Shown piece by piece: positions 1-64,000 of a stretch of DNA of 64,000 nucleotides. This DNA comes from Methyloversatilis discipulorum. Its GTDB lineage: Bacteria; Pseudomonadota; Gammaproteobacteria; Burkholderiales; Rhodocyclaceae. The notes beneath the pieces were generated by a model, which was not told where the DNA came from, made no database searches, and was given only the letters and a program-made list of their open reading frames with translations. Location: assembly GCF_000527135.1 (NCBI RefSeq), contig NZ_AZUP01000001.1:496001-560000 (forward strand), read 5' to 3'. The first letter of the stretch is position 1. Each line of letters starts with the position of its first letter. The position numbers were made by a program, and so were the translations under genes.

Positions 1-300
1 GCTCCACAGTCGCTGCGGCAGGCCGAGCGCATCGGGGAGGTGTCCGACCATGGCGGTCAGCAGCGTGCGCTCGACCGTGGCGTCAAGCTTGCGGCCGCTG
101 CCGGCGGTGCGGCCGCGCCGGCGCAGCAGCACCGCATCCCAGCCGCCGGCCAGATAGGCCTTGTGGGCGGCGATGACCGTAGGCGCGCTCAGACGCACCG
201 CGGCCGACACCGCGGCCACGGTCATGCCGGCCAGGCGCAGCCTGACGGCTTCGCGGCGGCGTTCGTTCAACTCTTCGGCAGGCAGGTTTCTAGCGTCCAT
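1..300 (-). CDS. IS630-type winged-helix transposase N-terminus, cut by the window edge
   Basis: Only the first 100 codons are present; the gene runs off the left edge with no stop. It begins MDARNLPAEELNERRREAV and reads as a helix-turn-helix region (residues about 10-60: LRLAGMTVAAVSAAVRLSAP), then GGWDAVLLRRRGRTAGSGRK and LPDALGLPQRLWS. This pattern resembles the N-terminal DNA-binding part of IS630-family transposases, where a GGW-AL-RGR-G stretch is followed by P-QLGLPFALW. The catalytic DDE region would lie outside the window. It is divergent from cysQ across a 120-bp AT-rich gap. Whether it is an intact element or a remnant cannot be told from here, and no terminal inverted repeat is visible. 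Confidence 0.6.
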   Translation of the reverse strand, partial: MDARNLPAEELNERRREAVRLRLAGMTVAAVSAAVRLSAPTVIAAHKAYLAGGWDAVLLRRRGRTAGSGRKLDATVERTLLTAMVGHLPDALGLPQRLWS

Positions 301-420
301 TCTTCACGGACAGGGTTGTCATCCGTCATGTAGAGTACAAGCATTCAGTGCGCAGATGATGTGCATTAATTATTTAGTGGCCGTTAAACCGACGGACAAC
401 TTGGCTTGTCAGGAGAGAAC

Positions 421-1197
421 ATGAAGGACGTCGCCGAACTGAAAACCTTGCACATGGCGCTGCTGGACATCGTCCGGGATGCGGGCAAGTGCGTGATGGA
501 TGTGTATGCGACTGACTTTGAAGTTACTGATAAATCAGATAATTCGCCGGTTACGCAAGCCGACAAGAAGGCGGATGAGGTGATCGTTGCCCGCTTGAAG
601 GCGCTGACACCGGATATTTTCATCGTGTCTGAAGAGTCGACCGAAGCTGGTCAGCGCCCTGCGGATGGCGCGCCTTTCTGGCTGGTTGATCCGCTGGATG
701 GCACGAAAGAGTTCATCAACCGCAACGGCGAATTCACGGTCAACATCGCGCTGATCGAAAACGGTCAGCCGGTGCTCGGGGTCGTGCTGGCGCCGGCCTT
801 GGGCCGCCTGTTCTCCGGCATCGCCGGCGTCGGCGCCTGGCTGGAGGATGCCGATGGCGCGCGCGAAATCCGCTGTCGCGTGCCGCCAGCCGAAGGTCTC
901 ACCGTGGTGGCCAGCCGTTCGCACGGCGACGCGGCCGCGCTCGACGCCTACCTCGCCGGACGCAAGGTGGCCGACCTGCGCAATGCCGGCTCGTCGCTGA
1001 AGATCTGCCTGGTCGCGGCCGGCGAAGCAGACGTCTATCCGCGCCTCGGCCGCACGATGGAATGGGACATCGCCGCCGGACACGCGGTGCTGGTCGCCGC
1101 CGGTGGCCGCATCGAGCAGGTCGACGGCTCGCCGTTCAGCTACGGCAAAGCGGATTTCGCCAACCCGCACTTCGCGGCCTGGGGGCTCGGCGCCTGA
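421..1197 (+). CDS. cysQ: CysQ-type 3'(2'),5'-bisphosphate nucleotidase
   Basis: 258-aa inositol-monophosphatase-fold enzyme. The metal-binding motifs are in place: SEES (about 70-73), VDPLDGT (89-95) and EWDIAAGH (214-221). CysQ removes the 3' phosphate of PAP or PAPS produced by sulfate assimilation and so prevents PAP poisoning; it is cytoplasmic and Mg-dependent. The ATG at 421 is preceded by AGGAGAG with 3-4 bases spacing, better than the in-frame TTG at 406. The next gene, an SLC13-type permease, starts 11 bp after the stop, so the two are probably co-transcribed. That suits a link to sulfate handling, although generic inositol-1-phosphatase activity cannot be excluded by sequence. Confidence 0.88.
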   Translation: MKDVAELKTLHMALLDIVRDAGKCVMDVYATDFEVTDKSDNSPVTQADKKADEVIVARLKALTPDIFIVSEESTEAGQRPADGAPFWLVDPLDGTKEFINRNGEFTVNIALIENGQPVLGVVLAPALGRLFSGIAGVGAWLEDADGAREIRCRVPPAEGLTVVASRSHGDAAALDAYLAGRKVADLRNAGSSLKICLVAAGEADVYPRLGRTMEWDIAAGHAVLVAAGGRIEQVDGSPFSYGKADFANPHFAAWGLGA

Positions 1198-1207
1198 GTT
1201 CCCTGTC

Positions 1208-2938
1208 ATGACCGCCTGGCTGGTTCTCGCCTCCATCGGCCTGCTGCTCGCACTGCTGGTGCATGGGCGTATCCCGCCGGCACCGTTGTTCGCCGGGCTG
1301 GCCACCAGTTACTACCTGGCCGGTTTGCTCGACCAGAAGGCCTGGCTGGCCAGTTACACCAATCCGGCGCTGGCCATGCTGGTCATGCTGCTGCTGGTGT
1401 CGCTGGTGATCGAGCGCTCGCCGATACTGGAGCGCGTGTCCGACCGGCTGCTGCGCGGCTCGCCCGGCTGGGCGGTCGTGCGCTTCACCTCGGTCACCAC
1501 GCTGTTCTCCGCCTTCCTGAACAACACCGCGGTGGTGGGTGCGCTGCTCGGCGTGGTGACCAAGCAGCGTCATCACCCGGCCTCGCTGTTGCTGATCCCG
1601 CTCTCCTTCGCCGCCATCGTCGGCGGCGTCACGACGCTGGTCGGTACCTCGACCAATCTGGTGGTCAGTTCGCTGATGGTGAATGCCGGCATGAAGCCGC
1701 TGGGCATGTTCGACCCGAGCTGGGTCGGCGTGCCAGTGGCGCTGGTGTGCGTGGCGGTGCTGGCACTGAGCGTGCGCCTGCTGCCGCGGCACGCGGCGAA
1801 CGACCGCGAACTGCAGCAGGCCTATTTTCTGGAAGCGCGGGTCGAGCCGGCGTCGTCGCTGATCGGCCGCAGCATCGAGCAGAACAGGCTGCGCAATCTC
1901 GAAGGCCTGTTCCTGCTCGAAATCATGCGCGACGGCAGGCTCATCTCGCCGGTCGCGCCGACCGAGGTGATCGAGTCGGGCGACGTGCTCATTTTCACCG
2001 GCGAGGTGGACAAGATGGCCGCGCTGCAGCGCTTCGACGGCCTGCAGGTGTTCGGCGTCGAGGCGGGTTCGCTGCTGCGCTCCAACCTGCTCGAAGTGGT
2101 GGTGTCCAGCCAGTCGGAACTGGCGAATAAGACGTTGCGCGAAGTTGATTTCCGCACCATGTTTGACGCTGGCGTGGTCGGCATACGCCGCGGCGACAAG
2201 CGCCTGACCGGCCAGCTCGGGCGCGTGCCGCTGCACGTCGGCGACAGCCTGCTGCTGGCGGTCGGCCCCGATTTCGCCAATCACCGCAACATCGACCGCA
2301 ACTTCCATCTGGTCGGCGGCACCGTGCGACCGCGGCTCACGCCGCTGCAGAGCCGGCTCACGCTGGGCGCCTTCGCAGCGGTGATCGCGCTGTCCGGTCT
2401 GGAAATCGTGCCGCTGTTCACCGGCCTGCTGCTGCTGCTCGGTGGCCTCGTGGTCAGCGGTCTGCTGACGCTGGGCGAAATGCGGCGACGCTTTCCGTTC
2501 GACCTGGTGCTTACCATCGGCTCGTCGCTGGCCATCGCCCAGGTGCTGGAGAACAGCGGCGCCGCGGAACTGATGACCGGCGCGTTGCGTGCGCTGTACG
2601 ACGGTCACGGCGTGGTGGGCGCCTTCATCGGCATCTATCTGCTGACGGTCATCCTGACCGAACTGGTGACCAACAACGCCGCTGCCGCGCTGGCCTTTCC
2701 GATCGCACTGTCGACCGCGCGCGCCTTCGACGCCGACCCGATGCCCTTCGTGATGGCCGTGCTGTACGGCGCCAGTGCCGGCTTCCTGATCCCTTTCGGC
2801 TACCAGACCCATCTGATGGTCTATTCGCCTGGGCGCTACCGCATGCTGGATTTCGTACGTGTCGGCCTGCCGATCAGCGTCGCCTATGGGGCGACCGTAC
2901 TGCTGCTGGTGCCGGTGTTCTTCCCGTTCGCCCGCTGA
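1208..2938 (+). CDS. SLC13-family permease with two RCK_C (TrkA-C) domains
   Basis: 576-aa integral membrane protein. Hydrophobic segments occupy about residues 1-190 and 405-576, with a soluble centre (about 200-390) that reads as two tandem TrkA-C/RCK_C domains (for example GRSIEQNRLRNLEGLFLLEI and ANKTLREVDFRTMFDAGVVG). The motifs SAFLNNTAVVG and GTSTNLVVS in the first half, and TELVTNNAAAALAFP in the second, are the paired re-entrant signatures of the divalent anion:sodium symporter superfamily. Members carry sulfate, di- or tricarboxylates; close linkage to cysQ makes sulfate or thiosulfate my preferred substrate (inference). The ATG at 1208 is chosen because upstream in-frame codons would lie inside cysQ. 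Confidence 0.82.
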   Translation: MTAWLVLASIGLLLALLVHGRIPPAPLFAGLATSYYLAGLLDQKAWLASYTNPALAMLVMLLLVSLVIERSPILERVSDRLLRGSPGWAVVRFTSVTTLFSAFLNNTAVVGALLGVVTKQRHHPASLLLIPLSFAAIVGGVTTLVGTSTNLVVSSLMVNAGMKPLGMFDPSWVGVPVALVCVAVLALSVRLLPRHAANDRELQQAYFLEARVEPASSLIGRSIEQNRLRNLEGLFLLEIMRDGRLISPVAPTEVIESGDVLIFTGEVDKMAALQRFDGLQVFGVEAGSLLRSNLLEVVVSSQSELANKTLREVDFRTMFDAGVVGIRRGDKRLTGQLGRVPLHVGDSLLLAVGPDFANHRNIDRNFHLVGGTVRPRLTPLQSRLTLGAFAAVIALSGLEIVPLFTGLLLLLGGLVVSGLLTLGEMRRRFPFDLVLTIGSSLAIAQVLENSGAAELMTGALRALYDGHGVVGAFIGIYLLTVILTELVTNNAAAALAFPIALSTARAFDADPMPFVMAVLYGASAGFLIPFGYQTHLMVYSPGRYRMLDFVRVGLPISVAYGATVLLLVPVFFPFAR

Positions 2939-2954
2939 ACTGCACAGGGCGCGC

Positions 2955-4145
2955 TCAGGCGGCCTGACCGGCGCACCAGCCCGACGACCAGGCCCACTGG
3001 AAGTTGTAACCGCCGAGCCAGCCGGTCACATCGACCACCTCGCCGACGAAGTGCAGGCCGGGTACCCGGCGAGCGGCCATCGTCTTCTGGTCGAGGTCAC
3101 GCGTATCGACACCACCCAGCGTCACTTCCGCCTTGTTGTAGCCGAGTGTGCCGGACGGATGCAGCGCCCAGCCCTTGAGCTTCGCCGCGATGTCGGCCAG
3201 CGCAGCGCGGGGCAGCTCGACCAGTGCGCTGTCCCATCGGCCGCCGCCTTCGAAATCCACCCACTGCTGGGCGAAGCGCTTCGGCAGGTGTTCCGCCAGC
3301 AGTCCAGCCAGTGTCTGCCGGCCGGCACGCGCCGATTGCAGCCAGCCTTCCGCGTCGTCCACGTCCGGCAGCAGGTCGATGCGTACCGGCTCGCGGCCGC
3401 CCGCCTGCTGCCAATAGCTCGAAGCCTGCAGGATGGCCGGACCGGACAGGCCGCGGTGGGTGAGCAGGGTCTGTTCGCGGAATTCCGGGCCGTCGCAGGA
3501 CGCGATCGAATCGAAGGAGGCGCCGGACAGTTCGCCGAAGCGGGCCAGCCAGTCCGGGTCCAGCGCCAGCGGTACCAGTGCCGGCTTGGGCGACACCACC
3601 TTGAGGCCGAACTGCTCGGCCACCTTGTAGCCGAAGGGCGTGGCGCCGATCTTGGGCACCGTGAGCCCGCCGGTGGCGATCACCAGCGAGGCGCCGAAGC
3701 GCACGCCCTGGTCGGTATCGACGCGGAACAGATCGCCTTCGCGCGTCACGCCCAGCACCGCCGACGGCTGCTGCCAGCGCACGCCGACCATGTCGCACTC
3801 GGCCTTCAGCAGGTCGATGATCTGCTGCGAACTGTCGTCGCAGAACAGCTGGCCCAGCGTCTTCTCGTGGTAGCGGATGCCGTGCCGCTCGACCAGCGCG
3901 ACGAAATCGCGCGGCGTGTAGCGCGACAGCGCCGAGCGGCAGAAATGCGGGTTCTGCGACAGGAAGCAGTCCGGCCGGAGGTCGCGGTTGGTGAAATTGC
4001 AGCGGCCGCCGCCTGAAATGCGGATCTTTTCGGCCAGCTTCGGATAGTGGTCGATCAGCAGCACGCTGCGGCCGCGGCTTCCCGCAGTGGCGGCACACAT
4101 CAGGCCGGCCGCGCCGGCGCCGATCACGATCACGTCGACATGCAT
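2955..4145 (-). CDS. HI0933/YhiN-family NAD(P)/FAD-dependent oxidoreductase (flavoprotein)
   Basis: 396-aa flavoprotein. The N-terminus VIVIGAGAAGLMCAATAG (5-22) is a GxGxxG dinucleotide-binding fold, followed by the family hallmark ISGGGRCNFTN (about 43-53). The C-terminal part has FVGEVVDVTGWLGGYNFQWA, which closes the FAD site. The family (YhiN, HI0933, BaiN) is widespread; BaiN reduces bile-acid intermediates in clostridia, but the substrate in proteobacteria is unknown. It converges with the SLC13 permease gene (17-bp gap) and is divergent from the sensor kinase gene. Length matches the family norm of about 390-410 aa. No redox partner is adjacent. Confidence 0.85.
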   Translation of the reverse strand: MHVDVIVIGAGAAGLMCAATAGSRGRSVLLIDHYPKLAEKIRISGGGRCNFTNRDLRPDCFLSQNPHFCRSALSRYTPRDFVALVERHGIRYHEKTLGQLFCDDSSQQIIDLLKAECDMVGVRWQQPSAVLGVTREGDLFRVDTDQGVRFGASLVIATGGLTVPKIGATPFGYKVAEQFGLKVVSPKPALVPLALDPDWLARFGELSGASFDSIASCDGPEFREQTLLTHRGLSGPAILQASSYWQQAGGREPVRIDLLPDVDDAEGWLQSARAGRQTLAGLLAEHLPKRFAQQWVDFEGGGRWDSALVELPRAALADIAAKLKGWALHPSGTLGYNKAEVTLGGVDTRDLDQKTMAARRVPGLHFVGEVVDVTGWLGGYNFQWAWSSGWCAGQAA

Positions 4146-4225
4146 GGACGGGGAGGGCGGATGGACGAAAGGCGCGAGTGTAGCGGGCGGCAGCGCAAAC
4201 CCGAGGCCTGAAGTAGCATCGCCGG

Positions 4226-6238
4226 ATGCGATTCATCCACTCCCTGCGTCGCGGTTCGGTGCGCACCCGGCTGGTCATGCTGGTGCTGGCGCCGCCATTG
4301 CTGATGCTGCCGCTGCTGATCGGGCTGGTCGTGCACTGGGGCAATTCGGCCTACGACCAGCTGCTCATCTACAAGGTGAATGCCGAACTGACCATCGCGC
4401 GCCAGTATTTCGACCGCGTACTCGATGGCCAGAAACAGGCGATTGCCGGTCTCGCCGCATCGGGCAGGCTGCGCAGCGTGCTCGACAACCCGGCGAAGCT
4501 CGGCGCGCTGCTGGGCGCTCAAGCGAGCTCGCAGCACTTCGACTATCTGTACGTGCTCGATCGCGAGGGGCGGGTGCGTGCAGCATCCAACGGCGCGAAG
4601 CCCGGTGAGACGCGCACCGACTGGCCGGTGGTGCGCGGTGCGCTCGCAGGCGACGCCAAGGTCGTGCTGTCGGTGTTCGACGCCGCTCGGCTCGAAGCGA
4701 TCAGCCCGCCGCTGCTGGAGCGCGCCCGCCTCGCCATCGTACCGACCACCAACGCCCGACCCGATCCGCGCAGCGAGGAAGACCGCGGCATGGTGATCCA
4801 CATCGCGGTGCCGATACTCGACGCGCAGGGCGAACAGATCGGCGTGCTCGAGGGCGGTCAGTTGCTGAACCGCAATCTCGATTTCGTCGACACCATCAAC
4901 GACCTCGTCTACAACGACGGCGCACTGCCGCTGGGCTCGCGCGGCACCGCCACGCTCTTTCTCGACGATGTGCGCATCGCCACCAATGTGCGCATGTTCG
5001 GCGGTGACCGCGCGCTCGGCACGCGCGTATCGGCGGCGGTGCGCCACCGCGTGCTCGACAACGGCGAGCGCTGGCTGGACCGCGCCTTCGTCGTGAACGA
5101 CTGGTATGTGTCGGGCTATGAGCCGGTGGTCGATGGCGACGACCGGCGCATCGGCATGCTCTACGTCGGCTTTCTCGAAGCGCCCTTCCGCGAGGTGAAG
5201 CAGAACATCCTGGCGGCGCTGATCGGGCTGTTCGCGCTCATCATGGCGGCCGGCGTCGTGCTGTCGCTGCGCGGTGCGCGCAGCATCTTCAGACCGATCG
5301 AGCGGATGGACGCCACCATCGGCGCCGTCGAGAAAGGCGACCCCTCGGCGCGCACCGGTGCGGTCGAGGGTGGCGAGGAGATCGCCCGTCTGGCCAGTCA
5401 CCTCGACACGCTGCTCGACACTGTGGCCGCGCGCGAAGCCGAGCTGAAACAGCTCAATGCCGAACTGGACCAGAAGGTGGTCGAGCGCACGGCCGAACTG
5501 CGCGAGGCGCAGCGCCAGCTGGTGCGCTCGGAAAAGCTGGCCGCCATCGGCCAGCTCACCGCCGGCGTGGCACACGAAATCAACAACCCGATCGCCGTCA
5601 TGCAGGGCAATCTCGACCTGATGCGCGCCTTGCTCGGCCCGGCCGGCAATACGGTGAAGACCGAAATCCGGCTGCTCGACGAACAGATCAACCGCATCCG
5701 CGTCATCGTGACCAAGCTGCTGCAGTACGCGCGACCGGGCGAGTTCGCCGGCTATGTGGACGAGCTGGACACCGGCGCGCTGCTGCACGACACGCTGCCG
5801 CTGGTGCAGCACCAGGCGCGCAAGTCGGGCGTCGACATCGTGTTCGATACCGCGGCGACGACGCGCGTGCGCATCAATCGCGATGAACTGCAGCAGGTGC
5901 TGGTGAACCTCGTCGTCAATGCGCTGCACGCGATGCCCGACGGCGGCACACTGACGCTGAGCACGCGCGACAGCGTCGATCCGCCCGGCGCGCGCATCGA
6001 CGTGCGCGACACCGGCCACGGCATCGCGCCCGAACACATCGGCCGCGTATTCGACCCCTTCTTCACCACCAAGCGCTCGGAAGGCACCGGCCTCGGGCTG
6101 TCGGTGTCACTCGGTCTGATCGAGCGCTATGGCGGCACCATCACGGTCAGCAGCACGCCGGGCGAGGGCACCTGCTTCAGCGTGCACCTGCTGGCCGAAC
6201 CGCAGTTCCGCGGCGCCGAGGGGCCGGCGCACGCGTAA
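4226..6238 (+). CDS. Cache-domain sensor histidine kinase, orphan
   Basis: 670-aa membrane histidine kinase. TM1 lies at about 16-40 (TRLVMLVLAPPLLMLPLLIG) and TM2 at about 333-352 (LAALIGLFALIMAAGVVLS), enclosing about 290 extracytoplasmic residues that look like a double-Cache sensor (YLYVLDREGRVRAAS; VHIAVPILDAQGE). HAMP, a coiled coil and HisKA with LTAGVAHEINNPIAV (phospho-acceptor His near 450) follow; HATPase_c shows NLVVNALHAM, DTGHGIA and GTGLGLSVS. No response regulator is adjacent, so its partner must be encoded elsewhere. The gene is flanked by the divergent flavoprotein gene and a REP cluster. The ligand is unknown; Cache domains usually bind small organic acids or amino acids. 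Confidence 0.88.
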   Translation: MRFIHSLRRGSVRTRLVMLVLAPPLLMLPLLIGLVVHWGNSAYDQLLIYKVNAELTIARQYFDRVLDGQKQAIAGLAASGRLRSVLDNPAKLGALLGAQASSQHFDYLYVLDREGRVRAASNGAKPGETRTDWPVVRGALAGDAKVVLSVFDAARLEAISPPLLERARLAIVPTTNARPDPRSEEDRGMVIHIAVPILDAQGEQIGVLEGGQLLNRNLDFVDTINDLVYNDGALPLGSRGTATLFLDDVRIATNVRMFGGDRALGTRVSAAVRHRVLDNGERWLDRAFVVNDWYVSGYEPVVDGDDRRIGMLYVGFLEAPFREVKQNILAALIGLFALIMAAGVVLSLRGARSIFRPIERMDATIGAVEKGDPSARTGAVEGGEEIARLASHLDTLLDTVAAREAELKQLNAELDQKVVERTAELREAQRQLVRSEKLAAIGQLTAGVAHEINNPIAVMQGNLDLMRALLGPAGNTVKTEIRLLDEQINRIRVIVTKLLQYARPGEFAGYVDELDTGALLHDTLPLVQHQARKSGVDIVFDTAATTRVRINRDELQQVLVNLVVNALHAMPDGGTLTLSTRDSVDPPGARIDVRDTGHGIAPEHIGRVFDPFFTTKRSEGTGLGLSVSLGLIERYGGTITVSSTPGEGTCFSVHLLAEPQFRGAEGPAHA

Positions 6239-6273
6239 GGGCGGCGTCGCGACGTGGTCGGCTTCGATGTCGG

Positions 6274-6303
6274 CTGCAATCGCGAGCAAGCTTGCTCCCA
6301 CAG
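6274..6303 (-). repeat. REP-like palindromic repeat, copy 1
   Basis: Short palindrome ending in GCTCCCACAG, with the core CGCGAGCAAGCTTGCTCCCA. The stem GAGCAAGCTTGCTC is self-complementary. The conserved head GTGGGAG (on the minus strand) is shared with four other copies in this window, while the stem bases differ. This is the form of Pseudomonas/Rhodocyclales REP sequences. Confidence 0.75.
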
Positions 6304-6337
6304 AAACCCGGCTCAGCTCGCGGATCGGGAGTGTGTT

Positions 6338-6366
6338 CGTGGGAGCGACCTTTGGTCGCGATGCGG
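6338..6366 (+). repeat. REP-like palindromic repeat, copy 2
   Basis: Head GTGGGAG followed by the stem-loop GCGACCTTTGGTCGC. It is arranged head-to-head against copy 3, which carries the same stem, so copies 2 and 3 form a BIME-like inverted pair separated by about 30 bp. It lies between convergent genes (sensor kinase and pldA). Confidence 0.8.
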
Positions 6367-6394
6367 CGATCGAGGGCCGCCGGCTTCGGTACAT

Positions 6395-6426
6395 GCCGCA
6401 ATCGCGACCAAAGGTCGCTCCCACAG
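6395..6426 (-). repeat. REP-like palindromic repeat, copy 3
   Basis: Inverted partner of copy 2: ATCGCGACCAAAGGTCGCTC followed by CCACAG. The pair can form a long cruciform or hairpin between the converging sensor kinase and pldA genes and may contribute to transcript termination or stability. No RAYT transposase gene is present in the window. Confidence 0.8.
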
Positions 6427-6466
6427 AACCTTCGCTCGAGTCGCCGACCCGTCTCCTGCCGCTGCC

Positions 6467-7663
6467 TCAGCGCACGATGGAAAAACCGACCCGGAACTGC
6501 GCCGGACCGCTGCGGTTGTAGTCGATCAGGCTCTCGCCGTAGCCATTGAAGTACTGGAAGTGCAGGAAGCCGCCGGCGCCGGCATCGGCCAGCAGGCGGC
6601 GCTTCAGGCGGTAGGACAGGTCGAGCTGCAGCGAGCCCTGGTCGCCCGGATAGCTTTCCGCCTTCAGCAGCCAGCCGTCGTCATTGCCCACTTCGAGGCC
6701 GACCAGCGCGTAGCCACGGTACTTCGAAATGTCGCGGTTGGTCGGGTCGCGGTCGGTGTAATCGAACAGCTTCACCGAGGCGCCGACGTGCGTGTTGTGG
6801 TCGATGTCCCAGCGCCATGAGGGCTTCACGAACAGGGTGTCGATCGAGCGCGATTCGCTGCCGTCGCGTCCGTTCGACTGGTGCTCGTAGCCGGCTTGCG
6901 CGCTGACCGTGTGACGCGAACCGATCTGCCGGTAGGGGCCGAACTCGTAGAAGAAGCTGGGCTTGTAAGTGGTGTCGCGGAAGGGTTTGGAGTCGCCGCT
7001 CCAGTCCCAGGTCGAGGTCTGGGTGTAGCCGAAGTGCAGGCCGGTCAGCAGATCGCCGAGCGGCAGTTCGGTCGCCCAGCCCTCCGGGTCGAAGATGCGG
7101 TACTTGAACGACAGCTGGAAGCGCGCCGTGGTGTCGCCGCGTGAGCCGGCGACGAAATAGACCGGTTCGTGCGTCCCCAGACCGATGCGATTGCGGCCCA
7201 GATTGACCACGCCCGCCGGTTCGGCGTCCGGGTCGTCGGTCGCGGCGGGTCGTGTGGCGCCGGGCGTCGTGACGGCGACCGCGCCGGCGGCCAGCGGCGC
7301 CGGCCTGAGCTGCACCAGAAGTACGCTGGACGCAGCCGAGGTCAGTTCCAGACGACCGGTGCCGTCGAGATCGGTCGGGAATACTGCCGAGTAGTCGCGT
7401 CGCCCGCCCTGTGTCGGCGTGGCAGCACGCAGCGTCACGTCGGCGGCGCGGGCGCCGACGATGATGCGCGCCTTCAGTTCGTCGGGCAGTGTGTCGCCGG
7501 TGGTCGACACGACGGTGAGCGTGAGCGGCAGACCCGGATCGACCACGGTCTGCCGCGTGGCAAGCAGCAGGTCAGCCTGTGCGGGGGCGGCGAGCAGTGC
7601 GCCGAGCAGCGCGAACAGCGTGGCGGCGGGACGGAAGGACGCGGCGTGGCGCGGGCGGATCAT
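6467..7663 (-). CDS. pldA: Outer-membrane phospholipase A (OMPLA)
   Basis: 398-aa precursor with a signal peptide (about 1-30, ending APAQA). The C-terminal barrel holds the catalytic motif YEHQSNGRDG, giving His261 and Ser263 of the OMPLA His-Ser-Asn site, plus FNGYGESLIDYNRS near the end. The enzyme hydrolyses phospholipids that have flipped into the outer leaflet of the outer membrane; it is Ca-dependent and active as a dimer. The start at 7663 has AGGAGCC upstream; an upstream in-frame ATG at 7741 lacks a site. The N-terminal extension before the barrel (about 30-150, with a beta-rich stretch) is longer than in E. coli PldA (about 290 aa) but is seen in betaproteobacterial forms. Confidence 0.9.
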   Translation of the reverse strand: MIRPRHAASFRPAATLFALLGALLAAPAQADLLLATRQTVVDPGLPLTLTVVSTTGDTLPDELKARIIVGARAADVTLRAATPTQGGRRDYSAVFPTDLDGTGRLELTSAASSVLLVQLRPAPLAAGAVAVTTPGATRPAATDDPDAEPAGVVNLGRNRIGLGTHEPVYFVAGSRGDTTARFQLSFKYRIFDPEGWATELPLGDLLTGLHFGYTQTSTWDWSGDSKPFRDTTYKPSFFYEFGPYRQIGSRHTVSAQAGYEHQSNGRDGSESRSIDTLFVKPSWRWDIDHNTHVGASVKLFDYTDRDPTNRDISKYRGYALVGLEVGNDDGWLLKAESYPGDQGSLQLDLSYRLKRRLLADAGAGGFLHFQYFNGYGESLIDYNRSGPAQFRVGFSIVR

Positions 7664-7764
7664 GGCGAGGCTCCTGGGTGGACTGCCCGCGATTCTGCCT
7701 CGGCGCCGGCACCTTGCGCTGTCGGCATGAGCCGACCGCACGCAGGCGCCGTCCTACCGCGTGT

Positions 7765-8967
7765 TCACCACAGCGTTTCCCGCTCCGGCGACGCACTGAT
7801 GCGATGGATGGCGAGGTCGGCCCCCTCGAATTCCTGCTCCGGGTCGAGGCGCAGTCCGACGAAGACGCGGATCGTGCCGTAGATGACGAAGCCGCCGGCC
7901 AGCGCGATGGCGACGCCGGCCACGGTGCCGACCAGCTGAGTCATGAAGGTGACCGAGCCCAGACCGCCGAGCGCTTCCAGTCCGAACAGGCCGGCTGCGA
8001 TGCCGCCCCAGGCGCCGCACAGACCGTGCAGCGGCCATACGCCGAGCACGTCGTCGATCTTCCAGCGATTCTGCGTCAGCGTGAACATCAGTACGAACAG
8101 GCCGCCGGCGACCGCACCGGTGGCCAGCGCACCGAGCGGGTGCATCAGGTCGGAACCGGCGCAGACCGCGACCAGCCCGGCCAGCGGGCCGTTGTGCACG
8201 AAACCGGGGTCGTTGCGACCGGCCACCAGTGCGACCAGCGTGCCGCCGACCATGGCCATCAGCGAATTGACGGCGACCAGGCCATTCACCGCTTCCAGCT
8301 TCTGCGCGCTCATCACGTTGAAGCCGAACCAGCCCACGGTCAGTATCCAGGCGCCCAGGGCGAGGAAGGGAATGCTCGATGGCGGGTGGGCGGAGATGCC
8401 ACCGTCGCGCGAATAGCGGCCGCGCCGCGCGCCGAGCAGCAGCACGGCGGCGAGCGCGACCCAGCCGCCGAAGGCATGCACCACCACCGAGCCGGCGAAG
8501 TCATGGAAAGGGGCACCGAACTGCGTTTCAAGCCATTTCTGGAAGCCGAAGTTGGCGTTCCACACCATGCCTTCGAACAGCGGATAGAGCAGGCCGACGA
8601 TCAGCGCGGTCGCCATCACCTGCGGCCAGAAGCGCGCGCGTTCGGCGATGCCGCCGGACACGATGGCCGGGATCGCGGCCGCGAAGGTGAGCAGGAAAAA
8701 GAACTTCACCAGGTCGTAACCACTCGACTGTGTCAGCGAAGCTGCGCTGCCGAAGAAGTGCACGCCATAGGAAATGCCGTAGCCGATGAAAAAATACACC
8801 AGCGTCGATACGCAGAAGTCGACCAGAATCTTCACCAGTGCATTCACCTGACTCTTGCGCCGCACCGTGCCGACTTCGAGGAAGGCAAAGCCGGCGTGCA
8901 TCGCCAGCACCATGATGGCGCCGAGCAGGATGAACAACACGTCGGTCGATGTCTTGAAACTGTCCAT
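7765..8967 (-). CDS. amtB: Ammonium transporter AmtB
   Basis: 400-aa multi-spanning channel. The paired pore histidines are present: VVVHAFGGW (His164) and WPLHGLCGAWGG (His near 312). Conserved Amt stretches include HDFAGS and WFGFNVMSA. It carries ammonium/ammonia across the inner membrane under nitrogen limitation. The ATG at 8967 has GGAGC upstream; the longer frame to 9060 would run across the promoter. A -24/-12 sequence lies 34-49 bp upstream, consistent with NtrC/sigma-54 control. No glnK gene accompanies it, unlike the usual glnK-amtB pair. It is divergent from gdhA, so ammonium uptake and assimilation are neighbours. Confidence 0.93.
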   Translation of the reverse strand: MDSFKTSTDVLFILLGAIMVLAMHAGFAFLEVGTVRRKSQVNALVKILVDFCVSTLVYFFIGYGISYGVHFFGSAASLTQSSGYDLVKFFFLLTFAAAIPAIVSGGIAERARFWPQVMATALIVGLLYPLFEGMVWNANFGFQKWLETQFGAPFHDFAGSVVVHAFGGWVALAAVLLLGARRGRYSRDGGISAHPPSSIPFLALGAWILTVGWFGFNVMSAQKLEAVNGLVAVNSLMAMVGGTLVALVAGRNDPGFVHNGPLAGLVAVCAGSDLMHPLGALATGAVAGGLFVLMFTLTQNRWKIDDVLGVWPLHGLCGAWGGIAAGLFGLEALGGLGSVTFMTQLVGTVAGVAIALAGGFVIYGTIRVFVGLRLDPEQEFEGADLAIHRISASPERETLW

Positions 8968-9000
8968 GAGGGCTCCGGAAATCACAATCGCGGTGCGTTT

Positions 9001-9016
9001 AGCAAGGAGCGCACCA
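9001..9016 (-). promoter_or_regulatory. sigma-54 (-24/-12) promoter of amtB
   Basis: On the minus strand TGGTGCGCTCCTTGCT matches the consensus TGGCACGNNNNTTGCW with GG and GC exactly 10 bases apart; only two core positions differ. The predicted start of transcription is near 8990, about 23 bases before the amtB ATG. Confidence 0.75.
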
Positions 9017-9148
9017 GAATGTGACGGTCCGGTGACGGTTGATGCACGACGATTGAGCATTGCCCGGCGTGCCGCACCGGGCCGTGCTCCCGATGCGGGT
9101 CATGGACGGCGCGTGGTCCGCACTGCGGCGGGGCGTTGCCCGTTTGAT

Positions 9149-9165
9149 GGCACTAAAAGTGTGCC
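9149..9165. promoter_or_regulatory. Candidate NtrC site in the amtB-gdhA divergent region
   Basis: GGCACTAAAAGTGTGCC is an inverted repeat with the GCAC-N7-GTGC spacing typical of NtrC binding sites. It lies about 135 bp upstream of the amtB -24 element and 72 bp before the gdhA start, so it could serve either gene. This is pattern matching only. Confidence 0.5.
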
Positions 9166-9236
9166 TGCTGAAACAAAATCGATCAAAATGCCCCGCTGTG
9201 GTGCAAAGAGCTTTGTGCGAGATTCAGGAGACAGTG

Positions 9237-19330: not shown

Positions 19331-19343
19331 GGAGATTTCGTCG

Positions 19344-19955
19344 ATGAACACCCAAGCCGCGCTCCGTACCGGCCTGCTGGCCAGCCTACTGTTTGCTGCT
19401 GCCGTCCATGCTGCGCCGCGCATCGGCGAGCCGGCACCGGCCTTCACCGCCGTTGATTCCAACGGCCGGACGGTGAAGCTGTCCGATTTCGCCGGCCGGA
19501 CGGTGGTGATGGAATGGACCAATCACGGTTGTCCCTATGTGCAGAAGTGGTACGGCGGCGGCATGCAGGCGCTGCAGAAGGACGCCACCGGCAAGGGGGC
19601 GGTGTGGCTCACCGTGCTCAGTTCGGCACCGGGCACGCAGGGTCACGTCGACGGTCCGACGGCCAACCGCATGATGAAGGAGCAGGGCGCGGCGCCGACC
19701 CACTACCTGCTGGACTACGAAGGCAAGGTCGGTCGCGCCTACGCGGCACAGGTAACGCCGCACATGTACGTCATCGCGCCGGACGGCCGGCTCGCCTATA
19801 TGGGCGGCATCGACAGCATCGCGTCGACCGAGGTGAACGACATTGCGAAGGCCGAGCCGCTGACGCGGCTGGCGATCGATGCGGTACTGGCGGGGAAACC
19901 GGTCGCCAAGGCGCAGACGCGGCCCTATGGCTGCTCGGTGAAGTACGCGAACTGA
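19344..19955 (+). CDS. Periplasmic redoxin / AhpC-TSA-like thioredoxin-fold protein
   Basis: 203 aa with a signal peptide (about 1-23, AAAVHAAP). The thioredoxin-fold signature is NHGCPYVQKWY with a single Cys63, where thioredoxins have CxxC; one more cysteine lies near the C-terminus (Cys197, PYGCSVKYAN). The form resembles peroxiredoxin-like periplasmic proteins. GAGGAG precedes the ATG by 9 bases. It follows the ScsB/DsbD-type gene by 13 bp, so reduction by that protein is likely (inference). The natural oxidant is unknown. Confidence 0.8.
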   Translation: MNTQAALRTGLLASLLFAAAVHAAPRIGEPAPAFTAVDSNGRTVKLSDFAGRTVVMEWTNHGCPYVQKWYGGGMQALQKDATGKGAVWLTVLSSAPGTQGHVDGPTANRMMKEQGAAPTHYLLDYEGKVGRAYAAQVTPHMYVIAPDGRLAYMGGIDSIASTEVNDIAKAEPLTRLAIDAVLAGKPVAKAQTRPYGCSVKYAN

Positions 19956-19967
19956 TGGTTAGGAAGC

Positions 19968-19992
19968 GGCCGGTGCATGCCTCGCACCGGCC
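19968..19992. terminator. GC hairpin between the redoxin and RpfF-like genes
   Basis: GGCCGGTGC, loop ATGCCTC, GCACCGGCC: a perfect 9-bp stem between converging genes. It has no T-tract, so termination is only suggested by position. Confidence 0.45.
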
Positions 19993-20006
19993 GGCGGAAG
20001 GCGTAC

Positions 20007-20924
20007 TCAGGCGCTGACGCTGCCGGTGCCCGGATGATTCGCCGCGTGCATGCGGTTCTGCGCCTTGACCAGACGCTCCATCGTGCGCAGGTCCTTGCGG
20101 TCGAGCTTCATCGCGCCGCGCACCCACTCGCGCGTCACGTCCTCGAGTTCCTGGTAGGTCAGGCGCACGTAGGCGTGCATCTTGGCGCGCTGGAAGGCGC
20201 GGAAGCCCTTGAGCTGGGACGCCATCGAACGCATGACGTCGCGCGCCACCCACTCGCCGCGGCCCGGTTCGGCCAGGTGATCGACCAGACCCAGTTCGTG
20301 CATCTTCTCGGCCGGCAGCACCTTCGCGTTCAGGATCAGGTCTTCCGCCACGCGCGGACCCGCCTTGCGCGCGACCAGACTGTAGGCGCCCATGCCCGGG
20401 AACAGGTTGAACATCATTTCCGGGAAGCCCAGCTTGGCGCCGCGTTCGGCGATCACCACGTGGCAGGACAGCGCCGCCTCGAAACCACCGCCCAGCGCGT
20501 CGCCCTGGACCACGGCCATCGACACCGCGTCGGCATGCAGACCGGCGACGTTGTTGTTGATGGCGCGGATGCAGGCTTCGGCGTAGCGCATCAGTCCGGC
20601 CTCGTCGCCTGCCTCGACCAGCTTCTGGAACAGGTCGAGATCGCCGCCGAGGTTATAGACGCCGGGGACGCCCGAGCAGTTGAGGAAGAAATCCACCGTG
20701 CCCGGTGCCAGTTCCACCTCCTGTTGTTGCGCCACGACGTCGGCCAGCAGCTCCGGCGTGAAGCAGGGGCGTCCGGTCGGGTGGGCGTACATCCACAAGG
20801 CGCGCGTTTCCGCCTCGTAGCGTGAAGTCAGGATGGGTGTGGACAGCAGGCGTGGCGCATTGGCGGCCATGCCCGGCAGCGGCACCGTGTGCAGATGAGC
20901 ACGGGTGCGATCAATGATCTGCAT
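20007..20924 (-). CDS. RpfF-like crotonase (DSF synthase family)
   Basis: 305-aa crotonase-fold protein. It matches RpfF, the diffusible-signal-factor synthase, in distinctive places: GRPCFTPELLADV (51-63), NLGGDLDLFQKLV (91-103), GDALGGGFEAALSCHVVIAE and FPEMMFNLFPGMGAYS, and RTMERLVKAQNRM near the end. Both catalytic glutamates of RpfF are kept (Glu149 and Glu169). RpfF makes cis-2 unsaturated fatty acid signals from acyl-ACP. The start at 20924 has GGAGG upstream; the longer frame to 21014 lacks one. No rpfB, rpfC or rpfG gene is adjacent, so signalling use is inferred from the enzyme alone; a general enoyl-CoA hydratase role is the alternative. Confidence 0.75.
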   Translation of the reverse strand: MQIIDRTRAHLHTVPLPGMAANAPRLLSTPILTSRYEAETRALWMYAHPTGRPCFTPELLADVVAQQQEVELAPGTVDFFLNCSGVPGVYNLGGDLDLFQKLVEAGDEAGLMRYAEACIRAINNNVAGLHADAVSMAVVQGDALGGGFEAALSCHVVIAERGAKLGFPEMMFNLFPGMGAYSLVARKAGPRVAEDLILNAKVLPAEKMHELGLVDHLAEPGRGEWVARDVMRSMASQLKGFRAFQRAKMHAYVRLTYQELEDVTREWVRGAMKLDRKDLRTMERLVKAQNRMHAANHPGTGSVSA

Positions 20925-21462
20925 TGCACGCCTCCATACGAAATACATCGCGGGCAGGCGCGGCAGCGTCGATACTCTTTCCGGAGCGATACGGCAGGTG
21001 CCGTCCTGCTCCATGGCGCGGGGTCAACAGATCCATTTCAGCCTCCGTCGGCATGTCCGACTTTAAGCATGCTGAAAACAATCGCCTCTTGAGGCGAATT
21101 GGAGAGGCAGTTTTCCTGCCTTTTTTTCCTGCTGTCTGGTGCACGAATCCAGACAGAGTCTGACCCTGTAAGTGCATGTTACGACAAGGCGGAACAGTTT
21201 TGCTTGAAAATTTGATTGCACCCTGCGGCGGGCCACCGGATGACCCGCGCAGGGTGTCGTGCACCTCGCCGGAACGGCCCAGGCTGCGCTTGCCGGTCGC
21301 CTTGCCTGACGATGGCACCCGGGTGATGCGGTGCACGATCCGCTGTCGTCAGCTCGCCGTCGGACGGCGCCCGCTCGGCTATAGTCGGGCGCACAGGATG
21401 GGGTATCCGCCCCCGGCGCCTGCCGGGCGCAGAGCATGCGGACCCGATCCACGGAGACATTG
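20925..21462. other. 538-bp gene-free stretch between the RpfF-like gene and the GspE-type gene
   Basis: No convincing coding frame is seen. It contains the plus-strand hairpin/T-run at 21104-21128 (listed separately) and a TATAGT box near 21381 that could serve as the -10 of the downstream ATPase gene. The rest shows no recognised element. Confidence 0.5.
21104..21128 (+). terminator. Stand-alone hairpin with T-run
   Basis: AGGCAG, loop TTTTC, CTGCCT followed by a run of seven T, directly after a second small hairpin (CGCCTCTTGAGGCG, 21083-21096). It points along the plus strand, where no protein gene ends. It could be the end of a small RNA transcribed from about 20950-21070, or an attenuator before the downstream ATPase gene. 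Confidence 0.55.
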
Positions 21463-23253
21463 ATGAAACAGGCTTCGTCCGGCAAGGACACGCGGGAACA
21501 CAAGGTCACGCTGCAGGAACTGGTGGAGGGCATGGTGGCCGACGGCCTGCTCGGCGAGTCGGTGGCGCGCGTGTTCCTGCACGACCGTCGCTACTGGCGG
21601 GGCGGTGACCACCCGCTGGTGGTGCTGGCCGGCCAGAAGTGGAAATCGCTGCACCCGCCGCACCGCGTGCTCAATCTCGATGCGCTGACCGAGTGGATGG
21701 CCGGCTGGAGTGGCCACGACTACTACCACATCGATCCGCTGAAAGTCGATTTCGCGGCGGTGACCGAGGTGGTGTCGAGCGCCTACGCCAACCGCTTCCG
21801 CATCCTGCCGGTGCAGGCGTCGGCGCGGGAGGTGGTGATCGCCACCGCCGAACCTTTCATGACCGAGTGGGAAAAGGAGCTGGCGCCGATACTGCGCCGC
21901 CCGATCCGTCGCGTCATCGCCAATCCGGACGACATCGCCCGCTATGTGGTCGAGTTCTACAGCCTGGCCAAGTCGGTCAAGGGGGCTGCCAAGCGGGGCG
22001 ACGTCAGCGGTGCAGGCGCGTCGAACTTCGAGCAGCTGGTCGAACTGGGGCGCAGCAACCGGCCGCTGGATGCCAACGACCAGCACATCGTCACCATCGT
22101 CGACTGGCTGTGGCAATACGCTTTCGAGCAGCGCGCCAGCGACATCCACATCGAGCCACGGCGCGATTTCGGCGTCGTGCGCTTTCGTATCGACGGCGTG
22201 CTGCATCAGGTCTACCAGATTCCGATGCCGGTGCTGGGCGCGATGACCTCGCGCATCAAGATACTGGGGCGCATGGACGTGGTGGAAAAGCGCCGGCCGC
22301 AGGACGGGCGGATCAAGACGCGCGCGCCGGACGGCCAGGAGATCGAACTGCGGCTGTCCACGCTGCCTACGGCCTTCGGCGAAAAGCTGGTGATGCGGGT
22401 GTTCGACCCGGAAGTGCTGGTGCGCGACTTCCGCGACCTCGGCTTTTCCGACGAGGACGCGCGGCGCTGGAAGCAGATGACCACGCAGCCGAACGGCATC
22501 GTGCTGGTGACCGGCCCGACTGGCTCCGGCAAGACCACCACCTTGTATTCGACGCTGAAGAACCTCGCCACACCCGAGGTCAATGTGTGCACGCTGGAAG
22601 ACCCGATCGAAATGATCGAGCCGGCGTTCAACCAGGTGCAGGTGTCGGCAGACATCGGCGTCACCTTCTCGGCCGGCATCCGTTCGCTGATGCGGCAGGA
22701 TCCGGACATCATCATGGTGGGCGAGATCCGCGACCTCGAAACTGCCGAAATGGCGATCCAGGCGGCGCTGACCGGCCACCTCGTGCTGTCTACGCTGCAC
22801 ACCAACGACGCACCGTCCGCCATCACCCGCCTGCTCGATCTGGGCGTGCCCAGCTATCTGCTGAACGCCACCGTGCTCGGCGTGATGGCGCAGCGGCTGG
22901 TGCGCACGTTGTGCCCGCACTGCCGCAAGCCGGCGTCGCCGCAGGACACCGATCCGCAGGCGTGGAAGGATCTGGTGGCGCCATGGAAGGCCACCCGGCC
23001 GGAACGCTTCACGCAGGCCGTCGGCTGTCTGGACTGTCGCATGACCGGTTACTCGGGGCGCATCGGCATCTACGAAATCCTGCTGATGTCGCAGGAAATC
23101 AAGTCGCTGGTGTCGGCCGGCGCGGACATCGCGGCACTGCGCGACCAGGCCTATCGTGAGGGCATGTACCCGTTGCGCGTGTCCGGTGCGCTGAAGATCG
23201 CGCAGGGGGTGACGACGATGGAAGAAGTGATGAAGGTGGCACCGCCGGCTTGA
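21463..23253 (+). CDS. GspE/PilB-family secretion ATPase, stand-alone
   Basis: 596 aa. The N-terminal region (about 1-190) is a T2SSE_N-like domain. The ATPase core shows RASDIHIEP, RPQDGRI, Walker A GPTGSGKTTT, the Asp box ED-IE, LRQDPD-type Walker B region (LMRQDPDIIMVGEIRD) and the His box HLVLSTLHTND. A zinc motif, CPHC plus CLDC, lies at about residue 485-525. It powers assembly of a pseudopilus or pilus from the cytoplasmic face. No other secretion gene is adjacent; the three pseudopilins at 31.1-32.7 kb or a remote system may be its partners. GGAGAC precedes the ATG at 21463. Confidence 0.88.
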   Translation: MKQASSGKDTREHKVTLQELVEGMVADGLLGESVARVFLHDRRYWRGGDHPLVVLAGQKWKSLHPPHRVLNLDALTEWMAGWSGHDYYHIDPLKVDFAAVTEVVSSAYANRFRILPVQASAREVVIATAEPFMTEWEKELAPILRRPIRRVIANPDDIARYVVEFYSLAKSVKGAAKRGDVSGAGASNFEQLVELGRSNRPLDANDQHIVTIVDWLWQYAFEQRASDIHIEPRRDFGVVRFRIDGVLHQVYQIPMPVLGAMTSRIKILGRMDVVEKRRPQDGRIKTRAPDGQEIELRLSTLPTAFGEKLVMRVFDPEVLVRDFRDLGFSDEDARRWKQMTTQPNGIVLVTGPTGSGKTTTLYSTLKNLATPEVNVCTLEDPIEMIEPAFNQVQVSADIGVTFSAGIRSLMRQDPDIIMVGEIRDLETAEMAIQAALTGHLVLSTLHTNDAPSAITRLLDLGVPSYLLNATVLGVMAQRLVRTLCPHCRKPASPQDTDPQAWKDLVAPWKATRPERFTQAVGCLDCRMTGYSGRIGIYEILLMSQEIKSLVSAGADIAALRDQAYREGMYPLRVSGALKIAQGVTTMEEVMKVAPPA

Positions 23254-23267
23254 GCCGGCAGCGTGGA

Positions 23268-23930
23268 TCAATAACCGGTGGACGGCGGCCAGCCGATGCC
23301 GGCGAAGGGCGGCTTGCGCCCGACCAGACCTTCGAGCAGGGTCAGTTCGGCGTCGGTGTGGTTGATCACGCCGGCGGCCGACATCATGTCGGCGCCGGGT
23401 TTGTCGCTGAGCCACATCGGCTTGTCGTGGTGCCGGGTGCGCACGATTTCGCGCTGGGCTGGATCGCTGTTGCGCGCCAGTTCCGCCTCGCCGTAGCACA
23501 GGCAGAAATAGGTCCGCTCCTCGGCCGCCTCGATGTAGCAGCCGGTGCCGCGTATGCCTATCGTCGCCGCCGGCGTTGCGATGCGTTTCTGGCCGCGGTC
23601 GAATACCGACAGCAGCTTGCCGGTGATCACCCGCATCAGATCGGCGGCGGCACCGCTGCCGAAGGCGACGTGCGATTCGCCGCGCTGCAGGAAGGCGTCG
23701 CGTCCGAGCACATAGATCGCTTCGGCGCCCGGGCCGGTGCGTATCGTGTCGCCCGGACGGATTTCCATGTGAAAGTTGGCCGGTGCGCCATTGACGCTGA
23801 CGTCGCCACGGAAGCCGCGCAATCCGGTACGGCTGTCACGGGCGAGGGCTTCGCGCACCAGTGCGTCGAAGGCAAGCGGGGCGGCGGCACCACTGGCGAG
23901 CAGGGTGGTCAGTACGCGTCGTCGATCCAT
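23268..23930 (-). CDS. FecR-domain exported protein with Tat-like signal
   Basis: 220 aa. The N-terminus MDRRRVLTTLLASGAAAP has the twin-arginine pattern RRxxL and a hydrophobic stretch. The body reads as a FecR-like beta-sandwich: IRPGDTIRTGPGAEAIYVLG and ATPAATIGIRGTGCYIEA. Such proteins often sit in the envelope as regulatory or structural parts; here no sigma factor or TonB receptor is adjacent, so a FecIR role is unsupported. GGAG lies 8 bases before the ATG. It converges with the GspE-type gene. Confidence 0.72.
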   Translation of the reverse strand: MDRRRVLTTLLASGAAAPLAFDALVREALARDSRTGLRGFRGDVSVNGAPANFHMEIRPGDTIRTGPGAEAIYVLGRDAFLQRGESHVAFGSGAAADLMRVITGKLLSVFDRGQKRIATPAATIGIRGTGCYIEAAEERTYFCLCYGEAELARNSDPAQREIVRTRHHDKPMWLSDKPGADMMSAAGVINHTDAELTLLEGLVGRKPPFAGIGWPPSTGY

Positions 23931-23988
23931 GTCGTTTTCTCCTTCTTCTGATGCAGCGATTATCGCGCGGGTGGGAGAATGGACCCGT

Positions 23989-24471
23989 TCATTCGTTCTC
24001 GGGCGTCACCGCATCGCCCTGGCGGATCAGGCCGCTGCGCAGCACGCGCGCAGTGATGCCGCCGTGACCGCGCATCACGTTGTAGCCTCCCTTGCCCAGA
24101 TTGGTTTCCATCCGCGAGCACGGATCGCAGGGGCCGGTGTATTCCAGCAGCGCATCGCCAACGCGGAAGCGTTTGCCCTTGAGTGCCAGCAGGTTCAGGC
24201 CGCTGACCACGATATTGCGTCGCACCAGGCCGGGATCGACCTCGCCCAGCCCCAGCATGTCGGCCACCGTCTGCAGGTGTTCGGCCTGTATCAGCGTGAC
24301 CTGCCGCTTGCCGTCCGGGCTGGCGTAGCGGTCACCTTCGAGCCCGAGCGATTCGATGGCCTGTACCGTGTCGACGACGCGCAGCGGCTGCATCCGCGCC
24401 GGGCGTACGCCTATCCAGGTGACCTGTCCGGCGTGTGCGAAGGTGGAAGTGAGTGTCTGCAAGGTGTCCAT
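23989..24471 (-). CDS. MOSC-domain protein
   Basis: 160 aa covering a single MOSC domain. ESLGLEGDRYAS, QVTLIQAEHLQTV, RRNIVVSGLNLLAL and the cysteine motif GPCDPCSRME are typical. MOSC domains bind the molybdenum cofactor or related sulfur carriers; small stand-alone members (YiiM-like) may act on N-hydroxylated compounds. It begins 44 bp after imuB in the same direction, so it may be read through from the SOS operon. A functional connection is not known. Confidence 0.82.
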   Translation of the reverse strand: MDTLQTLTSTFAHAGQVTWIGVRPARMQPLRVVDTVQAIESLGLEGDRYASPDGKRQVTLIQAEHLQTVADMLGLGEVDPGLVRRNIVVSGLNLLALKGKRFRVGDALLEYTGPCDPCSRMETNLGKGGYNVMRGHGGITARVLRSGLIRQGDAVTPENE

Positions 24472-24515
24472 GATTGTCGTTTCATCGTGCGCAATGTGTC
24501 GGGACGGATGCTACT

Positions 24516-25970
24516 TCAGGCGAACAGCCCCTGCAGATACCAGCGATGCGGTGCCCTGTGTTCGCGATAGATCCACAACCGTTCCTGACGTGGTCCGACG
24601 GCGATGTAGTAATCGCGCAGCGCTTCGGCCGGATGGTCGTTGTCGCCTGCATCGTCCCACCAGCCGGCCTCGATCCGTTCGGCGCGGCCGAGGCAATGCA
24701 GCGGCCCGTTGCGCCAGGGCTGACCGTCGCGTTCGGCCAGCAGTTCGGGTTCCGGCAGCAGCCACAGTGGGCGCTGCGGCTTGCCGGCAGCCGGCTGCGC
24801 ACGACCCGGCTCACCTCGCTGCTGCGCCCGTTCCGGACGGTGGTCGCCGCTGGCCGACAGGCTGTAGACCGCATCGCGCCCGAGGCGGGCGCGCAGCCGT
24901 TCGACCAGTACGTCGCGGGCTTCCTGCCTGTCCTGCGGCGACGGCGCCTGGGTGCCGAACAGGTCGCGGCTGCGACCGGGCTGTTCGATCCAGTCGGGTG
25001 CCCGCAGTCTCAGCGCGGTGACCGCTTCCGGCAGGGCGATGCGCGCCAGATGCTCGCGTGTCAGCGATGCAAGCAGGCGGGCGTCGTGGGTGGGGGTACC
25101 GGTGCGCAGTTCCAGCCGGGTGGGTGCTTCGTGCTCGTGCTGCAGTTCGAGCAGGCACTCGGCGATGCCGGCGTGTGCCGCGGCCAGCTGGGTGCACGCA
25201 CTGTTGAACAGCCGGCTGGCGGCGAACAGCAGTACATCGGCATCGTGACGCGGCACCGGGAGTTCGAGCCGGCTGTCGATTTCCGGAGGCGGCGAGAAGA
25301 AGGTGCGCGGATCGGCGGTCTGCCCGAGCGCCTGATCGATCAGGCGACGCAGGGCCTGTGCATCACGCAGCGCCAGTGCGTCGCGCGGCAGCTTCATCGC
25401 ATCTCCCACGCTGCGCAGACCGGCTTCGCGCAAGGTGGCCAGTCGAGCCTCACCGGCTTCGGTCACGTCGAGCGGTAATGCGGCCAGCGCTGCCGGCAAG
25501 GCTCCACGGCCGCGTATCGTACGACCGGGTGTGCCGAGGGCGAGCCAGCGCGCGGCACGCGGTGTCGGGGCACAGGCGCTGAGGGCATGAAAGCCAGCGG
25601 CGGCCAGCGCGCTGCGCAAGGCGCGCAGCAGACCGTCGAGGCCGCCGAACAGACGGATGCTGCCGGCGATTTCCAGCAGCAGTCCGTCGGTTGCCAGGGC
25701 GACATGAGGGGTGAAATGCAGTGCGCAGCCGGCGGCGTCCTTCAGAGCCGCATCTTCCACCTGACTTTCGCGCGGGCTGATCAGCAGGTCGGGCGCTAGT
25801 GCCAGTGCGTCGGCCAGCCGCTGGCCGGGGCGCACGCCCTGAGCCAGCGCTGTCGCATCCAGCGCGACCACACGCTGCTTCGCCGCCACCGCCAGCGGCT
25901 GTGTATGGGCTTGGGCGCGGAAGCGCGCCTGAAGCGGCCATTCGGGAAAGACCAGTGCCAGCCAGAGCAT
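24516..25970 (-). CDS. imuB: ImuB, Y-family polymerase-like protein of SOS mutagenesis
   Basis: 484 aa. The N-terminus MLWLALVFPEWPLQA and the Y-family body (DATALAQGVRPGQRLADALA; LLEIAGSIRLFGGLDGLL) fit ImuB. The catalytic acidic residues of active Y-family polymerases are not evident where DinB has them, which agrees with ImuB acting as a scaffold and not a polymerase. The C-terminus ends DYYIAVGPRQERLWIYREH, a known ImuB feature. It begins 29 bp after imuA. In the usual cassette dnaE2 follows; here a MOSC gene follows instead. Confidence 0.9.
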   Translation of the reverse strand: MLWLALVFPEWPLQARFRAQAHTQPLAVAAKQRVVALDATALAQGVRPGQRLADALALAPDLLISPRESQVEDAALKDAAGCALHFTPHVALATDGLLLEIAGSIRLFGGLDGLLRALRSALAAAGFHALSACAPTPRAARWLALGTPGRTIRGRGALPAALAALPLDVTEAGEARLATLREAGLRSVGDAMKLPRDALALRDAQALRRLIDQALGQTADPRTFFSPPPEIDSRLELPVPRHDADVLLFAASRLFNSACTQLAAAHAGIAECLLELQHEHEAPTRLELRTGTPTHDARLLASLTREHLARIALPEAVTALRLRAPDWIEQPGRSRDLFGTQAPSPQDRQEARDVLVERLRARLGRDAVYSLSASGDHRPERAQQRGEPGRAQPAAGKPQRPLWLLPEPELLAERDGQPWRNGPLHCLGRAERIEAGWWDDAGDNDHPAEALRDYYIAVGPRQERLWIYREHRAPHRWYLQGLFA

Positions 25971-25999
25971 GTTGTACGCAGATCCATGGCGCAGGCCTG

Positions 26000-26686
26000 T
26001 CAGCCGACCAGCGCCAGGGCAGGGCGTCGTCGCACGATGTCGGCCCGCCGTACCGGGATGCCCGGACGTGTGCCGAGGTGAACCGGCCGGTTGGCGGGGC
26101 GACCGCGTCGCTTCAGGATGTCGATGCGTACCTCGCCTTCCGCAGCGACGGATACCTGCAGGCGCAAGGCGGCTGGCGAGGCTATATGTGCGTCGGAGGC
26201 GGGGCGGAACAGCAGCAGCGGCAGCGCGGCCTCGCGCACCGCCAGCTGCAGCCGGCGCAGCAGGGCCGTGTCCACCCGGTCGAGCCAGCCGGTGACCGCG
26301 CTGCACGCCCTCGAGTTGAGTGCGTGACGCAGCGCCCAGACACGTTCGCCTGCGCTGCCCGCCTGGATCACCAGCATGCGGTGCGTGCGCAGCCCTGCAG
26401 CGGCGAGTGTCGAAACATTCGGATACCAGGGCGGTGCCACCCAGACCACCCAACCGTCGGCCTGACTGGCCTGTGCCAGCATGGGCAGCAGCAGCGACAC
26501 CTCGCCGTGCCCGCAGCAGTCGGTCAGCACTTCGCTCATGTCGCCGACCGGCCAGCCTCCGCCGGGCAGTTCGGCGTCGAGCGCCGGATGACCGGTGGAC
26601 ACGGTGGGGCACGCGTCCGTAGCCGTGTCGTTGGCACGCCAGACATCCGGGCGGTGCAACAGGGTATGCAGGCTGGAGGCGCTCAT
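26000..26686 (-). CDS. imuA: ImuA, RecA-like SOS mutagenesis protein
   Basis: 228 aa, of the RecA/SulA-like ImuA group. TGHPALDAELPGGGWPVGDM (31-50) and LLLPMLAQASQADGWVVWVA are family hallmarks; the P-loop is degenerate, as usual. ImuA works with ImuB and DnaE2 in translesion synthesis after DNA damage. It starts 4 bp after the lexA stop, so it is translated from the lexA message and is under the LexA box at 27325. Confidence 0.88.
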   Translation of the reverse strand: MSASSLHTLLHRPDVWRANDTATDACPTVSTGHPALDAELPGGGWPVGDMSEVLTDCCGHGEVSLLLPMLAQASQADGWVVWVAPPWYPNVSTLAAAGLRTHRMLVIQAGSAGERVWALRHALNSRACSAVTGWLDRVDTALLRRLQLAVREAALPLLLFRPASDAHIASPAALRLQVSVAAEGEVRIDILKRRGRPANRPVHLGTRPGIPVRRADIVRRRPALALVG

Positions 26687-26690
26687 CGCG

Positions 26691-27299
26691 TCAGACCGCG
26701 CTGCCGTTGCGGATCAGCCCCACCATGACGCCCTCGATCACCAGCGGATCGCGCCGGGTGTCGACGACGATGGGGCTGAACTCGGGGTTCTCCGGAAGCA
26801 GTTCGACCTGTGCGCCAGAGCGACGCAGCCGCTTCACGGTCACTTCATCGTGTAGCCGGGCGACGATGATCTGGCCGTTGTGCGCCTCGGAGGTGGCATG
26901 GACGGCGATCAGGTCGCCGTCGAGGATGCCGGCGTCGCGCATGCTCAAACCCCGCACCCGCAGCAGATAGTCGGCGCGCGGCGAGAACATCGACGGGTCG
27001 ACCTGATAGCGCCCCTGCACGTGGGCGTCGGCAAGAATGGGATTGCCGGCCGCGACCCGGCCTATCAGTGGAATGCCTGCGGGCTCGGACAGCCGGATGC
27101 CGCGTGCGCGGCCTTCGTCGAGACTGATGACACCCTTGCGTGCCAGTGCGCGCAGATGGCTTTCGGCGGCGTTCGGCGAACGGAAGCCGAAGGCCTGCGC
27201 GATCTCGGCTCGCGTCGGTGGGCTGCCGCGTTCGCTGACTGCGTCACGGATCAGTTGCAGGATTTCCTGCTGGCGGGACGTCAGGCTGTCGTTCGACAT
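26691..27299 (-). CDS. lexA: LexA SOS repressor
   Basis: 202 aa, the standard length. The winged-helix N-terminus ([27 protein letters not shown]) binds the SOS box. The self-cleavage bond is Ala84-Gly85 (VAAGNPI); the catalytic dyad is Ser119 (GLSMRDAG) and Lys156 (VTVKRL). It heads the lexA-imuA-imuB operon and represses itself through a palindromic box 26 bp upstream of the start. Confidence 0.96.
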
Positions 27300-27324
27300 G
27301 GGATGGGCGCTTGCTGTACGAGGA

Positions 27325-27340
27325 CTGTATTTTTATACAG
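27325..27340. promoter_or_regulatory. LexA (SOS) box upstream of lexA
   Basis: CTGTATTTTTATACAG: a perfect CTGT-N8-ACAG palindrome in the lexA promoter. It implies autoregulation and damage-induction of lexA, imuA, imuB and perhaps the MOSC gene. The remaining bases from 27341 to 27597 hold no gene that I can support. Confidence 0.95.
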
Positions 27341-27597
27341 TTATCGATAATGACGCAAGCAGGCCGGGTGTCGATTGTCGACAATTGTTACAGAGCGGGA
27401 TGTGTTCGCGTGCACCCTGCCAGCCAAGGCAGGTCAGTGCGGTTTGTGCAGTGCGATGAAAAGAAATGGATTTTTGCCGTGGCGCCCGGATGACAGGATG
27501 TTCGGGCGGGTCATCTAATACAGAAGTACTAGGTTCCGGCTGTCGATATTCTTGACAGTGCTGCGGCGCAGCAGCCCCGGATGTTTCGATCAGGCAA

Positions 27598-27625
27598 CAA
27601 AAAAGCACCCGAAGGTGCTTTTTTG
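27598..27625. terminator. Rho-independent terminator downstream of the PEP-CTERM gene
   Basis: AAAAAAGCACCCGAAGGTGC followed by TTTTTTG. It is symmetrical, and lies 20 bp past the stop of the PEP-CTERM gene on the minus strand. Confidence 0.9.
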
Positions 27626-27643
27626 TTTTCAGGCAGGTGAAGC

Positions 27644-28138
27644 TCAGCCCATGCGACGCTTTGCCATCAGGCCGATCATGCCCAGGCCAGCCAGCATCAT
27701 CGCGTAGGTGTCTGCTTCCGGCACCACGGCGACCGGAGCGGTCGTCGAGGTCAGTGCGAGCACACCACCCAGGCTGCCGGTCGTGGAACCGGTCACCTTG
27801 TAGTAGTAATCGCCGGCGAGCAGGCCGTTGGCGGTGAACAGGGTGCCGAAGCTGTAGGCGGACAGAAACTTGTCCACCGCTCCGGTTTCCTTGTACAGCC
27901 ACACCATGCTGTCTTCACTCAGACCGAAGAACGGCGATGCTTCTGCCGATACGGCCAGCGTGGACAACGAGGTGGTCGGAGCAGTCAGCGTAAAGGTGAA
28001 AATTTCCGAGAAGGAGCCGGACAGCGAGGCGATGCCGGTTTCGATCGTGGCGTGGTCGTCCCAGCTGGTCGTCGCGGCATTCGCGCTTCCCACTGCAAAC
28101 AGACCGCATACAACAGCTGCGACCAAGGTTTTCTTCAT
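27644..28138 (-). CDS. Small PEP-CTERM surface protein
   Basis: 164 aa. A signal peptide (about 1-21, ending GSANA) and a C-terminal sorting signal, VVPEADTYAMMLAGLGMIGL then AKRRMG, mark it as an exosortase substrate: PEP motif, hydrophobic helix, basic tail. The 115-residue middle is beta-rich and Thr/Ser-rich (SLSGSFSEIFTFTLTAPTTS), typical of exopolysaccharide-associated PEP-CTERM proteins; no known domain. AGGACAGGA precedes the ATG. A -24/-12 promoter lies at 28293-28308. It stands alone, with its own terminator. Confidence 0.85.
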   Translation of the reverse strand: MKKTLVAAVVCGLFAVGSANAATTSWDDHATIETGIASLSGSFSEIFTFTLTAPTTSLSTLAVSAEASPFFGLSEDSMVWLYKETGAVDKFLSAYSFGTLFTANGLLAGDYYYKVTGSTTGSLGGVLALTSTTAPVAVVPEADTYAMMLAGLGMIGLMAKRRMG

Positions 28139-28553
28139 ATCCTGTCCTTTCACAAAAAGTGACAAAGTGGAGCCCAGATTTTTGCAAGAACATCAGCCCC
28201 CCACAATCCGCGATGACGCCCTCATTTGCAACGACAAGTAAGGAGGTCATTCCGCACACTGCGAGAAGCTCAGCGTTCTGGTGAAACAGGTATGCAAGAC
28301 TCAGACCACTTTCTGTTTGTCATTGCTCTTTCTGAAGATAAATTTTCAACCATTTGAATTTATTTAATAAAGTTTCTTTTTGACGGACGTTCGACTCAGC
28401 CGGGGTGTGATGCTCTTTGGTGCGTCAGGGCCACTTTTGTGCAATGCGGCGACGGCTTTTTTTACAACGGCGCGGCAAGCCTGCCTGCTAGAATCCGCCG
28501 GACTCCAGAGCGTGCGATGTTTCGTGGTCGCGTCGTGTGGATGGGAGGTGCGC
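28139..28553. other. 415-bp AT-rich divergent intergenic region
   Basis: Contains the sigma-54 promoter of the PEP-CTERM gene (28293-28308) and a strongly AT-rich segment (about 28315-28385) unlike its surroundings. It includes the short palindrome TTTATTTAATAAA (28359-28371). No gene is supported before the peroxiredoxin start at 28554. Confidence 0.55.
28293..28308 (-). promoter_or_regulatory. sigma-54 (-24/-12) promoter of the small PEP-CTERM gene
   Basis: On the minus strand TGGTCTGAGTCTTGCA has GG and GC exactly 10 bases apart and a perfect TTGCA. The predicted start is near 28282, giving a 144-base leader. Some PEP-CTERM genes in floc-forming betaproteobacteria are known to need RpoN. 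Confidence 0.65.
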
Positions 28554-29069
28554 ATGTTGAATGCAGGACAACCCGCTCCGCTGTTCGAACTGCCGGATGC
28601 CGATCTGGAGCTGTTCAATCTGGGCGACCAGCTCGGGCAGCATCTGATGGTGCTCTACTTCTACGCCAAGGACGACACGCCGGGCTGTACGGCTCAGGCC
28701 ATCGAGTTCAGCGATCTGGACGACGATTTCCGGCGTTGTGACTGCACCGTGCTCGGTGTCAGCCGCGACGAATGTTTCACACACGCAGATTTCCGCGACA
28801 AGCACGGCCTGACGGTCAGGCTGCTGTCGGACATCGACGGCGAGGTCAGCCGGCGCTATGGCGTCTGGCGCGAGCGCGAGGTCGACGGAAAGCTGCGGTT
28901 CTGCATGACCCGCTCGACATTCATCATCGATCGGAAGGGTGTCATACGTTACGCGCAATATGGCGTGAATCCGCGCGGGCACGCCGGGGAAGTCCTCGAA
29001 CGCGTGCGCGCACTGCACATGAAAGGAATCAGGAATGCTCATCAGCAAGAACTCGGTCGTCACCCTTAA
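28554..29069 (+). CDS. bcp: Bcp/PrxQ-type peroxiredoxin
   Basis: 171 aa. The peroxidatic motif DDTPGCTAQAIEF gives Cys45. The usual PrxQ resolving cysteine five residues later is Ile50 here; other cysteines follow at about 74-88 (RRCDCT, DECF), one of which could resolve, or it may act as a 1-Cys enzyme. It reduces peroxides using thioredoxin. GGAGGTG lies 4 bases before the ATG; longer frames start upstream without a site. The last 35 bases overlap slyD. Confidence 0.87.
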   Translation: MLNAGQPAPLFELPDADLELFNLGDQLGQHLMVLYFYAKDDTPGCTAQAIEFSDLDDDFRRCDCTVLGVSRDECFTHADFRDKHGLTVRLLSDIDGEVSRRYGVWREREVDGKLRFCMTRSTFIIDRKGVIRYAQYGVNPRGHAGEVLERVRALHMKGIRNAHQQELGRHP

Positions 29070-29514
29070 GTACAGCGTGACGGATCCGGACGGCAATATG
29101 GTCGATCCGGGCGAAGCCCCGCTGGCCTATCTGCACGGCGGTTACGGCGGTATTTTCCAGCCGATCGAGGAAGCACTTGAAGGCAAGACCGTCGGCGACG
29201 AAGTGGTCGTGAAGCTGCAGCCGGAAGATGCCTTCGGTGAGTACGACGAAGAACTGGTCGAGATCGAATCGCGCGCGAACTTCCCGGACAACATCGAAGT
29301 CGGCATGCAGTTCGAGCGCGTCAGCGAAGATGGTGAGGAAGAGGGCCTGTACACCGTGACCGACATTGCCGACGACCGCGTCGTGATCGACGGCAATCAC
29401 CCGCTGGCCGGCACCGCCCTGGTGTTCTCGTGCTCGGTGTCGGCAGTGCGTCAGGCGTCGGCGGAAGAGCTGTCGCACGGTCACGTGCACGGCGACCACG
29501 GCCACCACCACTGA
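29035..29514 (+). CDS. slyD: SlyD-type FKBP peptidyl-prolyl isomerase
   Basis: 159 aa. The FKBP core (LKYSVTDPDGNMVD; LAYLHGGYGGIFQPIEEAL) with an inserted IF flap domain (about 66-125) matches SlyD. The C-terminus ends in a short His-rich tail (HGHVHGDHGHHH), a metal-binding feature linked to nickel handling. It folds proteins in the cytoplasm. The start overlaps the bcp end by 35 bp and has an AGGA-type site, so bcp and slyD are translationally linked. Confidence 0.92.
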   Translation: MLISKNSVVTLKYSVTDPDGNMVDPGEAPLAYLHGGYGGIFQPIEEALEGKTVGDEVVVKLQPEDAFGEYDEELVEIESRANFPDNIEVGMQFERVSEDGEEEGLYTVTDIADDRVVIDGNHPLAGTALVFSCSVSAVRQASAEELSHGHVHGDHGHHH

Positions 29515-29601
29515 GATCGTCCCCCGCCGGGCGCCGACGAGGGCCCCGGCGTTCTCCGCCCACCGTCGGGCGCTGCGTCGAAATCCTGTCAGGGAGCATC
29601 C

Positions 29602-30618
29602 ATGTCGCGTGTGCTGGTCACCGGTGGCGCGGGCTATATCGGCTCGCACACCTGCATCGAACTGATGGCTGCGGGCCACCAGGTGGTGGTTGTAGATAAC
29701 CTGTGCAACAGCAAGCGCGAATCCCTGACGCGCGTCGAACGCATTGCCGGGCAGGCGCTGCAGGCCTTCGTGCAGGCCGATGTCCGCGACCGCGCCGCGA
29801 TGCGCGCGGTGTTTGCGGCGCACGACATCGACGCGGTGATCCACTTCGCGGGCCTGAAGGCGGTCGGCGAGTCGGTCGCGAAGCCGCTCGAGTACTACGA
29901 CAACAACGTCAGCGGGACGGTGGCGCTGTGCGAGGTGATGGCCGAAGCCGGCGTAAAGACGCTGGCTTTCTCGTCCTCGGCTACGGTTTACGGTGATCCG
30001 GCGTCGGTGCCCATCCGCGAGGATTTCCCGACCGGGCCAACTAATCCTTACGGCCGTTCGAAATGGATGGTCGAGTACTTGCTGCAGGACCTCGTCGTCG
30101 CCGATCCGTCCTGGCGCATCGCACTGCTGCGCTACTTCAATCCGGTCGGCGCGCACGAATCCGGCCTGATCGGCGAAGACCCCAATGGCCTGCCGAACAA
30201 TCTGATGCCCTTCGTCAGCCAGGTGGCGGTAGGCAAGCTGGCCGAGCTACGCGTGTTCGGTGGTGACTGGCCGACGCCGGACGGCACCGGCGTGCGCGAC
30301 TACATCCACGTGCTTGACCTCGCTCAAGGCCACGTGCGCGCCATCGACTACCTTGCAGAGCATGCCGGCCTGCTGACGGTGAATCTGGGTACCGGTCGTG
30401 GCTACAGCGTGCTTGAGGTCGTACGCGCCTTCGAGCAGGCGAGCGGACGCGCGGTGCCCTACCGCATCGTCGATCGGCGGCCGGGGGACATCGCTCAGTG
30501 CTACGCCGACCCGGCGCACGCAAACCGGCTTCTGGGCTGGGTTGCGCGGCGCGACCTCGCGCAGATGTGCGCCGATGCGTGGAACTGGCAGCGCAGCAAC
30601 CCGCAGGGCTATGCCTGA
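29602..30618 (+). CDS. galE: UDP-glucose 4-epimerase
   Basis: 338 aa, standard length. The NAD motif TGGAGYIGSHT (7-17) and the catalytic Tyr150 and Lys154 (NPYGRSK) are present, with SSSATVYGDP upstream. It interconverts UDP-glucose and UDP-galactose and supplies exopolysaccharide or LPS sugars. AGGGAGC precedes the ATG. It is not joined to other sugar genes. Confidence 0.93.
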   Translation: MSRVLVTGGAGYIGSHTCIELMAAGHQVVVVDNLCNSKRESLTRVERIAGQALQAFVQADVRDRAAMRAVFAAHDIDAVIHFAGLKAVGESVAKPLEYYDNNVSGTVALCEVMAEAGVKTLAFSSSATVYGDPASVPIREDFPTGPTNPYGRSKWMVEYLLQDLVVADPSWRIALLRYFNPVGAHESGLIGEDPNGLPNNLMPFVSQVAVGKLAELRVFGGDWPTPDGTGVRDYIHVLDLAQGHVRAIDYLAEHAGLLTVNLGTGRGYSVLEVVRAFEQASGRAVPYRIVDRRPGDIAQCYADPAHANRLLGWVARRDLAQMCADAWNWQRSNPQGYA

Positions 30619-30733
30619 CGCGCGTCGCGCGCGGAGAGCAGAAAGTCTCGGCGCGCCGCGATAGATGACGACCGCCGCTTCGTGCTAAATCAGCAACTCG
30701 CCGTCGGTCGGAACCAGCCCGGGAGGATTGCTC

Positions 30734-30976
30734 ATGCACCTGCAAGTCGTGTTCGAAAAGGCGCACGCCGCGGACAGCGGAAACAGCGCATCCATCTTCC
30801 GGCAGTTGCTCGACGCGCTCGAGCACGATGCGCCATTCGACTTGCAGCTGCTGTATCAGCTGCCCTATGCCGACTTCGACACCGCGCTCAACGCGCTGCG
30901 CGAGTGGCGTTCGCAGCGCTACGTATGGCTGCGCGAACATGACGGCCCTCAGCCCTGGCGCAGTCATCTGAGTTAG
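30734..30976 (+). CDS. Small protein of unknown family (80 aa)
   Basis: GGGAGG sits 7 bases before the ATG at 30734. The sequence is soluble, with a helix-rich look (SIFRQLLDALEHDAPFDLQ; DTALNALREWRSQRYVWLRE) and many aromatic residues in the second half. I do not recognise a family. It follows galE by 115 bp on the same strand and precedes the pseudopilin genes by 145 bp, so it may be monocistronic. Confidence 0.6.
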   Translation: MHLQVVFEKAHAADSGNSASIFRQLLDALEHDAPFDLQLLYQLPYADFDTALNALREWRSQRYVWLREHDGPQPWRSHLS

Positions 30977-31121
30977 AGGCGTTCCGCGCCTCCTGCATCG
31001 CCTCACCTGAGGGCGCCTCGTCACGCAGTGCACCGGCTGCATGAGTGCGTTCCCGATCCGATGCGGAAGACCGCGCTGTGCTGTCACGGTGCCGTGATGG
31101 TGCTGTGTTAACCTGCGGTGC

Positions 31122-31607
31122 ATGCTGCGTCATACACGTCTTTCCCGCGGTTTCACGCTGATCGAACTGATGGTGGTGATCGCCATCGTCGGCGTTCTCG
31201 CCACCATGGCCATGCCCATGATGGAACTGGCGCGCGTGCGCGCGAACGAGGCCGAACTGCGTACCTCGCTGAGGCAGATCCGCACCGCGCTCGACGATTA
31301 CAAGAAGGCCTGGGACGAGGGGCGCATCGAGAAGAAGGTCGGTGCCAGCGGCTATCCGCCCAGCCTCGACGTACTGGTCAATGGCGTGCGCGACGTCAAG
31401 CAGCCGAACGACGTGAAGATCTATTTCCTGCGCCGTGTGCCGCGCGACCCCTTCCATACCGATACATCGACGCCGCCCGAGCAGACCTGGGGCCTGCGCA
31501 GCTACGCCAGCCCGCCAGACGAGCCCGTGCCCGGCGCCGATGTGTTCGATGTCTACTCGCTGTCCGGCCGTACCGGCCTGAACGGCATCCCGTACCGGAA
31601 CTGGTGA
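31122..31607 (+). CDS. Type II secretion-like pseudopilin (first of three)
   Basis: 161 aa. The prepilin signal RG/FTLIELMVVIAIVGVLAT shows Glu+5 and a short basic leader (MLRHTRLSRG). The rest has a GspG-like alpha-spine and a C-terminal beta region (YPPSLDVLVNGV; VPRDPFHTD) resembling the calcium-loop region of major pseudopilins. Its stop overlaps the next start (TGATG). With the next two genes it forms a three-pseudopilin operon lacking ATPase and platform genes. Confidence 0.85.
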   Translation: MLRHTRLSRGFTLIELMVVIAIVGVLATMAMPMMELARVRANEAELRTSLRQIRTALDDYKKAWDEGRIEKKVGASGYPPSLDVLVNGVRDVKQPNDVKIYFLRRVPRDPFHTDTSTPPEQTWGLRSYASPPDEPVPGADVFDVYSLSGRTGLNGIPYRNW

Positions 31608-31993
31608 TGTTCTCCTTCGTCCGCAAGCGTGGTTTTACGCTGATCGAACTGCTGGTCGTCATGGCCATCATCGCGGTGCTGCTGACCATCGCCGCACCGC
31701 GCTACTTCGAACATCTCGATCGCTCGAAGGAAGCTACGCTGAAGCAGACGCTGGCGGTCACCCGCGATGCCATCGACAAGTTCCGCGGTGACCGCGGTGC
31801 CTGGCCGCAGAGCCTGCAGGAACTGGTCGACAAGCAGTATCTGCGCAAGCTGCCTTTCGATCCGGTCACCGACAGCAGCGAAACCTGGATCGTCGTGCCG
31901 CCGCGCGATTCTGCGACGGAGAGCGGTGTGGCCGACCTGAAGAGCGGTGCCGAAGGCACGTCGCGCGACGGCGTCGCCTATTCCGAGCTCTGA
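31607..31993 (+). CDS. Type II secretion-like pseudopilin (second of three)
   Basis: 128 aa. RG/FTLIELLVVMAIIAVLLT is a full prepilin signal with Glu+5. WPQSLQELVDKQYLRKLPFD then PVTDSSETW is the GspG-type ending. The start codon shares one base with the previous stop, so translation is coupled. The short length and the PFDPVT motif suggest a major-pseudopilin fold. Confidence 0.85.
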   Translation: MFSFVRKRGFTLIELLVVMAIIAVLLTIAAPRYFEHLDRSKEATLKQTLAVTRDAIDKFRGDRGAWPQSLQELVDKQYLRKLPFDPVTDSSETWIVVPPRDSATESGVADLKSGAEGTSRDGVAYSEL

Positions 31994-31997
31994 CGCG

Positions 31998-32729
31998 ATG
32001 CGGGCGGACCAGCGCGGCTTTTCCTATCTGCTGCTGCTGTTCGCAGTTGCCGCGCTGGGCATCGCCGCGGCCGGCAGTGCGCTGATGTGGAGCACGCTGT
32101 CGCAGACCGAGCGTGAGCGCGAACTGCTGTTCATCGGCGGTGAGTTCTCGCGTGCGCTGCAGCGTTATTACGACGCCTCGCCGGCGGAGCCGAAAGCCTA
32201 TCCGGCACGGCTGGAGGATCTGCTCGAAGACAAGCGGCATCAGGTGCCGATGCGCCATCTGCGCAAGATCTATGTCGATCCGATGACCAACAACCGTGAC
32301 TGGGGGCTGGTCATGTCGCAGGGGCAGATACGCGCGATACACAGCCGATCGGAAAAGGTGGCGCGCATCCATGTGCTGCCGCGCTGGGTCGATGCGACCG
32401 GCGACAAGGTGGCGACCAGCCTCAAGACGCCGCTGACGCAGCCGTCCGCGACCGTCCCGGGTCAGCCGCAGACCGTGCCCGGACCGCTCAGTCCGACGGC
32501 GCGCTCCGCCGCCCGTCCGGCGGGCGATCTGCGTCATGCCGACTGGCTGTTCGTGCCGGTGGCCGACACGCCTGCGCAGCAGGACACGCCGGGTTCGTCG
32601 CCGTCCGTGCCCGGATCTGCGGCGGGCAGCACGCCGGTCGCGGTCGGAGAGGGCGGCGATGGCAGCGGTGCTTCGCAACCCGACGGTTCAGCAGGATCGC
32701 TGCAGGAGCAATACACCGGCAAGCGCTGA
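31998..32729 (+). CDS. Atypical pseudopilin-like protein (third of three)
   Basis: 243 aa. The N-terminus MRADQRGFSYLLLLFAVAAL looks like a prepilin (G/F cleavage site, hydrophobic helix), but position +5 is Leu, not Glu, a trait of GspK-type tip pseudopilins. Then comes an alpha-rich region (GEFSRALQRYYDASPAEPKA; LRKIYVDPMTNNRDWGLVM). The last 90 residues are low-complexity Pro/Ser/Gly-rich, probably disordered. It starts 4 bp after the second pseudopilin gene. Confidence 0.75.
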   Translation: MRADQRGFSYLLLLFAVAALGIAAAGSALMWSTLSQTERERELLFIGGEFSRALQRYYDASPAEPKAYPARLEDLLEDKRHQVPMRHLRKIYVDPMTNNRDWGLVMSQGQIRAIHSRSEKVARIHVLPRWVDATGDKVATSLKTPLTQPSATVPGQPQTVPGPLSPTARSAARPAGDLRHADWLFVPVADTPAQQDTPGSSPSVPGSAAGSTPVAVGEGGDGSGASQPDGSAGSLQEQYTGKR

Positions 32730-32737
32730 AGCGGTCG

Positions 32738-33217
32738 TCAGATCAGCCAGGCGGCCAGCGCGATCCCCAGCATCATGAAGGCGATGGCCACCTTGGCGAC
32801 TGCCGCGATCAGCATGCCCAGCCAGGTGGCCACACCGACGCGCGCGGCCTGCAAGGCATCGCGGCGTGCGATGAACTCTCCGATCGCCGCGCCCGCCAGC
32901 GGTGCGAACAGCAGGCCGATCAAGCCCGCGAACAGCCCGAGTACGGTACCGATCGCTGCACCGACCAGCGCCAGCGTGCTGGCGCCCACCCGCTGCGCGC
33001 CGATCACGCCCGACGCGAAATCGATCAGCCAGGCGAGCACGGTGAGTGCGCCCAGCAGCGTCAGCGTGACCGTGCCGATGTGAGCGAAGCCGTCCAGCCA
33101 GGCCATCATCAGGAAGCCGCCGAACATCAGCGGAATGCCGGGCAGGGCGGGCAGCACGACGCCGGCCAGCCCGATCAGCACCAGCAGTGCCGCGATTGCC
33201 CACAGCAGGATGTCCAT
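32738..33217 (-). CDS. DUF456 membrane protein
   Basis: 159 aa, almost wholly hydrophobic with about four or five membrane segments and Gly-rich motifs (GLAGVVLPALPGIPLMFGG; GAAIGEFIARRDALQAARVG) typical of DUF456. The function of the family is unknown. The ATG at 33217 lies 5 bp past the stop of the YbdK-type gene; a GTG at 33226 that overlaps that stop is an equally possible start. It is the last gene of a three-gene operon with the ligase and antiporter. Confidence 0.8.
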   Translation of the reverse strand: MDILLWAIAALLVLIGLAGVVLPALPGIPLMFGGFLMMAWLDGFAHIGTVTLTLLGALTVLAWLIDFASGVIGAQRVGASTLALVGAAIGTVLGLFAGLIGLLFAPLAGAAIGEFIARRDALQAARVGVATWLGMLIAAVAKVAIAFMMLGIALAAWLI

Positions 33218-33222
33218 GCCGC

Positions 33223-34341
33223 TCACTGGGCGAAGGCGGCGACCGCGTCGTCGACCACCGCCAGCAGGTTGCGTGTGCGGGCGTGCACCGCGCGCAGTCG
33301 CGTGGCGTCGTTGCCGCCGCCGCGGACCATGCGGTGCAGCGCGTCCAGTGCGTCCGACGAACGCAGTGCGTCGGCGTGCGGCGCCAGCCGTTCGAGCGTG
33401 GCGGCGATGTCGTCGCGCAGCGGCAGCGCTGCGTGGCTGCGCGGATGCACGATCAGCCCGTCGAGACCGAAGCGGCAGGCCTGGAAGCGGTTGTAGGTGT
33501 ACACGAGATAGTCGTCCTCGACCGGTTCAGGGTCTTCGCCGGACAGGATGAGCCGGCACAGCGCCTGCAGGTAAACCGCGATCTGCGCTGCCCGATCGAC
33601 GCCCAGCGGCGTGTCGCAGACGCGCAGTTCTATCGTGCCGTACTCGGGCTTGGGCCGGATGTCCCAGTAGAAATCCTTCATGCTGCGCACGATGCCGGTG
33701 TCCTCCATCCGTGCGAAGTAGTCGCGCTCGAAGCGCGACCATTCGAGCACGAAGGGCGCGCGGCCGCTGAGCGGGAAGGCGAATACCGAATTCAGCCGGG
33801 CCGAGTCGAACAGCGTGTCGCTGCCCTGCGAAAAGGGCGACGAGGCGGACAGTGCGATGAAGTGCGGCACATAGCGTCCGAGCGCGTGCAGCACGCGCAG
33901 CGCACTGTCCGGATCGGGCATGCCGATGTGCACATGCTGACCGAACACCGTGAACTGCTTGGCCAGATAACCGTAGAGGCCGGACAGCTGCTGGAAGCGC
34001 GGGGCCGAGAAGATGCGCCGTTCCGACCACTGCTGGAACGGGTGGGTACCGCCGCCGCACAGCGATACATTGAGCCGTGTCGCATCCTTCACCAGCGCAT
34101 CGCGCATCAGGCGCAATTGAGCGAGCAGTGTGGCGTGGCTGTCGTGGATGCCGGTGGCCACCTCTATCATGCTGTCGGTCATTTCCGGCTTGATGTCGCC
34201 GGGAAAGGTCTGGCGCTGTGCCAGTTCCAGCAGGTCGGCCGCGGCCGACGCGAGGTCGCGGTCGTGTTCGCCGACCAGCTGCAGTTCGAGTTCGACGCCC
34301 ATGCTGAGCGCCGACGAGGCGTGAAAGGTTTCGAGCGGCAT
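33223..34341 (-). CDS. YbdK-type carboxylate-amine ligase (GCS2 family)
   Basis: 372 aa. The glutamate-cysteine ligase 2 fold is shown by [11 protein letters not shown] (14-24), [21 protein letters not shown] and [20 protein letters not shown]. coli YbdK has weak glutamate-cysteine ligase activity; the physiological product is uncertain. The ATG shares one base with the stop of the antiporter gene, so the two are coupled. Confidence 0.87.
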
Positions 34342-35534
34342 CAGGCGTTCTCCGTCCTCTGTGCTTCGCCGGCCAGCACCAGCGCCCACTGGGCGAACAC
34401 CGGCCCGATGAATTCCATCACGATCACCATGCCGGCGATGGCCGACAGCGCGCTGTCGGCGAGACCGAAACCGGCGGTGCGGCTGTATTCCAGCAGCAGC
34501 AAAGCGAAGGTGGACAGCGGCGCCAGCGCCAGTCCGGTCAGTGCGCCCTTGCGTGTGCTGGTGCCGCTCACGTGCGCAAAGGCGGCGGTGGCGCTCATCT
34601 TCGCCGCAATGCGGCCGAGCGACAGCAGCACGGCCAGTGCCAGGCCGGCGGCGGTGGTCGGCCAGGTCGCCATGCCGGCGACGAATACGAACAGGAACAG
34701 CGTCAGCAGTTCGCCCAGCACGCCGAAGTTGCGCTGCGCCGGCGTCAGCACCAGGCGCTTGCGGCGCATCAGCACGCCCAGCGTCAGCGCGGCGAGCAGA
34801 GGCGATACGTTGACGCCCTGGGTGAGCAGCGTGACCAGCATGACCGCCAGCGCGAACACGATGGTGACGCCGCGCTCGTCGGCGCGCAGCCGGCGCAGCA
34901 GCCAGGGCAGCGGCACGCCGACCAGGATGCCGCAGCCGACCGATACGGCGAGGATGGCGGCGCTGTTCCACACCGCGCTGACCACGCTGCCCGACGCCAG
35001 TAATTGCCAGTAGCCGATCGCGCCTTTCATCAGCAGCACTGAAATCAGGCAGTTGATGGCGCACAGATGCAGCGCGCGTTCGGTCACCTGGCCGGAGCCG
35101 CGCAGATCGTTCACCACGCGTACCAAGGCCGCAGGCGAGGTCGCCACCGACAGCGCGCCGAGCACCATGGCAATTTCCGGCGACTGGCCCATTGCAAGGG
35201 CGATGGCGCGCACCACGACGAAGGTGAGCAGCGATTCGGCAATGCCGGTCAGCGTGAGCCAGTAGTTGGTCACCAGCCAGCGCAGGTTGATGCGGTGACC
35301 CAGCTCGAACAGGAACAGCGCGAGCGAGAAATTGGCCAGGAAGGACATGGCGGCCCGGGTTTCGGCGTCATGTGGCGCGCCGCCCCAGGCGGCGTAGACG
35401 ATGCCGGCGAGCGAATAGGCGCAGACGCGCGGTATCGCCAGCCCGCGATGGAAGATCTCGCCGGCCAGCCAGGCGAGCAGAAGAACGGCCGGCCAGCCGA
35501 CCAGCGTGAATATGCGACCTGCTTCGAAGATCAT
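34341..35534 (-). CDS. CPA-type cation:proton antiporter
   Basis: 397 aa with about 11-12 membrane segments and no C-terminal regulatory domain. Conserved features of the CPA/KefB-like fold include [20 protein letters not shown] and [25 protein letters not shown] lies 7 bases before the ATG at 35534. It heads an operon with the YbdK-type ligase. As KefB/KefC transporters respond to glutathione, a link to a glutamyl-thiol made by the ligase is possible but unproven. Confidence 0.78.
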
Positions 35535-35721
35535 CGCGTCGCCTCCGTTCTGCACGCACTGCGCGCGGGAAGACAGAAGCCGTGCCTGCGGCACGACGGC
35601 GGATTTTTCTGCGGGGAATACGGACCGCTTCCAGGCGGCCTCTGTTGTTGCTGTGCGGACCGGCTGGCGCCGGTCCGCTTATCGGGCCGGCGGTGCCGGC
35701 CTCAGGTAGCGCTGGAGACTA

Positions 35722-37257
35722 TCACGCGGTGGCGACAGGAATCTTCCCGATCTTCGCCTGCCATTCCTTCGGACCGGTTTCGTGCACCGAGGTGCCGCCG
35801 GAGTCAACGGCGACGGTGACCGGCATGTCGACCACGTCGAACTCGTAGATCGCTTCCATGCCGAGGTCCTCGAAGCCGACCACCTTCGCAGCCTTGATCG
35901 CTTTCGACACCAGGTAGGCGGCGCCGCCGACCGCCATCAGGTAGGCGCTCTTGTGCGTGCGGATGGCCTCGATTGCCGCCGGGCCGCGCTCCGACTTGCC
36001 CACCATCGAAATGAGGCCGGTCTGCGCCAGCATCATCTCGGTGAACTTGTCCATGCGGGTGGCCGTGGTCGGACCGGCCGGGCCGACCACTTCGTCGCGC
36101 ACCGGATCGACCGGGCCGACGTAGTAGATGACGCGGTTGGTGAAATCGACCGGCAGCTTTTCGCCGCGGGCCAGCATGTCGGCGATGCGCTTGTGCGCGG
36201 CGTCGCGGCCGGTCAGCATCCTGCCGTTCAGCAGCAGGGTCTGGCCCGGCTTCCACGAGGCGACCTCTTCCGGCGTGAGCGTGTTCAGGTCGACCCGCTT
36301 CGAGGTTTTGGTGTCGGCCTGCCAGGTCACCGCCGGCCAGTCTTCGAGGCGCGGCGGTTCGAGCTTCGCCGGGCCGGAGCCGTCGAGGTGGAAATGCACG
36401 TGGCGGGTCGCCGCGCAGTTCGGAATCATCGCCACCGGCAGCGAGGCGGCGTGCGTCGGGTAGTCGAGAATCTTCACGTCGAGCACGGTGGAGAGGCCGC
36501 CCAGGCCCTGTGCGCCGATACCCAGCGCGTTCACCTTCTCCATCAGCTCCAGCCGCAGTTCCTCGATGCGCGTGAGCTTTTCGCCACGCGCCGCCTTGTC
36601 GGCGACGATCTGGATGTTCACCGGCTCCATCAGCGATTCCTTGGCCAGCAGCATGGCCTTTTCCGGCGTGCCGCCGATGCCGATGCCCAGCATGCCCGGC
36701 GGGCACCAGCCGGCACCCATGGTCGGCACCGTCTTCAGCACCCAGTCCACGATGGAATCGGACGGGTTCAGCATGACCATCTTGGACTTGTTCTCCGAGC
36801 CGCCGCCCTTGGCCGCGCAGATTACTTCGACGTGGTCACCCGGCACGATTTCGTAGTGGATGACCGCCGGCGTGTTGTCCTTCGAGTTCTTGCGGGCGCC
36901 GGCCGGGTCGAGCAGCACCGAGGCGCGCAGCGTGTTGTCCGGGTGCATGTAGGCGCGGCGCACGCCTTCATTGACCATGTCGGTCACGCTCATCGACGCA
37001 TCCCAGCGTACATTCATGCCCACCTTCAGAAAGACCACGGCGATCCCCGTGTCCTGGCAGATCGGGCGCTTGCCCTCGGCGCACATGCGCGAGTTGGTCA
37101 GGATCTGCGCGATCGCGTCCCGTGCCGCCGGCGACTGTTCCCGCTCGTAGGCCGCACCCAGTGCCTGGATGAAGTCGAGCGGGTGATAACAGGAAATGAA
37201 CTGGAAGGCGTCGGCGATGGACTGGATGAAGTCGTCCTGGCGGATGGGTTGGCTCAT
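35722..37257 (-). CDS. Class I (iron-sulfur) fumarate hydratase
   Basis: 511 aa, a FumA/FumB-type single-chain enzyme with the alpha part (CQDTGIAVVFLKVGM; GGGSENKSKM) and the beta part (GRDAAHKRIADML; GPTTATRMDKF) fused. Cysteines at RPICQD, GWCPPGM and IPNCAATRH would hold the 4Fe-4S cluster. It hydrates fumarate to malate in the TCA cycle. It follows the UPF0114 gene by 52 bp, with a GC hairpin (GGGCCGC/GGCGGCCC type) in the gap. Confidence 0.93.
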   Translation of the reverse strand: MSQPIRQDDFIQSIADAFQFISCYHPLDFIQALGAAYEREQSPAARDAIAQILTNSRMCAEGKRPICQDTGIAVVFLKVGMNVRWDASMSVTDMVNEGVRRAYMHPDNTLRASVLLDPAGARKNSKDNTPAVIHYEIVPGDHVEVICAAKGGGSENKSKMVMLNPSDSIVDWVLKTVPTMGAGWCPPGMLGIGIGGTPEKAMLLAKESLMEPVNIQIVADKAARGEKLTRIEELRLELMEKVNALGIGAQGLGGLSTVLDVKILDYPTHAASLPVAMIPNCAATRHVHFHLDGSGPAKLEPPRLEDWPAVTWQADTKTSKRVDLNTLTPEEVASWKPGQTLLLNGRMLTGRDAAHKRIADMLARGEKLPVDFTNRVIYYVGPVDPVRDEVVGPAGPTTATRMDKFTEMMLAQTGLISMVGKSERGPAAIEAIRTHKSAYLMAVGGAAYLVSKAIKAAKVVGFEDLGMEAIYEFDVVDMPVTVAVDSGGTSVHETGPKEWQAKIGKIPVATA

Positions 37258-37309
37258 GGGAAGGTCCTCGGGTATTGAAGAGGGCCGCTCGTGGCGGCCC
37301 GGGCTGCGC

Positions 37310-37834
37310 TCAGTGGTGCGCCTTGTTGAGCACCAGCGTCTGCGTCATCAGCTTGTCGGTGTAGGCCATGGCCATGGCCGACACGACGAACACCATGTGG
37401 ATCACCACCTGCCACAGCACGACGCGGTCGTCGAGCTGGCCGGCGTTGATGAAGGTTTTCAGCAGGTGGATGGCCGAAATGCCGATCAGGGCGGTGGCCA
37501 GCTTCACCTTCAGCACGCCGGCGTTGACGTGCGACAGCCACTCGGGCTGGTCCGGGTGGTCTTCCAGGTTCAGCCGCGACACGAAGGTTTCGTAGCCACC
37601 GACGATGACCATGATGAGCAGGTTGGCAATCATCACCACGTCGATCAGGCCCAGAACGATGAGCATGATGTCGGTTTCGGTCAGGTTGCCGATCTTGTGG
37701 ATCAGGTGCGACAGCTCGACCATGAACAGATAGACGTACACCGCCTGGGCGACGATCAGTCCGAAGTAGAGCGGGGCCTGCAGCCAGCGACTGGCAAAGA
37801 TGAGGCTTTTTAGAACACGTCCAAGATTAGTCAT
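37310..37834 (-). CDS. UPF0114 (TIGR00645) inner-membrane protein, YqhA-like
   Basis: 174 aa with three or four membrane segments. The signature [20 protein letters not shown] (21-40) and [18 protein letters not shown] match UPF0114. The role of the family is unknown. The ATG at 37834 has no clear ribosome site and a TATATTC box lies only 11 bases before, so a very short leader is possible. It is divergent from acs. Confidence 0.85.
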
Positions 37835-38052
37835 GCGCAGTCGAATATAAGACAAAAGACGGCGCCGATATTACCATCCGGTTCTTGCAGCTTCGGTCCG
37901 CGAGCGTAAGCGGTCTGTAAGCCGCAAAGGCTGTAATCGATGGAAGAAAAACGAGCGCGAAGTTCTGCGCCTGTCGGCGGCCCACAAGGCCGTACGTTGC
38001 ACGGCGGTTTCCATCCGCCTGCTTGCAGATTTGAGATGACGGAGGAGGTTGT

Positions 38053-40023
38053 ATGTCTGAAGCTACGGAAGTTCGCGTGTACCAGCCCTCGCAAGACATG
38101 GTGAGCAATGCCGCCGTGTCCGGCATGGATGCCTACAAGGCTCTGTGCGCCGAGGCGGAACGCGACTATGAGGGGTACTGGGCTCGTCTGGCTCGCGAGC
38201 ATGTGACCTGGCAGACGCCGTTCACGCGTACCCTGAATGAAGACAATCGCCCGTTCTTCAAGTGGTTCGAAGACGGCAAGCTGAACGTGTCCTACAACTG
38301 CCTGGACCGCAATATCGAAGCGGGTCTGGGCGACAAGACCGCGATCATCTTCGAAGCGGACGACGGCACCGTCACCCGCGTCAGCTACAGCGACCTGCTG
38401 GTGCGCGTCAGCCGCCTGGCCAACGCGCTGCGTTCGAAGGGCGTCAAGAAGGGTGACCGCGTCGTCATCTACCTGCCGATGTCGATCGAAGGCATCGTCG
38501 CGATGCAGGCCTGCGCCCGCATCGGCGCCACCCACTCGGTGGTGTTCGGCGGCTTCTCCGCCCAGTCGCTGCGCGACCGCATCAGCGACGCCGGCGCGGT
38601 CATGCTGATTACCGCCGACGAACAGTGCCGCGGCGGCAAGAACATCCCGCTCAAGCCCATCGTCGACGAAGCCTTCGGCATGGGCGGCTGCGAATCGTGC
38701 AAGACGGTCATCGTCTACAAGCGCACCGGCGGCGCCTGCAACATGGTTGCCGGCCGCGACGTGTGGCTGCACGAGGCGCTCGAAGGCCAGGCCGACACCT
38801 GCGAACCGGAATGGGTCGAGGCGGAACACCCGCTGTTCCTGCTCTACACCTCGGGTTCGACCGGCAAGCCGAAGGGCGTCCAGCACTCGTCCGGCGGCTA
38901 CCTGCTGCACGCTATCCTGACGATGAAGTGGACCTTCGACATCAAGCCCTCCGATGTCTTCTGGTGTACCGCCGACATCGGCTGGGTCACCGGCCACACC
39001 TACATCACCTACGGCCCGCTGGCCTGCGGTTCGACCGAAATCGTGTTCGAAGGCGTGCCGACCTACCCGGACGCCGGCCGCTTCTGGAAGATGATCCAGG
39101 ACCACAAGGTGACCGTGTTCTACACCGCGCCGACCGCCATCCGCTCGCTGATCAAGGCGGCCGATGCGAACGACGCCGTGCACCCGAAGAGCTACGACCT
39201 GTCGTCGCTGCGCATCCTCGGTTCGGTCGGCGAGCCGATCAATCCGGCGGCCTGGGAGTGGTACTACCAGAACGTCGGCGGCAGCCGTTGCCCCATCGTC
39301 GATACCTTCTGGCAGACCGAAACCGGCGGCCACATGATCACGCCGCTGCCGGGCGCCACGCCGATGGTGCCGGGTTCGTGCACGCTGCCCTTCCCGGGCA
39401 TCCAGGCCGCCATCGTCGACGAAACCGGCAATGACGTACCTTGGGGCCAGGGCGGCATCCTGGTGGTCAAGAAGCCGTGGCCGTCGATGATCCGCACCAT
39501 CTACGGTGATCCGGACCGCTTCGTGAAGAGCTACTACCCGGCCGACTTCCAGGGTCGTTACTACCTGGCGGGCGACGGCGCGATCCGCGACGCGAAGACC
39601 GGCTACTTCACCATCACCGGCCGTATCGACGACGTGCTGAACGTGTCGGGTCACCGCATGGGCACGATGGAGATCGAGTCGGCGCTGGTGGCGCACCCGC
39701 TGGTGGCCGAAGCTGCCGTGGTGGGTCGTCCGGACGATCTGACCGGCGAAGCCATCTGCGCCTTCGTCGTGCTGAAGCGTTCGCGTCCGACCGGCGACGA
39801 AGCCAAGCAGATCGCCAACGAGCTGCGCAACTGGGTGGGCAAGGAGATCGGTCCGATCGCCAAGCCGAAGGATCTGCGTTTCGGTGACAACCTGCCGAAG
39901 ACCCGCTCGGGCAAGATCATGCGCCGCCTGCTGCGCTCGATCGCCAAGGGCGAGCAGATCACGCAGGACACCTCGACGCTGGAAAATCCGGCCATCCTCG
40001 ATCAGCTGGCGCAAACCCTCTGA
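38053..40023 (+). CDS. acs: Acetyl-CoA synthetase
   Basis: 656 aa, standard length. AMP-binding motif [32 protein letters not shown] and the C-terminal catalytic Lys621 (RSGKIMRR), which is also the usual acetylation site. It activates acetate to acetyl-CoA using ATP. GGAGGAGG precedes the ATG. It starts the acetate module: acs, a CBS/DUF294 protein, and the two-part symporter. Confidence 0.96.
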
Positions 40024-40030
40024 TCGGGGC

Positions 40031-40055
40031 CCGCGGCGCGTCTCCTGCGCCGCGG
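40031..40055 (+). terminator. GC hairpin after acs
   Basis: CCGCGGCGC, loop GTCTCCT, GCGCCGCGG: a perfect 9-bp stem just after the acs stop, without a T-run. It may partly uncouple acs from the next gene or protect the acs message. Confidence 0.45.
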
Positions 40056-40080
40056 CTCTGCCTGTTCCGGTGGGGTGTCG

Positions 40081-41565
40081 ATGAGTGCCGCTGACACCAC
40101 ACCGACCTCCGGCCCGCCGCTCGGCGGGCCGGATCTCCACCTTCCCCTGCATCGCCTGATCCGTCGCGCAGCCGTCTGCGTGCCTGCGGATGCGTCGTTG
40201 CGCGAAGCGTTGACGCGCATGAACGACGAGCGTGTCGGTTCGGTACTGGTGACCGAGGCGGGGCGTGCGGTCGGCATCCTGACGCTGCCCGATCTGCCGG
40301 GGCGCGTGCTACTGCCCGGCCTGTCGCTCGACACCCCGGTAGCGCGAGTAATGAGCAGCCCACTGCATGTGCTCGACGCCGATTGCAGCGGCGAAGACGC
40401 GGCGCGACTGATGGCTCGCCACGACGTGCGCCACATCGCGGTGACCGATCACGACCAGCGCGTGCTCGGCGTGATTGCGCAGAACGATCTGTACGCGCGG
40501 CTGCGCAGCGACATCCGCTCGCTCGCCGGTCGCATCCACGCGGCGGGCGATATCGACGCGCTGGAAGACGCCGCGCGCGCGGTGCGTCGTTTCGGCCTGG
40601 CCGAGTTGAGCGACGGCTGTTCGGCCGAGGCGCTGACGCTGCACCTGTCTGCGCTGAACGACGCGTTGACCGCACGCGCCATCGATCTGGTGCGCGCCGC
40701 GCACCCGGACGGCGCGGTGTTCGACCGCGTGCGCTGGTGCTGGCTGGCCTTCGGTTCGGAAGGGCGGATGGAACAGACCTTCTGCACCGATCAGGACAAC
40801 GGACTGGTGTTCGAGACGCCGCCCGGTGTTGCCGCGGACGATGTGCGACCGGCACTGCTGCGTGTCGCCGGTGACATCAACCGTGCGCTCGCACGGCTCG
40901 GCTTTCCGCTGTGCGAGGGTGGCGTGATGGCCGGTCAGCCCCGCTGTTGCCTGTCGCTCGACGAATGGCGCCAGGCCTTCGTCGACTGGATCGCCGAACC
41001 GCAGCCCGAGGCGCTGCTCGCGGCCAACATCTTCTTCGATCTGCGGTCGCTGCACGGTGATGCCGCACTGGCCGACGCGCTGCTGACGGAGCAGGTGGTC
41101 CAGGCGGCTGCCGGCACCCGCTTCCTGCGTCTGATGGCACAGAACGCGATGCGCGCACGCGTGCCGCTGGGCCTGCTGGGGCGCTTCCGCGTCGACGACG
41201 CGCGCGATGCGCCGCACACACTGGATCTGAAGGCGGGGGGCGCACGCATCTTTGCCGACTGCGCGCGGCTGCTGGCCCTGCGCGACGGCGTCGCAGCGCG
41301 CTCGACCAGTGCGCGGCTGCGGGCGCTGGCGCGGCAGGGCGGGCTGGCCGGCGACGATGTCGAGGCGATGATCCGCGCCTTTTTCTTCATCCAGCAACTG
41401 CGGCTGCTGCACCAGGGCGAGAGCGCGTCAGCCGGTGCGCATCCGGCGGCAAACCGCGTCGACCCGCGTGCGCTGAATGCGCTCGACCGGGCCGTGCTGA
41501 AGCAGGCGCTGGTCCAGGCGCAGCGTCTGCTCGACCGCGTCCGTGTCGACTGGCAGCTACCCTGA
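40081..41565 (+). CDS. CBS-domain/DUF294 nucleotidyltransferase-like signalling protein
   Basis: 494 aa. A CBS pair occupies about 25-150 (RVGSVLVTEAGRAVGILTLP; RHIAVTDHDQRVLGVIAQND). Then a DUF294 nucleotidyltransferase-like domain has FGSEGRMEQTFCTDQDNGLV, with a G-S-x-G-R-x-E and D-x-D pattern, and a C-terminal DUF294_C helical domain follows. These proteins are commonly found beside acetate-type symporters, where they are thought to sense nucleotides through CBS and control uptake. It follows acs by 57 bp and has a GGTGGGG site. Confidence 0.87.
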   Translation: MSAADTTPTSGPPLGGPDLHLPLHRLIRRAAVCVPADASLREALTRMNDERVGSVLVTEAGRAVGILTLPDLPGRVLLPGLSLDTPVARVMSSPLHVLDADCSGEDAARLMARHDVRHIAVTDHDQRVLGVIAQNDLYARLRSDIRSLAGRIHAAGDIDALEDAARAVRRFGLAELSDGCSAEALTLHLSALNDALTARAIDLVRAAHPDGAVFDRVRWCWLAFGSEGRMEQTFCTDQDNGLVFETPPGVAADDVRPALLRVAGDINRALARLGFPLCEGGVMAGQPRCCLSLDEWRQAFVDWIAEPQPEALLAANIFFDLRSLHGDAALADALLTEQVVQAAAGTRFLRLMAQNAMRARVPLGLLGRFRVDDARDAPHTLDLKAGGARIFADCARLLALRDGVAARSTSARLRALARQGGLAGDDVEAMIRAFFFIQQLRLLHQGESASAGAHPAANRVDPRALNALDRAVLKQALVQAQRLLDRVRVDWQLP

Positions 41566-41737
41566 ATGCATGCTGCACCGCCATATCGAGCCGATGTAAG
41601 CGGGCAGTAAGATTGGACTGCATGATGTGCGTCACGTCATCGGTATTCGTGTCGCGGCAATACGCCGGCGCATCTGCATGACGACAACAAGGCGTTGCGA
41701 CGACTTCGCCGACACGAGGCCACAGGAGGAGACCTGT

Positions 41738-41998
41738 ATGCAGTTGTCAGAACGGCACCGCGAATACTGGCGCCGGAATCTTCGCATCACCGCCGTTCTG
41801 CTGGCGATCTGGTTCCTGGTCACCTTCGTGCCGGTCTATTTCGCGCGTTCGCTGAACGAAATCACCTTCCTCGGCTGGCCGCTCGCCTTCTACATGGGGG
41901 CGCAGGGCGCGCTCATCGTCTATGTGATCATCATCGGCTACTACGCGCGCGTGATGAACCGGCTCGATCGTGAGTACGGCGTGAGCGAGGACCGCTGA
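41738..41998 (+). CDS. DUF4212 small subunit of sodium/solute symporter
   Basis: 86 aa. Two membrane segments (about 17-38 and 51-72) surround YFARSLNEITFLGWPLAFYM, the family core. It pairs with the large symporter subunit that starts 2 bp after its stop. AGGAGGA precedes the ATG at 41738. The subunit is needed for this VC_2705-type class of acetate/solute transporters. Confidence 0.9.
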   Translation: MQLSERHREYWRRNLRITAVLLAIWFLVTFVPVYFARSLNEITFLGWPLAFYMGAQGALIVYVIIIGYYARVMNRLDREYGVSEDR

Positions 41999-42000
41999 CC

Positions 42001-44070
42001 ATGCCGCATTCGCAGGCCACCTTCAATCAGCAGCTGAAGAAGATGTACAGCTGGTACGCCGGCGGCTTCTTCCTGTTCGTCGCCTTCCTGGCGGTTGCCG
42101 AACAGCTGGGCATGTCGTCGCAGTGGATCGGCTACATCTTCATGTTCTCGACCATCGCGCTGTACGCCGGCATTGGCGTCATGAGCCGCACCGCCGACGT
42201 CGCCGAGTACTACGTCGCCGGCCGCCGGGTGCCGGCGCTGTTCAACGGCATGGCGACCGGCGCCGACTGGATGTCCGCCGCCTCCTTCATCGGCATGGCG
42301 GGCACGCTGTATTTCAGCGGCTACCAGGGCCTCGCCTTCGTGATGGGCTGGACCGGCGGCTACTGTCTGGTGGCGCTCTTCCTCGCGCCCTATCTGCGCA
42401 AGTTCGGTGAATTCACGATTCCCGATTTCCTCGGCGCCCGCTACGGCGGCAATCTGGCCCGCCTGATCGGCGTCGTCGCCGCCATCCTCGCGTCCTTCAC
42501 CTACGTCGTCGCGCAGATCTACGGTGTCGGGCTGATCACCAGCCGCTTCGTCGGCCTGGAATTCGAGGTCGGCGTGTTCGTCGGTCTGGCCGGCATCCTG
42601 GTGTGCTCCTTCCTTGGCGGCATGCGCGCGGTGACCTGGACCCAGGTCGCGCAGTACATCATCCTCATCGTCGCCTACCTGATTCCGGTGGTCATCCTGT
42701 CGACCAAGGTGACCGGCGTGCCGGTGCCGCAGGCGATGTACGGCCAGGTGCTGCAGAAACTCACGGTCAAGGAGACCGAACTGTTCGCAGCGCCCAAGGA
42801 GGTCGAGGTCAATGCGCTGTACAAGGCCAGGGCCGATGACTTCGACAGGAAGATCCAGGGCCTGCCCGGCTCGCTCGACGCCGAGCGCGCGCAGCTGACC
42901 GCGAAACTCGACCAGCTGAAGTCGGCCAACGCGCCGGCCAAGCAGATCTCCGCCGCCGAAATGGCCCTGCGCAACATTCCGAAGACGGAAACCGAAGCGC
43001 GCCGCAAGTGGGGCGAGGCGCGCAAGCTGGCCGAAGCAAAGGCGAAGCCGCCGCTTGCGCATACCGAAGCGCACGCCGGCAAGGATCAGGCGGACTCGGA
43101 CAGCAAGCGCCTGAACTTCATCGCGCTGGTGATCTGCCTGATGATAGGCACCGCCTCGCTGCCGCACATCCTGATGCGCTACTACACGACGCCCAGCGTC
43201 AAGGAAGCGCGCGAATCGGTGTTCTGGTCGCTGTTCTTCATCTTCCTGCTCTATTTCACGGCGCCTGCTTACGCGGTGTTCGCGAAGTGGGAGGTGTACA
43301 ACAACCTCGTCGGTTCGACCATTTCCACGCTGCCGGGCTGGGTCGCTTCGTGGGGCAAGGTCGGGCTGGTGAAGATAGACGACATCAACGCCGACGGCAT
43401 CCTGCAACTGGCCGAACTGACGCTGAACACCGACGTGATCGTGCTGGCGACACCGGAAATCGCCGGCCTGCCCTATGTGATTTCCGGACTGGTTGCCGCC
43501 GGCGGCCTGGCGGCAGCGCTGTCCACGGCCGACGGCCTGCTGCTGACCATCGCCAACGCGATGTCGCACGACGTCTATTACAAGGTGATCGACCCGAACG
43601 CCTCGACCCAGCGCCGGCTGGTCATTTCGAAGACGCTGCTGCTGGTGGTGGCGCTGATCGCCGCCTACACTGCATCGTTGAAGCCGGACAACATCCTGTT
43701 CATGGTCGGCCTGGCGTTCTCGATTGCCGCCTCCGCCTTCTTCCCGGCGCTGGTGTGCGGCGTATTCTGGAAGCGGGCAAACATGGCAGGTGCCGTCGCC
43801 GGCATGGTAGCCGGGCTCGGCATGTGCCTTTACTACGCGGCCATCACCCATCCCTTCTTCGGCGGCGACATCAGCAACGCCTGGTTCGGCATCGAATCGA
43901 TTTCAAGCGGCTTCTTCGGCATTCCGACCGGCTTTGTCGTGCTCATCGTCGTCAGCCTGCTGACCCCTGCACCTGACGCCGAAACGCAGGATCTGGTCGA
44001 ACATGTCCGTTACCCCAATCTCGGCACTTCGGCGCGCAGCGCGCCGACCGGCGGAGGTGTAGATCACTGA
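42001..44070 (+). CDS. VC_2705-type sodium:solute symporter, large subunit
   Basis: 689 aa with about 13 membrane segments of the SSS fold (ADVAEYYVAGRRVPALFNGM; GADWMSAASFIGMAG; LSTADGLLLTIANAMSHDVY). A charged, helical soluble insert of about 130 residues (about 255-370, rich in Lys/Ala/Glu) breaks the membrane part; inserts of this sort are found in this subfamily and absent from ActP. It is likely to carry acetate or a similar small acid with sodium, given acs upstream. It starts 2 bp after the small-subunit gene and ends at a terminator. Confidence 0.9.
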   Translation: MPHSQATFNQQLKKMYSWYAGGFFLFVAFLAVAEQLGMSSQWIGYIFMFSTIALYAGIGVMSRTADVAEYYVAGRRVPALFNGMATGADWMSAASFIGMAGTLYFSGYQGLAFVMGWTGGYCLVALFLAPYLRKFGEFTIPDFLGARYGGNLARLIGVVAAILASFTYVVAQIYGVGLITSRFVGLEFEVGVFVGLAGILVCSFLGGMRAVTWTQVAQYIILIVAYLIPVVILSTKVTGVPVPQAMYGQVLQKLTVKETELFAAPKEVEVNALYKARADDFDRKIQGLPGSLDAERAQLTAKLDQLKSANAPAKQISAAEMALRNIPKTETEARRKWGEARKLAEAKAKPPLAHTEAHAGKDQADSDSKRLNFIALVICLMIGTASLPHILMRYYTTPSVKEARESVFWSLFFIFLLYFTAPAYAVFAKWEVYNNLVGSTISTLPGWVASWGKVGLVKIDDINADGILQLAELTLNTDVIVLATPEIAGLPYVISGLVAAGGLAAALSTADGLLLTIANAMSHDVYYKVIDPNASTQRRLVISKTLLLVVALIAAYTASLKPDNILFMVGLAFSIAASAFFPALVCGVFWKRANMAGAVAGMVAGLGMCLYYAAITHPFFGGDISNAWFGIESISSGFFGIPTGFVVLIVVSLLTPAPDAETQDLVEHVRYPNLGTSARSAPTGGGVDH

Positions 44071-44138
44071 AGGCACGACCCCGCCTATCCCTAGACCGAC
44101 CGCGCAACCCGCGCGAAAGCCGGCACCTGTAAGGCAAG

Positions 44139-44166
44139 AGGCCCGCCAAAAGCGGGCCTTCTGCTT
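44139..44166 (+). terminator. Rho-independent terminator of the symporter operon
   Basis: AGGCCCGC, loop CAAAA, GCGGGCCT followed by TCTGCTTT. It is 69 bp past the symporter stop. Confidence 0.85.
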
Positions 44167-44241
44167 TCCGGGCCACCGCATTTGCGGCGCGTCCGGGTGC
44201 GAACAAGCGGCAGGGTTTCTGATATAGTCTCGCGTCTTCGC

Positions 44242-44331
44242 GGAGAGGTGGATGAGTGGTTTAAGTCGCACGCCTGGAAAGCGTGTTTAGGTGAAAACCT
44301 AACGCGGGTTCGAATCCCGCCCTCTCCGCCA
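44242..44331 (+). tRNA. tRNA-Ser (anticodon GGA)
   Basis: 90-base class II tRNA. Acceptor GGAGAGG pairs with CCTCTCC, then discriminator G and encoded CCA. The anticodon GGA at 44276-44278 sits in the loop CTGGAAA; a long variable arm (GTTTAGGTGAAAACCTAAC) and GGTTCGAATCC T-loop are present. A TATAGT box at 44223-44228 lies 14 bases upstream. It reads UCC/UCU codons. Confidence 0.97.
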
Positions 44332-44351
44332 CTGAAAAGTCCTTTCGAATC

Positions 44352-44383
44352 AAGCGCCTGGTTATTCTTCCAGGCGCTTTTTT
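44352..44383 (+). terminator. Rho-independent terminator after tRNA-Ser
   Basis: AAGCGCCTGG, loop TTATTCTT, CCAGGCGCTT then a T-run; 20 bp after the tRNA. Confidence 0.92.
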
Positions 44384-44579
44384 CGTTTACGGTTTCCGGT
44401 TCCGGAGGCTTGCGTCGGGCGCCAGCGCCGCCTTGACCGGCCATGCGCGAATTCGCGCGCGCGTTTGCCCGGTCGTCGCCGACGCATCCCTTGCCATCGC
44501 AGATGCCGACGTCACCTGCTCAAGGTGGTGCTCACCGGTAATGCAGGTGTGTTTCCCGGGCGCGCCGCGAGGTGTCGGT

Positions 44580-44630
44580 CCACCATGACAGACGGTTTCT
44601 CATGGTGGTTGATATGACACGATCTGGTTT
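44580..44630. promoter_or_regulatory. Candidate enhancer site A (GGTGGTTG element with inverted repeat)
   Basis: CCACCATGA (44580-44588) and TCATGGTGG (44600-44608) form a 9-bp inverted repeat. GGTGGTTG begins at 44604, and a weaker TCTGGTTT stands 19 bases later, the same spacing seen in sites B and C. It lies about 175-225 bp upstream of the -24 element, the usual distance for an NtrC-class activator. Confidence 0.55.
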
Positions 44631-44804
44631 CAATCAGCCATCCGGCTGTGTACCTCGGGTGGTTTCTCCGCGGGTGACGTCGTCCTCGCGGTGCCTGTCG
44701 GCCGCGTCAGCGAGGTCTCGCCAACGTCATGTGGTGTCCGCGCGCTGCCGCCGCGGGTGACGGCGGCGCCGGTCGCCGTCGATCGCCGCACGCCGTGTGG
44801 TTCC

Positions 44805-44820
44805 GGGCGTGCTTCTTGCA
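44805..44820 (+). promoter_or_regulatory. sigma-54 promoter of the kinase/regulator operon
   Basis: GGGCGTGCTTCTTGCA: GG and GC are exactly 10 bases apart with a perfect TTGCA. It is 13/15 identical over the core to the promoter at 55207 (GGCATGCTTCCTGCA). The predicted start is near 44831, leaving a leader of only about 9 bases before the kinase ATG. Confidence 0.65.
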
Positions 44821-44839
44821 CTGTCTTCGCCGACCAACC

Positions 44840-46342
44840 ATGAGGCGTGTCCGGGCCTTGGCCAGCCATTTCGTCGGTGAAGCGCATTCCCTGAAAAGAC
44901 TGCAGCTGCGTTACGCCGCGTTCTATCTCGGCCTGCTGCTGTTTTCCGGCGCAATGGGCTGGGGCGGACTGCAGCTGTGGCAGGACGCCGCCGGCGAACG
45001 CGACCGGCTGGCCGGAATGAGCGCGGAGGTACTGGAGATGCGCGGCAGCCTCTACCGTCAGATCAAGGAGGTGTTCGACCACGCCTTTCTCGGCGATGTC
45101 GGCGCGGCGGTTGAGTTCGCGCATTACGCCGACGACATCGATCGCCACTTCGATCTCGTCTATCGGCAGGTGCGACAGCCTGAAGAACGGACAGTCGTCG
45201 ACGCGCTGCGTCTGGCTTACGAGGGCGTGCGCGGTTACGGCGAAGTGCTGCTGCGCGCGTCGCCCGACGCGGCGCGTGCCGAGAGCAGCTGGCTCGACCT
45301 GCAGCTGGAGCGTGGCGCCTTCCACGATTTCGAACAGCGGCTTGGCGAGTTCGAAAGCCAGCTGCAGCAACAGCGTCGCGCGGTCGATCGCCGGCTCGGC
45401 GTGCTGCAGGCGGTGGTGCCCTGGCTGCTCGCCTTGCCGCTGCTGCTGGCCACCGTCATCTTCATCGTGTTCCGGCGCTATCTGCGCAGCGCCGTGGCCG
45501 AGCCGCTTGCCGCCATCATGGAGGCCACCCGCAACATCAGTCGCGGGCAGCTGCAGCACCGGGTGCCGGAGCGCGGTGCGGCCGAACTGGTCAGGCTGTC
45601 GCACGCGATCAATTCGATGGCGGCCGATCTGGCGGCCAGCCGCGAAGCGCTGCTGTGTGCCGAGAAGCAGGCCACGCTTGGCGCGCTGGTGCCGGTGGTG
45701 GCGCACAACATCCGCAATCCGCTGGCCAGCATACGGGCCACCGCGCAGGTGATCGACGACGCGGCGCTGCCGGCCGACGTAAGGGAAGGGCTGGCAGGCA
45801 TCATTGCCGCCGCCGACCGCCTGGATGGGTGGACCTATTCACTGCTGTCCTACCTGCATCCGTTGCAGCCGCAGCGCGTGCCGCTGCAGGTGACGGCGCT
45901 GTTCGACACCGTCGCCCAGCTGGCGCGCGACCGCATGGAGGCACGGGAAATCCGGCTGCGGCGCATCGGCTGGGGCGAGGGCGGCATGGTCGAGCTGGAT
46001 GCCCAGCTGATGGAACAGGCGCTGCTCGGCCTGCTGATCAATGCCATCGAGGCGTCGTCGCCGGGTGGCGAAATCGTGCTGCGGCACGCCAGCGTTGGCG
46101 GCCAGGTGTCGCTGTCGGTACGCGACCACGGCAGCGGCATGAACGGCAGTCCGGCGTTGCGCGGGCTGCGGCCGGTTGCCACCACCAAGCTGCAGGGCAG
46201 CGGCCTGGGCATTCCGTTCGCCGCCAAGGTGTGCGACGTGCATGGCGGCCGGCTCGAATTCATCCATCACGACCCCGGCACCGAAGCGGTCATGGTGCTG
46301 CCATCGAAGGAAGCGCATGTTGTCGAACCCTGGAACGATTGA
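44840..46342 (+). CDS. Sensor histidine kinase paired with the sigma-54 regulator
   Basis: 500 aa. TM1 at about 25-47 and TM2 at 189-211 enclose a mainly helical periplasmic region of about 140 residues (four-helix-type sensor by look; no Cache/PAS seen). HAMP spans about 212-265. The H-box is VVAHNIRNPLASIRA with phospho-acceptor His289; ATPase motifs are GLLINAIEASS, DHGSGMN and GSGLGIPFA. The HNIRNPL form is typical of kinases paired with NtrC-class regulators. Its end overlaps the regulator start by 26 bp. The ATG at 44840 has no ribosome site and lies next to a sigma-54 promoter, so leader and start deserve checking. Confidence 0.85.
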   Translation: MRRVRALASHFVGEAHSLKRLQLRYAAFYLGLLLFSGAMGWGGLQLWQDAAGERDRLAGMSAEVLEMRGSLYRQIKEVFDHAFLGDVGAAVEFAHYADDIDRHFDLVYRQVRQPEERTVVDALRLAYEGVRGYGEVLLRASPDAARAESSWLDLQLERGAFHDFEQRLGEFESQLQQQRRAVDRRLGVLQAVVPWLLALPLLLATVIFIVFRRYLRSAVAEPLAAIMEATRNISRGQLQHRVPERGAAELVRLSHAINSMAADLAASREALLCAEKQATLGALVPVVAHNIRNPLASIRATAQVIDDAALPADVREGLAGIIAAADRLDGWTYSLLSYLHPLQPQRVPLQVTALFDTVAQLARDRMEAREIRLRRIGWGEGGMVELDAQLMEQALLGLLINAIEASSPGGEIVLRHASVGGQVSLSVRDHGSGMNGSPALRGLRPVATTKLQGSGLGIPFAAKVCDVHGGRLEFIHHDPGTEAVMVLPSKEAHVVEPWND

Positions 46343-47768
46343 CGTCGACGAAACCTTGCCGCCGGCGCCGCCCAGCGCGGCGCGCCTGCTGCTGGTCGAG
46401 GACGAGGCGCTGTTTGCGCGCGCGGTGACGCGCCGGCTCGGCAGCGCCGGCTACGCCTGCCAGCACGCGACGACGCTGCTGCAGGCGCGCGAGGCGCTGG
46501 GCGGCTTTGCGCCCGACGTGGTACTGCTCGACCTGCGTCTGCCGGACGGCCACGGCCTCGACCTGCTGGCCGAACTGAATGCCGACAATCGTGCTGCGCC
46601 GGTGGTCGTGCTGACCGCCTACGGCGAAGTCGAGGACGCGGTCAGGGCGATGAAGCTGGGGGCGGCCGACTATCTGAAGAAGCCGGTCGATCTGGAAGAG
46701 CTGCAACTGGTGGTCGAGCGCGTGCTGCGCACCGCCGGCCTGCGGCAGAAGGTGGATTACTCGCGCAGCCGCGAAAGCCATCACAGCCAGGTCAGCGAGA
46801 ACGCGCTGCTGCTCGGCGACAGCCCGGCCATGCGGGCGGCGCGCGAACAGGTGGTGGCGCTGGCCGGCCTGACCGGCAGCAGCTTCGCACCGCCGCCCAC
46901 CGTGCTCATCGTCGGCGAAACCGGTACCGGCAAGGACGTCGCGGCGCGCCTGCTGCATCGCGCCGGGCCGCTGCAGGACCGTCCCTTCGTGCAGATCGAC
47001 TGCGCCTCGCTGCCGCGCGAACTGATCGAAGCCGAATTGTTCGGCCACGAGAAGGGCGCCTACACCGGTGCCCAGGGCGCGCGCGCCGGTCTGCTCGAAG
47101 CGGCCGAGGGCGGCACCGCCTTCCTCGACGAGATCGGCGAACTGCCGCTGGACATGCAGGCCAAGCTGCTCAACGTGATCGAGCGACGCGTCGTGCGGCG
47201 CGTTGGTTCGGTGCGCGAGCGGCCGATTGCCGCGCGCTTCGTCGCCGGCACCAACCGCGACCTGCCGGCGATGATCGCCGCCGGGCAGTTCCGCGCCGAC
47301 CTCTACTACCGGCTCAACGTGGTTACGCTGACCATGCCGCCGCTGCGCGAGCGCGGCAACGACGTGACGCTGCTGGCCCGTCACTTCGCCGCACAGACGG
47401 CGCGCCGCTACGCGCTCGACCAGCCTGGCTTCGACCCGGTCGCGCTGGCGGCGCTGCAGCGCTACCACTGGCCGGGCAATGTGCGCGAACTGAAGCACCT
47501 GATCGAGCGTGCTGTGCTGCTGTGCCAGGGACGGGATATCGGCGCGGCCGACCTCGGCCTGCCGTCGGTCGGCGCCGCCGGCGCCGAGGCCGCCGCGGTG
47601 CCCTTCGCGTCGATGACGCTGGACGAGGCAGAGCGCTGGCTGATCGAACGCACGCTCGACCGCGTGCGCGGCAATGTGTCGGAGGCCGCGCGTCGGCTCG
47701 GCGTGAGCCGGATGACCTTGCGCTATCGCATCGAAAAACACGGCTTGCGCGGCGCGGTCGAGGACTGA
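46317..47768 (+). CDS. sigma-54-dependent response regulator (NtrC class)
   Basis: 483 aa. Receiver domain (about 23-140) with acidic pocket LLVEDE, phospho-acceptor Asp72 (LLDLRLPD) and Lys near 121. The AAA+ domain has Walker A GETGTGKD (200-207), the sigma-54 contact loop GAYTGA (247-252, a known variant of GAFTGA), and Walker B FLDEIGEL. The C-terminal Fis-type HTH reads NVSEAARRLGVSRMTLRYRI. It should activate -24/-12 promoters when phosphorylated by the kinase. The start overlaps the kinase gene by 26 bp. Nearby -24/-12 sites with a shared upstream element are the likely targets. Confidence 0.93.
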   Translation: MLSNPGTIDVDETLPPAPPSAARLLLVEDEALFARAVTRRLGSAGYACQHATTLLQAREALGGFAPDVVLLDLRLPDGHGLDLLAELNADNRAAPVVVLTAYGEVEDAVRAMKLGAADYLKKPVDLEELQLVVERVLRTAGLRQKVDYSRSRESHHSQVSENALLLGDSPAMRAAREQVVALAGLTGSSFAPPPTVLIVGETGTGKDVAARLLHRAGPLQDRPFVQIDCASLPRELIEAELFGHEKGAYTGAQGARAGLLEAAEGGTAFLDEIGELPLDMQAKLLNVIERRVVRRVGSVRERPIAARFVAGTNRDLPAMIAAGQFRADLYYRLNVVTLTMPPLRERGNDVTLLARHFAAQTARRYALDQPGFDPVALAALQRYHWPGNVRELKHLIERAVLLCQGRDIGAADLGLPSVGAAGAEAAAVPFASMTLDEAERWLIERTLDRVRGNVSEAARRLGVSRMTLRYRIEKHGLRGAVED

Positions 47769-47797
47769 ACGGCGCCGGCCGCAGGCCCGGAAATGAA

Positions 47798-47823
47798 AAG
47801 GGCTCCGCCCTGGCGGAGCCCTT
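47798..47823. terminator. Hairpin terminator between regulator and PEP-CTERM gene
   Basis: AAGGGCTCCGCC, loop C-T, GGCGGAGCCCTT: strong stem with short A and T tracts, serving the two converging genes. Confidence 0.8.
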
Positions 47824-47841
47824 CGTTACGCGACGGCGCGA

Positions 47842-48852
47842 TCAGCCGTGCATCTTCTTCCGCGCCTGCAGGCCGATCAGGCCGAGACCGGCAGCCAGCA
47901 TGGCCCAGGTCTGCGGTTCCGGCACCGGCGGCGTGTTGGGCATTTCGGTGAAGCCGGTGACGTCCCAGCCGATGTCGTCGAGGATGGCGTAGTCCAGTTC
48001 CGTCATATGGCGTCGCTCGCCCATGGACAGCCCCCAGGCCAGCAGCGCCAGTTGCATGCTGCCGTCGTCCAGCTCGCCCTGGATATTCGCCTGGAGGCGG
48101 GTGCTGGCGGAGAAGACCTCCTCCAGCGGCACCGCTTGCAGAATGCCGCGACTGTTGCGCACGTCGTATTCGGCCTTTGCCTTTGCGCCGTTGAAGTTGC
48201 CGACGCCATTGATCAGCGACAGCCAGCCGGTGTCGATGCCGTCGTCGGCGGCGCCCAGGATGCTGACCAGCCCTTTCAGCGTCACCGTGTAGAGATCCCA
48301 TTGCCCGGCGAAGGATTCGGTCGTGCTGACGTCGGTGTCGGCGTACCAGCTGACATTGCTGCTGTAGTTCAGCGTGCCGCCCCAGGTACCGGATTCGCTG
48401 TCCGGCCAGCCCGTCTGACCGCGCGAGAAGGCGGCGTTGCCATAGCCCATGTCGGTGGTCGTCGGCGTGAGGCCCATGCCACCTGATACGGCCGATACGG
48501 GAATCTTCTCTTCATAGTTCAGACCGCCATTGCTGTTGCTGCCGACGTAGATGCGGAGCTCCTTCGCGGCGATGTTGGCGTTCGTGACCTGCTGTCCGAC
48601 GTTCGAGCTACCGAGGGGGCCCAGATTAAGTACGACGCCATTGCCACCCGGGGTCGAGGAGATGGCTGTCAGGTCGTCGAACACCCGTGTCTCGAAGGCC
48701 TGTGCGGCCTGCTCCAGCGTCGCCCTGCGGTCGGCGGTGAAGAAGCCGCTGCTGTCGTAGCTGTAATCGAACACGATGTTCACGTAGGCGTGGGCGCTGC
48801 CGAAGGTCGATCCTAATGCGAGCGCAAGTGCCAGTCTGCGGAAGTTGTTCAA
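47842..48852 (-). CDS. PEP-CTERM matrixin-like protein, zinc motif lost (pseudo-protease 1)
   Basis: 336 aa from a TTG at 48852: AGGAGG lies exactly 7 bases upstream, and no ATG is placed as well. Signal peptide about 1-22. The fold resembles the NF038122-type PEP-CTERM metalloproteases: N-terminal FDYSYDSSG-type strand, late MGERRHMTELDYAILDDIGW. Where active members have HExxHxxG, this one has KGLVSILG (193-200), so no zinc site remains. The sorting signal VPEPQTWAMLAAGLGLIGLQ plus ARKKMHG ends the protein. It is paralogous to the gene at 55281. A sigma-54 promoter (48930) and element B (49032-49070) lie upstream. Likely a surface-anchored binding or structural protein (inference). Confidence 0.8.
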   Translation of the reverse strand: MNNFRRLALALALGSTFGSAHAYVNIVFDYSYDSSGFFTADRRATLEQAAQAFETRVFDDLTAISSTPGGNGVVLNLGPLGSSNVGQQVTNANIAAKELRIYVGSNSNGGLNYEEKIPVSAVSGGMGLTPTTTDMGYGNAAFSRGQTGWPDSESGTWGGTLNYSSNVSWYADTDVSTTESFAGQWDLYTVTLKGLVSILGAADDGIDTGWLSLINGVGNFNGAKAKAEYDVRNSRGILQAVPLEEVFSASTRLQANIQGELDDGSMQLALLAWGLSMGERRHMTELDYAILDDIGWDVTGFTEMPNTPPVPEPQTWAMLAAGLGLIGLQARKKMHG

Positions 48853-48929
48853 GGTCTGTCCTCCTGTTTGTTGGATACGTGTGCCGCGCAAGGGGTGGCT
48901 GCGCGCAGTCATGACTTCATGCGGCACAA

Positions 48930-48945
48930 CGCAAATTCCGTTCCT
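48930..48945 (-). promoter_or_regulatory. sigma-54 promoter of pseudo-protease 1
   Basis: On the minus strand AGGAACGGAATTTGCG: GG-N10-GC exact, with TTGC and one mismatch in GGCACG. The predicted start is near 48919, 67 bases before the TTG start. Confidence 0.68.
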
Positions 48946-49031
48946 TCCGCGGGAGCGAATCACCGTTGCGCTGTGCGACGCGGCCCGGCGCGCAGTGGCC
49001 GAATGCTCCGTGCGTATGGAGCCTTGCCGGC

Positions 49032-49070
49032 GGTGGTTGATGTCATGCAGGGTGGTCGATCACAACCACC
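49032..49070. promoter_or_regulatory. Candidate enhancer site B (tandem GGTGGTYG)
   Basis: GGTGGTTG at 49032 and GGTGGTCG at 49051, 19 bases apart, plus ACCACC at 49065-49070 that forms an inverted repeat with the second copy (GGTGGT-N8-ACCACC). It is 20/27 identical to site C. It lies about 90-130 bp upstream of the -24 element at 48945. Confidence 0.58.
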
Positions 49071-49089
49071 TCTGCTGACCGTCGTGTAC

Positions 49090-49881
49090 TCAGCGCCGGT
49101 GTTGTCGCGCGCTGGCGATCAGCAGTGGCAGGGCGCCCAGCCAGAGCAGTGCGGGCGCCGGTTCGGGCACCGGGCTGGCACTCCAGAGGGCGCTCTGGCC
49201 GGCGGTCGCCATCGTGCTGTCCAGCCATGCGCGGTAGGCGCCGGGCTGCACGAAATAGGAAAGCTGCCCGTCGCTGGCGGAGGCGATGCCGATCAGCAGG
49301 CCGCTGCTGTCGTCGGCCTGGCCGGCGAACAGCGAACCGCCGCTGTCGCCGCCCTGCAGCAGCACGTTGCCGTTGGAGGCGGGGCCGACTGCGATATACC
49401 AGACGGTCAATTGCGCACCGTCGTCGTCGACAGCAGTTTCGAAGGCATCGACCAGCGTGGTGTAGGCAAGGCTGTTCTGTCCGCTGCGCGCCGCAACCAC
49501 CGCCGTCGCCTCGGCACCGGCCGGTGCGGCGGCGAAGTCGATCACGGTCGCGTTGAGGGTCGGGAAGAGCGGGGCGTCGAGCGGTGTGTCGAGGTGGAGC
49601 AGGGCGATGTCATGGCTCGGGAAGGCGGCGCCGGGCGCGACGTAGGCGGCGTCGATGGTGGCGCTGCCGTAGGCTGACTGGAAGGTGGTGCCGCTGTGCG
49701 CGACATGGGCCGCGGTCAGCACCCAGTTCGGCGCGATCAGGATGCCGTCCAGGCCGTTGCTGCCGACCGTGCCAAGGTGGCTGAAGGCGTTCGTAGGGCT
49801 GCCGCCGTTGAGGGCGTACGAAGGCGCCGCCAGCAACAGGGCGGCGGAGAGAGCGAGCGCATGCAGCAGGGATCGGTACAT
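49090..49881 (-). CDS. Trypsin-like serine protease with PEP-CTERM anchor
   Basis: 263 aa. Signal peptide about 1-23. The S1 triad is complete: His59 (LTAAHV), Asp91 (SHDIALLHL), Ser179 (QGGDSGGSLF). The C-terminus PVPEPAPALLWLGALPLLIA then SARQHRR is a PEP-CTERM sorting signal, so the enzyme is probably exported and processed by an exosortase. GAGGCC precedes the ATG at 49881. It sits between the pseudo-protease and the two paralogs on the same strand; no sigma-54 site was found directly before it. It may process neighbouring surface proteins (inference). Confidence 0.85.
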   Translation of the reverse strand: MYRSLLHALALSAALLLAAPSYALNGGSPTNAFSHLGTVGSNGLDGILIAPNWVLTAAHVAHSGTTFQSAYGSATIDAAYVAPGAAFPSHDIALLHLDTPLDAPLFPTLNATVIDFAAAPAGAEATAVVAARSGQNSLAYTTLVDAFETAVDDDGAQLTVWYIAVGPASNGNVLLQGGDSGGSLFAGQADDSSGLLIGIASASDGQLSYFVQPGAYRAWLDSTMATAGQSALWSASPVPEPAPALLWLGALPLLIASARQHRR

Positions 49882-49924
49882 CGTGGCCTCGGGTTGAGTG
49901 TGCGAAGGGCGTGTGGCTGCAAAG

Positions 49925-49963
49925 CAAAAAACCGGCCGCCGCCGCGGCGGGCGCGGCGACCGG
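49925..49963 (-). terminator. Rho-independent terminator after the paralog pair
   Basis: On the minus strand CCGGTCGCCGC pairs with GCGGCGGCGGCCGG and is followed by TTTTTT. It ends the 51660-49973 unit and separates it from the trypsin-like gene. Confidence 0.8.
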
Positions 49964-49972
49964 ACGTTGCGC

Positions 49973-50794
49973 TCAGCGCATGCGACGGCGTGCAGCGAAG
50001 CCGAGGACGCCGAGGCCGGCCAGGAACATTGCGTACTCGGACGGCTCCGGCACCGGCGCCAGTGCCGACGCCGCGAGGCGGGCGCTGGCATAGGTCGGCA
50101 CATAGCCCGACACTAAGATCGAGTACTCAGTCTGGTCTTCCTCGCCGCCTTCCAGCAGGCGGATGGCTTCTTCGCCCGTCGTCCAGCCGTTGGCGCCGGT
50201 GATCTTGACCCAGTACCAGGCCGAGGTGCCCGGGCTGCTGCCATCCGGGTCGTCCACGTTTACGTCGGTCTCGAAGCGCACCCAGTCGGCGTCGTAGGTA
50301 CCGATGCCGGGCTCGTTCATGCCTTCGGCCGAGCGGCCGATCGAGCGCGCGTATTCGTCTGTGACCGGCCCGGTGATATCGACCTTGGAATAGCCGCCCT
50401 GCACGCTCGTCGCGCTGGCAAAGCCGCTGCGGAAGGCGTCGTTCACTTCGAAGCTGAAGCCAGTCGAATCCCACACGCTGGCATTCATGTCCAGCCGCAT
50501 GCCGAAGATGTAGGTGCCGGCGCCGTCGCCGTACACACGGTCGGACAGGCTGCCGACCGTCGTGGTGCCGGCGGTCAGCGTGCGCGTGGTGCTGGTGAGC
50601 AGACTGAAGCCGGAGGTCGCGGTGGACACCGAGCCAGCACCGCAGGCGACGCTGGTCGAGTTGCCGGTGCCGCTGTCGCCGCACACCTGCATGATGGTGC
50701 CGGTCGATGGCAGCGACACGAAGGCGGCGTGCGAGGGGGCGGCGACGCCGGCCAGGGCGAGTGCGCCGGCGGCGCAGATCAGGCGATGTTTCAT
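49973..50794 (-). CDS. PEP-CTERM protein of unknown family (paralog 1)
   Basis: 273 aa. Signal peptide about 1-23 (APSHA). The middle has no known domain. The C-terminus APVPEPSEYAMFLAGLGVLG then FAARRRMR is a sorting signal. It aligns along most of its length with the protein upstream at 50905-51660: shared DRVY/DRVW, TYIF/TYVF, FEVNDAFRSGF/FEVDDIFRYGF, GMNE/GLNE and a SAWYWVKITG/TAWYYVRTTA region followed by EAIRL/NAIRL, and SGYVPT/SGFVPT. AAGGAG precedes the ATG. It begins 110 bp after the other paralog and should be co-transcribed with it. Cysteines at about 37 and 51 may form a disulfide. Confidence 0.78.
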   Translation of the reverse strand: MKHRLICAAGALALAGVAAPSHAAFVSLPSTGTIMQVCGDSGTGNSTSVACGAGSVSTATSGFSLLTSTTRTLTAGTTTVGSLSDRVYGDGAGTYIFGMRLDMNASVWDSTGFSFEVNDAFRSGFASATSVQGGYSKVDITGPVTDEYARSIGRSAEGMNEPGIGTYDADWVRFETDVNVDDPDGSSPGTSAWYWVKITGANGWTTGEEAIRLLEGGEEDQTEYSILVSGYVPTYASARLAASALAPVPEPSEYAMFLAGLGVLGFAARRRMR

Positions 50795-50904
50795 GGTGCT
50801 CTCCTTGAGTGGACAGGCTGTTGAAACGGGAACCGGATGGCCCCGATACGCTGATTTCTGTTGCGATGGAGGCCGACGGCAATGCCGCCGGCTGCGATCT
50901 GCGC

Positions 50905-51660
50905 TCAGTGGGTCGGCACGAAGCCGCTGAACCACAGCGAGGTCTGCTCCTGACCCTCGCTTTCGCCGGCGTTCCACAGCCGGATCGCGTTGGCGTTCAG
51001 CTGGTAGCCGCTGGCGGTGGTGCGGACGTAGTACCAGGCGGTGCGCACCTTGCCGGGCGAGCCGGTGTCGAGGGTTTCGTCCTCGTCCTCGCCGCCGGCG
51101 ACCTCTTCCTCATCGTCGTCGTCATCGCCGCCGCCTTCTTCCGGGATCTGGACGAAGAGCGGCGAGAAGAAGTCGACCACGCCGAGGTCGAAGGTCTTTT
51201 CGCCTTCGTTCAGGCCGACGCTGGTGCGGCCGACCTGGTCGATCGCCTGGTCACTGACCCGCGCATTGCGCCAGCCGGCCGCCAGCGAGGCGCTGCCGGA
51301 GAAGCCGTAGCGGAAGATGTCATCGACTTCGAACGGGTAGCCGGTGCCCCAGTCGCTGTCGTTCAGGATGACGCGGGTGGCGAACACGTAGGTGTTGGAA
51401 AAGGGCTTCTTCCACACCCGGTCGAGCACCTTGCCCACCGTCACCGCGTTCACGACGATGTTGGTGCGCCGAGCGTTCAGCAGCAGATAGCCGCCGGGGT
51501 TGGAGCCGGGCCATGCGCTGGTGCGGCAGGTGGGCGTCGGGTTGCACGAGGTCATGACCAGTGCGCCGGACATGTTCAGCGTGACGAAATCGGCCATCGC
51601 CGGTGCGGACAGCGCACCGCAGGCGACCAGCAGTGCACCGGACAGCAAGGTTCTTCGCAT
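50905..51660 (-). CDS. Exported protein of unknown family (paralog 2, no anchor, acidic tract)
   Basis: 251 aa. Signal peptide about 1-23 (APAMA). Same family as paralog 1, but it stops at SGFVPTH, exactly where paralog 1 goes on into its PEP-CTERM signal. A very acidic tract (about 174-196, almost all Asp/Glu/Gly) is inserted where paralog 1 has VNVDDPDGSSPG; it may bind calcium. AGGAGG lies 7 bases before the ATG. Probably a soluble, secreted counterpart of the anchored paralog (inference). No database family comes to mind. Confidence 0.75.
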   Translation of the reverse strand: MRRTLLSGALLVACGALSAPAMADFVTLNMSGALVMTSCNPTPTCRTSAWPGSNPGGYLLLNARRTNIVVNAVTVGKVLDRVWKKPFSNTYVFATRVILNDSDWGTGYPFEVDDIFRYGFSGSASLAAGWRNARVSDQAIDQVGRTSVGLNEGEKTFDLGVVDFFSPLFVQIPEEGGGDDDDDEEEVAGGEDEDETLDTGSPGKVRTAWYYVRTTASGYQLNANAIRLWNAGESEGQEQTSLWFSGFVPTH

Positions 51661-51816
51661 CGTTATTCCTCCTGACGAGACATGGGCCGGCGGCGCGGTC
51701 TGCCCGCCGGATCGGTGTCCGCTGCCTGCCGGAACCGCGACCGGCTCCGCCCTTCCCGTTGGCATGGACTTATGCAGACTAGGAGGTGAAACGCGATTCC
51801 TTCAGGGATATATGCC

Positions 51817-51830
51817 CCCAAGTGCTTGGG
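51817..51830. promoter_or_regulatory. Palindrome upstream of the paralog pair
   Basis: CCCAAGTGCTTGGG: perfect 6-bp arms around TG, in the 296-bp gap before paralog 2, beside an AT-rich stretch (51836-51885) that could be a promoter. Possible operator; no family assigned. Confidence 0.35.
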
Positions 51831-51956
51831 ATGTTTTCACTTTGAAAAATATTGCAAAACAATGACTTGTATATGATCTTGTACGGGCGTGCAAAGCCCT
51901 CCCCGGTATGCAGGGATGCTGCCCGTGTGACCTCGTCACGCGCGAAAGGAGTGGCC

Positions 51957-54866
51957 CTAGAGGTCCAGTCGATAGCTCATGCCCAGCCACACGGCGCGCG
52001 GTGCGCCCGGTGCGACCATGGTGGTGTTCAGCCAGTCGGCCGAGTTGTAGTTCCAGCCGCTTTCACCGATGGCGCCGTTCACGCTGGGCGCGAAGGGCGT
52101 GACGCCCAGGCGGCCGGCGGTGAAGTAGTCCTTGTCGAGCAGGTTGTTGATCTGCAGCAGCGCCGTCCATCGACGATCGATCCTGTAGGTGGTCGTCAGG
52201 TTGAAGATGGCGTAGCCCGGCAGCTTGCCGCCGTAGCGGAAGGCGCGGCCGGGTGGCGTAAGTCCCTGCGTGAGGACGGTGCAAGCAGGTGGGTTGCCGC
52301 AGCTGAAGGTGCCGATTTCCTTGTCGGTGCCGCCGGTTTCATGGTCGTTGTTCTCGTTGCCACGCAGGAAGGACGGCGAGTGCGCGACCATGCCCAGCTT
52401 GAAATGCAGCTTTTCGGTCGCCTGGTAGCCCAGCGTGAGGTTCATGTTGTGCTTCGACACGCCGGGCAGCGTGTCGCCGGGTTCGACGTGGATCATCCGG
52501 TAGGTGCCGTAGCCGCTGTTCAGCGATGCCCCGGGGCCGGGGAGGGGGGCGTTGGGCCGCGAGTTCCGGTCGAAGTCCGCGCTGCTGTTGTGCGGGCTGT
52601 TCATGTAGAAATCGGATTCGAAGGTCGCTTCGGTGTAGGCGTAATTGACGCGGAAGTCGAACTTGTCGAGCTTGCCATTCACGCCCATTTCGAGACCCTG
52701 GCGGCGGGTGTTGCCTATGGTGTCGAAGTAGCTGCGGCTGGGCGACACGCCGATCATGTAGATGTCGTTGCTCAGATCGGTGCGGAAGGCGGTGATGTTC
52801 CAGCCTATGCCATTGTCCAGCGTGCCGCGGGCGCCGATCTCGTAGGAGTGCGAACGGATCTGCGGCAGGAAGGGGTCGCCCGACATCGTGTTCGGCAGAT
52901 GGCAGACCGGCGCCACGGTGGCCGCCGGTATTTCGAAGCCACCGCGGATCACCGTCGAGCGGTCGATGGCGCAGCCGAGTTCGATCACCGACGGCACGCG
53001 TGCCCCGCGGCTGTAGTTGGCGAACAGGTTCACGTTCTCGCTCGGCAGCCAGCTCACACCGGCGGACGGGTTGAACGAGCGATAGACGTGCTTCTCCCGC
53101 TTTTCCGCGCGGGCCACGTCGGCCGGGTCGTAGGAAATCCACTCCGGGAAGTAGTGACACTCGTCCGGGTAGTTGCCCCAGCACAGGATGGAGCTCTGTG
53201 CTGGCGGCGCGTTGTTCAGCTCGGTCAGTTCTCCGGTCGATGAACGGCCGCGCAGCCAGTTGTTCACCTTGGTCACGTTGTAGCGGGCGGCGAACGACAG
53301 ATGCAGGTCGTCGCGCGGCGTCCATGTTTCGCTCAGGTAGAAACTGCGCGTTTTCGAACTGCCGCCGAAGTCGTTCACCTCGACCTCGTTGTGCGCGGCG
53401 TAAAACCGCGGATCGATCTGACCCGGCCCGTAGCCGACACTGCCGTAATAGAAGTGGCGGTCGGCGTCGAGCAGGCCGAGGCGCTGGCTGCTGTAGTAAG
53501 TGGTGTCGCTGCGGTCGAGCGATGCGCCCACCATGAACTTGTGGCGCTCGAAGTTCCAGTTCAGCTGCAGCGACATGCCCTGGCCGGCCTGGTCCAGCGC
53601 GGTGCGCGTGCCGACCGCGATCGGCGTGCCGTTCACTACGCCCGGCCCGGCTGTATTGTTGGCGGCACCGTTGGCGCCATTGCGCACCTGCCCGAAATTG
53701 GAGTTGACGGGTGCTGCGTCACACGGCGCGTTCAGCGGAATGTTGTTGTCGGCGAAGTAGTCCTCGTCCAGGTCGGCATAGGCGCAGTAGCGGTTGTATT
53801 GCGCGGTCACCGAGCGGCGGTCGTCCAGTTCCTCGAAACCTTCCTCGTCGATGTCGCCGTTGAAGCCCGAGCGCTCGCTGTTGCGCCGGTAGCTCATCGC
53901 GGTGATGTTGAAGCTCTCCGACACCTCGAACATGGCCGACCACTGGTACTGGTTCAGTTCGTTCTTCGTTTCGTCGGGCGAACTGAACACCGATTCCGGC
54001 CGGCGCTGGTAGTCCTCCAGCGGGATGAGGCCGTTGCCGACGAGGTCGGTGTCGACCTTGAGCATCGAGAAACCCAGCAGCAGGCGGTCGATGGCGATCT
54101 CGTTCTTGACGAAGAGCTGGCGCAGCGCGCTCGGCGAGTTGTCGCGCCAGCCGTCCTCGGCGAAGCCGTGCAGCGCGACGAAGCCGGCGACCGGCCCCTT
54201 GCTGCCACCGGCCGACAGCTGCACCTGGTTGCGCCCCCACGAGCCGCCGAGATACTTCGCCTCGACGCCGGGGTCGGTGAAGCCGCTCTTGGTGCGCATC
54301 GACAGCGCGCCGCCCAGCGTGTTGAGGCCGAACAGCGGATTCGAGCCCGGGAACACGTCGAAGCGCGACAGTGCGTTCATCGGGATCATGTCCCAGTTCA
54401 CGACGTCGCCGAAGGGCTCGTTCATGCGGATGCCGTCGAGGAAGACCGACAGCCCCTGCGGCGTGCCAACCTGCGGGCCGGCGGTGAAGCCGCGGAACTG
54501 CACGTCGACCTGGAAGGGGTTGCCCTGGTAGTCGTTGACGGTGACCGACTGCATCTGCGAATTCATCAGATCGGTCAGCGACAGGCTGTTGCTGTCGCGG
54601 ATGTCCTTTGCCGTGATGCTCTGGACATTGGACGGGATTTCCTCCCGCGTCAGTCCGAGGCCGGGCATCGGACCGATGTCCTGCGGCCGCCGTTCGCGGA
54701 TCAGGATGGGGTCGAGAATGATGGCGTCTGCCCCGGGTTCGGGTTCGGCTGCCGGCGCCGGCGGCCCTGCGACCTCGTCGGGGCTCTCGGTCGGCGCCTG
54801 TGCCTGAGCGGCGTCGATGCAGAGCGCGGCCAGGCAGTACGCCGCGATACGCAGATTGAATTGCAA
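51957..54866 (-). CDS. TonB-dependent outer-membrane receptor
   Basis: 969 aa. Signal peptide about 1-22, then an acidic/Pro-rich linker, plug domain (about 75-200: SNVQSITAKDIRDSNSLSL; GTPQGLSVFLDGIRMNEPFG) and a large beta-barrel ending WLGMSYRLDL. No STN signalling domain, so no FecA-type sigma relay. GGAGGAGGAG precedes the ATG. Its substrate is unknown: no siderophore, cobalamin or sugar genes are near. It is the largest gene of the PEP-CTERM island and is divergent from pseudo-protease 2, with sigma-54 promoters facing both ways and element C between. The shared control suggests that receptor and surface proteins work together (inference). Confidence 0.9.
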   Translation of the reverse strand: MQFNLRIAAYCLAALCIDAAQAQAPTESPDEVAGPPAPAAEPEPGADAIILDPILIRERRPQDIGPMPGLGLTREEIPSNVQSITAKDIRDSNSLSLTDLMNSQMQSVTVNDYQGNPFQVDVQFRGFTAGPQVGTPQGLSVFLDGIRMNEPFGDVVNWDMIPMNALSRFDVFPGSNPLFGLNTLGGALSMRTKSGFTDPGVEAKYLGGSWGRNQVQLSAGGSKGPVAGFVALHGFAEDGWRDNSPSALRQLFVKNEIAIDRLLLGFSMLKVDTDLVGNGLIPLEDYQRRPESVFSSPDETKNELNQYQWSAMFEVSESFNITAMSYRRNSERSGFNGDIDEEGFEELDDRRSVTAQYNRYCAYADLDEDYFADNNIPLNAPCDAAPVNSNFGQVRNGANGAANNTAGPGVVNGTPIAVGTRTALDQAGQGMSLQLNWNFERHKFMVGASLDRSDTTYYSSQRLGLLDADRHFYYGSVGYGPGQIDPRFYAAHNEVEVNDFGGSSKTRSFYLSETWTPRDDLHLSFAARYNVTKVNNWLRGRSSTGELTELNNAPPAQSSILCWGNYPDECHYFPEWISYDPADVARAEKREKHVYRSFNPSAGVSWLPSENVNLFANYSRGARVPSVIELGCAIDRSTVIRGGFEIPAATVAPVCHLPNTMSGDPFLPQIRSHSYEIGARGTLDNGIGWNITAFRTDLSNDIYMIGVSPSRSYFDTIGNTRRQGLEMGVNGKLDKFDFRVNYAYTEATFESDFYMNSPHNSSADFDRNSRPNAPLPGPGASLNSGYGTYRMIHVEPGDTLPGVSKHNMNLTLGYQATEKLHFKLGMVAHSPSFLRGNENNDHETGGTDKEIGTFSCGNPPACTVLTQGLTPPGRAFRYGGKLPGYAIFNLTTTYRIDRRWTALLQINNLLDKDYFTAGRLGVTPFAPSVNGAIGESGWNYNSADWLNTTMVAPGAPRAVWLGMSYRLDL

Positions 54867-54992
54867 CGGCTCCTCCTCCTGGCAGGCGCGGTGACCTGCT
54901 GCGAACGCCCTCGCCAGCCGGCGGGACGTTTTCCTTGTGTGCAGCCCGGCAGCGTCCGCGTGCGGGCGGGTCTGCCGGGGCTGGAGGCCAGA

Positions 54993-55008
54993 AGCAAGGG
55001 CGGGGCCA
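54993..55008 (-). promoter_or_regulatory. sigma-54 promoter of the TonB receptor gene
   Basis: On the minus strand TGGCCCCGCCCTTGCT: TGGC, GG-N10-GC spacing and TTGCT all fit the consensus. The predicted start is near 54982, 116 bases before the ATG. Confidence 0.7.
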
Positions 55009-55070
55009 GTTGCGCCGACGACGGCGCGACCGCTGCCTTTGCGCGTGAGGCAGCTTCCGGGCGCGATTGT

Positions 55071-55097
55071 GGTGGTTGAAATGCACCAGGGTGGTTG
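55071..55097. promoter_or_regulatory. Candidate enhancer site C (tandem GGTGGTTG)
   Basis: GGTGGTTG at 55071 and again at 55090, 19 bases apart, both in the same orientation. It is 20/27 identical to site B, with both ends best kept. It lies 63 bp before the receptor -24 element and 110 bp before that of pseudo-protease 2, so one bound activator could serve both. Confidence 0.6.
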
Positions 55098-55206
55098 TTT
55101 GCCTTCGTCATGACCGGTGACGCATCGGGCATGTCACACCGGGCGGGCGGGAATGCGTCGCCGGTTTGTGGGGAAGGCAGCGCCGGGGGATCGACTCCCG
55201 GTCAGT

Positions 55207-55222
55207 CGGCATGCTTCCTGCA
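55207..55222 (+). promoter_or_regulatory. sigma-54 promoter of pseudo-protease 2
   Basis: CGGCATGCTTCCTGCA: exact GG-N10-GC spacing; 13/15 identical over the core to the kinase-operon promoter. The predicted start is near 55233, 48 bases before the ATG. Confidence 0.65.
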
Positions 55223-55280
55223 GACAGTCAGACCACGGCGGCTGCATCGCCGCACAACATTCACAGACAGGAGGATGGAC

Positions 55281-56279
55281 ATGCGACCCGTATTCAAGGC
55301 GCTGGCCGGTGTGCTGGCGTCGATGACGCTGGCTGGTGGCGCGCAGGCCAATATCGAATTCGTGTTCGACTACAGCCGTGATGGCAACGGCGTCATGACG
55401 AACGAAATGAAGGCGTTGCTCGAACAGGCGGCCGGCACGATAGAGGCGAGCATTTCCGACCAGCTGAGTGCGATCGCGCCGCAGGGCGACTTCGCGCCCA
55501 GCATATTCTTCACGCCGCCGGACACCGGCACCTCGTCGCGGGCGGTCGATACCATCGGTGCCAACCAGATCTATGTGTACGTCGGCGGGCGCTCTGCGCT
55601 CGGCGCGCCACACCTGGCGCTCAGCGGCGCCGTGCGCAACGCTACGCGGCCGGCTTCGGTGCCGGCGAACGACCCCGCCTTCCTCGCTTACCGCGACGAA
55701 CTGCGCAGCCGCGGCCAACCTGGCGCCATCGCCTCGACGCCGACCGACTATTCACCCTGGGGCGGCTCGCTCGCCTTCGACAGCGAAGCCAGCTTCTACG
55801 TCGACGACGACATCTCGACGCTGGAGTCCTTCGAGGGCCAGTACGACTTCTACACCGTCGCGCTGCGCGGTCTGCTCGGCATCCTGGGGTACGGCGTCGG
55901 CGGTGCGGGCACCCCGGTGGCGTCCTACCACGCCAATGTCGACAGCGAGAACCTCACCTTCGTCGGCGCCAACGCACTGGCCGAGTACGGCGAGGGCGTG
56001 CCGGTGTACTACCGTTACGATGAGGAAAACGATCAGGAAATCATCGACGAGCGCTTCCTCGACGACAGCGTGGTCAGCACCGTCAATGGCGTGGCGCAGA
56101 CCGCGTTGATGACGCAGACGCTGAATACCGGCGAGCGCCGTGCGCTCACCGCACTCGATTACGCCATCCTGCGCGACATCGGCTGGCAGGCAGCGCCAGT
56201 GCCGGAACCGGCTGAGTACGCGATGTTCCTCGCCGGGCTGGGTGTGCTGGCGGCGGTGGCGCGCCGGCGCAGGGCCTGA
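55281..56279 (+). CDS. PEP-CTERM matrixin-like protein, zinc motif lost (pseudo-protease 2)
   Basis: 332 aa. AGGAGG is 6 bases before the ATG at 55281; an ATG at 55275 touches that site and is less likely. Signal peptide about 1-23. It is paralogous to the 47842 gene: FDYSRDGNG near the start, SFEGQYDFYTVALRGL, and TGERRALTALDYAILRDIGW near the end. The HExxHxxG position reads RGLLGILG (196-203), so catalysis is not expected. Both copies have lost His, Glu and His, keeping only the flanking Leu/Gly pattern. The C-terminus is VPEPAEYAMFLAGLGVLAAV then ARRRRA. A pair of acidic runs (YRYDEENDQEIIDERFLDD) marks the region before the last motif. Confidence 0.82.
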   Translation: MRPVFKALAGVLASMTLAGGAQANIEFVFDYSRDGNGVMTNEMKALLEQAAGTIEASISDQLSAIAPQGDFAPSIFFTPPDTGTSSRAVDTIGANQIYVYVGGRSALGAPHLALSGAVRNATRPASVPANDPAFLAYRDELRSRGQPGAIASTPTDYSPWGGSLAFDSEASFYVDDDISTLESFEGQYDFYTVALRGLLGILGYGVGGAGTPVASYHANVDSENLTFVGANALAEYGEGVPVYYRYDEENDQEIIDERFLDDSVVSTVNGVAQTALMTQTLNTGERRALTALDYAILRDIGWQAAPVPEPAEYAMFLAGLGVLAAVARRRRA

Positions 56280-56295
56280 GACGCCCGCCGGAATG

Positions 56296-56326
56296 AAAAT
56301 GGCCTGCTCGCGCAGGCCATTTTTTT
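56296..56326. terminator. Bidirectional rho-independent terminator
   Basis: AAAATGGCCTGC, loop TCGC, GCAGGCCATTTTTTT between pseudo-protease 2 and the converging transglycosylase gene. Confidence 0.92.
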
Positions 56327-56344
56327 GTCCGTCAGCGGCTTCGC

Positions 56345-56938
56345 TTACTGCAGCGAGCGGTAGTTGTGCATCACTTGCGGCACGTAGCGCTGCGTCTCGG
56401 CGTAGGGCGGAATGCGCCCGCCGTACTTCTGCACCGCGCCCTCTCCGGCGTTGTAGGCGGCCAGCGCCAGTTCGAGCTGGCCGTCGAAGCGGGCCAGCAG
56501 GTCGCGCAGATAGAGCGCGCCGCCGAGCACGTTCTGGTCGGGGTCGAAACGGTCCGCCACGCCATAGCGGCGGGCGGTGGCCGGCATCAGCTGCATCAGA
56601 CCGGCTGCGCCCTTGGGTGACACCGCCTTCGGGTTGTACGCCGATTCGGCACGGATGACCGCGTGCAGCAGACTGGCGTCGACGCCGGCCGCGCGTGCGG
56701 CGCGTTCGATCCGTGGCGCGTGCAGCCGGGCCGACGGATGTTCGGCACGCGCCGCCACCGGCGCAGCGGCAGCGTCACGCTCGCTGCGCAGCAGCAGCTC
56801 GAAGCCTTCACCGCCCGGCGCGTCGGTCAGCACCAGCGCGCCGTCGGCGTCTTCCTTCACATAGACGTCGGCCTGCGCCACGACGGCCCACAGCAGCGCG
56901 AGCAGCAGGAAAACGGATCGGGTGGTCGTTGAAGTCAT
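56345..56938 (-). CDS. Lytic transglycosylase (SLT domain)
   Basis: 197 aa. Signal peptide about 1-23. The SLT domain (about 85-197) has the catalytic Glu in LHAVIRAESAYNPKAVSP, then GLMQLMPATARRYGV and LALAAYNAGEGAVQKYGG. The N-terminal DVYVKEDADGALVLTD resembles a DUF4124-type segment. It cleaves peptidoglycan and may make room for envelope machines such as the neighbouring secretion system (inference). The ATG at 56938 is chosen because a signal peptide begins there. Confidence 0.87.
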   Translation of the reverse strand: MTSTTTRSVFLLLALLWAVVAQADVYVKEDADGALVLTDAPGGEGFELLLRSERDAAAAPVAARAEHPSARLHAPRIERAARAAGVDASLLHAVIRAESAYNPKAVSPKGAAGLMQLMPATARRYGVADRFDPDQNVLGGALYLRDLLARFDGQLELALAAYNAGEGAVQKYGGRIPPYAETQRYVPQVMHNYRSLQ

Positions 56939-57080
56939 CTGCAGGAAATACGCGGGCGATAGAGTTGCGGGTATTGCAAGCATGCTGCGGAATGTTTTCA
57001 GCGATATTGAAATAAAGCGGAAAGCATCGGCCTTGTTTGCTTGATGCGGTCGATGCACGGCGACTAGACTCGATACGATC

Positions 57081-57515
57081 ATGACACGTCACATTACGGC
57101 TATGAACCGGATTTCTCAACGCGGCTTTACCTTGCTCGAACTGCTGGTGGTGATGGTCATCATCGGCCTGCTGGCCGGATACGTCGGCCCGCGCTTCTTC
57201 AGCCAGATCGGCAAGTCCGAGGTCAAGGCGGCGCGCGCGCAGATCGACGCGCTGGAAAAGGCGCTCGACCAGTTCCGCCTCGACAACGGGCGCTACCCGA
57301 CCACCGAAGAGGGCCTGAAGGCACTGGTCGAGCGTCCATCGACGACCAGCAAGTGGTCGGGCCCCTATCTGAAGAAGGCGGTTCCGCTCGACCCGTGGGA
57401 GCGCCCCTATATATATAAGGCACCTGGCGAACACGGTGAATTCGATCTGAGCTCGCTCGGCAAGGACGGCCAGGCAGGTGGCACCGAAGAAGCCGCCGAC
57501 ATCACGAACTGGTGA
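57081..57515 (+). CDS. gspG: Type II secretion major pseudopilin GspG
   Basis: 144 aa from 57081; an ATG at 57102 would give 137 aa and a shorter leader (MNRISQRG) closer to the usual length, and neither has a strong ribosome site. RG/FTLLELLVVMVIIGLLAG has Glu+5. NGRYPTTEEGLKALVE, WSGPYLKKAVPLDPWERPYI and the C-terminal EFDLSSLGKDGQAGG are classic GspG, including the calcium loop. A TTGATG/TAGACT pair (57040-57069) may be its sigma-70 promoter. It opens a secretion operon that runs to the end of the window. Confidence 0.93.
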   Translation: MTRHITAMNRISQRGFTLLELLVVMVIIGLLAGYVGPRFFSQIGKSEVKAARAQIDALEKALDQFRLDNGRYPTTEEGLKALVERPSTTSKWSGPYLKKAVPLDPWERPYIYKAPGEHGEFDLSSLGKDGQAGGTEEAADITNW

Positions 57516-57516
57516 C

Positions 57517-58695
57517 ATGCTTTTCCGCATCCGCGCACTCGACGTCACCAATCGCATCACGCAGCTGCAGGTCGAAGCGTCCGACGAAGCGTCGGCACGC
57601 GCACAGGTCCAGGCCGACGGCCTGACCGTGCTGTCGGCCTCGCGTGCGCACACGCTGTCGTTCAACCGGCAGCGCTTTCCGGTGCTGCTGTTTTGCCAGG
57701 AATTGCTGGCACTGCTGCGCTCCGGCCTGTCGCTGGTCGAAGGTCTTGAGGTGATGGCCGAGAAGGAGGGGCGCACGCTGTCGCGCACCGTGCTGAGCGC
57801 GCTGATCGACGCGTTGCGCCAGGGCAAGACGCTGTCGATGGCGATGTCCGCCCAGACCGCCATCTTTCCCGACCTGCTGGTGGCAATGATCCGTGCGTCC
57901 GAACGCACCAGCGACCTCGACCAGGCACTCGAACGCTACGTCGCCTACAGCGAACAGCTCGACAGCCTGCGCGGCAAGCTGGTGGCAGCGGCCACCTATC
58001 CGGTCATCCTGCTGGTGGTGGGCATGCTGGTGGTGCTTTTCCTGCTGGTGTTCGTGGTGCCGGAGTTCTCGAAAGTGTATGAAGACATTTCCACCGAACT
58101 GCCGCTGGCGTCACAGTGGCTGCTTGCCTGGGGCCATTTCGTCAAGGCGCATTCGGCCTCGCTCGGGCTGGGCCTGCTCGTCGTGGTGATCGGTGTCGTG
58201 TGGACGGTGCGTCAGCCGGCCTTCCGTCAGGGGCTGATGGCGCAGTTCGAGCGGGTGCCCGGTATCGGCAGCCGGATGCGCGTGTTCCGCCTTGCGCGCT
58301 TCTTCCGCACGGTGGGCATGCTGCTGCGCGGTGGCATTCCGGTCGTGCAGTCGCTCGAACTGGTGCGCGAACTGCTGCCGCTGCCGATGCAGCAGAGTCT
58401 GACGCGCGCGCTGCTGTCGATACGCGAGGGCCGCGCGGCGTCGGACGCCTTCACCGAAGTCGGCCTGAGCACCGCCGTGGCGTCGCGCATGCTGCGCGTC
58501 GGCGAACGGGCAGGCAACCTGGGCGACATGATGGAACGCATCGCCGCCTTCCACGACGAGGAAATGACGCGCTGGCTCGACCGCGCGACCCGGCTGTTCG
58601 GTCCGCTGCTGATGCTGGTGATCGGTCTGGCCATCGGCGGCGTCGTCGTGCTGATGTACCTGCCCATCTTCCAGCTGGCGGAGAGCCTGCAATGA
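57517..58695 (+). CDS. gspF: Type II secretion platform protein GspF
   Basis: 392 aa. Two GspF/PilC domains (about 65-190 and 268-390), each with FFRTVGMLLRGG-like or CQELLALLRSGLSLVEGLEV motifs, and three membrane segments (about 165-185, 215-235, 370-390). It starts 1 bp after gspG and its stop overlaps the gspE start (ATGA). It anchors the ATPase to the inner membrane. Confidence 0.92.
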   Translation: MLFRIRALDVTNRITQLQVEASDEASARAQVQADGLTVLSASRAHTLSFNRQRFPVLLFCQELLALLRSGLSLVEGLEVMAEKEGRTLSRTVLSALIDALRQGKTLSMAMSAQTAIFPDLLVAMIRASERTSDLDQALERYVAYSEQLDSLRGKLVAAATYPVILLVVGMLVVLFLLVFVVPEFSKVYEDISTELPLASQWLLAWGHFVKAHSASLGLGLLVVVIGVVWTVRQPAFRQGLMAQFERVPGIGSRMRVFRLARFFRTVGMLLRGGIPVVQSLELVRELLPLPMQQSLTRALLSIREGRAASDAFTEVGLSTAVASRMLRVGERAGNLGDMMERIAAFHDEEMTRWLDRATRLFGPLLMLVIGLAIGGVVVLMYLPIFQLAESLQ

Positions 58696-60377
58696 GCGCG
58701 CTGCCCGCCATCACCGTGCCGTCCCCGATTGCAGGCGATCTGCTGGCGCGCGCCCGTGCCCAGGCGGGGCGTGGCTCCGTGATGCAGGCGCTGATCGAGC
58801 TGTCCGGCAGTACGTCTGACGACATGTGCGCCCGGGTCGCTGCCCAGCTGGGTCTGCCCGTGATGCACAGCGCCGATCTCAACGCGCTGACGATGACCTT
58901 GGGCAGCATCCGCTTCTCCGAGGCGCTTGCGCGTTCGGTGGTGGTGGCGACCGACGAGGCCGGCGCCCGCGTCGCGGTGGTGGCCGATCCCTACGACGCT
59001 GCGCTGCAGGACTGGCTGGCGGTCACGCTGCACGACAGCTTCGAGCTGCGCGTCGCCACGCGCGACGACATCACCGCCGCGCTGGCGCGCTTCGAGGAAA
59101 GTCAGCGCGCCTCCGCCGGCCTGCTCGACGAAGGCGAGCAGGTCAGCAGCAGTTCGGCCGAGGTGCTGTCGCTGGCGCGCATCGCCGACGACGCCAGTCC
59201 GGTCGTACGGGTGGTCAACTCGACGCTGTACGACGCGCTGAAGCAGGGTGCGTCCGACATCCACCTCGAATCGGTGCCGGCCGGCATGCAGGTGAAGTAC
59301 CGGGTCGACGGCGTGATGGTGCGGGTCGGCCAGATCGCTGGCGCCGACACCGCCGAGCAGGTCGTGTCGCGCATCAAGGTGCTGGCCGAACTGGACATCG
59401 CCGAGCGTCGCGTGCCGCAGGACGGTCGCTTCAAAGTGGCCTACGCCGGCCGCGACATCGACCTGCGGGTGTCCATCATGCCCAGCGTGCATGGCGAGGA
59501 CGCAGTGCTGCGGGTGCTCGACAAGGAACACCTGACCGAAGAGCTGAAGGCGCTGACGCTGGAAAGCCTGGGCTTTGACGACATCGCGCGCGCCGCGCTG
59601 CGCAAGCTGGCGGCCGAGCCCTACGGCATGCTGCTGGTGACCGGCCCGACCGGCTCTGGCAAGACCACGACGCTGTACGCCACCATCGGCGAGATCAACC
59701 ACGGCCTGGACAAGATCATCACCATCGAGGACCCGGTCGAGTACCAGTTGCCGGGCGTGCTGCAGATTCCGGTGAACGAGAAGAAAGGCCTCACCTTTGC
59801 CCGTGGCCTGCGATCGGTGTTGCGGCACGACCCGGACAAGATCATGGTGGGCGAAATCCGCGACGGCGAAACCGCGGAGATCGCGGTGCAAGCGGCGCTG
59901 ACCGGTCACCTGGTGCTGACGACGGTGCACGCCAACAACGTGTTCGACGTGATCGGCCGCTTCCTGCACATGGGCGTGGACCCGTACAACCTGGTGTCTG
60001 CGCTGAATGGCATCGTCGCCCAGCGTCTGCTGCGGCTGAACTGTCGTCACTGCGCCGCACCGCAGGTGCCGGAGGCCGCGCTGCTGGAGGAATCCGGCTT
60101 GGCCGGACTGATCGGCGCCGGCGGCTACGACTTCCGCGCCGGCACCGGTTGCGGCCACTGCCGGGGCACCGGCTACAAGGGCCGGCGGGCGATCGCCGAA
60201 CTGCTGGTGCTGGACGACGAATTGCGCGAGCTCATCGTCACCCGCGCCCCGATGCGACAACTGAAAGAGGCCGCGCGTGCGCGCGGCACGCGCACCCTGC
60301 GCGAAGCCGGTCTGGCCCTGGTGGCCAGCGGCGAAACCAGTCTGGCGGAATTGAACCGTGTCACTTTTGTCGTCTGA
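58692..60377 (+). CDS. gspE: Type II secretion ATPase GspE
   Basis: 561 aa. N-terminal GspE domain (about 1-150), then QGASDIHLESV, Walker A GPTGSGKTTT, HDPDKIMVGEIRDGETAEIA and HLVLTTVHANN. The zinc motif is CRHC plus CGHC (about 455-500). It is distinct from the stand-alone ATPase at 21463 (596 aa). It overlaps gspF by 4 bp and the following gene by 20 bp. Confidence 0.93.
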   Translation: MSALPAITVPSPIAGDLLARARAQAGRGSVMQALIELSGSTSDDMCARVAAQLGLPVMHSADLNALTMTLGSIRFSEALARSVVVATDEAGARVAVVADPYDAALQDWLAVTLHDSFELRVATRDDITAALARFEESQRASAGLLDEGEQVSSSSAEVLSLARIADDASPVVRVVNSTLYDALKQGASDIHLESVPAGMQVKYRVDGVMVRVGQIAGADTAEQVVSRIKVLAELDIAERRVPQDGRFKVAYAGRDIDLRVSIMPSVHGEDAVLRVLDKEHLTEELKALTLESLGFDDIARAALRKLAAEPYGMLLVTGPTGSGKTTTLYATIGEINHGLDKIITIEDPVEYQLPGVLQIPVNEKKGLTFARGLRSVLRHDPDKIMVGEIRDGETAEIAVQAALTGHLVLTTVHANNVFDVIGRFLHMGVDPYNLVSALNGIVAQRLLRLNCRHCAAPQVPEAALLEESGLAGLIGAGGYDFRAGTGCGHCRGTGYKGRRAIAELLVLDDELRELIVTRAPMRQLKEAARARGTRTLREAGLALVASGETSLAELNRVTFVV

Positions 60378-61050
60378 GGCGCTGACGCTCGAAGTCGGTC
60401 CGCACGGCGTGTCGCTGGGCCGCCACGGCGCGGCGCAGATGCTGTCGCTGGACAATCTGGCCGCCTCGCTCGACGCCTTGCCGGCCGAGGCGACGCCGCG
60501 TCGCGCTGCGCTGCAGGTGACGGTGGACAATGCGTGGGCGCGCTGGCAGGTGATCGAGGTGCCGCCCGGCATCGTCGGCCACGACGAACAGCACGCGCTG
60601 GTGCGTGCTCGCATGATCGAGGTGTTCGGCAGCGCCGCCCAGAGCTGGGTGTTCAGCTGGGACGCACGGCCGGCGGCCAGCGTGCTCGCCTGCGCACTCG
60701 ATGCCGCGCTGGTCCAGCGCCTGCAGGCCTGGTGTGCCGCACGCAGCGTGAAGCTGAAGAGCATGCAGCCGGCCTGGTTGCGCGCCTACGCCGGGTTGCG
60801 CGGTGATGCGGCGACCGGCGGCTTCGCACAGCTGCGCCACGGCTGGCTGTGCATGGGTCTGTGGTCGGGCGGCCGCTGGCTGCACGTGCGTGGCGAGGCG
60901 CTGGCCGACCCGGCCGGCATCGGGGCCGTGCTCGAGCGCCGGCTCAGCCTGTTCGACGGCGAACTGTCGGGCGGTCAGCTCTTCCTGCACGGCTCGCCGT
61001 CAGTGACGCTGCCGCGCGGCTGGCGCTGCGTGGCCGGAGGTGGCGCATGA
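60358..61050 (+). CDS. GspL/PilM-position protein of unknown family
   Basis: 230 aa from a GTG at 60358 that overlaps gspE by 20 bp. It is soluble and shows no membrane segment. Its N-terminus LTLEVGPHGVSLGRHG recalls the first strands of actin-like PilM/GspL cytoplasmic domains, but nucleotide-binding motifs are not clear. Position (before PilN- and PilO-like genes) supports a PilM/GspL-type role. Confidence 0.6.
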   Translation: MSLLSSEALTLEVGPHGVSLGRHGAAQMLSLDNLAASLDALPAEATPRRAALQVTVDNAWARWQVIEVPPGIVGHDEQHALVRARMIEVFGSAAQSWVFSWDARPAASVLACALDAALVQRLQAWCAARSVKLKSMQPAWLRAYAGLRGDAATGGFAQLRHGWLCMGLWSGGRWLHVRGEALADPAGIGAVLERRLSLFDGELSGGQLFLHGSPSVTLPRGWRCVAGGGA

Positions 61051-61595
61051 GCAGGCGTCCGGCCGTTCCCGAAATCGATTTCGTCATCCGCCGGCGTGCG
61101 CCCGGCTGGCTGGGCTGGCTGGCCCTCGCACTCGGTTGTGCCGCCGCCGCCTTCGCGGCCGAGCGCTACGACACGCTCGGTGGGCAGGTCGAGGCGCAGC
61201 GCGCCGACAATCGCCGCGCCGCGCGCGCCGCCGAGCAGGCGCGCGTGCTGGCGCGACGCGACCAGGAGGACGCCGGTCTGCGCGCCCGTCTCGACGTCGC
61301 GCGCACGCTGTCGCTGCAGATGGCACGCGACTGGCAGCCACTGTTCGCCGATCTCGAAGCACTCGCCGGACAACACGCCGACGTCGCGCTGCTGTCGGTG
61401 GAACCGGACGCCGCGCGCGGACTGCTGCGCGTGACCGGCGAGGCGAAGGATCTGAATGCGCTGTTCGCCTACGCTGAGTCCTTCGCCGACGCGTCGTCGC
61501 TGGCGGCGCCGCGCATCGAGGTGTTCGAGTTCAAGCAGCGCGAGGGCGTGCAGGTGGTTGCGTTCTCGCTGCGTCTGAACTGGAGGCGCGCATGA
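61047..61595 (+). CDS. PilN-like secretion assembly protein
   Basis: 182 aa. A short cytoplasmic N-terminus, one membrane segment (about 20-41, LGWLALALGCAAAAF), an Ala/Arg-rich coiled coil (about 45-85) and a small periplasmic alpha/beta domain. This is the PilN/GspL-C build. The start overlaps the previous stop (ATGA). Confidence 0.65.
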   Translation: MSRRPAVPEIDFVIRRRAPGWLGWLALALGCAAAAFAAERYDTLGGQVEAQRADNRRAARAAEQARVLARRDQEDAGLRARLDVARTLSLQMARDWQPLFADLEALAGQHADVALLSVEPDAARGLLRVTGEAKDLNALFAYAESFADASSLAAPRIEVFEFKQREGVQVVAFSLRLNWRRA

Positions 61596-62128
61596 AGCGG
61601 CTGCAGGCACATCTGATCTACGCCGTGGCCCGCGCCGGCTGGGCGGGCGCCGTCGGCGTGGCGCTGCTGGCGTTCGCGCTGGCCATCCACTTCGGCGCGG
61701 CAGCACCGCTGCAGGCCGAACTGGACACGCTCGAAGCCGAACAAGAGGCGCTGGCCGAGCGGGTGGCGCAGGGCGTCAAGGTCGAATCGCCGCGCGAACA
61801 GCTGGCGCGTTTCGACGCGGCACTGGTCGAGCGCAAGCGCCTGCCGTCGCTGCTGGCCGATCTGTCGAAGACGGCGACCGCCGGCAAGCTTGCGCTGGCG
61901 CGCGTCGAAAGTCGCGAGTCGCAGCCGCTGGGTTCCGGCTACGCACGCCAGGAATACGTGTTCCCGCTGCGCGGCAGTTACCCGGCTCTGCGCGCATGGC
62001 TGGCCGACATCCAGCGCCTGTCTCCGGCGGTGCTGGTCGATGACGTGCTGCTGCGCCGCGAAGACATCGCGCGCGATACGGTCGATGCCACGGTGCGCGT
62101 GTCGATCCTGATGAAGGAGGCTCCATGA
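61592..62128 (+). CDS. PilO/GspM-like secretion assembly protein
   Basis: 178 aa. One membrane segment (about 16-36), a coiled coil (LEAEQEALAERVAQGVKV, about 45-65) and a ferredoxin-like periplasmic domain (SYPALRAWLADIQRLSPAVL). The layout is that of PilO or GspM. It overlaps both neighbours by 4 bp. Confidence 0.7.
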   Translation: MKRLQAHLIYAVARAGWAGAVGVALLAFALAIHFGAAAPLQAELDTLEAEQEALAERVAQGVKVESPREQLARFDAALVERKRLPSLLADLSKTATAGKLALARVESRESQPLGSGYARQEYVFPLRGSYPALRAWLADIQRLSPAVLVDDVLLRREDIARDTVDATVRVSILMKEAP

Positions 62129-62628
62129 ACCGCAGCCTCGTCATTGCACTGATCGCGACGTTGGTCGCGGTGTGGTACGCCGCCGGCATCGAGGACGATG
62201 CTGGCGACGCGGCTGGCCTGGTCGCGGAACCGCGCACCTCGCGCAGCACGGCCGGGACGACGGCCCGCACGGCGGCGGTGGAGCAGGGGAGTGCGATCGC
62301 CGCGCTGCCGGTGCGGACCGCGGCCGAGGTCGGGCACGACCTGTTCGCCGCGCACAGCTTCCTGCCGCCGCCGCCGAAGGTGAGCGTGCAGGCCGGACCA
62401 CCGCCGGCGCCGGTCGCGCCACCGCTGCCCTTCCGTTACCAGGGCCGGATGACCGAAGGCAACGCCACCGTCGTCTTCCTCGCCCAGGGTGAGCGCATGC
62501 TGGTCGCGCGCCAGGGCGATCTGCTGAACAACCAGTACCGCGTCGAATCGGTGAGCGCCAACGCTGTCACCTTCATGTTCGAGCCGCTCAAGCAGCGGCA
62601 GACCTTGTCCATCGGAAACGCCAAATGA
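62125..62628 (+). CDS. PilP/GspC-like secretion protein
   Basis: 167 aa. One N-terminal membrane segment (about 4-21), a Thr/Ala/Pro-rich linker with SFLPPPPKVSVQAGPPPAP, and a C-terminal beta domain (LPFRYQGRMTEGNATVVFLA; GDLLNNQYRVESVS) like the homology region of PilP/GspC that contacts the secretin. It overlaps both neighbours by 4 bp. Confidence 0.68.
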   Translation: MNRSLVIALIATLVAVWYAAGIEDDAGDAAGLVAEPRTSRSTAGTTARTAAVEQGSAIAALPVRTAAEVGHDLFAAHSFLPPPPKVSVQAGPPPAPVAPPLPFRYQGRMTEGNATVVFLAQGERMLVARQGDLLNNQYRVESVSANAVTFMFEPLKQRQTLSIGNAK

Positions 62629-64000
62629 CTGCATTCTTCCCGCCCCGCCTGCGCGCGGCTTTCCTGCTTTTCGCGGCGCTGCTTGCACTTGCCGGCTGCG
62701 CCACCAACAAGGCGTTCGAGGACGGCAAACAGGCGCTGATGGCCGGCGACCAGGATCGCGCGCTCGGCCTGTTCGAACAGGCGGCGAAGCAGTCGCCGGA
62801 CAACGCCGAAATCCGCGCCACGCTGTTCCGTCAGCGTGAAGTGGCTATCGCGCGCCAGCTGGCACAGGCGGAGGCCGCGCGCATCGCCGGCAACCGCGAA
62901 GCCGCCGCTGCTGCACTCGACCGCGTGCTGGCGATGGATGCGCGCAACCCGCGCGCGATTTCGATGCGTGACCAGCTGCTGCGCGGCGTGCGTCACGACG
63001 CGATGGTGACCGAGGCGAACGCGATGTTCGTGCGCAAGGACGTGTCCGGTGCCGAGGCCCGCGTGCGCAACGTGCTGGGGCAGGACGGCTCGCACGCCGG
63101 TGCGCGCGAACTGCTGCGCCAGATCGAGGAGGCGCGGCCGAAACAGCAGACGCCGGCGGCACTGGGCGACATGTTCCAGAAGACGGTGACGCTGGAATTC
63201 CGCGACACCTCGATGCGCAACGTGTTCGAGGCGATCGCGCGCTCCACCGGCATCAACTTCGTGTTCGACAAGGATGTGCGCCCAGACATCAAGGTGACGC
63301 TGTTCGTGCGCAACACGACCGTGGCCGAGGTGATGCGCCTCATCCTGATCACCAACCAGCTCGAGCGCAGCGTGCTGTCGGAAAACACCGTACTCATCTA
63401 TCCGAACACCGCGGCCAAGGTGCGCGAGTACAAGGAGCTGATCACCCGCACCTTCTTCCTGGTCAACGCCGAAGCGAAGCAGGTGCAGAACCTGATCAAG
63501 ACGGTGATCAAGACCAAGGACATCTACATCGACGAGCGACTGAACGTAATCGTGATGAAGGACACCGTCGACGCGGTGCGCCTGGCCGAGCAGCTGGTTG
63601 AGTCGGTCGACGTTGCCGAGCCCGAGGTGATGCTGGAAGTCGAGGTGCTGGAAGTCAGCAGCAACAAGATGAAGGAGCTGGGCATCGATTTCCCGGACCA
63701 GATCGGCTACGGCATCCTGACGCCGAACATCAGCACTACGACGAGCAATCTTGGCGTCACGACCAATTCGACGACCTTGGGCGGTCAGTTGCTGCAAGGC
63801 AATATCAATCTGAAGGACACCAACGGGCTGGTCGTGCCCTATGTCAGCAATCCCGGTCTGATCCTGAATCTGAAGGCGACCGACGGCGCCGCCAACCTGC
63901 TCGCCAATCCGCGCATCCGCGTCAAGAACAAGGAAAAGGCCAAGGTGCATATCGGCGAGAAGCTGCCGGTGTTCACGACGACCTCGACCGCCAACGTCGG
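62625..64000 (+). CDS. TPR-containing lipoprotein secretin (GspD type), cut by the window end
   Basis: 458 codons are visible; the C-terminal secretin pore lies beyond the edge. A lipoprotein signal ends LLALAGC (Cys at about 25). Residues about 28-170 are TPR-like repeats (KQALMAGDQDRALGLFEQAA; GNREAAAAALDRVLAMDARN), absent from classical GspD. An STN/N0-like domain follows (VTLEFRDTSMRNVFEAIARS), then a secretin N1 domain (TFFLVNAEAKQVQNLIKTVI) and the start of the secretin core (PEVMLEVEVLEVSSNKMKEL; LLANPRIRVKNKEKAKVHIG). It overlaps the previous gene by 4 bp. It forms the outer-membrane channel of the system. Confidence 0.88.
   Translation, partial: MTAFFPPRLRAAFLLFAALLALAGCATNKAFEDGKQALMAGDQDRALGLFEQAAKQSPDNAEIRATLFRQREVAIARQLAQAEAARIAGNREAAAAALDRVLAMDARNPRAISMRDQLLRGVRHDAMVTEANAMFVRKDVSGAEARVRNVLGQDGSHAGARELLRQIEEARPKQQTPAALGDMFQKTVTLEFRDTSMRNVFEAIARSTGINFVFDKDVRPDIKVTLFVRNTTVAEVMRLILITNQLERSVLSENTVLIYPNTAAKVREYKELITRTFFLVNAEAKQVQNLIKTVIKTKDIYIDERLNVIVMKDTVDAVRLAEQLVESVDVAEPEVMLEVEVLEVSSNKMKELGIDFPDQIGYGILTPNISTTTSNLGVTTNSTTLGGQLLQGNINLKDTNGLVVPYVSNPGLILNLKATDGAANLLANPRIRVKNKEKAKVHIGEKLPVFTTTSTANV

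Follow-up and report, generated by a model that had tools for sequence, protein, structure and literature searches.

Methyloversatilis discipulorum is a methanol-using bacterium, and the genome studied here comprises 4,306,529 bases (4.3 Mb). The window, that is, the whole 64,000-nucleotide stretch of this genome that was analyzed, contains a sensor-regulator pair adjoining surface-protein genes that bear a common 39-base control site. The pair consists of a membrane sensor histidine kinase (44840..46342, + strand) with HAMP, HisKA, and HATPase domains, the start codon of which is not certain, and an NtrC-type response regulator (46317..47768, + strand) with a receiver, a sigma-54 AAA+ domain carrying GAYTGA, and a Fis-type HTH. 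The regulator matched PF00072, PF00158, and PF02954, all above the cut-off. Moreover, the receiver Asp and GAYTGA were kept in the six genomes compared, and the HTH was near-identical.

The paralogs pep1 (47842..48852, − strand) and pep2 (55281..56279, + strand) encode PEP-CTERM surface proteins. Between them lie, all on the − strand, the genes for a trypsin-like protein with a VPEP C-terminal tail (49090..49881; PF00089, 46.6 bits), the FxDxF-like PEP-CTERM protein pep3 (49973..50794; PF07589 and NF038126), p4, a secreted pep3 paralog with an acidic stretch and without the PEP-CTERM tail (50905..51660), and a TonB-dependent outer-membrane receptor (51957..54866; PF00593, 146.9 bits; PF07715, 62.3 bits). 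The PF07589 scores of pep1, pep2, and pep3 were 29.2, 26.7, and 31.2 bits, respectively, against a cut-off of 20.7. An EpsH family exosortase was found in 13/13 genomes of the genus. The initial annotation had called pep1 and pep2 pseudo-proteases 1 and 2, which was not confirmed: PEP-CTERM families were their only matches, over the C-terminal end, and the AlphaFold models of pep2 and p4 (mean pLDDT 43.2 and 55.0) were too poor for a fold search. The gene order of the island was kept in five relatives. None of the plasmid records contained the island; three of them matched 1–2% of it, within the regulator. In an Rfam scan of 43800–57200, tRNA-Ser alone reached its cut-off.

The control site, or operator, spans about 39 bp and is formed by two 16-bp palindromes (TGGYTGANNTCARCCA) 19 bp apart. 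Three operators were found on the + strand: operator A (44604..44642) upstream of the kinase-regulator operon, operator B (49032..49070) upstream of pep1, and operator C (55071..55109), common to the divergent TonB and pep2 genes. Their E values with the profile R1 in the own genome were 3.2e-5, 2.4e-6, and 4.4e-5, respectively, and operator A had an aligned site in five relatives. The element had originally been described as tandem GGTGGTTG. These repeats do lie at the positions given for them, with GGTGGTYG copies on the + strand at 44604, 49032, 49051, 55071, and 55090, and B and C keep the 19-base period exactly (0 mismatches); at A, the second copy has 3 mismatches (TCTGGTTT) and is degenerate. 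B is a dyad owing to a reverse copy at 49063 (− strand), which was missed at first, and species comparison revealed the same design, likewise missed, at A and C. Since the relatives show the dyad, the tandem GGTGGTYG was ruled out as the true element, and the description was corrected to the pair of palindromes.

Each of the four transcription units with an operator also carries a candidate −24/−12 promoter with exact GG-N10-GC spacing, at the places originally proposed. These are GGGCGTGCTTCTTGCA (44805..44820, + strand; 9/12 consensus bases) for the kinase-regulator operon, AGGAACGGAATTTGCG (48930..48945, − strand; 9/12) for pep1, TGGCCCCGCCCTTGCT (54993..55008, − strand; 10/12) for the TonB receptor, and CGGCATGCTTCCTGCA (55207..55222, + strand; 9/12) for pep2. 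Two of them were said to share 13/15 core bases, and this holds for the kinase and pep2 elements. The top candidate in the kinase-regulator interval had 8–10/12 consensus bases in 6/6 genomes, and the other three elements had 9–10/12 in 6/6 genomes. Altogether, GG-N10-GC with 8–10/12 consensus bases was present in 24/24 operator-gene intervals (4 genes × 6 genomes), 50–162 bp from the operator, a pattern consistent with a regulator that activates sigma-54 promoters from a distance. The shuffle P values in the own genome were 0.08 (kinase), 0.026 (pep1), 0.004 (TonB), and 0.04 (pep2). Across the intervals, some single promoters had a shuffle P no better than 0.08–0.13. Each putative promoter in the own genome alone is thus modest evidence, and the conservation in five relatives carries them. 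Furthermore, rpoN was found in 13/13 genomes of the genus. It could be supposed that the regulator binds the operators, yet has a partly repressing role or works without sigma-54. With a conserved −24/−12 element between operator and gene in every one of the 24 intervals and an intact activator domain, this is very improbable, and activation through sigma-54 is the reading preferred here.

No operator was found in the own genome for p4, pep3, or the trypsin-like gene. The upstream gap of pep3 had no GG-N10-GC element. A 9/12 promoter-like element lies 41 bp upstream of the start of the trypsin-like gene, which may be only a terminator T-run. The proposal of one regulator acting through one operator type and sigma-54 promoters on its own operon and on the island was supported in silico, except for these three central genes.

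The specificity of the operator was investigated in the own genome. GGTGGTYG alone was frequent (29 copies in the window vs. 5.5 expected), so single copies carry little meaning. The exact tandem occurred in the whole genome at B and C only; three more tandem places with one mismatch all lay within long open frames, and the translation was read for one of them (L003). With R1, for which the best 82–150 of roughly 500–2500 candidates per genome were scored, only A, B, and C fell below E 0.1 (2.4e-6 to 4.4e-5), and the next match, at E 0.10, was inside a gene. The single palindrome with one mismatch allowed was found at 12 places, compared with 3 for a reversed-pattern control; just one of the 12 lies in the island, and it was equally frequent in the genus genomes without the kinase. 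The restriction to the island holds for the palindrome pair only, and the single palindrome is not specific. One such place, at genome position 2398340 (one mismatch; also in G010 and G003), was considered as a fourth site and is probably due to chance. It overlaps the end of a gene, whose last codons and stop make up its first bases; no partner palindrome accompanies it, and R1 did not list it at E 1. In addition, the four pqqA and 12 PQQ dehydrogenase loci examined in the own genome (1.5-kb flanks) had no palindrome at one mismatch or fewer; three of them (L148, L151, and L156) had one at two mismatches.

Within Methyloversatilis, the kinase was present at at least 70% identity in 6/13 genomes. 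Exactly these six had R1 sites at E ≤0.01, 3–4 per genome and all of them within the island; among the candidates scored in the other seven, which are without the kinase, no R1 site was better than E 0.09. Among the scored candidates of 81 genomes drawn from the family, R1 matches at E 0.01 were obtained in the own genome and G005 only, both island carriers. R1 was trained on sites from the own genome, G001, G002, G005, and L061, so matches in these are by construction, and the informative part of the result is the absence of sites elsewhere. Genome G040 had the same gene order and the pair, with the kinase at 47% identity, and its locus had no recognisable operator. The genomes G010 and G003 are near-identical to the own genome.

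Outside Methyloversatilis, the palindrome lay beside the pair at two mismatches or fewer in 34/76 loci (1.75 in shuffles) and at one mismatch or fewer in 16/76 (0 in shuffles); no palindrome at two mismatches or fewer was found in 42/76, including 13/13 titled Methylophaga. By their titles, the loci with the regulator family and the palindrome belong to Beta-, Alpha-, and Gammaproteobacteria, and many of them have genes for the redox cofactor PQQ, so the system is not private to the island. The earlier expectation that hits would be confined to this island and its orthologs was supported in silico in the own genome, the genus, and the family genomes searched. Another sigma-54 activator of the genome might bind the operators, the pair being a passenger; a relative of the window regulator was matched over more than 200 residues at 21 genome positions in addition to the regulator itself. 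This is nevertheless improbable, because sites and kinase form one presence/absence pattern in the 13 genus genomes and the palindrome adjoins the pair in distant classes.

The regulation of PEP-CTERM genes has been studied previously. Haft 2006 (PMC1569441) proposed that PrsR, a sigma-54 response regulator, acts on PEP-CTERM genes; motif 1 of that system ends in TTTACA about 63 nt before the −24/−12 element. That system and the one proposed here both place PEP-CTERM genes under a two-component sigma-54 pair, with an activator motif upstream and a −24/−12 element. It is extremely improbable, however, that the two are the same, and this identity is already contradicted. The regulator scored 359.1 bits against the TIGR02915 cut-off of 502.6 and the kinase 44.5 against 300 for TIGR02916, while a true PrsR (721.7 bits) lies elsewhere in the own genome. 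PrsR was also over the cut-off in 13/13 genus genomes, including the seven without operators, and TTTACA was absent from both strands of regions A, B, and C in the own genome and five relatives. Unlike PrsK/PrsR, the pair belongs to other protein families by NCBIfam cut-offs, has another operator, is confined to one island, and is linked to PQQ genes in other organisms. Its best NCBIfam match was AtoSC, below the cut-off (389 bits vs. 714 for AtoC). The pair resembles NtrC-family regulons in the receiver-AAA+-Fis order of its regulator, sigma-54 promoters, and palindromic enhancer sites, but has its own operator and targets. The control system seems to be without a name so far.

The computation showed that the operators are present, that they are restricted to the island and co-occur with the kinase, that −24/−12 elements are conserved at enhancer distance, and that relatives of the pair in other classes have the same palindrome beside them. 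The island is best read as a sigma-54 regulon made up of the kinase-regulator operon, the PEP-CTERM genes pep1 and pep2, and the TonB receptor. We infer, with a probability of roughly 85%, that the NtrC-type regulator of the pair binds the 39-bp operator and switches on its own operon, pep1, TonB, and pep2 via sigma-54. Phosphorylation by the neighboring kinase would be the trigger; the regulator would then bind the two palindromes and activate sigma-54 RNA polymerase. Operator A would serve autoregulation, B would control pep1, and C would control the divergent TonB receptor and pep2.

The pair falls into a PQQ-linked family, defined here by a tandem kinase-regulator arrangement, a reciprocal best regulator, and the palindrome beside the pair. 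The palindrome-bearing gammaproteobacterial regulator L128 matched the window regulator with 509 bits, the next best being 295. PQQ-related genes were present in 52/76 outside loci, and pqqA was divergent from the kinase in 19. Judging by the links of the family, the island may function in the context of PQQ-dependent alcohol oxidation. Two-component control of PQQ-dependent oxidation genes is also described for Pseudomonas AgmR and PedS2-PedR2, which are described as LuxR-type (PMC12997753), unlike the NtrC-type pair with sigma-54.

The solved structures nearest to the island receptor were those of PqqU/YncD, a TonB-dependent PQQ importer (PMC12124388; 6v81, E 2.3e-13; 9c4o, E 4.5e-13). PqqU is recognized by an aromatic residue at Y99 and Arg at 304 and 365 (PMC12124388). 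The PQQ-stacking Y99 aligned with Val in the island receptor, in an alignment that did not reach the two Arg positions, and the score was 65.9 bits against a PqqU model cut-off of 1200; its identification as PqqU was rejected. The operator-linked TonB of L061 was likewise rejected as an ortholog of the island receptor, since in the own genome it matched a different receptor best (at 4074243, with 569.6 bits), the top-scoring segment of the island TonB reaching 225.9. Rfam gave no match in six loci, five of which had a small-RNA candidate.

The chances are about even for a joint reading in which an old sigma-54 two-component system is linked with PQQ-dependent alcohol oxidation in three proteobacterial classes. 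Under this joint reading, the system would switch on pqqA, the gene for the PQQ precursor, in many gammaproteobacteria; in Methylophaga and alphaproteobacteria, its neighbors would be genes for PQQ dehydrogenase or alcohol oxidation; in Ferrovum-like bacteria, it may drive a small RNA; and in Methyloversatilis, it would have been re-tasked to control a TonB receptor and its PEP-CTERM partners, which could collect a cofactor or metal for that chemistry.

According to Haft 2006 (PMC1569441), further regulators and DNA motifs of PEP-CTERM genes were still to be found. The present analysis provides a defined operator, a target list, and a regulator for PEP-CTERM surface proteins beyond PrsK/PrsR. 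Moreover, because the same operator type adjoins pqqA in gammaproteobacteria, sigma-54 control of PQQ supply becomes directly testable in several organisms.

The initial annotation had proposed that the kinase and the sigma-54 regulator form a sigma-54 regulon with a tandem GGTGGTYG element (19-base period) and four -24/-12 promoters, and every one of these elements was found at the place assigned to it in the window (positions 496001-560000 of a single-contig genome of 4,306,529 bases). The exact tandem GGTGGTYG-N11-GGTGGTYG occurred at 2 places in this genome, namely the predicted operators B (upstream of pep1, a PEP-CTERM protein gene) and C (between the divergent TonB receptor and pep2 genes). 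However, the aligned upstream regions of five island-bearing Methyloversatilis relatives showed paired palindromes, rather than the tandem, as the conserved unit. The conserved core was approximately GGTGGYTGAWATNNANCANNNTGGTTSAWWTNAACCACC, and the operator consisted of two 16-bp palindromes TGGYTGANNTCARCCA spaced 19 bp from centre to centre, with GG/CC at the outer ends. The seemingly single-copy site A, upstream of the kinase-regulator operon, also fitted this design. The four half-sites were not complete in every operator: the right arm of C was poor in the source genome, and site B of relative G002 was 1 base shorter. Relative G001 had a fourth operator, between the TonB and p4 genes (locus L053, 9136-9174). 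There, the operator and a 10/12 sigma-54 promoter preceded a reading frame of 11 codons, apparently what is left of a target gene that was lost.

The -24/-12 consensus used was TGGCACG-N4-TTGCW, and GG-N10-GC alone is a weak criterion in a G+C-rich genome. The intervals from operator to start codon were taken for four genes (kinase, pep1, TonB receptor and pep2) in six genomes, the relatives' start codons being partly estimated from alignment ends, and GG-N10-GC elements were ranked by consensus agreement. An element with 8-10 of the 12 consensus bases was present in all 24 intervals, 50-162 bp from the operator end. Among 500 base-shuffled versions of each interval, fewer than 10% reached the best score for 23 of the 24 intervals; the largest P was 0.134 (G005 kinase). 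The rpoN gene was present in 13/13 genus genomes. Operators at enhancer distance together with an intact activator are consistent with sigma-54 control.

The distribution of the operator was analyzed using R1, a profile built from 14 sites (training genomes: source genome, G001, G002, G005 and L061), with scoring limited to the 82 to 150 top candidates of each genome. In the source genome, A, B and C were recovered among these candidates at E 2.4e-6 to 4.4e-5 (better strand), and the next-ranking place, at E 0.10, lay within a gene. A kinase of at least 70% identity was encoded by 6 of 13 genus genomes (source, G010, G003, G001, G005 and G002; G010 and G003 being almost identical to the source), and was absent from the other 7, with best matches of at most 34%. 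Among the best 82-150 candidates, the six carriers had 3, 3, 3, 4, 3 and 3 sites at E ≤0.01, respectively, all within the island; four kinase-less genomes had no match at E 1, and the best values of the other three were 0.09, 0.53 and 0.56. Random agreement of the two patterns would have a probability of 1 in 1716 under independence, and the genomes are not independent. In a family sample of 81 genomes (source, 2 of the same genus and 78 from other genera), matches at E 0.01 among the best 82-150 candidates were found in the source and G005 only; the kinase, looked for in 12 of the 78, gave partial matches only (at most 36%). The paired operator at E ≤0.01 was confined to the island and its orthologs among the best 82-150 candidates of each of these genomes, which supports the initial annotation. 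A lone palindrome with 1 mismatch allowed occurred at 12 places in the source genome (1 in the island) compared with 3 for the reversed pattern, and at 3-15 places per genus genome with or without the kinase; the single palindrome is not specific.

All five relatives shared one gene order (kinase, regulator, pep1, trypsin-like, pep3, p4, TonB, pep2), and the island flanks varied among some of them. PEP-CTERM tails over the Pfam cut-off were found in pep1, pep2 and pep3, and p4 had none; pep1/pep2 (about 36%) and pep3/p4 (about 30%) were paralog pairs. Exosortase-family genes were present in 13/13 genus genomes. In the source genome, no operator was found at p4, pep3 or the trypsin-like gene, and a conserved sigma-54 element, looked for at p4 and pep3, was not found. 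The trypsin-like gene had a 9/12 promoter-like element overlapping a T-run, which may be a terminator. The regulon supported by these data therefore comprises four transcription units rather than the whole island. The p4 protein (window 50908-51660) carries an acidic run, DDDDDEEE, missing from its paralog pep3 and possibly involved in calcium or metal binding. Immediately past the island (57478-62128) there are genes for type II secretion (F, E, M-like), and on its upstream side there are genes for acetyl-CoA synthetase, a sodium:solute symporter, a CBS/DUF294 protein and tRNA-Ser.

The pair is not PrsK/PrsR: the regulator scored 359 bits (cut-off 502.6) and the kinase 44.5 bits (cut-off 300). 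A true PrsR was encoded elsewhere in the genome (position 3757528, 721.7 bits), and PrsR exceeded the cut-off in 13/13 genus genomes, including the seven operator-less ones. According to PMC1569441, the PrsR motif ends in TTTACA, a sequence not present in regions A, B and C. An AT-rich block 5' of p4 (51780-51870, TTTTGCAATATTTTTCAAAGTGA) was alike in several relatives; its G005 version, TTTTACA, recalls the PrsR motif, and thus p4-pep3 may be under PrsR control. PMC9850573 reports that a PEP-CTERM gene of another genus is rpoN-dependent. The present system was not recognised in titles and abstract starts of the open-licence papers listed on PEP-CTERM/PrsR/sigma-54, PQQ/pqqA control, xoxF/rpoN and PqqU, and no paper on Methyloversatilis and PEP-CTERM was found in the open-licence literature.

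A scan of genome contigs from GTDB with the kinase alignment yielded 80 loci from 102 matches, and 76 outside loci remained after exclusion of four from Methyloversatilis. A tandem kinase and regulator occurred in 75/76, with identities of 32-48% and 46-61%, respectively. The gammaproteobacterial regulator of L128, the one locus checked reciprocally, matched the window regulator at 509 bits and its runner-up at 295, which marks it as an ortholog, as opposed to just another NtrC-type protein. Within 400 bp 5' of the kinase or 600 bp 3' of the regulator, the palindrome was found at ≤2 mismatches in 34/76 loci (shuffled mean 1.75), at ≤1 mismatch in 16/76 (0 in shuffles) and as a pair with 19-23 bp spacing in 14/76, counts that are not independent because the loci are mutually related. 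In the same zone, 42/76 loci had no palindrome at ≤2 mismatches, including all 13 titled Methylophaga (L134 without upstream sequence). The MAG titles of L061, L112 and L124, Bordetella parapertussis or Klebsiella pneumoniae, seem doubtful.

Between the kinase and its upstream neighbour, L120, L131, L102, L093 and L111 carried an operator, a sigma-54-like promoter and a 24-codon gene, in that order; L119 had the promoter and gene, but an operator was not found there at up to 3 mismatches. The peptide common to L120, L131 and L111 matched PqqA (PF08042, 39.5 bits, cut-off 21.1; TIGR02107, 45.9, cut-off 20). The peptide pattern by which the other copies were detected gave pqqA in 22/76 outside loci, and 20 peptides in 19 loci lay no more than 500 bp from the kinase in divergent orientation. 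In 13 loci, a strict GG-N10-GC element with 8-11 bases was situated within about 210 bp of pqqA, L097 being one of them, with its pqqA elsewhere in the locus; in L108, L114, L125, L126, L128, L132 and L136, the same place held only a variant with altered -12 GC. Methylophaga loci encoded a MoxJ-like binding protein together with a PQQ dehydrogenase (shown on L091), and alphaproteobacterial loci had genes of a PQQ-alcohol-oxidation transporter set (shown on L079), both extended by BLAST clusters. At least one PQQ-related marker occurred in 52/76 outside loci, a fraction counted in this set of loci alone. The regulators named for Pseudomonas PQQ-oxidation genes in PMC12997753 (2026) are LuxR-type; CbrB is listed there as a sigma-54-dependent response regulator outside that cluster.

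A sigma-54-like promoter (10-11/12) was also observed about 30-115 bp past the regulator stop in L064, L066, L069, L074, L076 and L082, and 1.1 kb past it in L068. It was followed by a non-coding stretch of ~95 nt, a candidate small RNA, with an anti-Shine-Dalgarno-like CTCCTATTGTG-like core and a hairpin terminator that shows compensatory changes, and then by the operator palindrome in 6/7 loci. Rfam gave no match in the 5/7 loci searched.

The paired operator was not found at any of the 4 pqqA copies of the source genome or its PQQ-dehydrogenase loci, of which there are at least 12, and thus the Methyloversatilis regulon is not one of PQQ synthesis. These pqqA copies were scattered (953294, 1140015, 1158593 and 4154588), encoded three identical peptides and one with a 1-residue change, and were followed by hairpin-like repeats. 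A TonB receptor of the same BLAST cluster occurred in 14/80 loci, 10 beyond the genus, and in L061, L070 and L129 the palindrome separated the receptor gene from that of the regulator. The L061 receptor better matched a different receptor of the source genome, and the island receptor lacked the sole testable PqqU residue; that the island takes up PQQ, a metal or some other alcohol-oxidation co-substrate is therefore a guess.

After three corrections, the core of the initial annotation is well supported by genome comparison, and the kinase-regulator/operator set is probably a sigma-54 two-component regulon in kind. What is new is the operator, along with a second control route for PEP-CTERM genes and the family's tie to pqqA.
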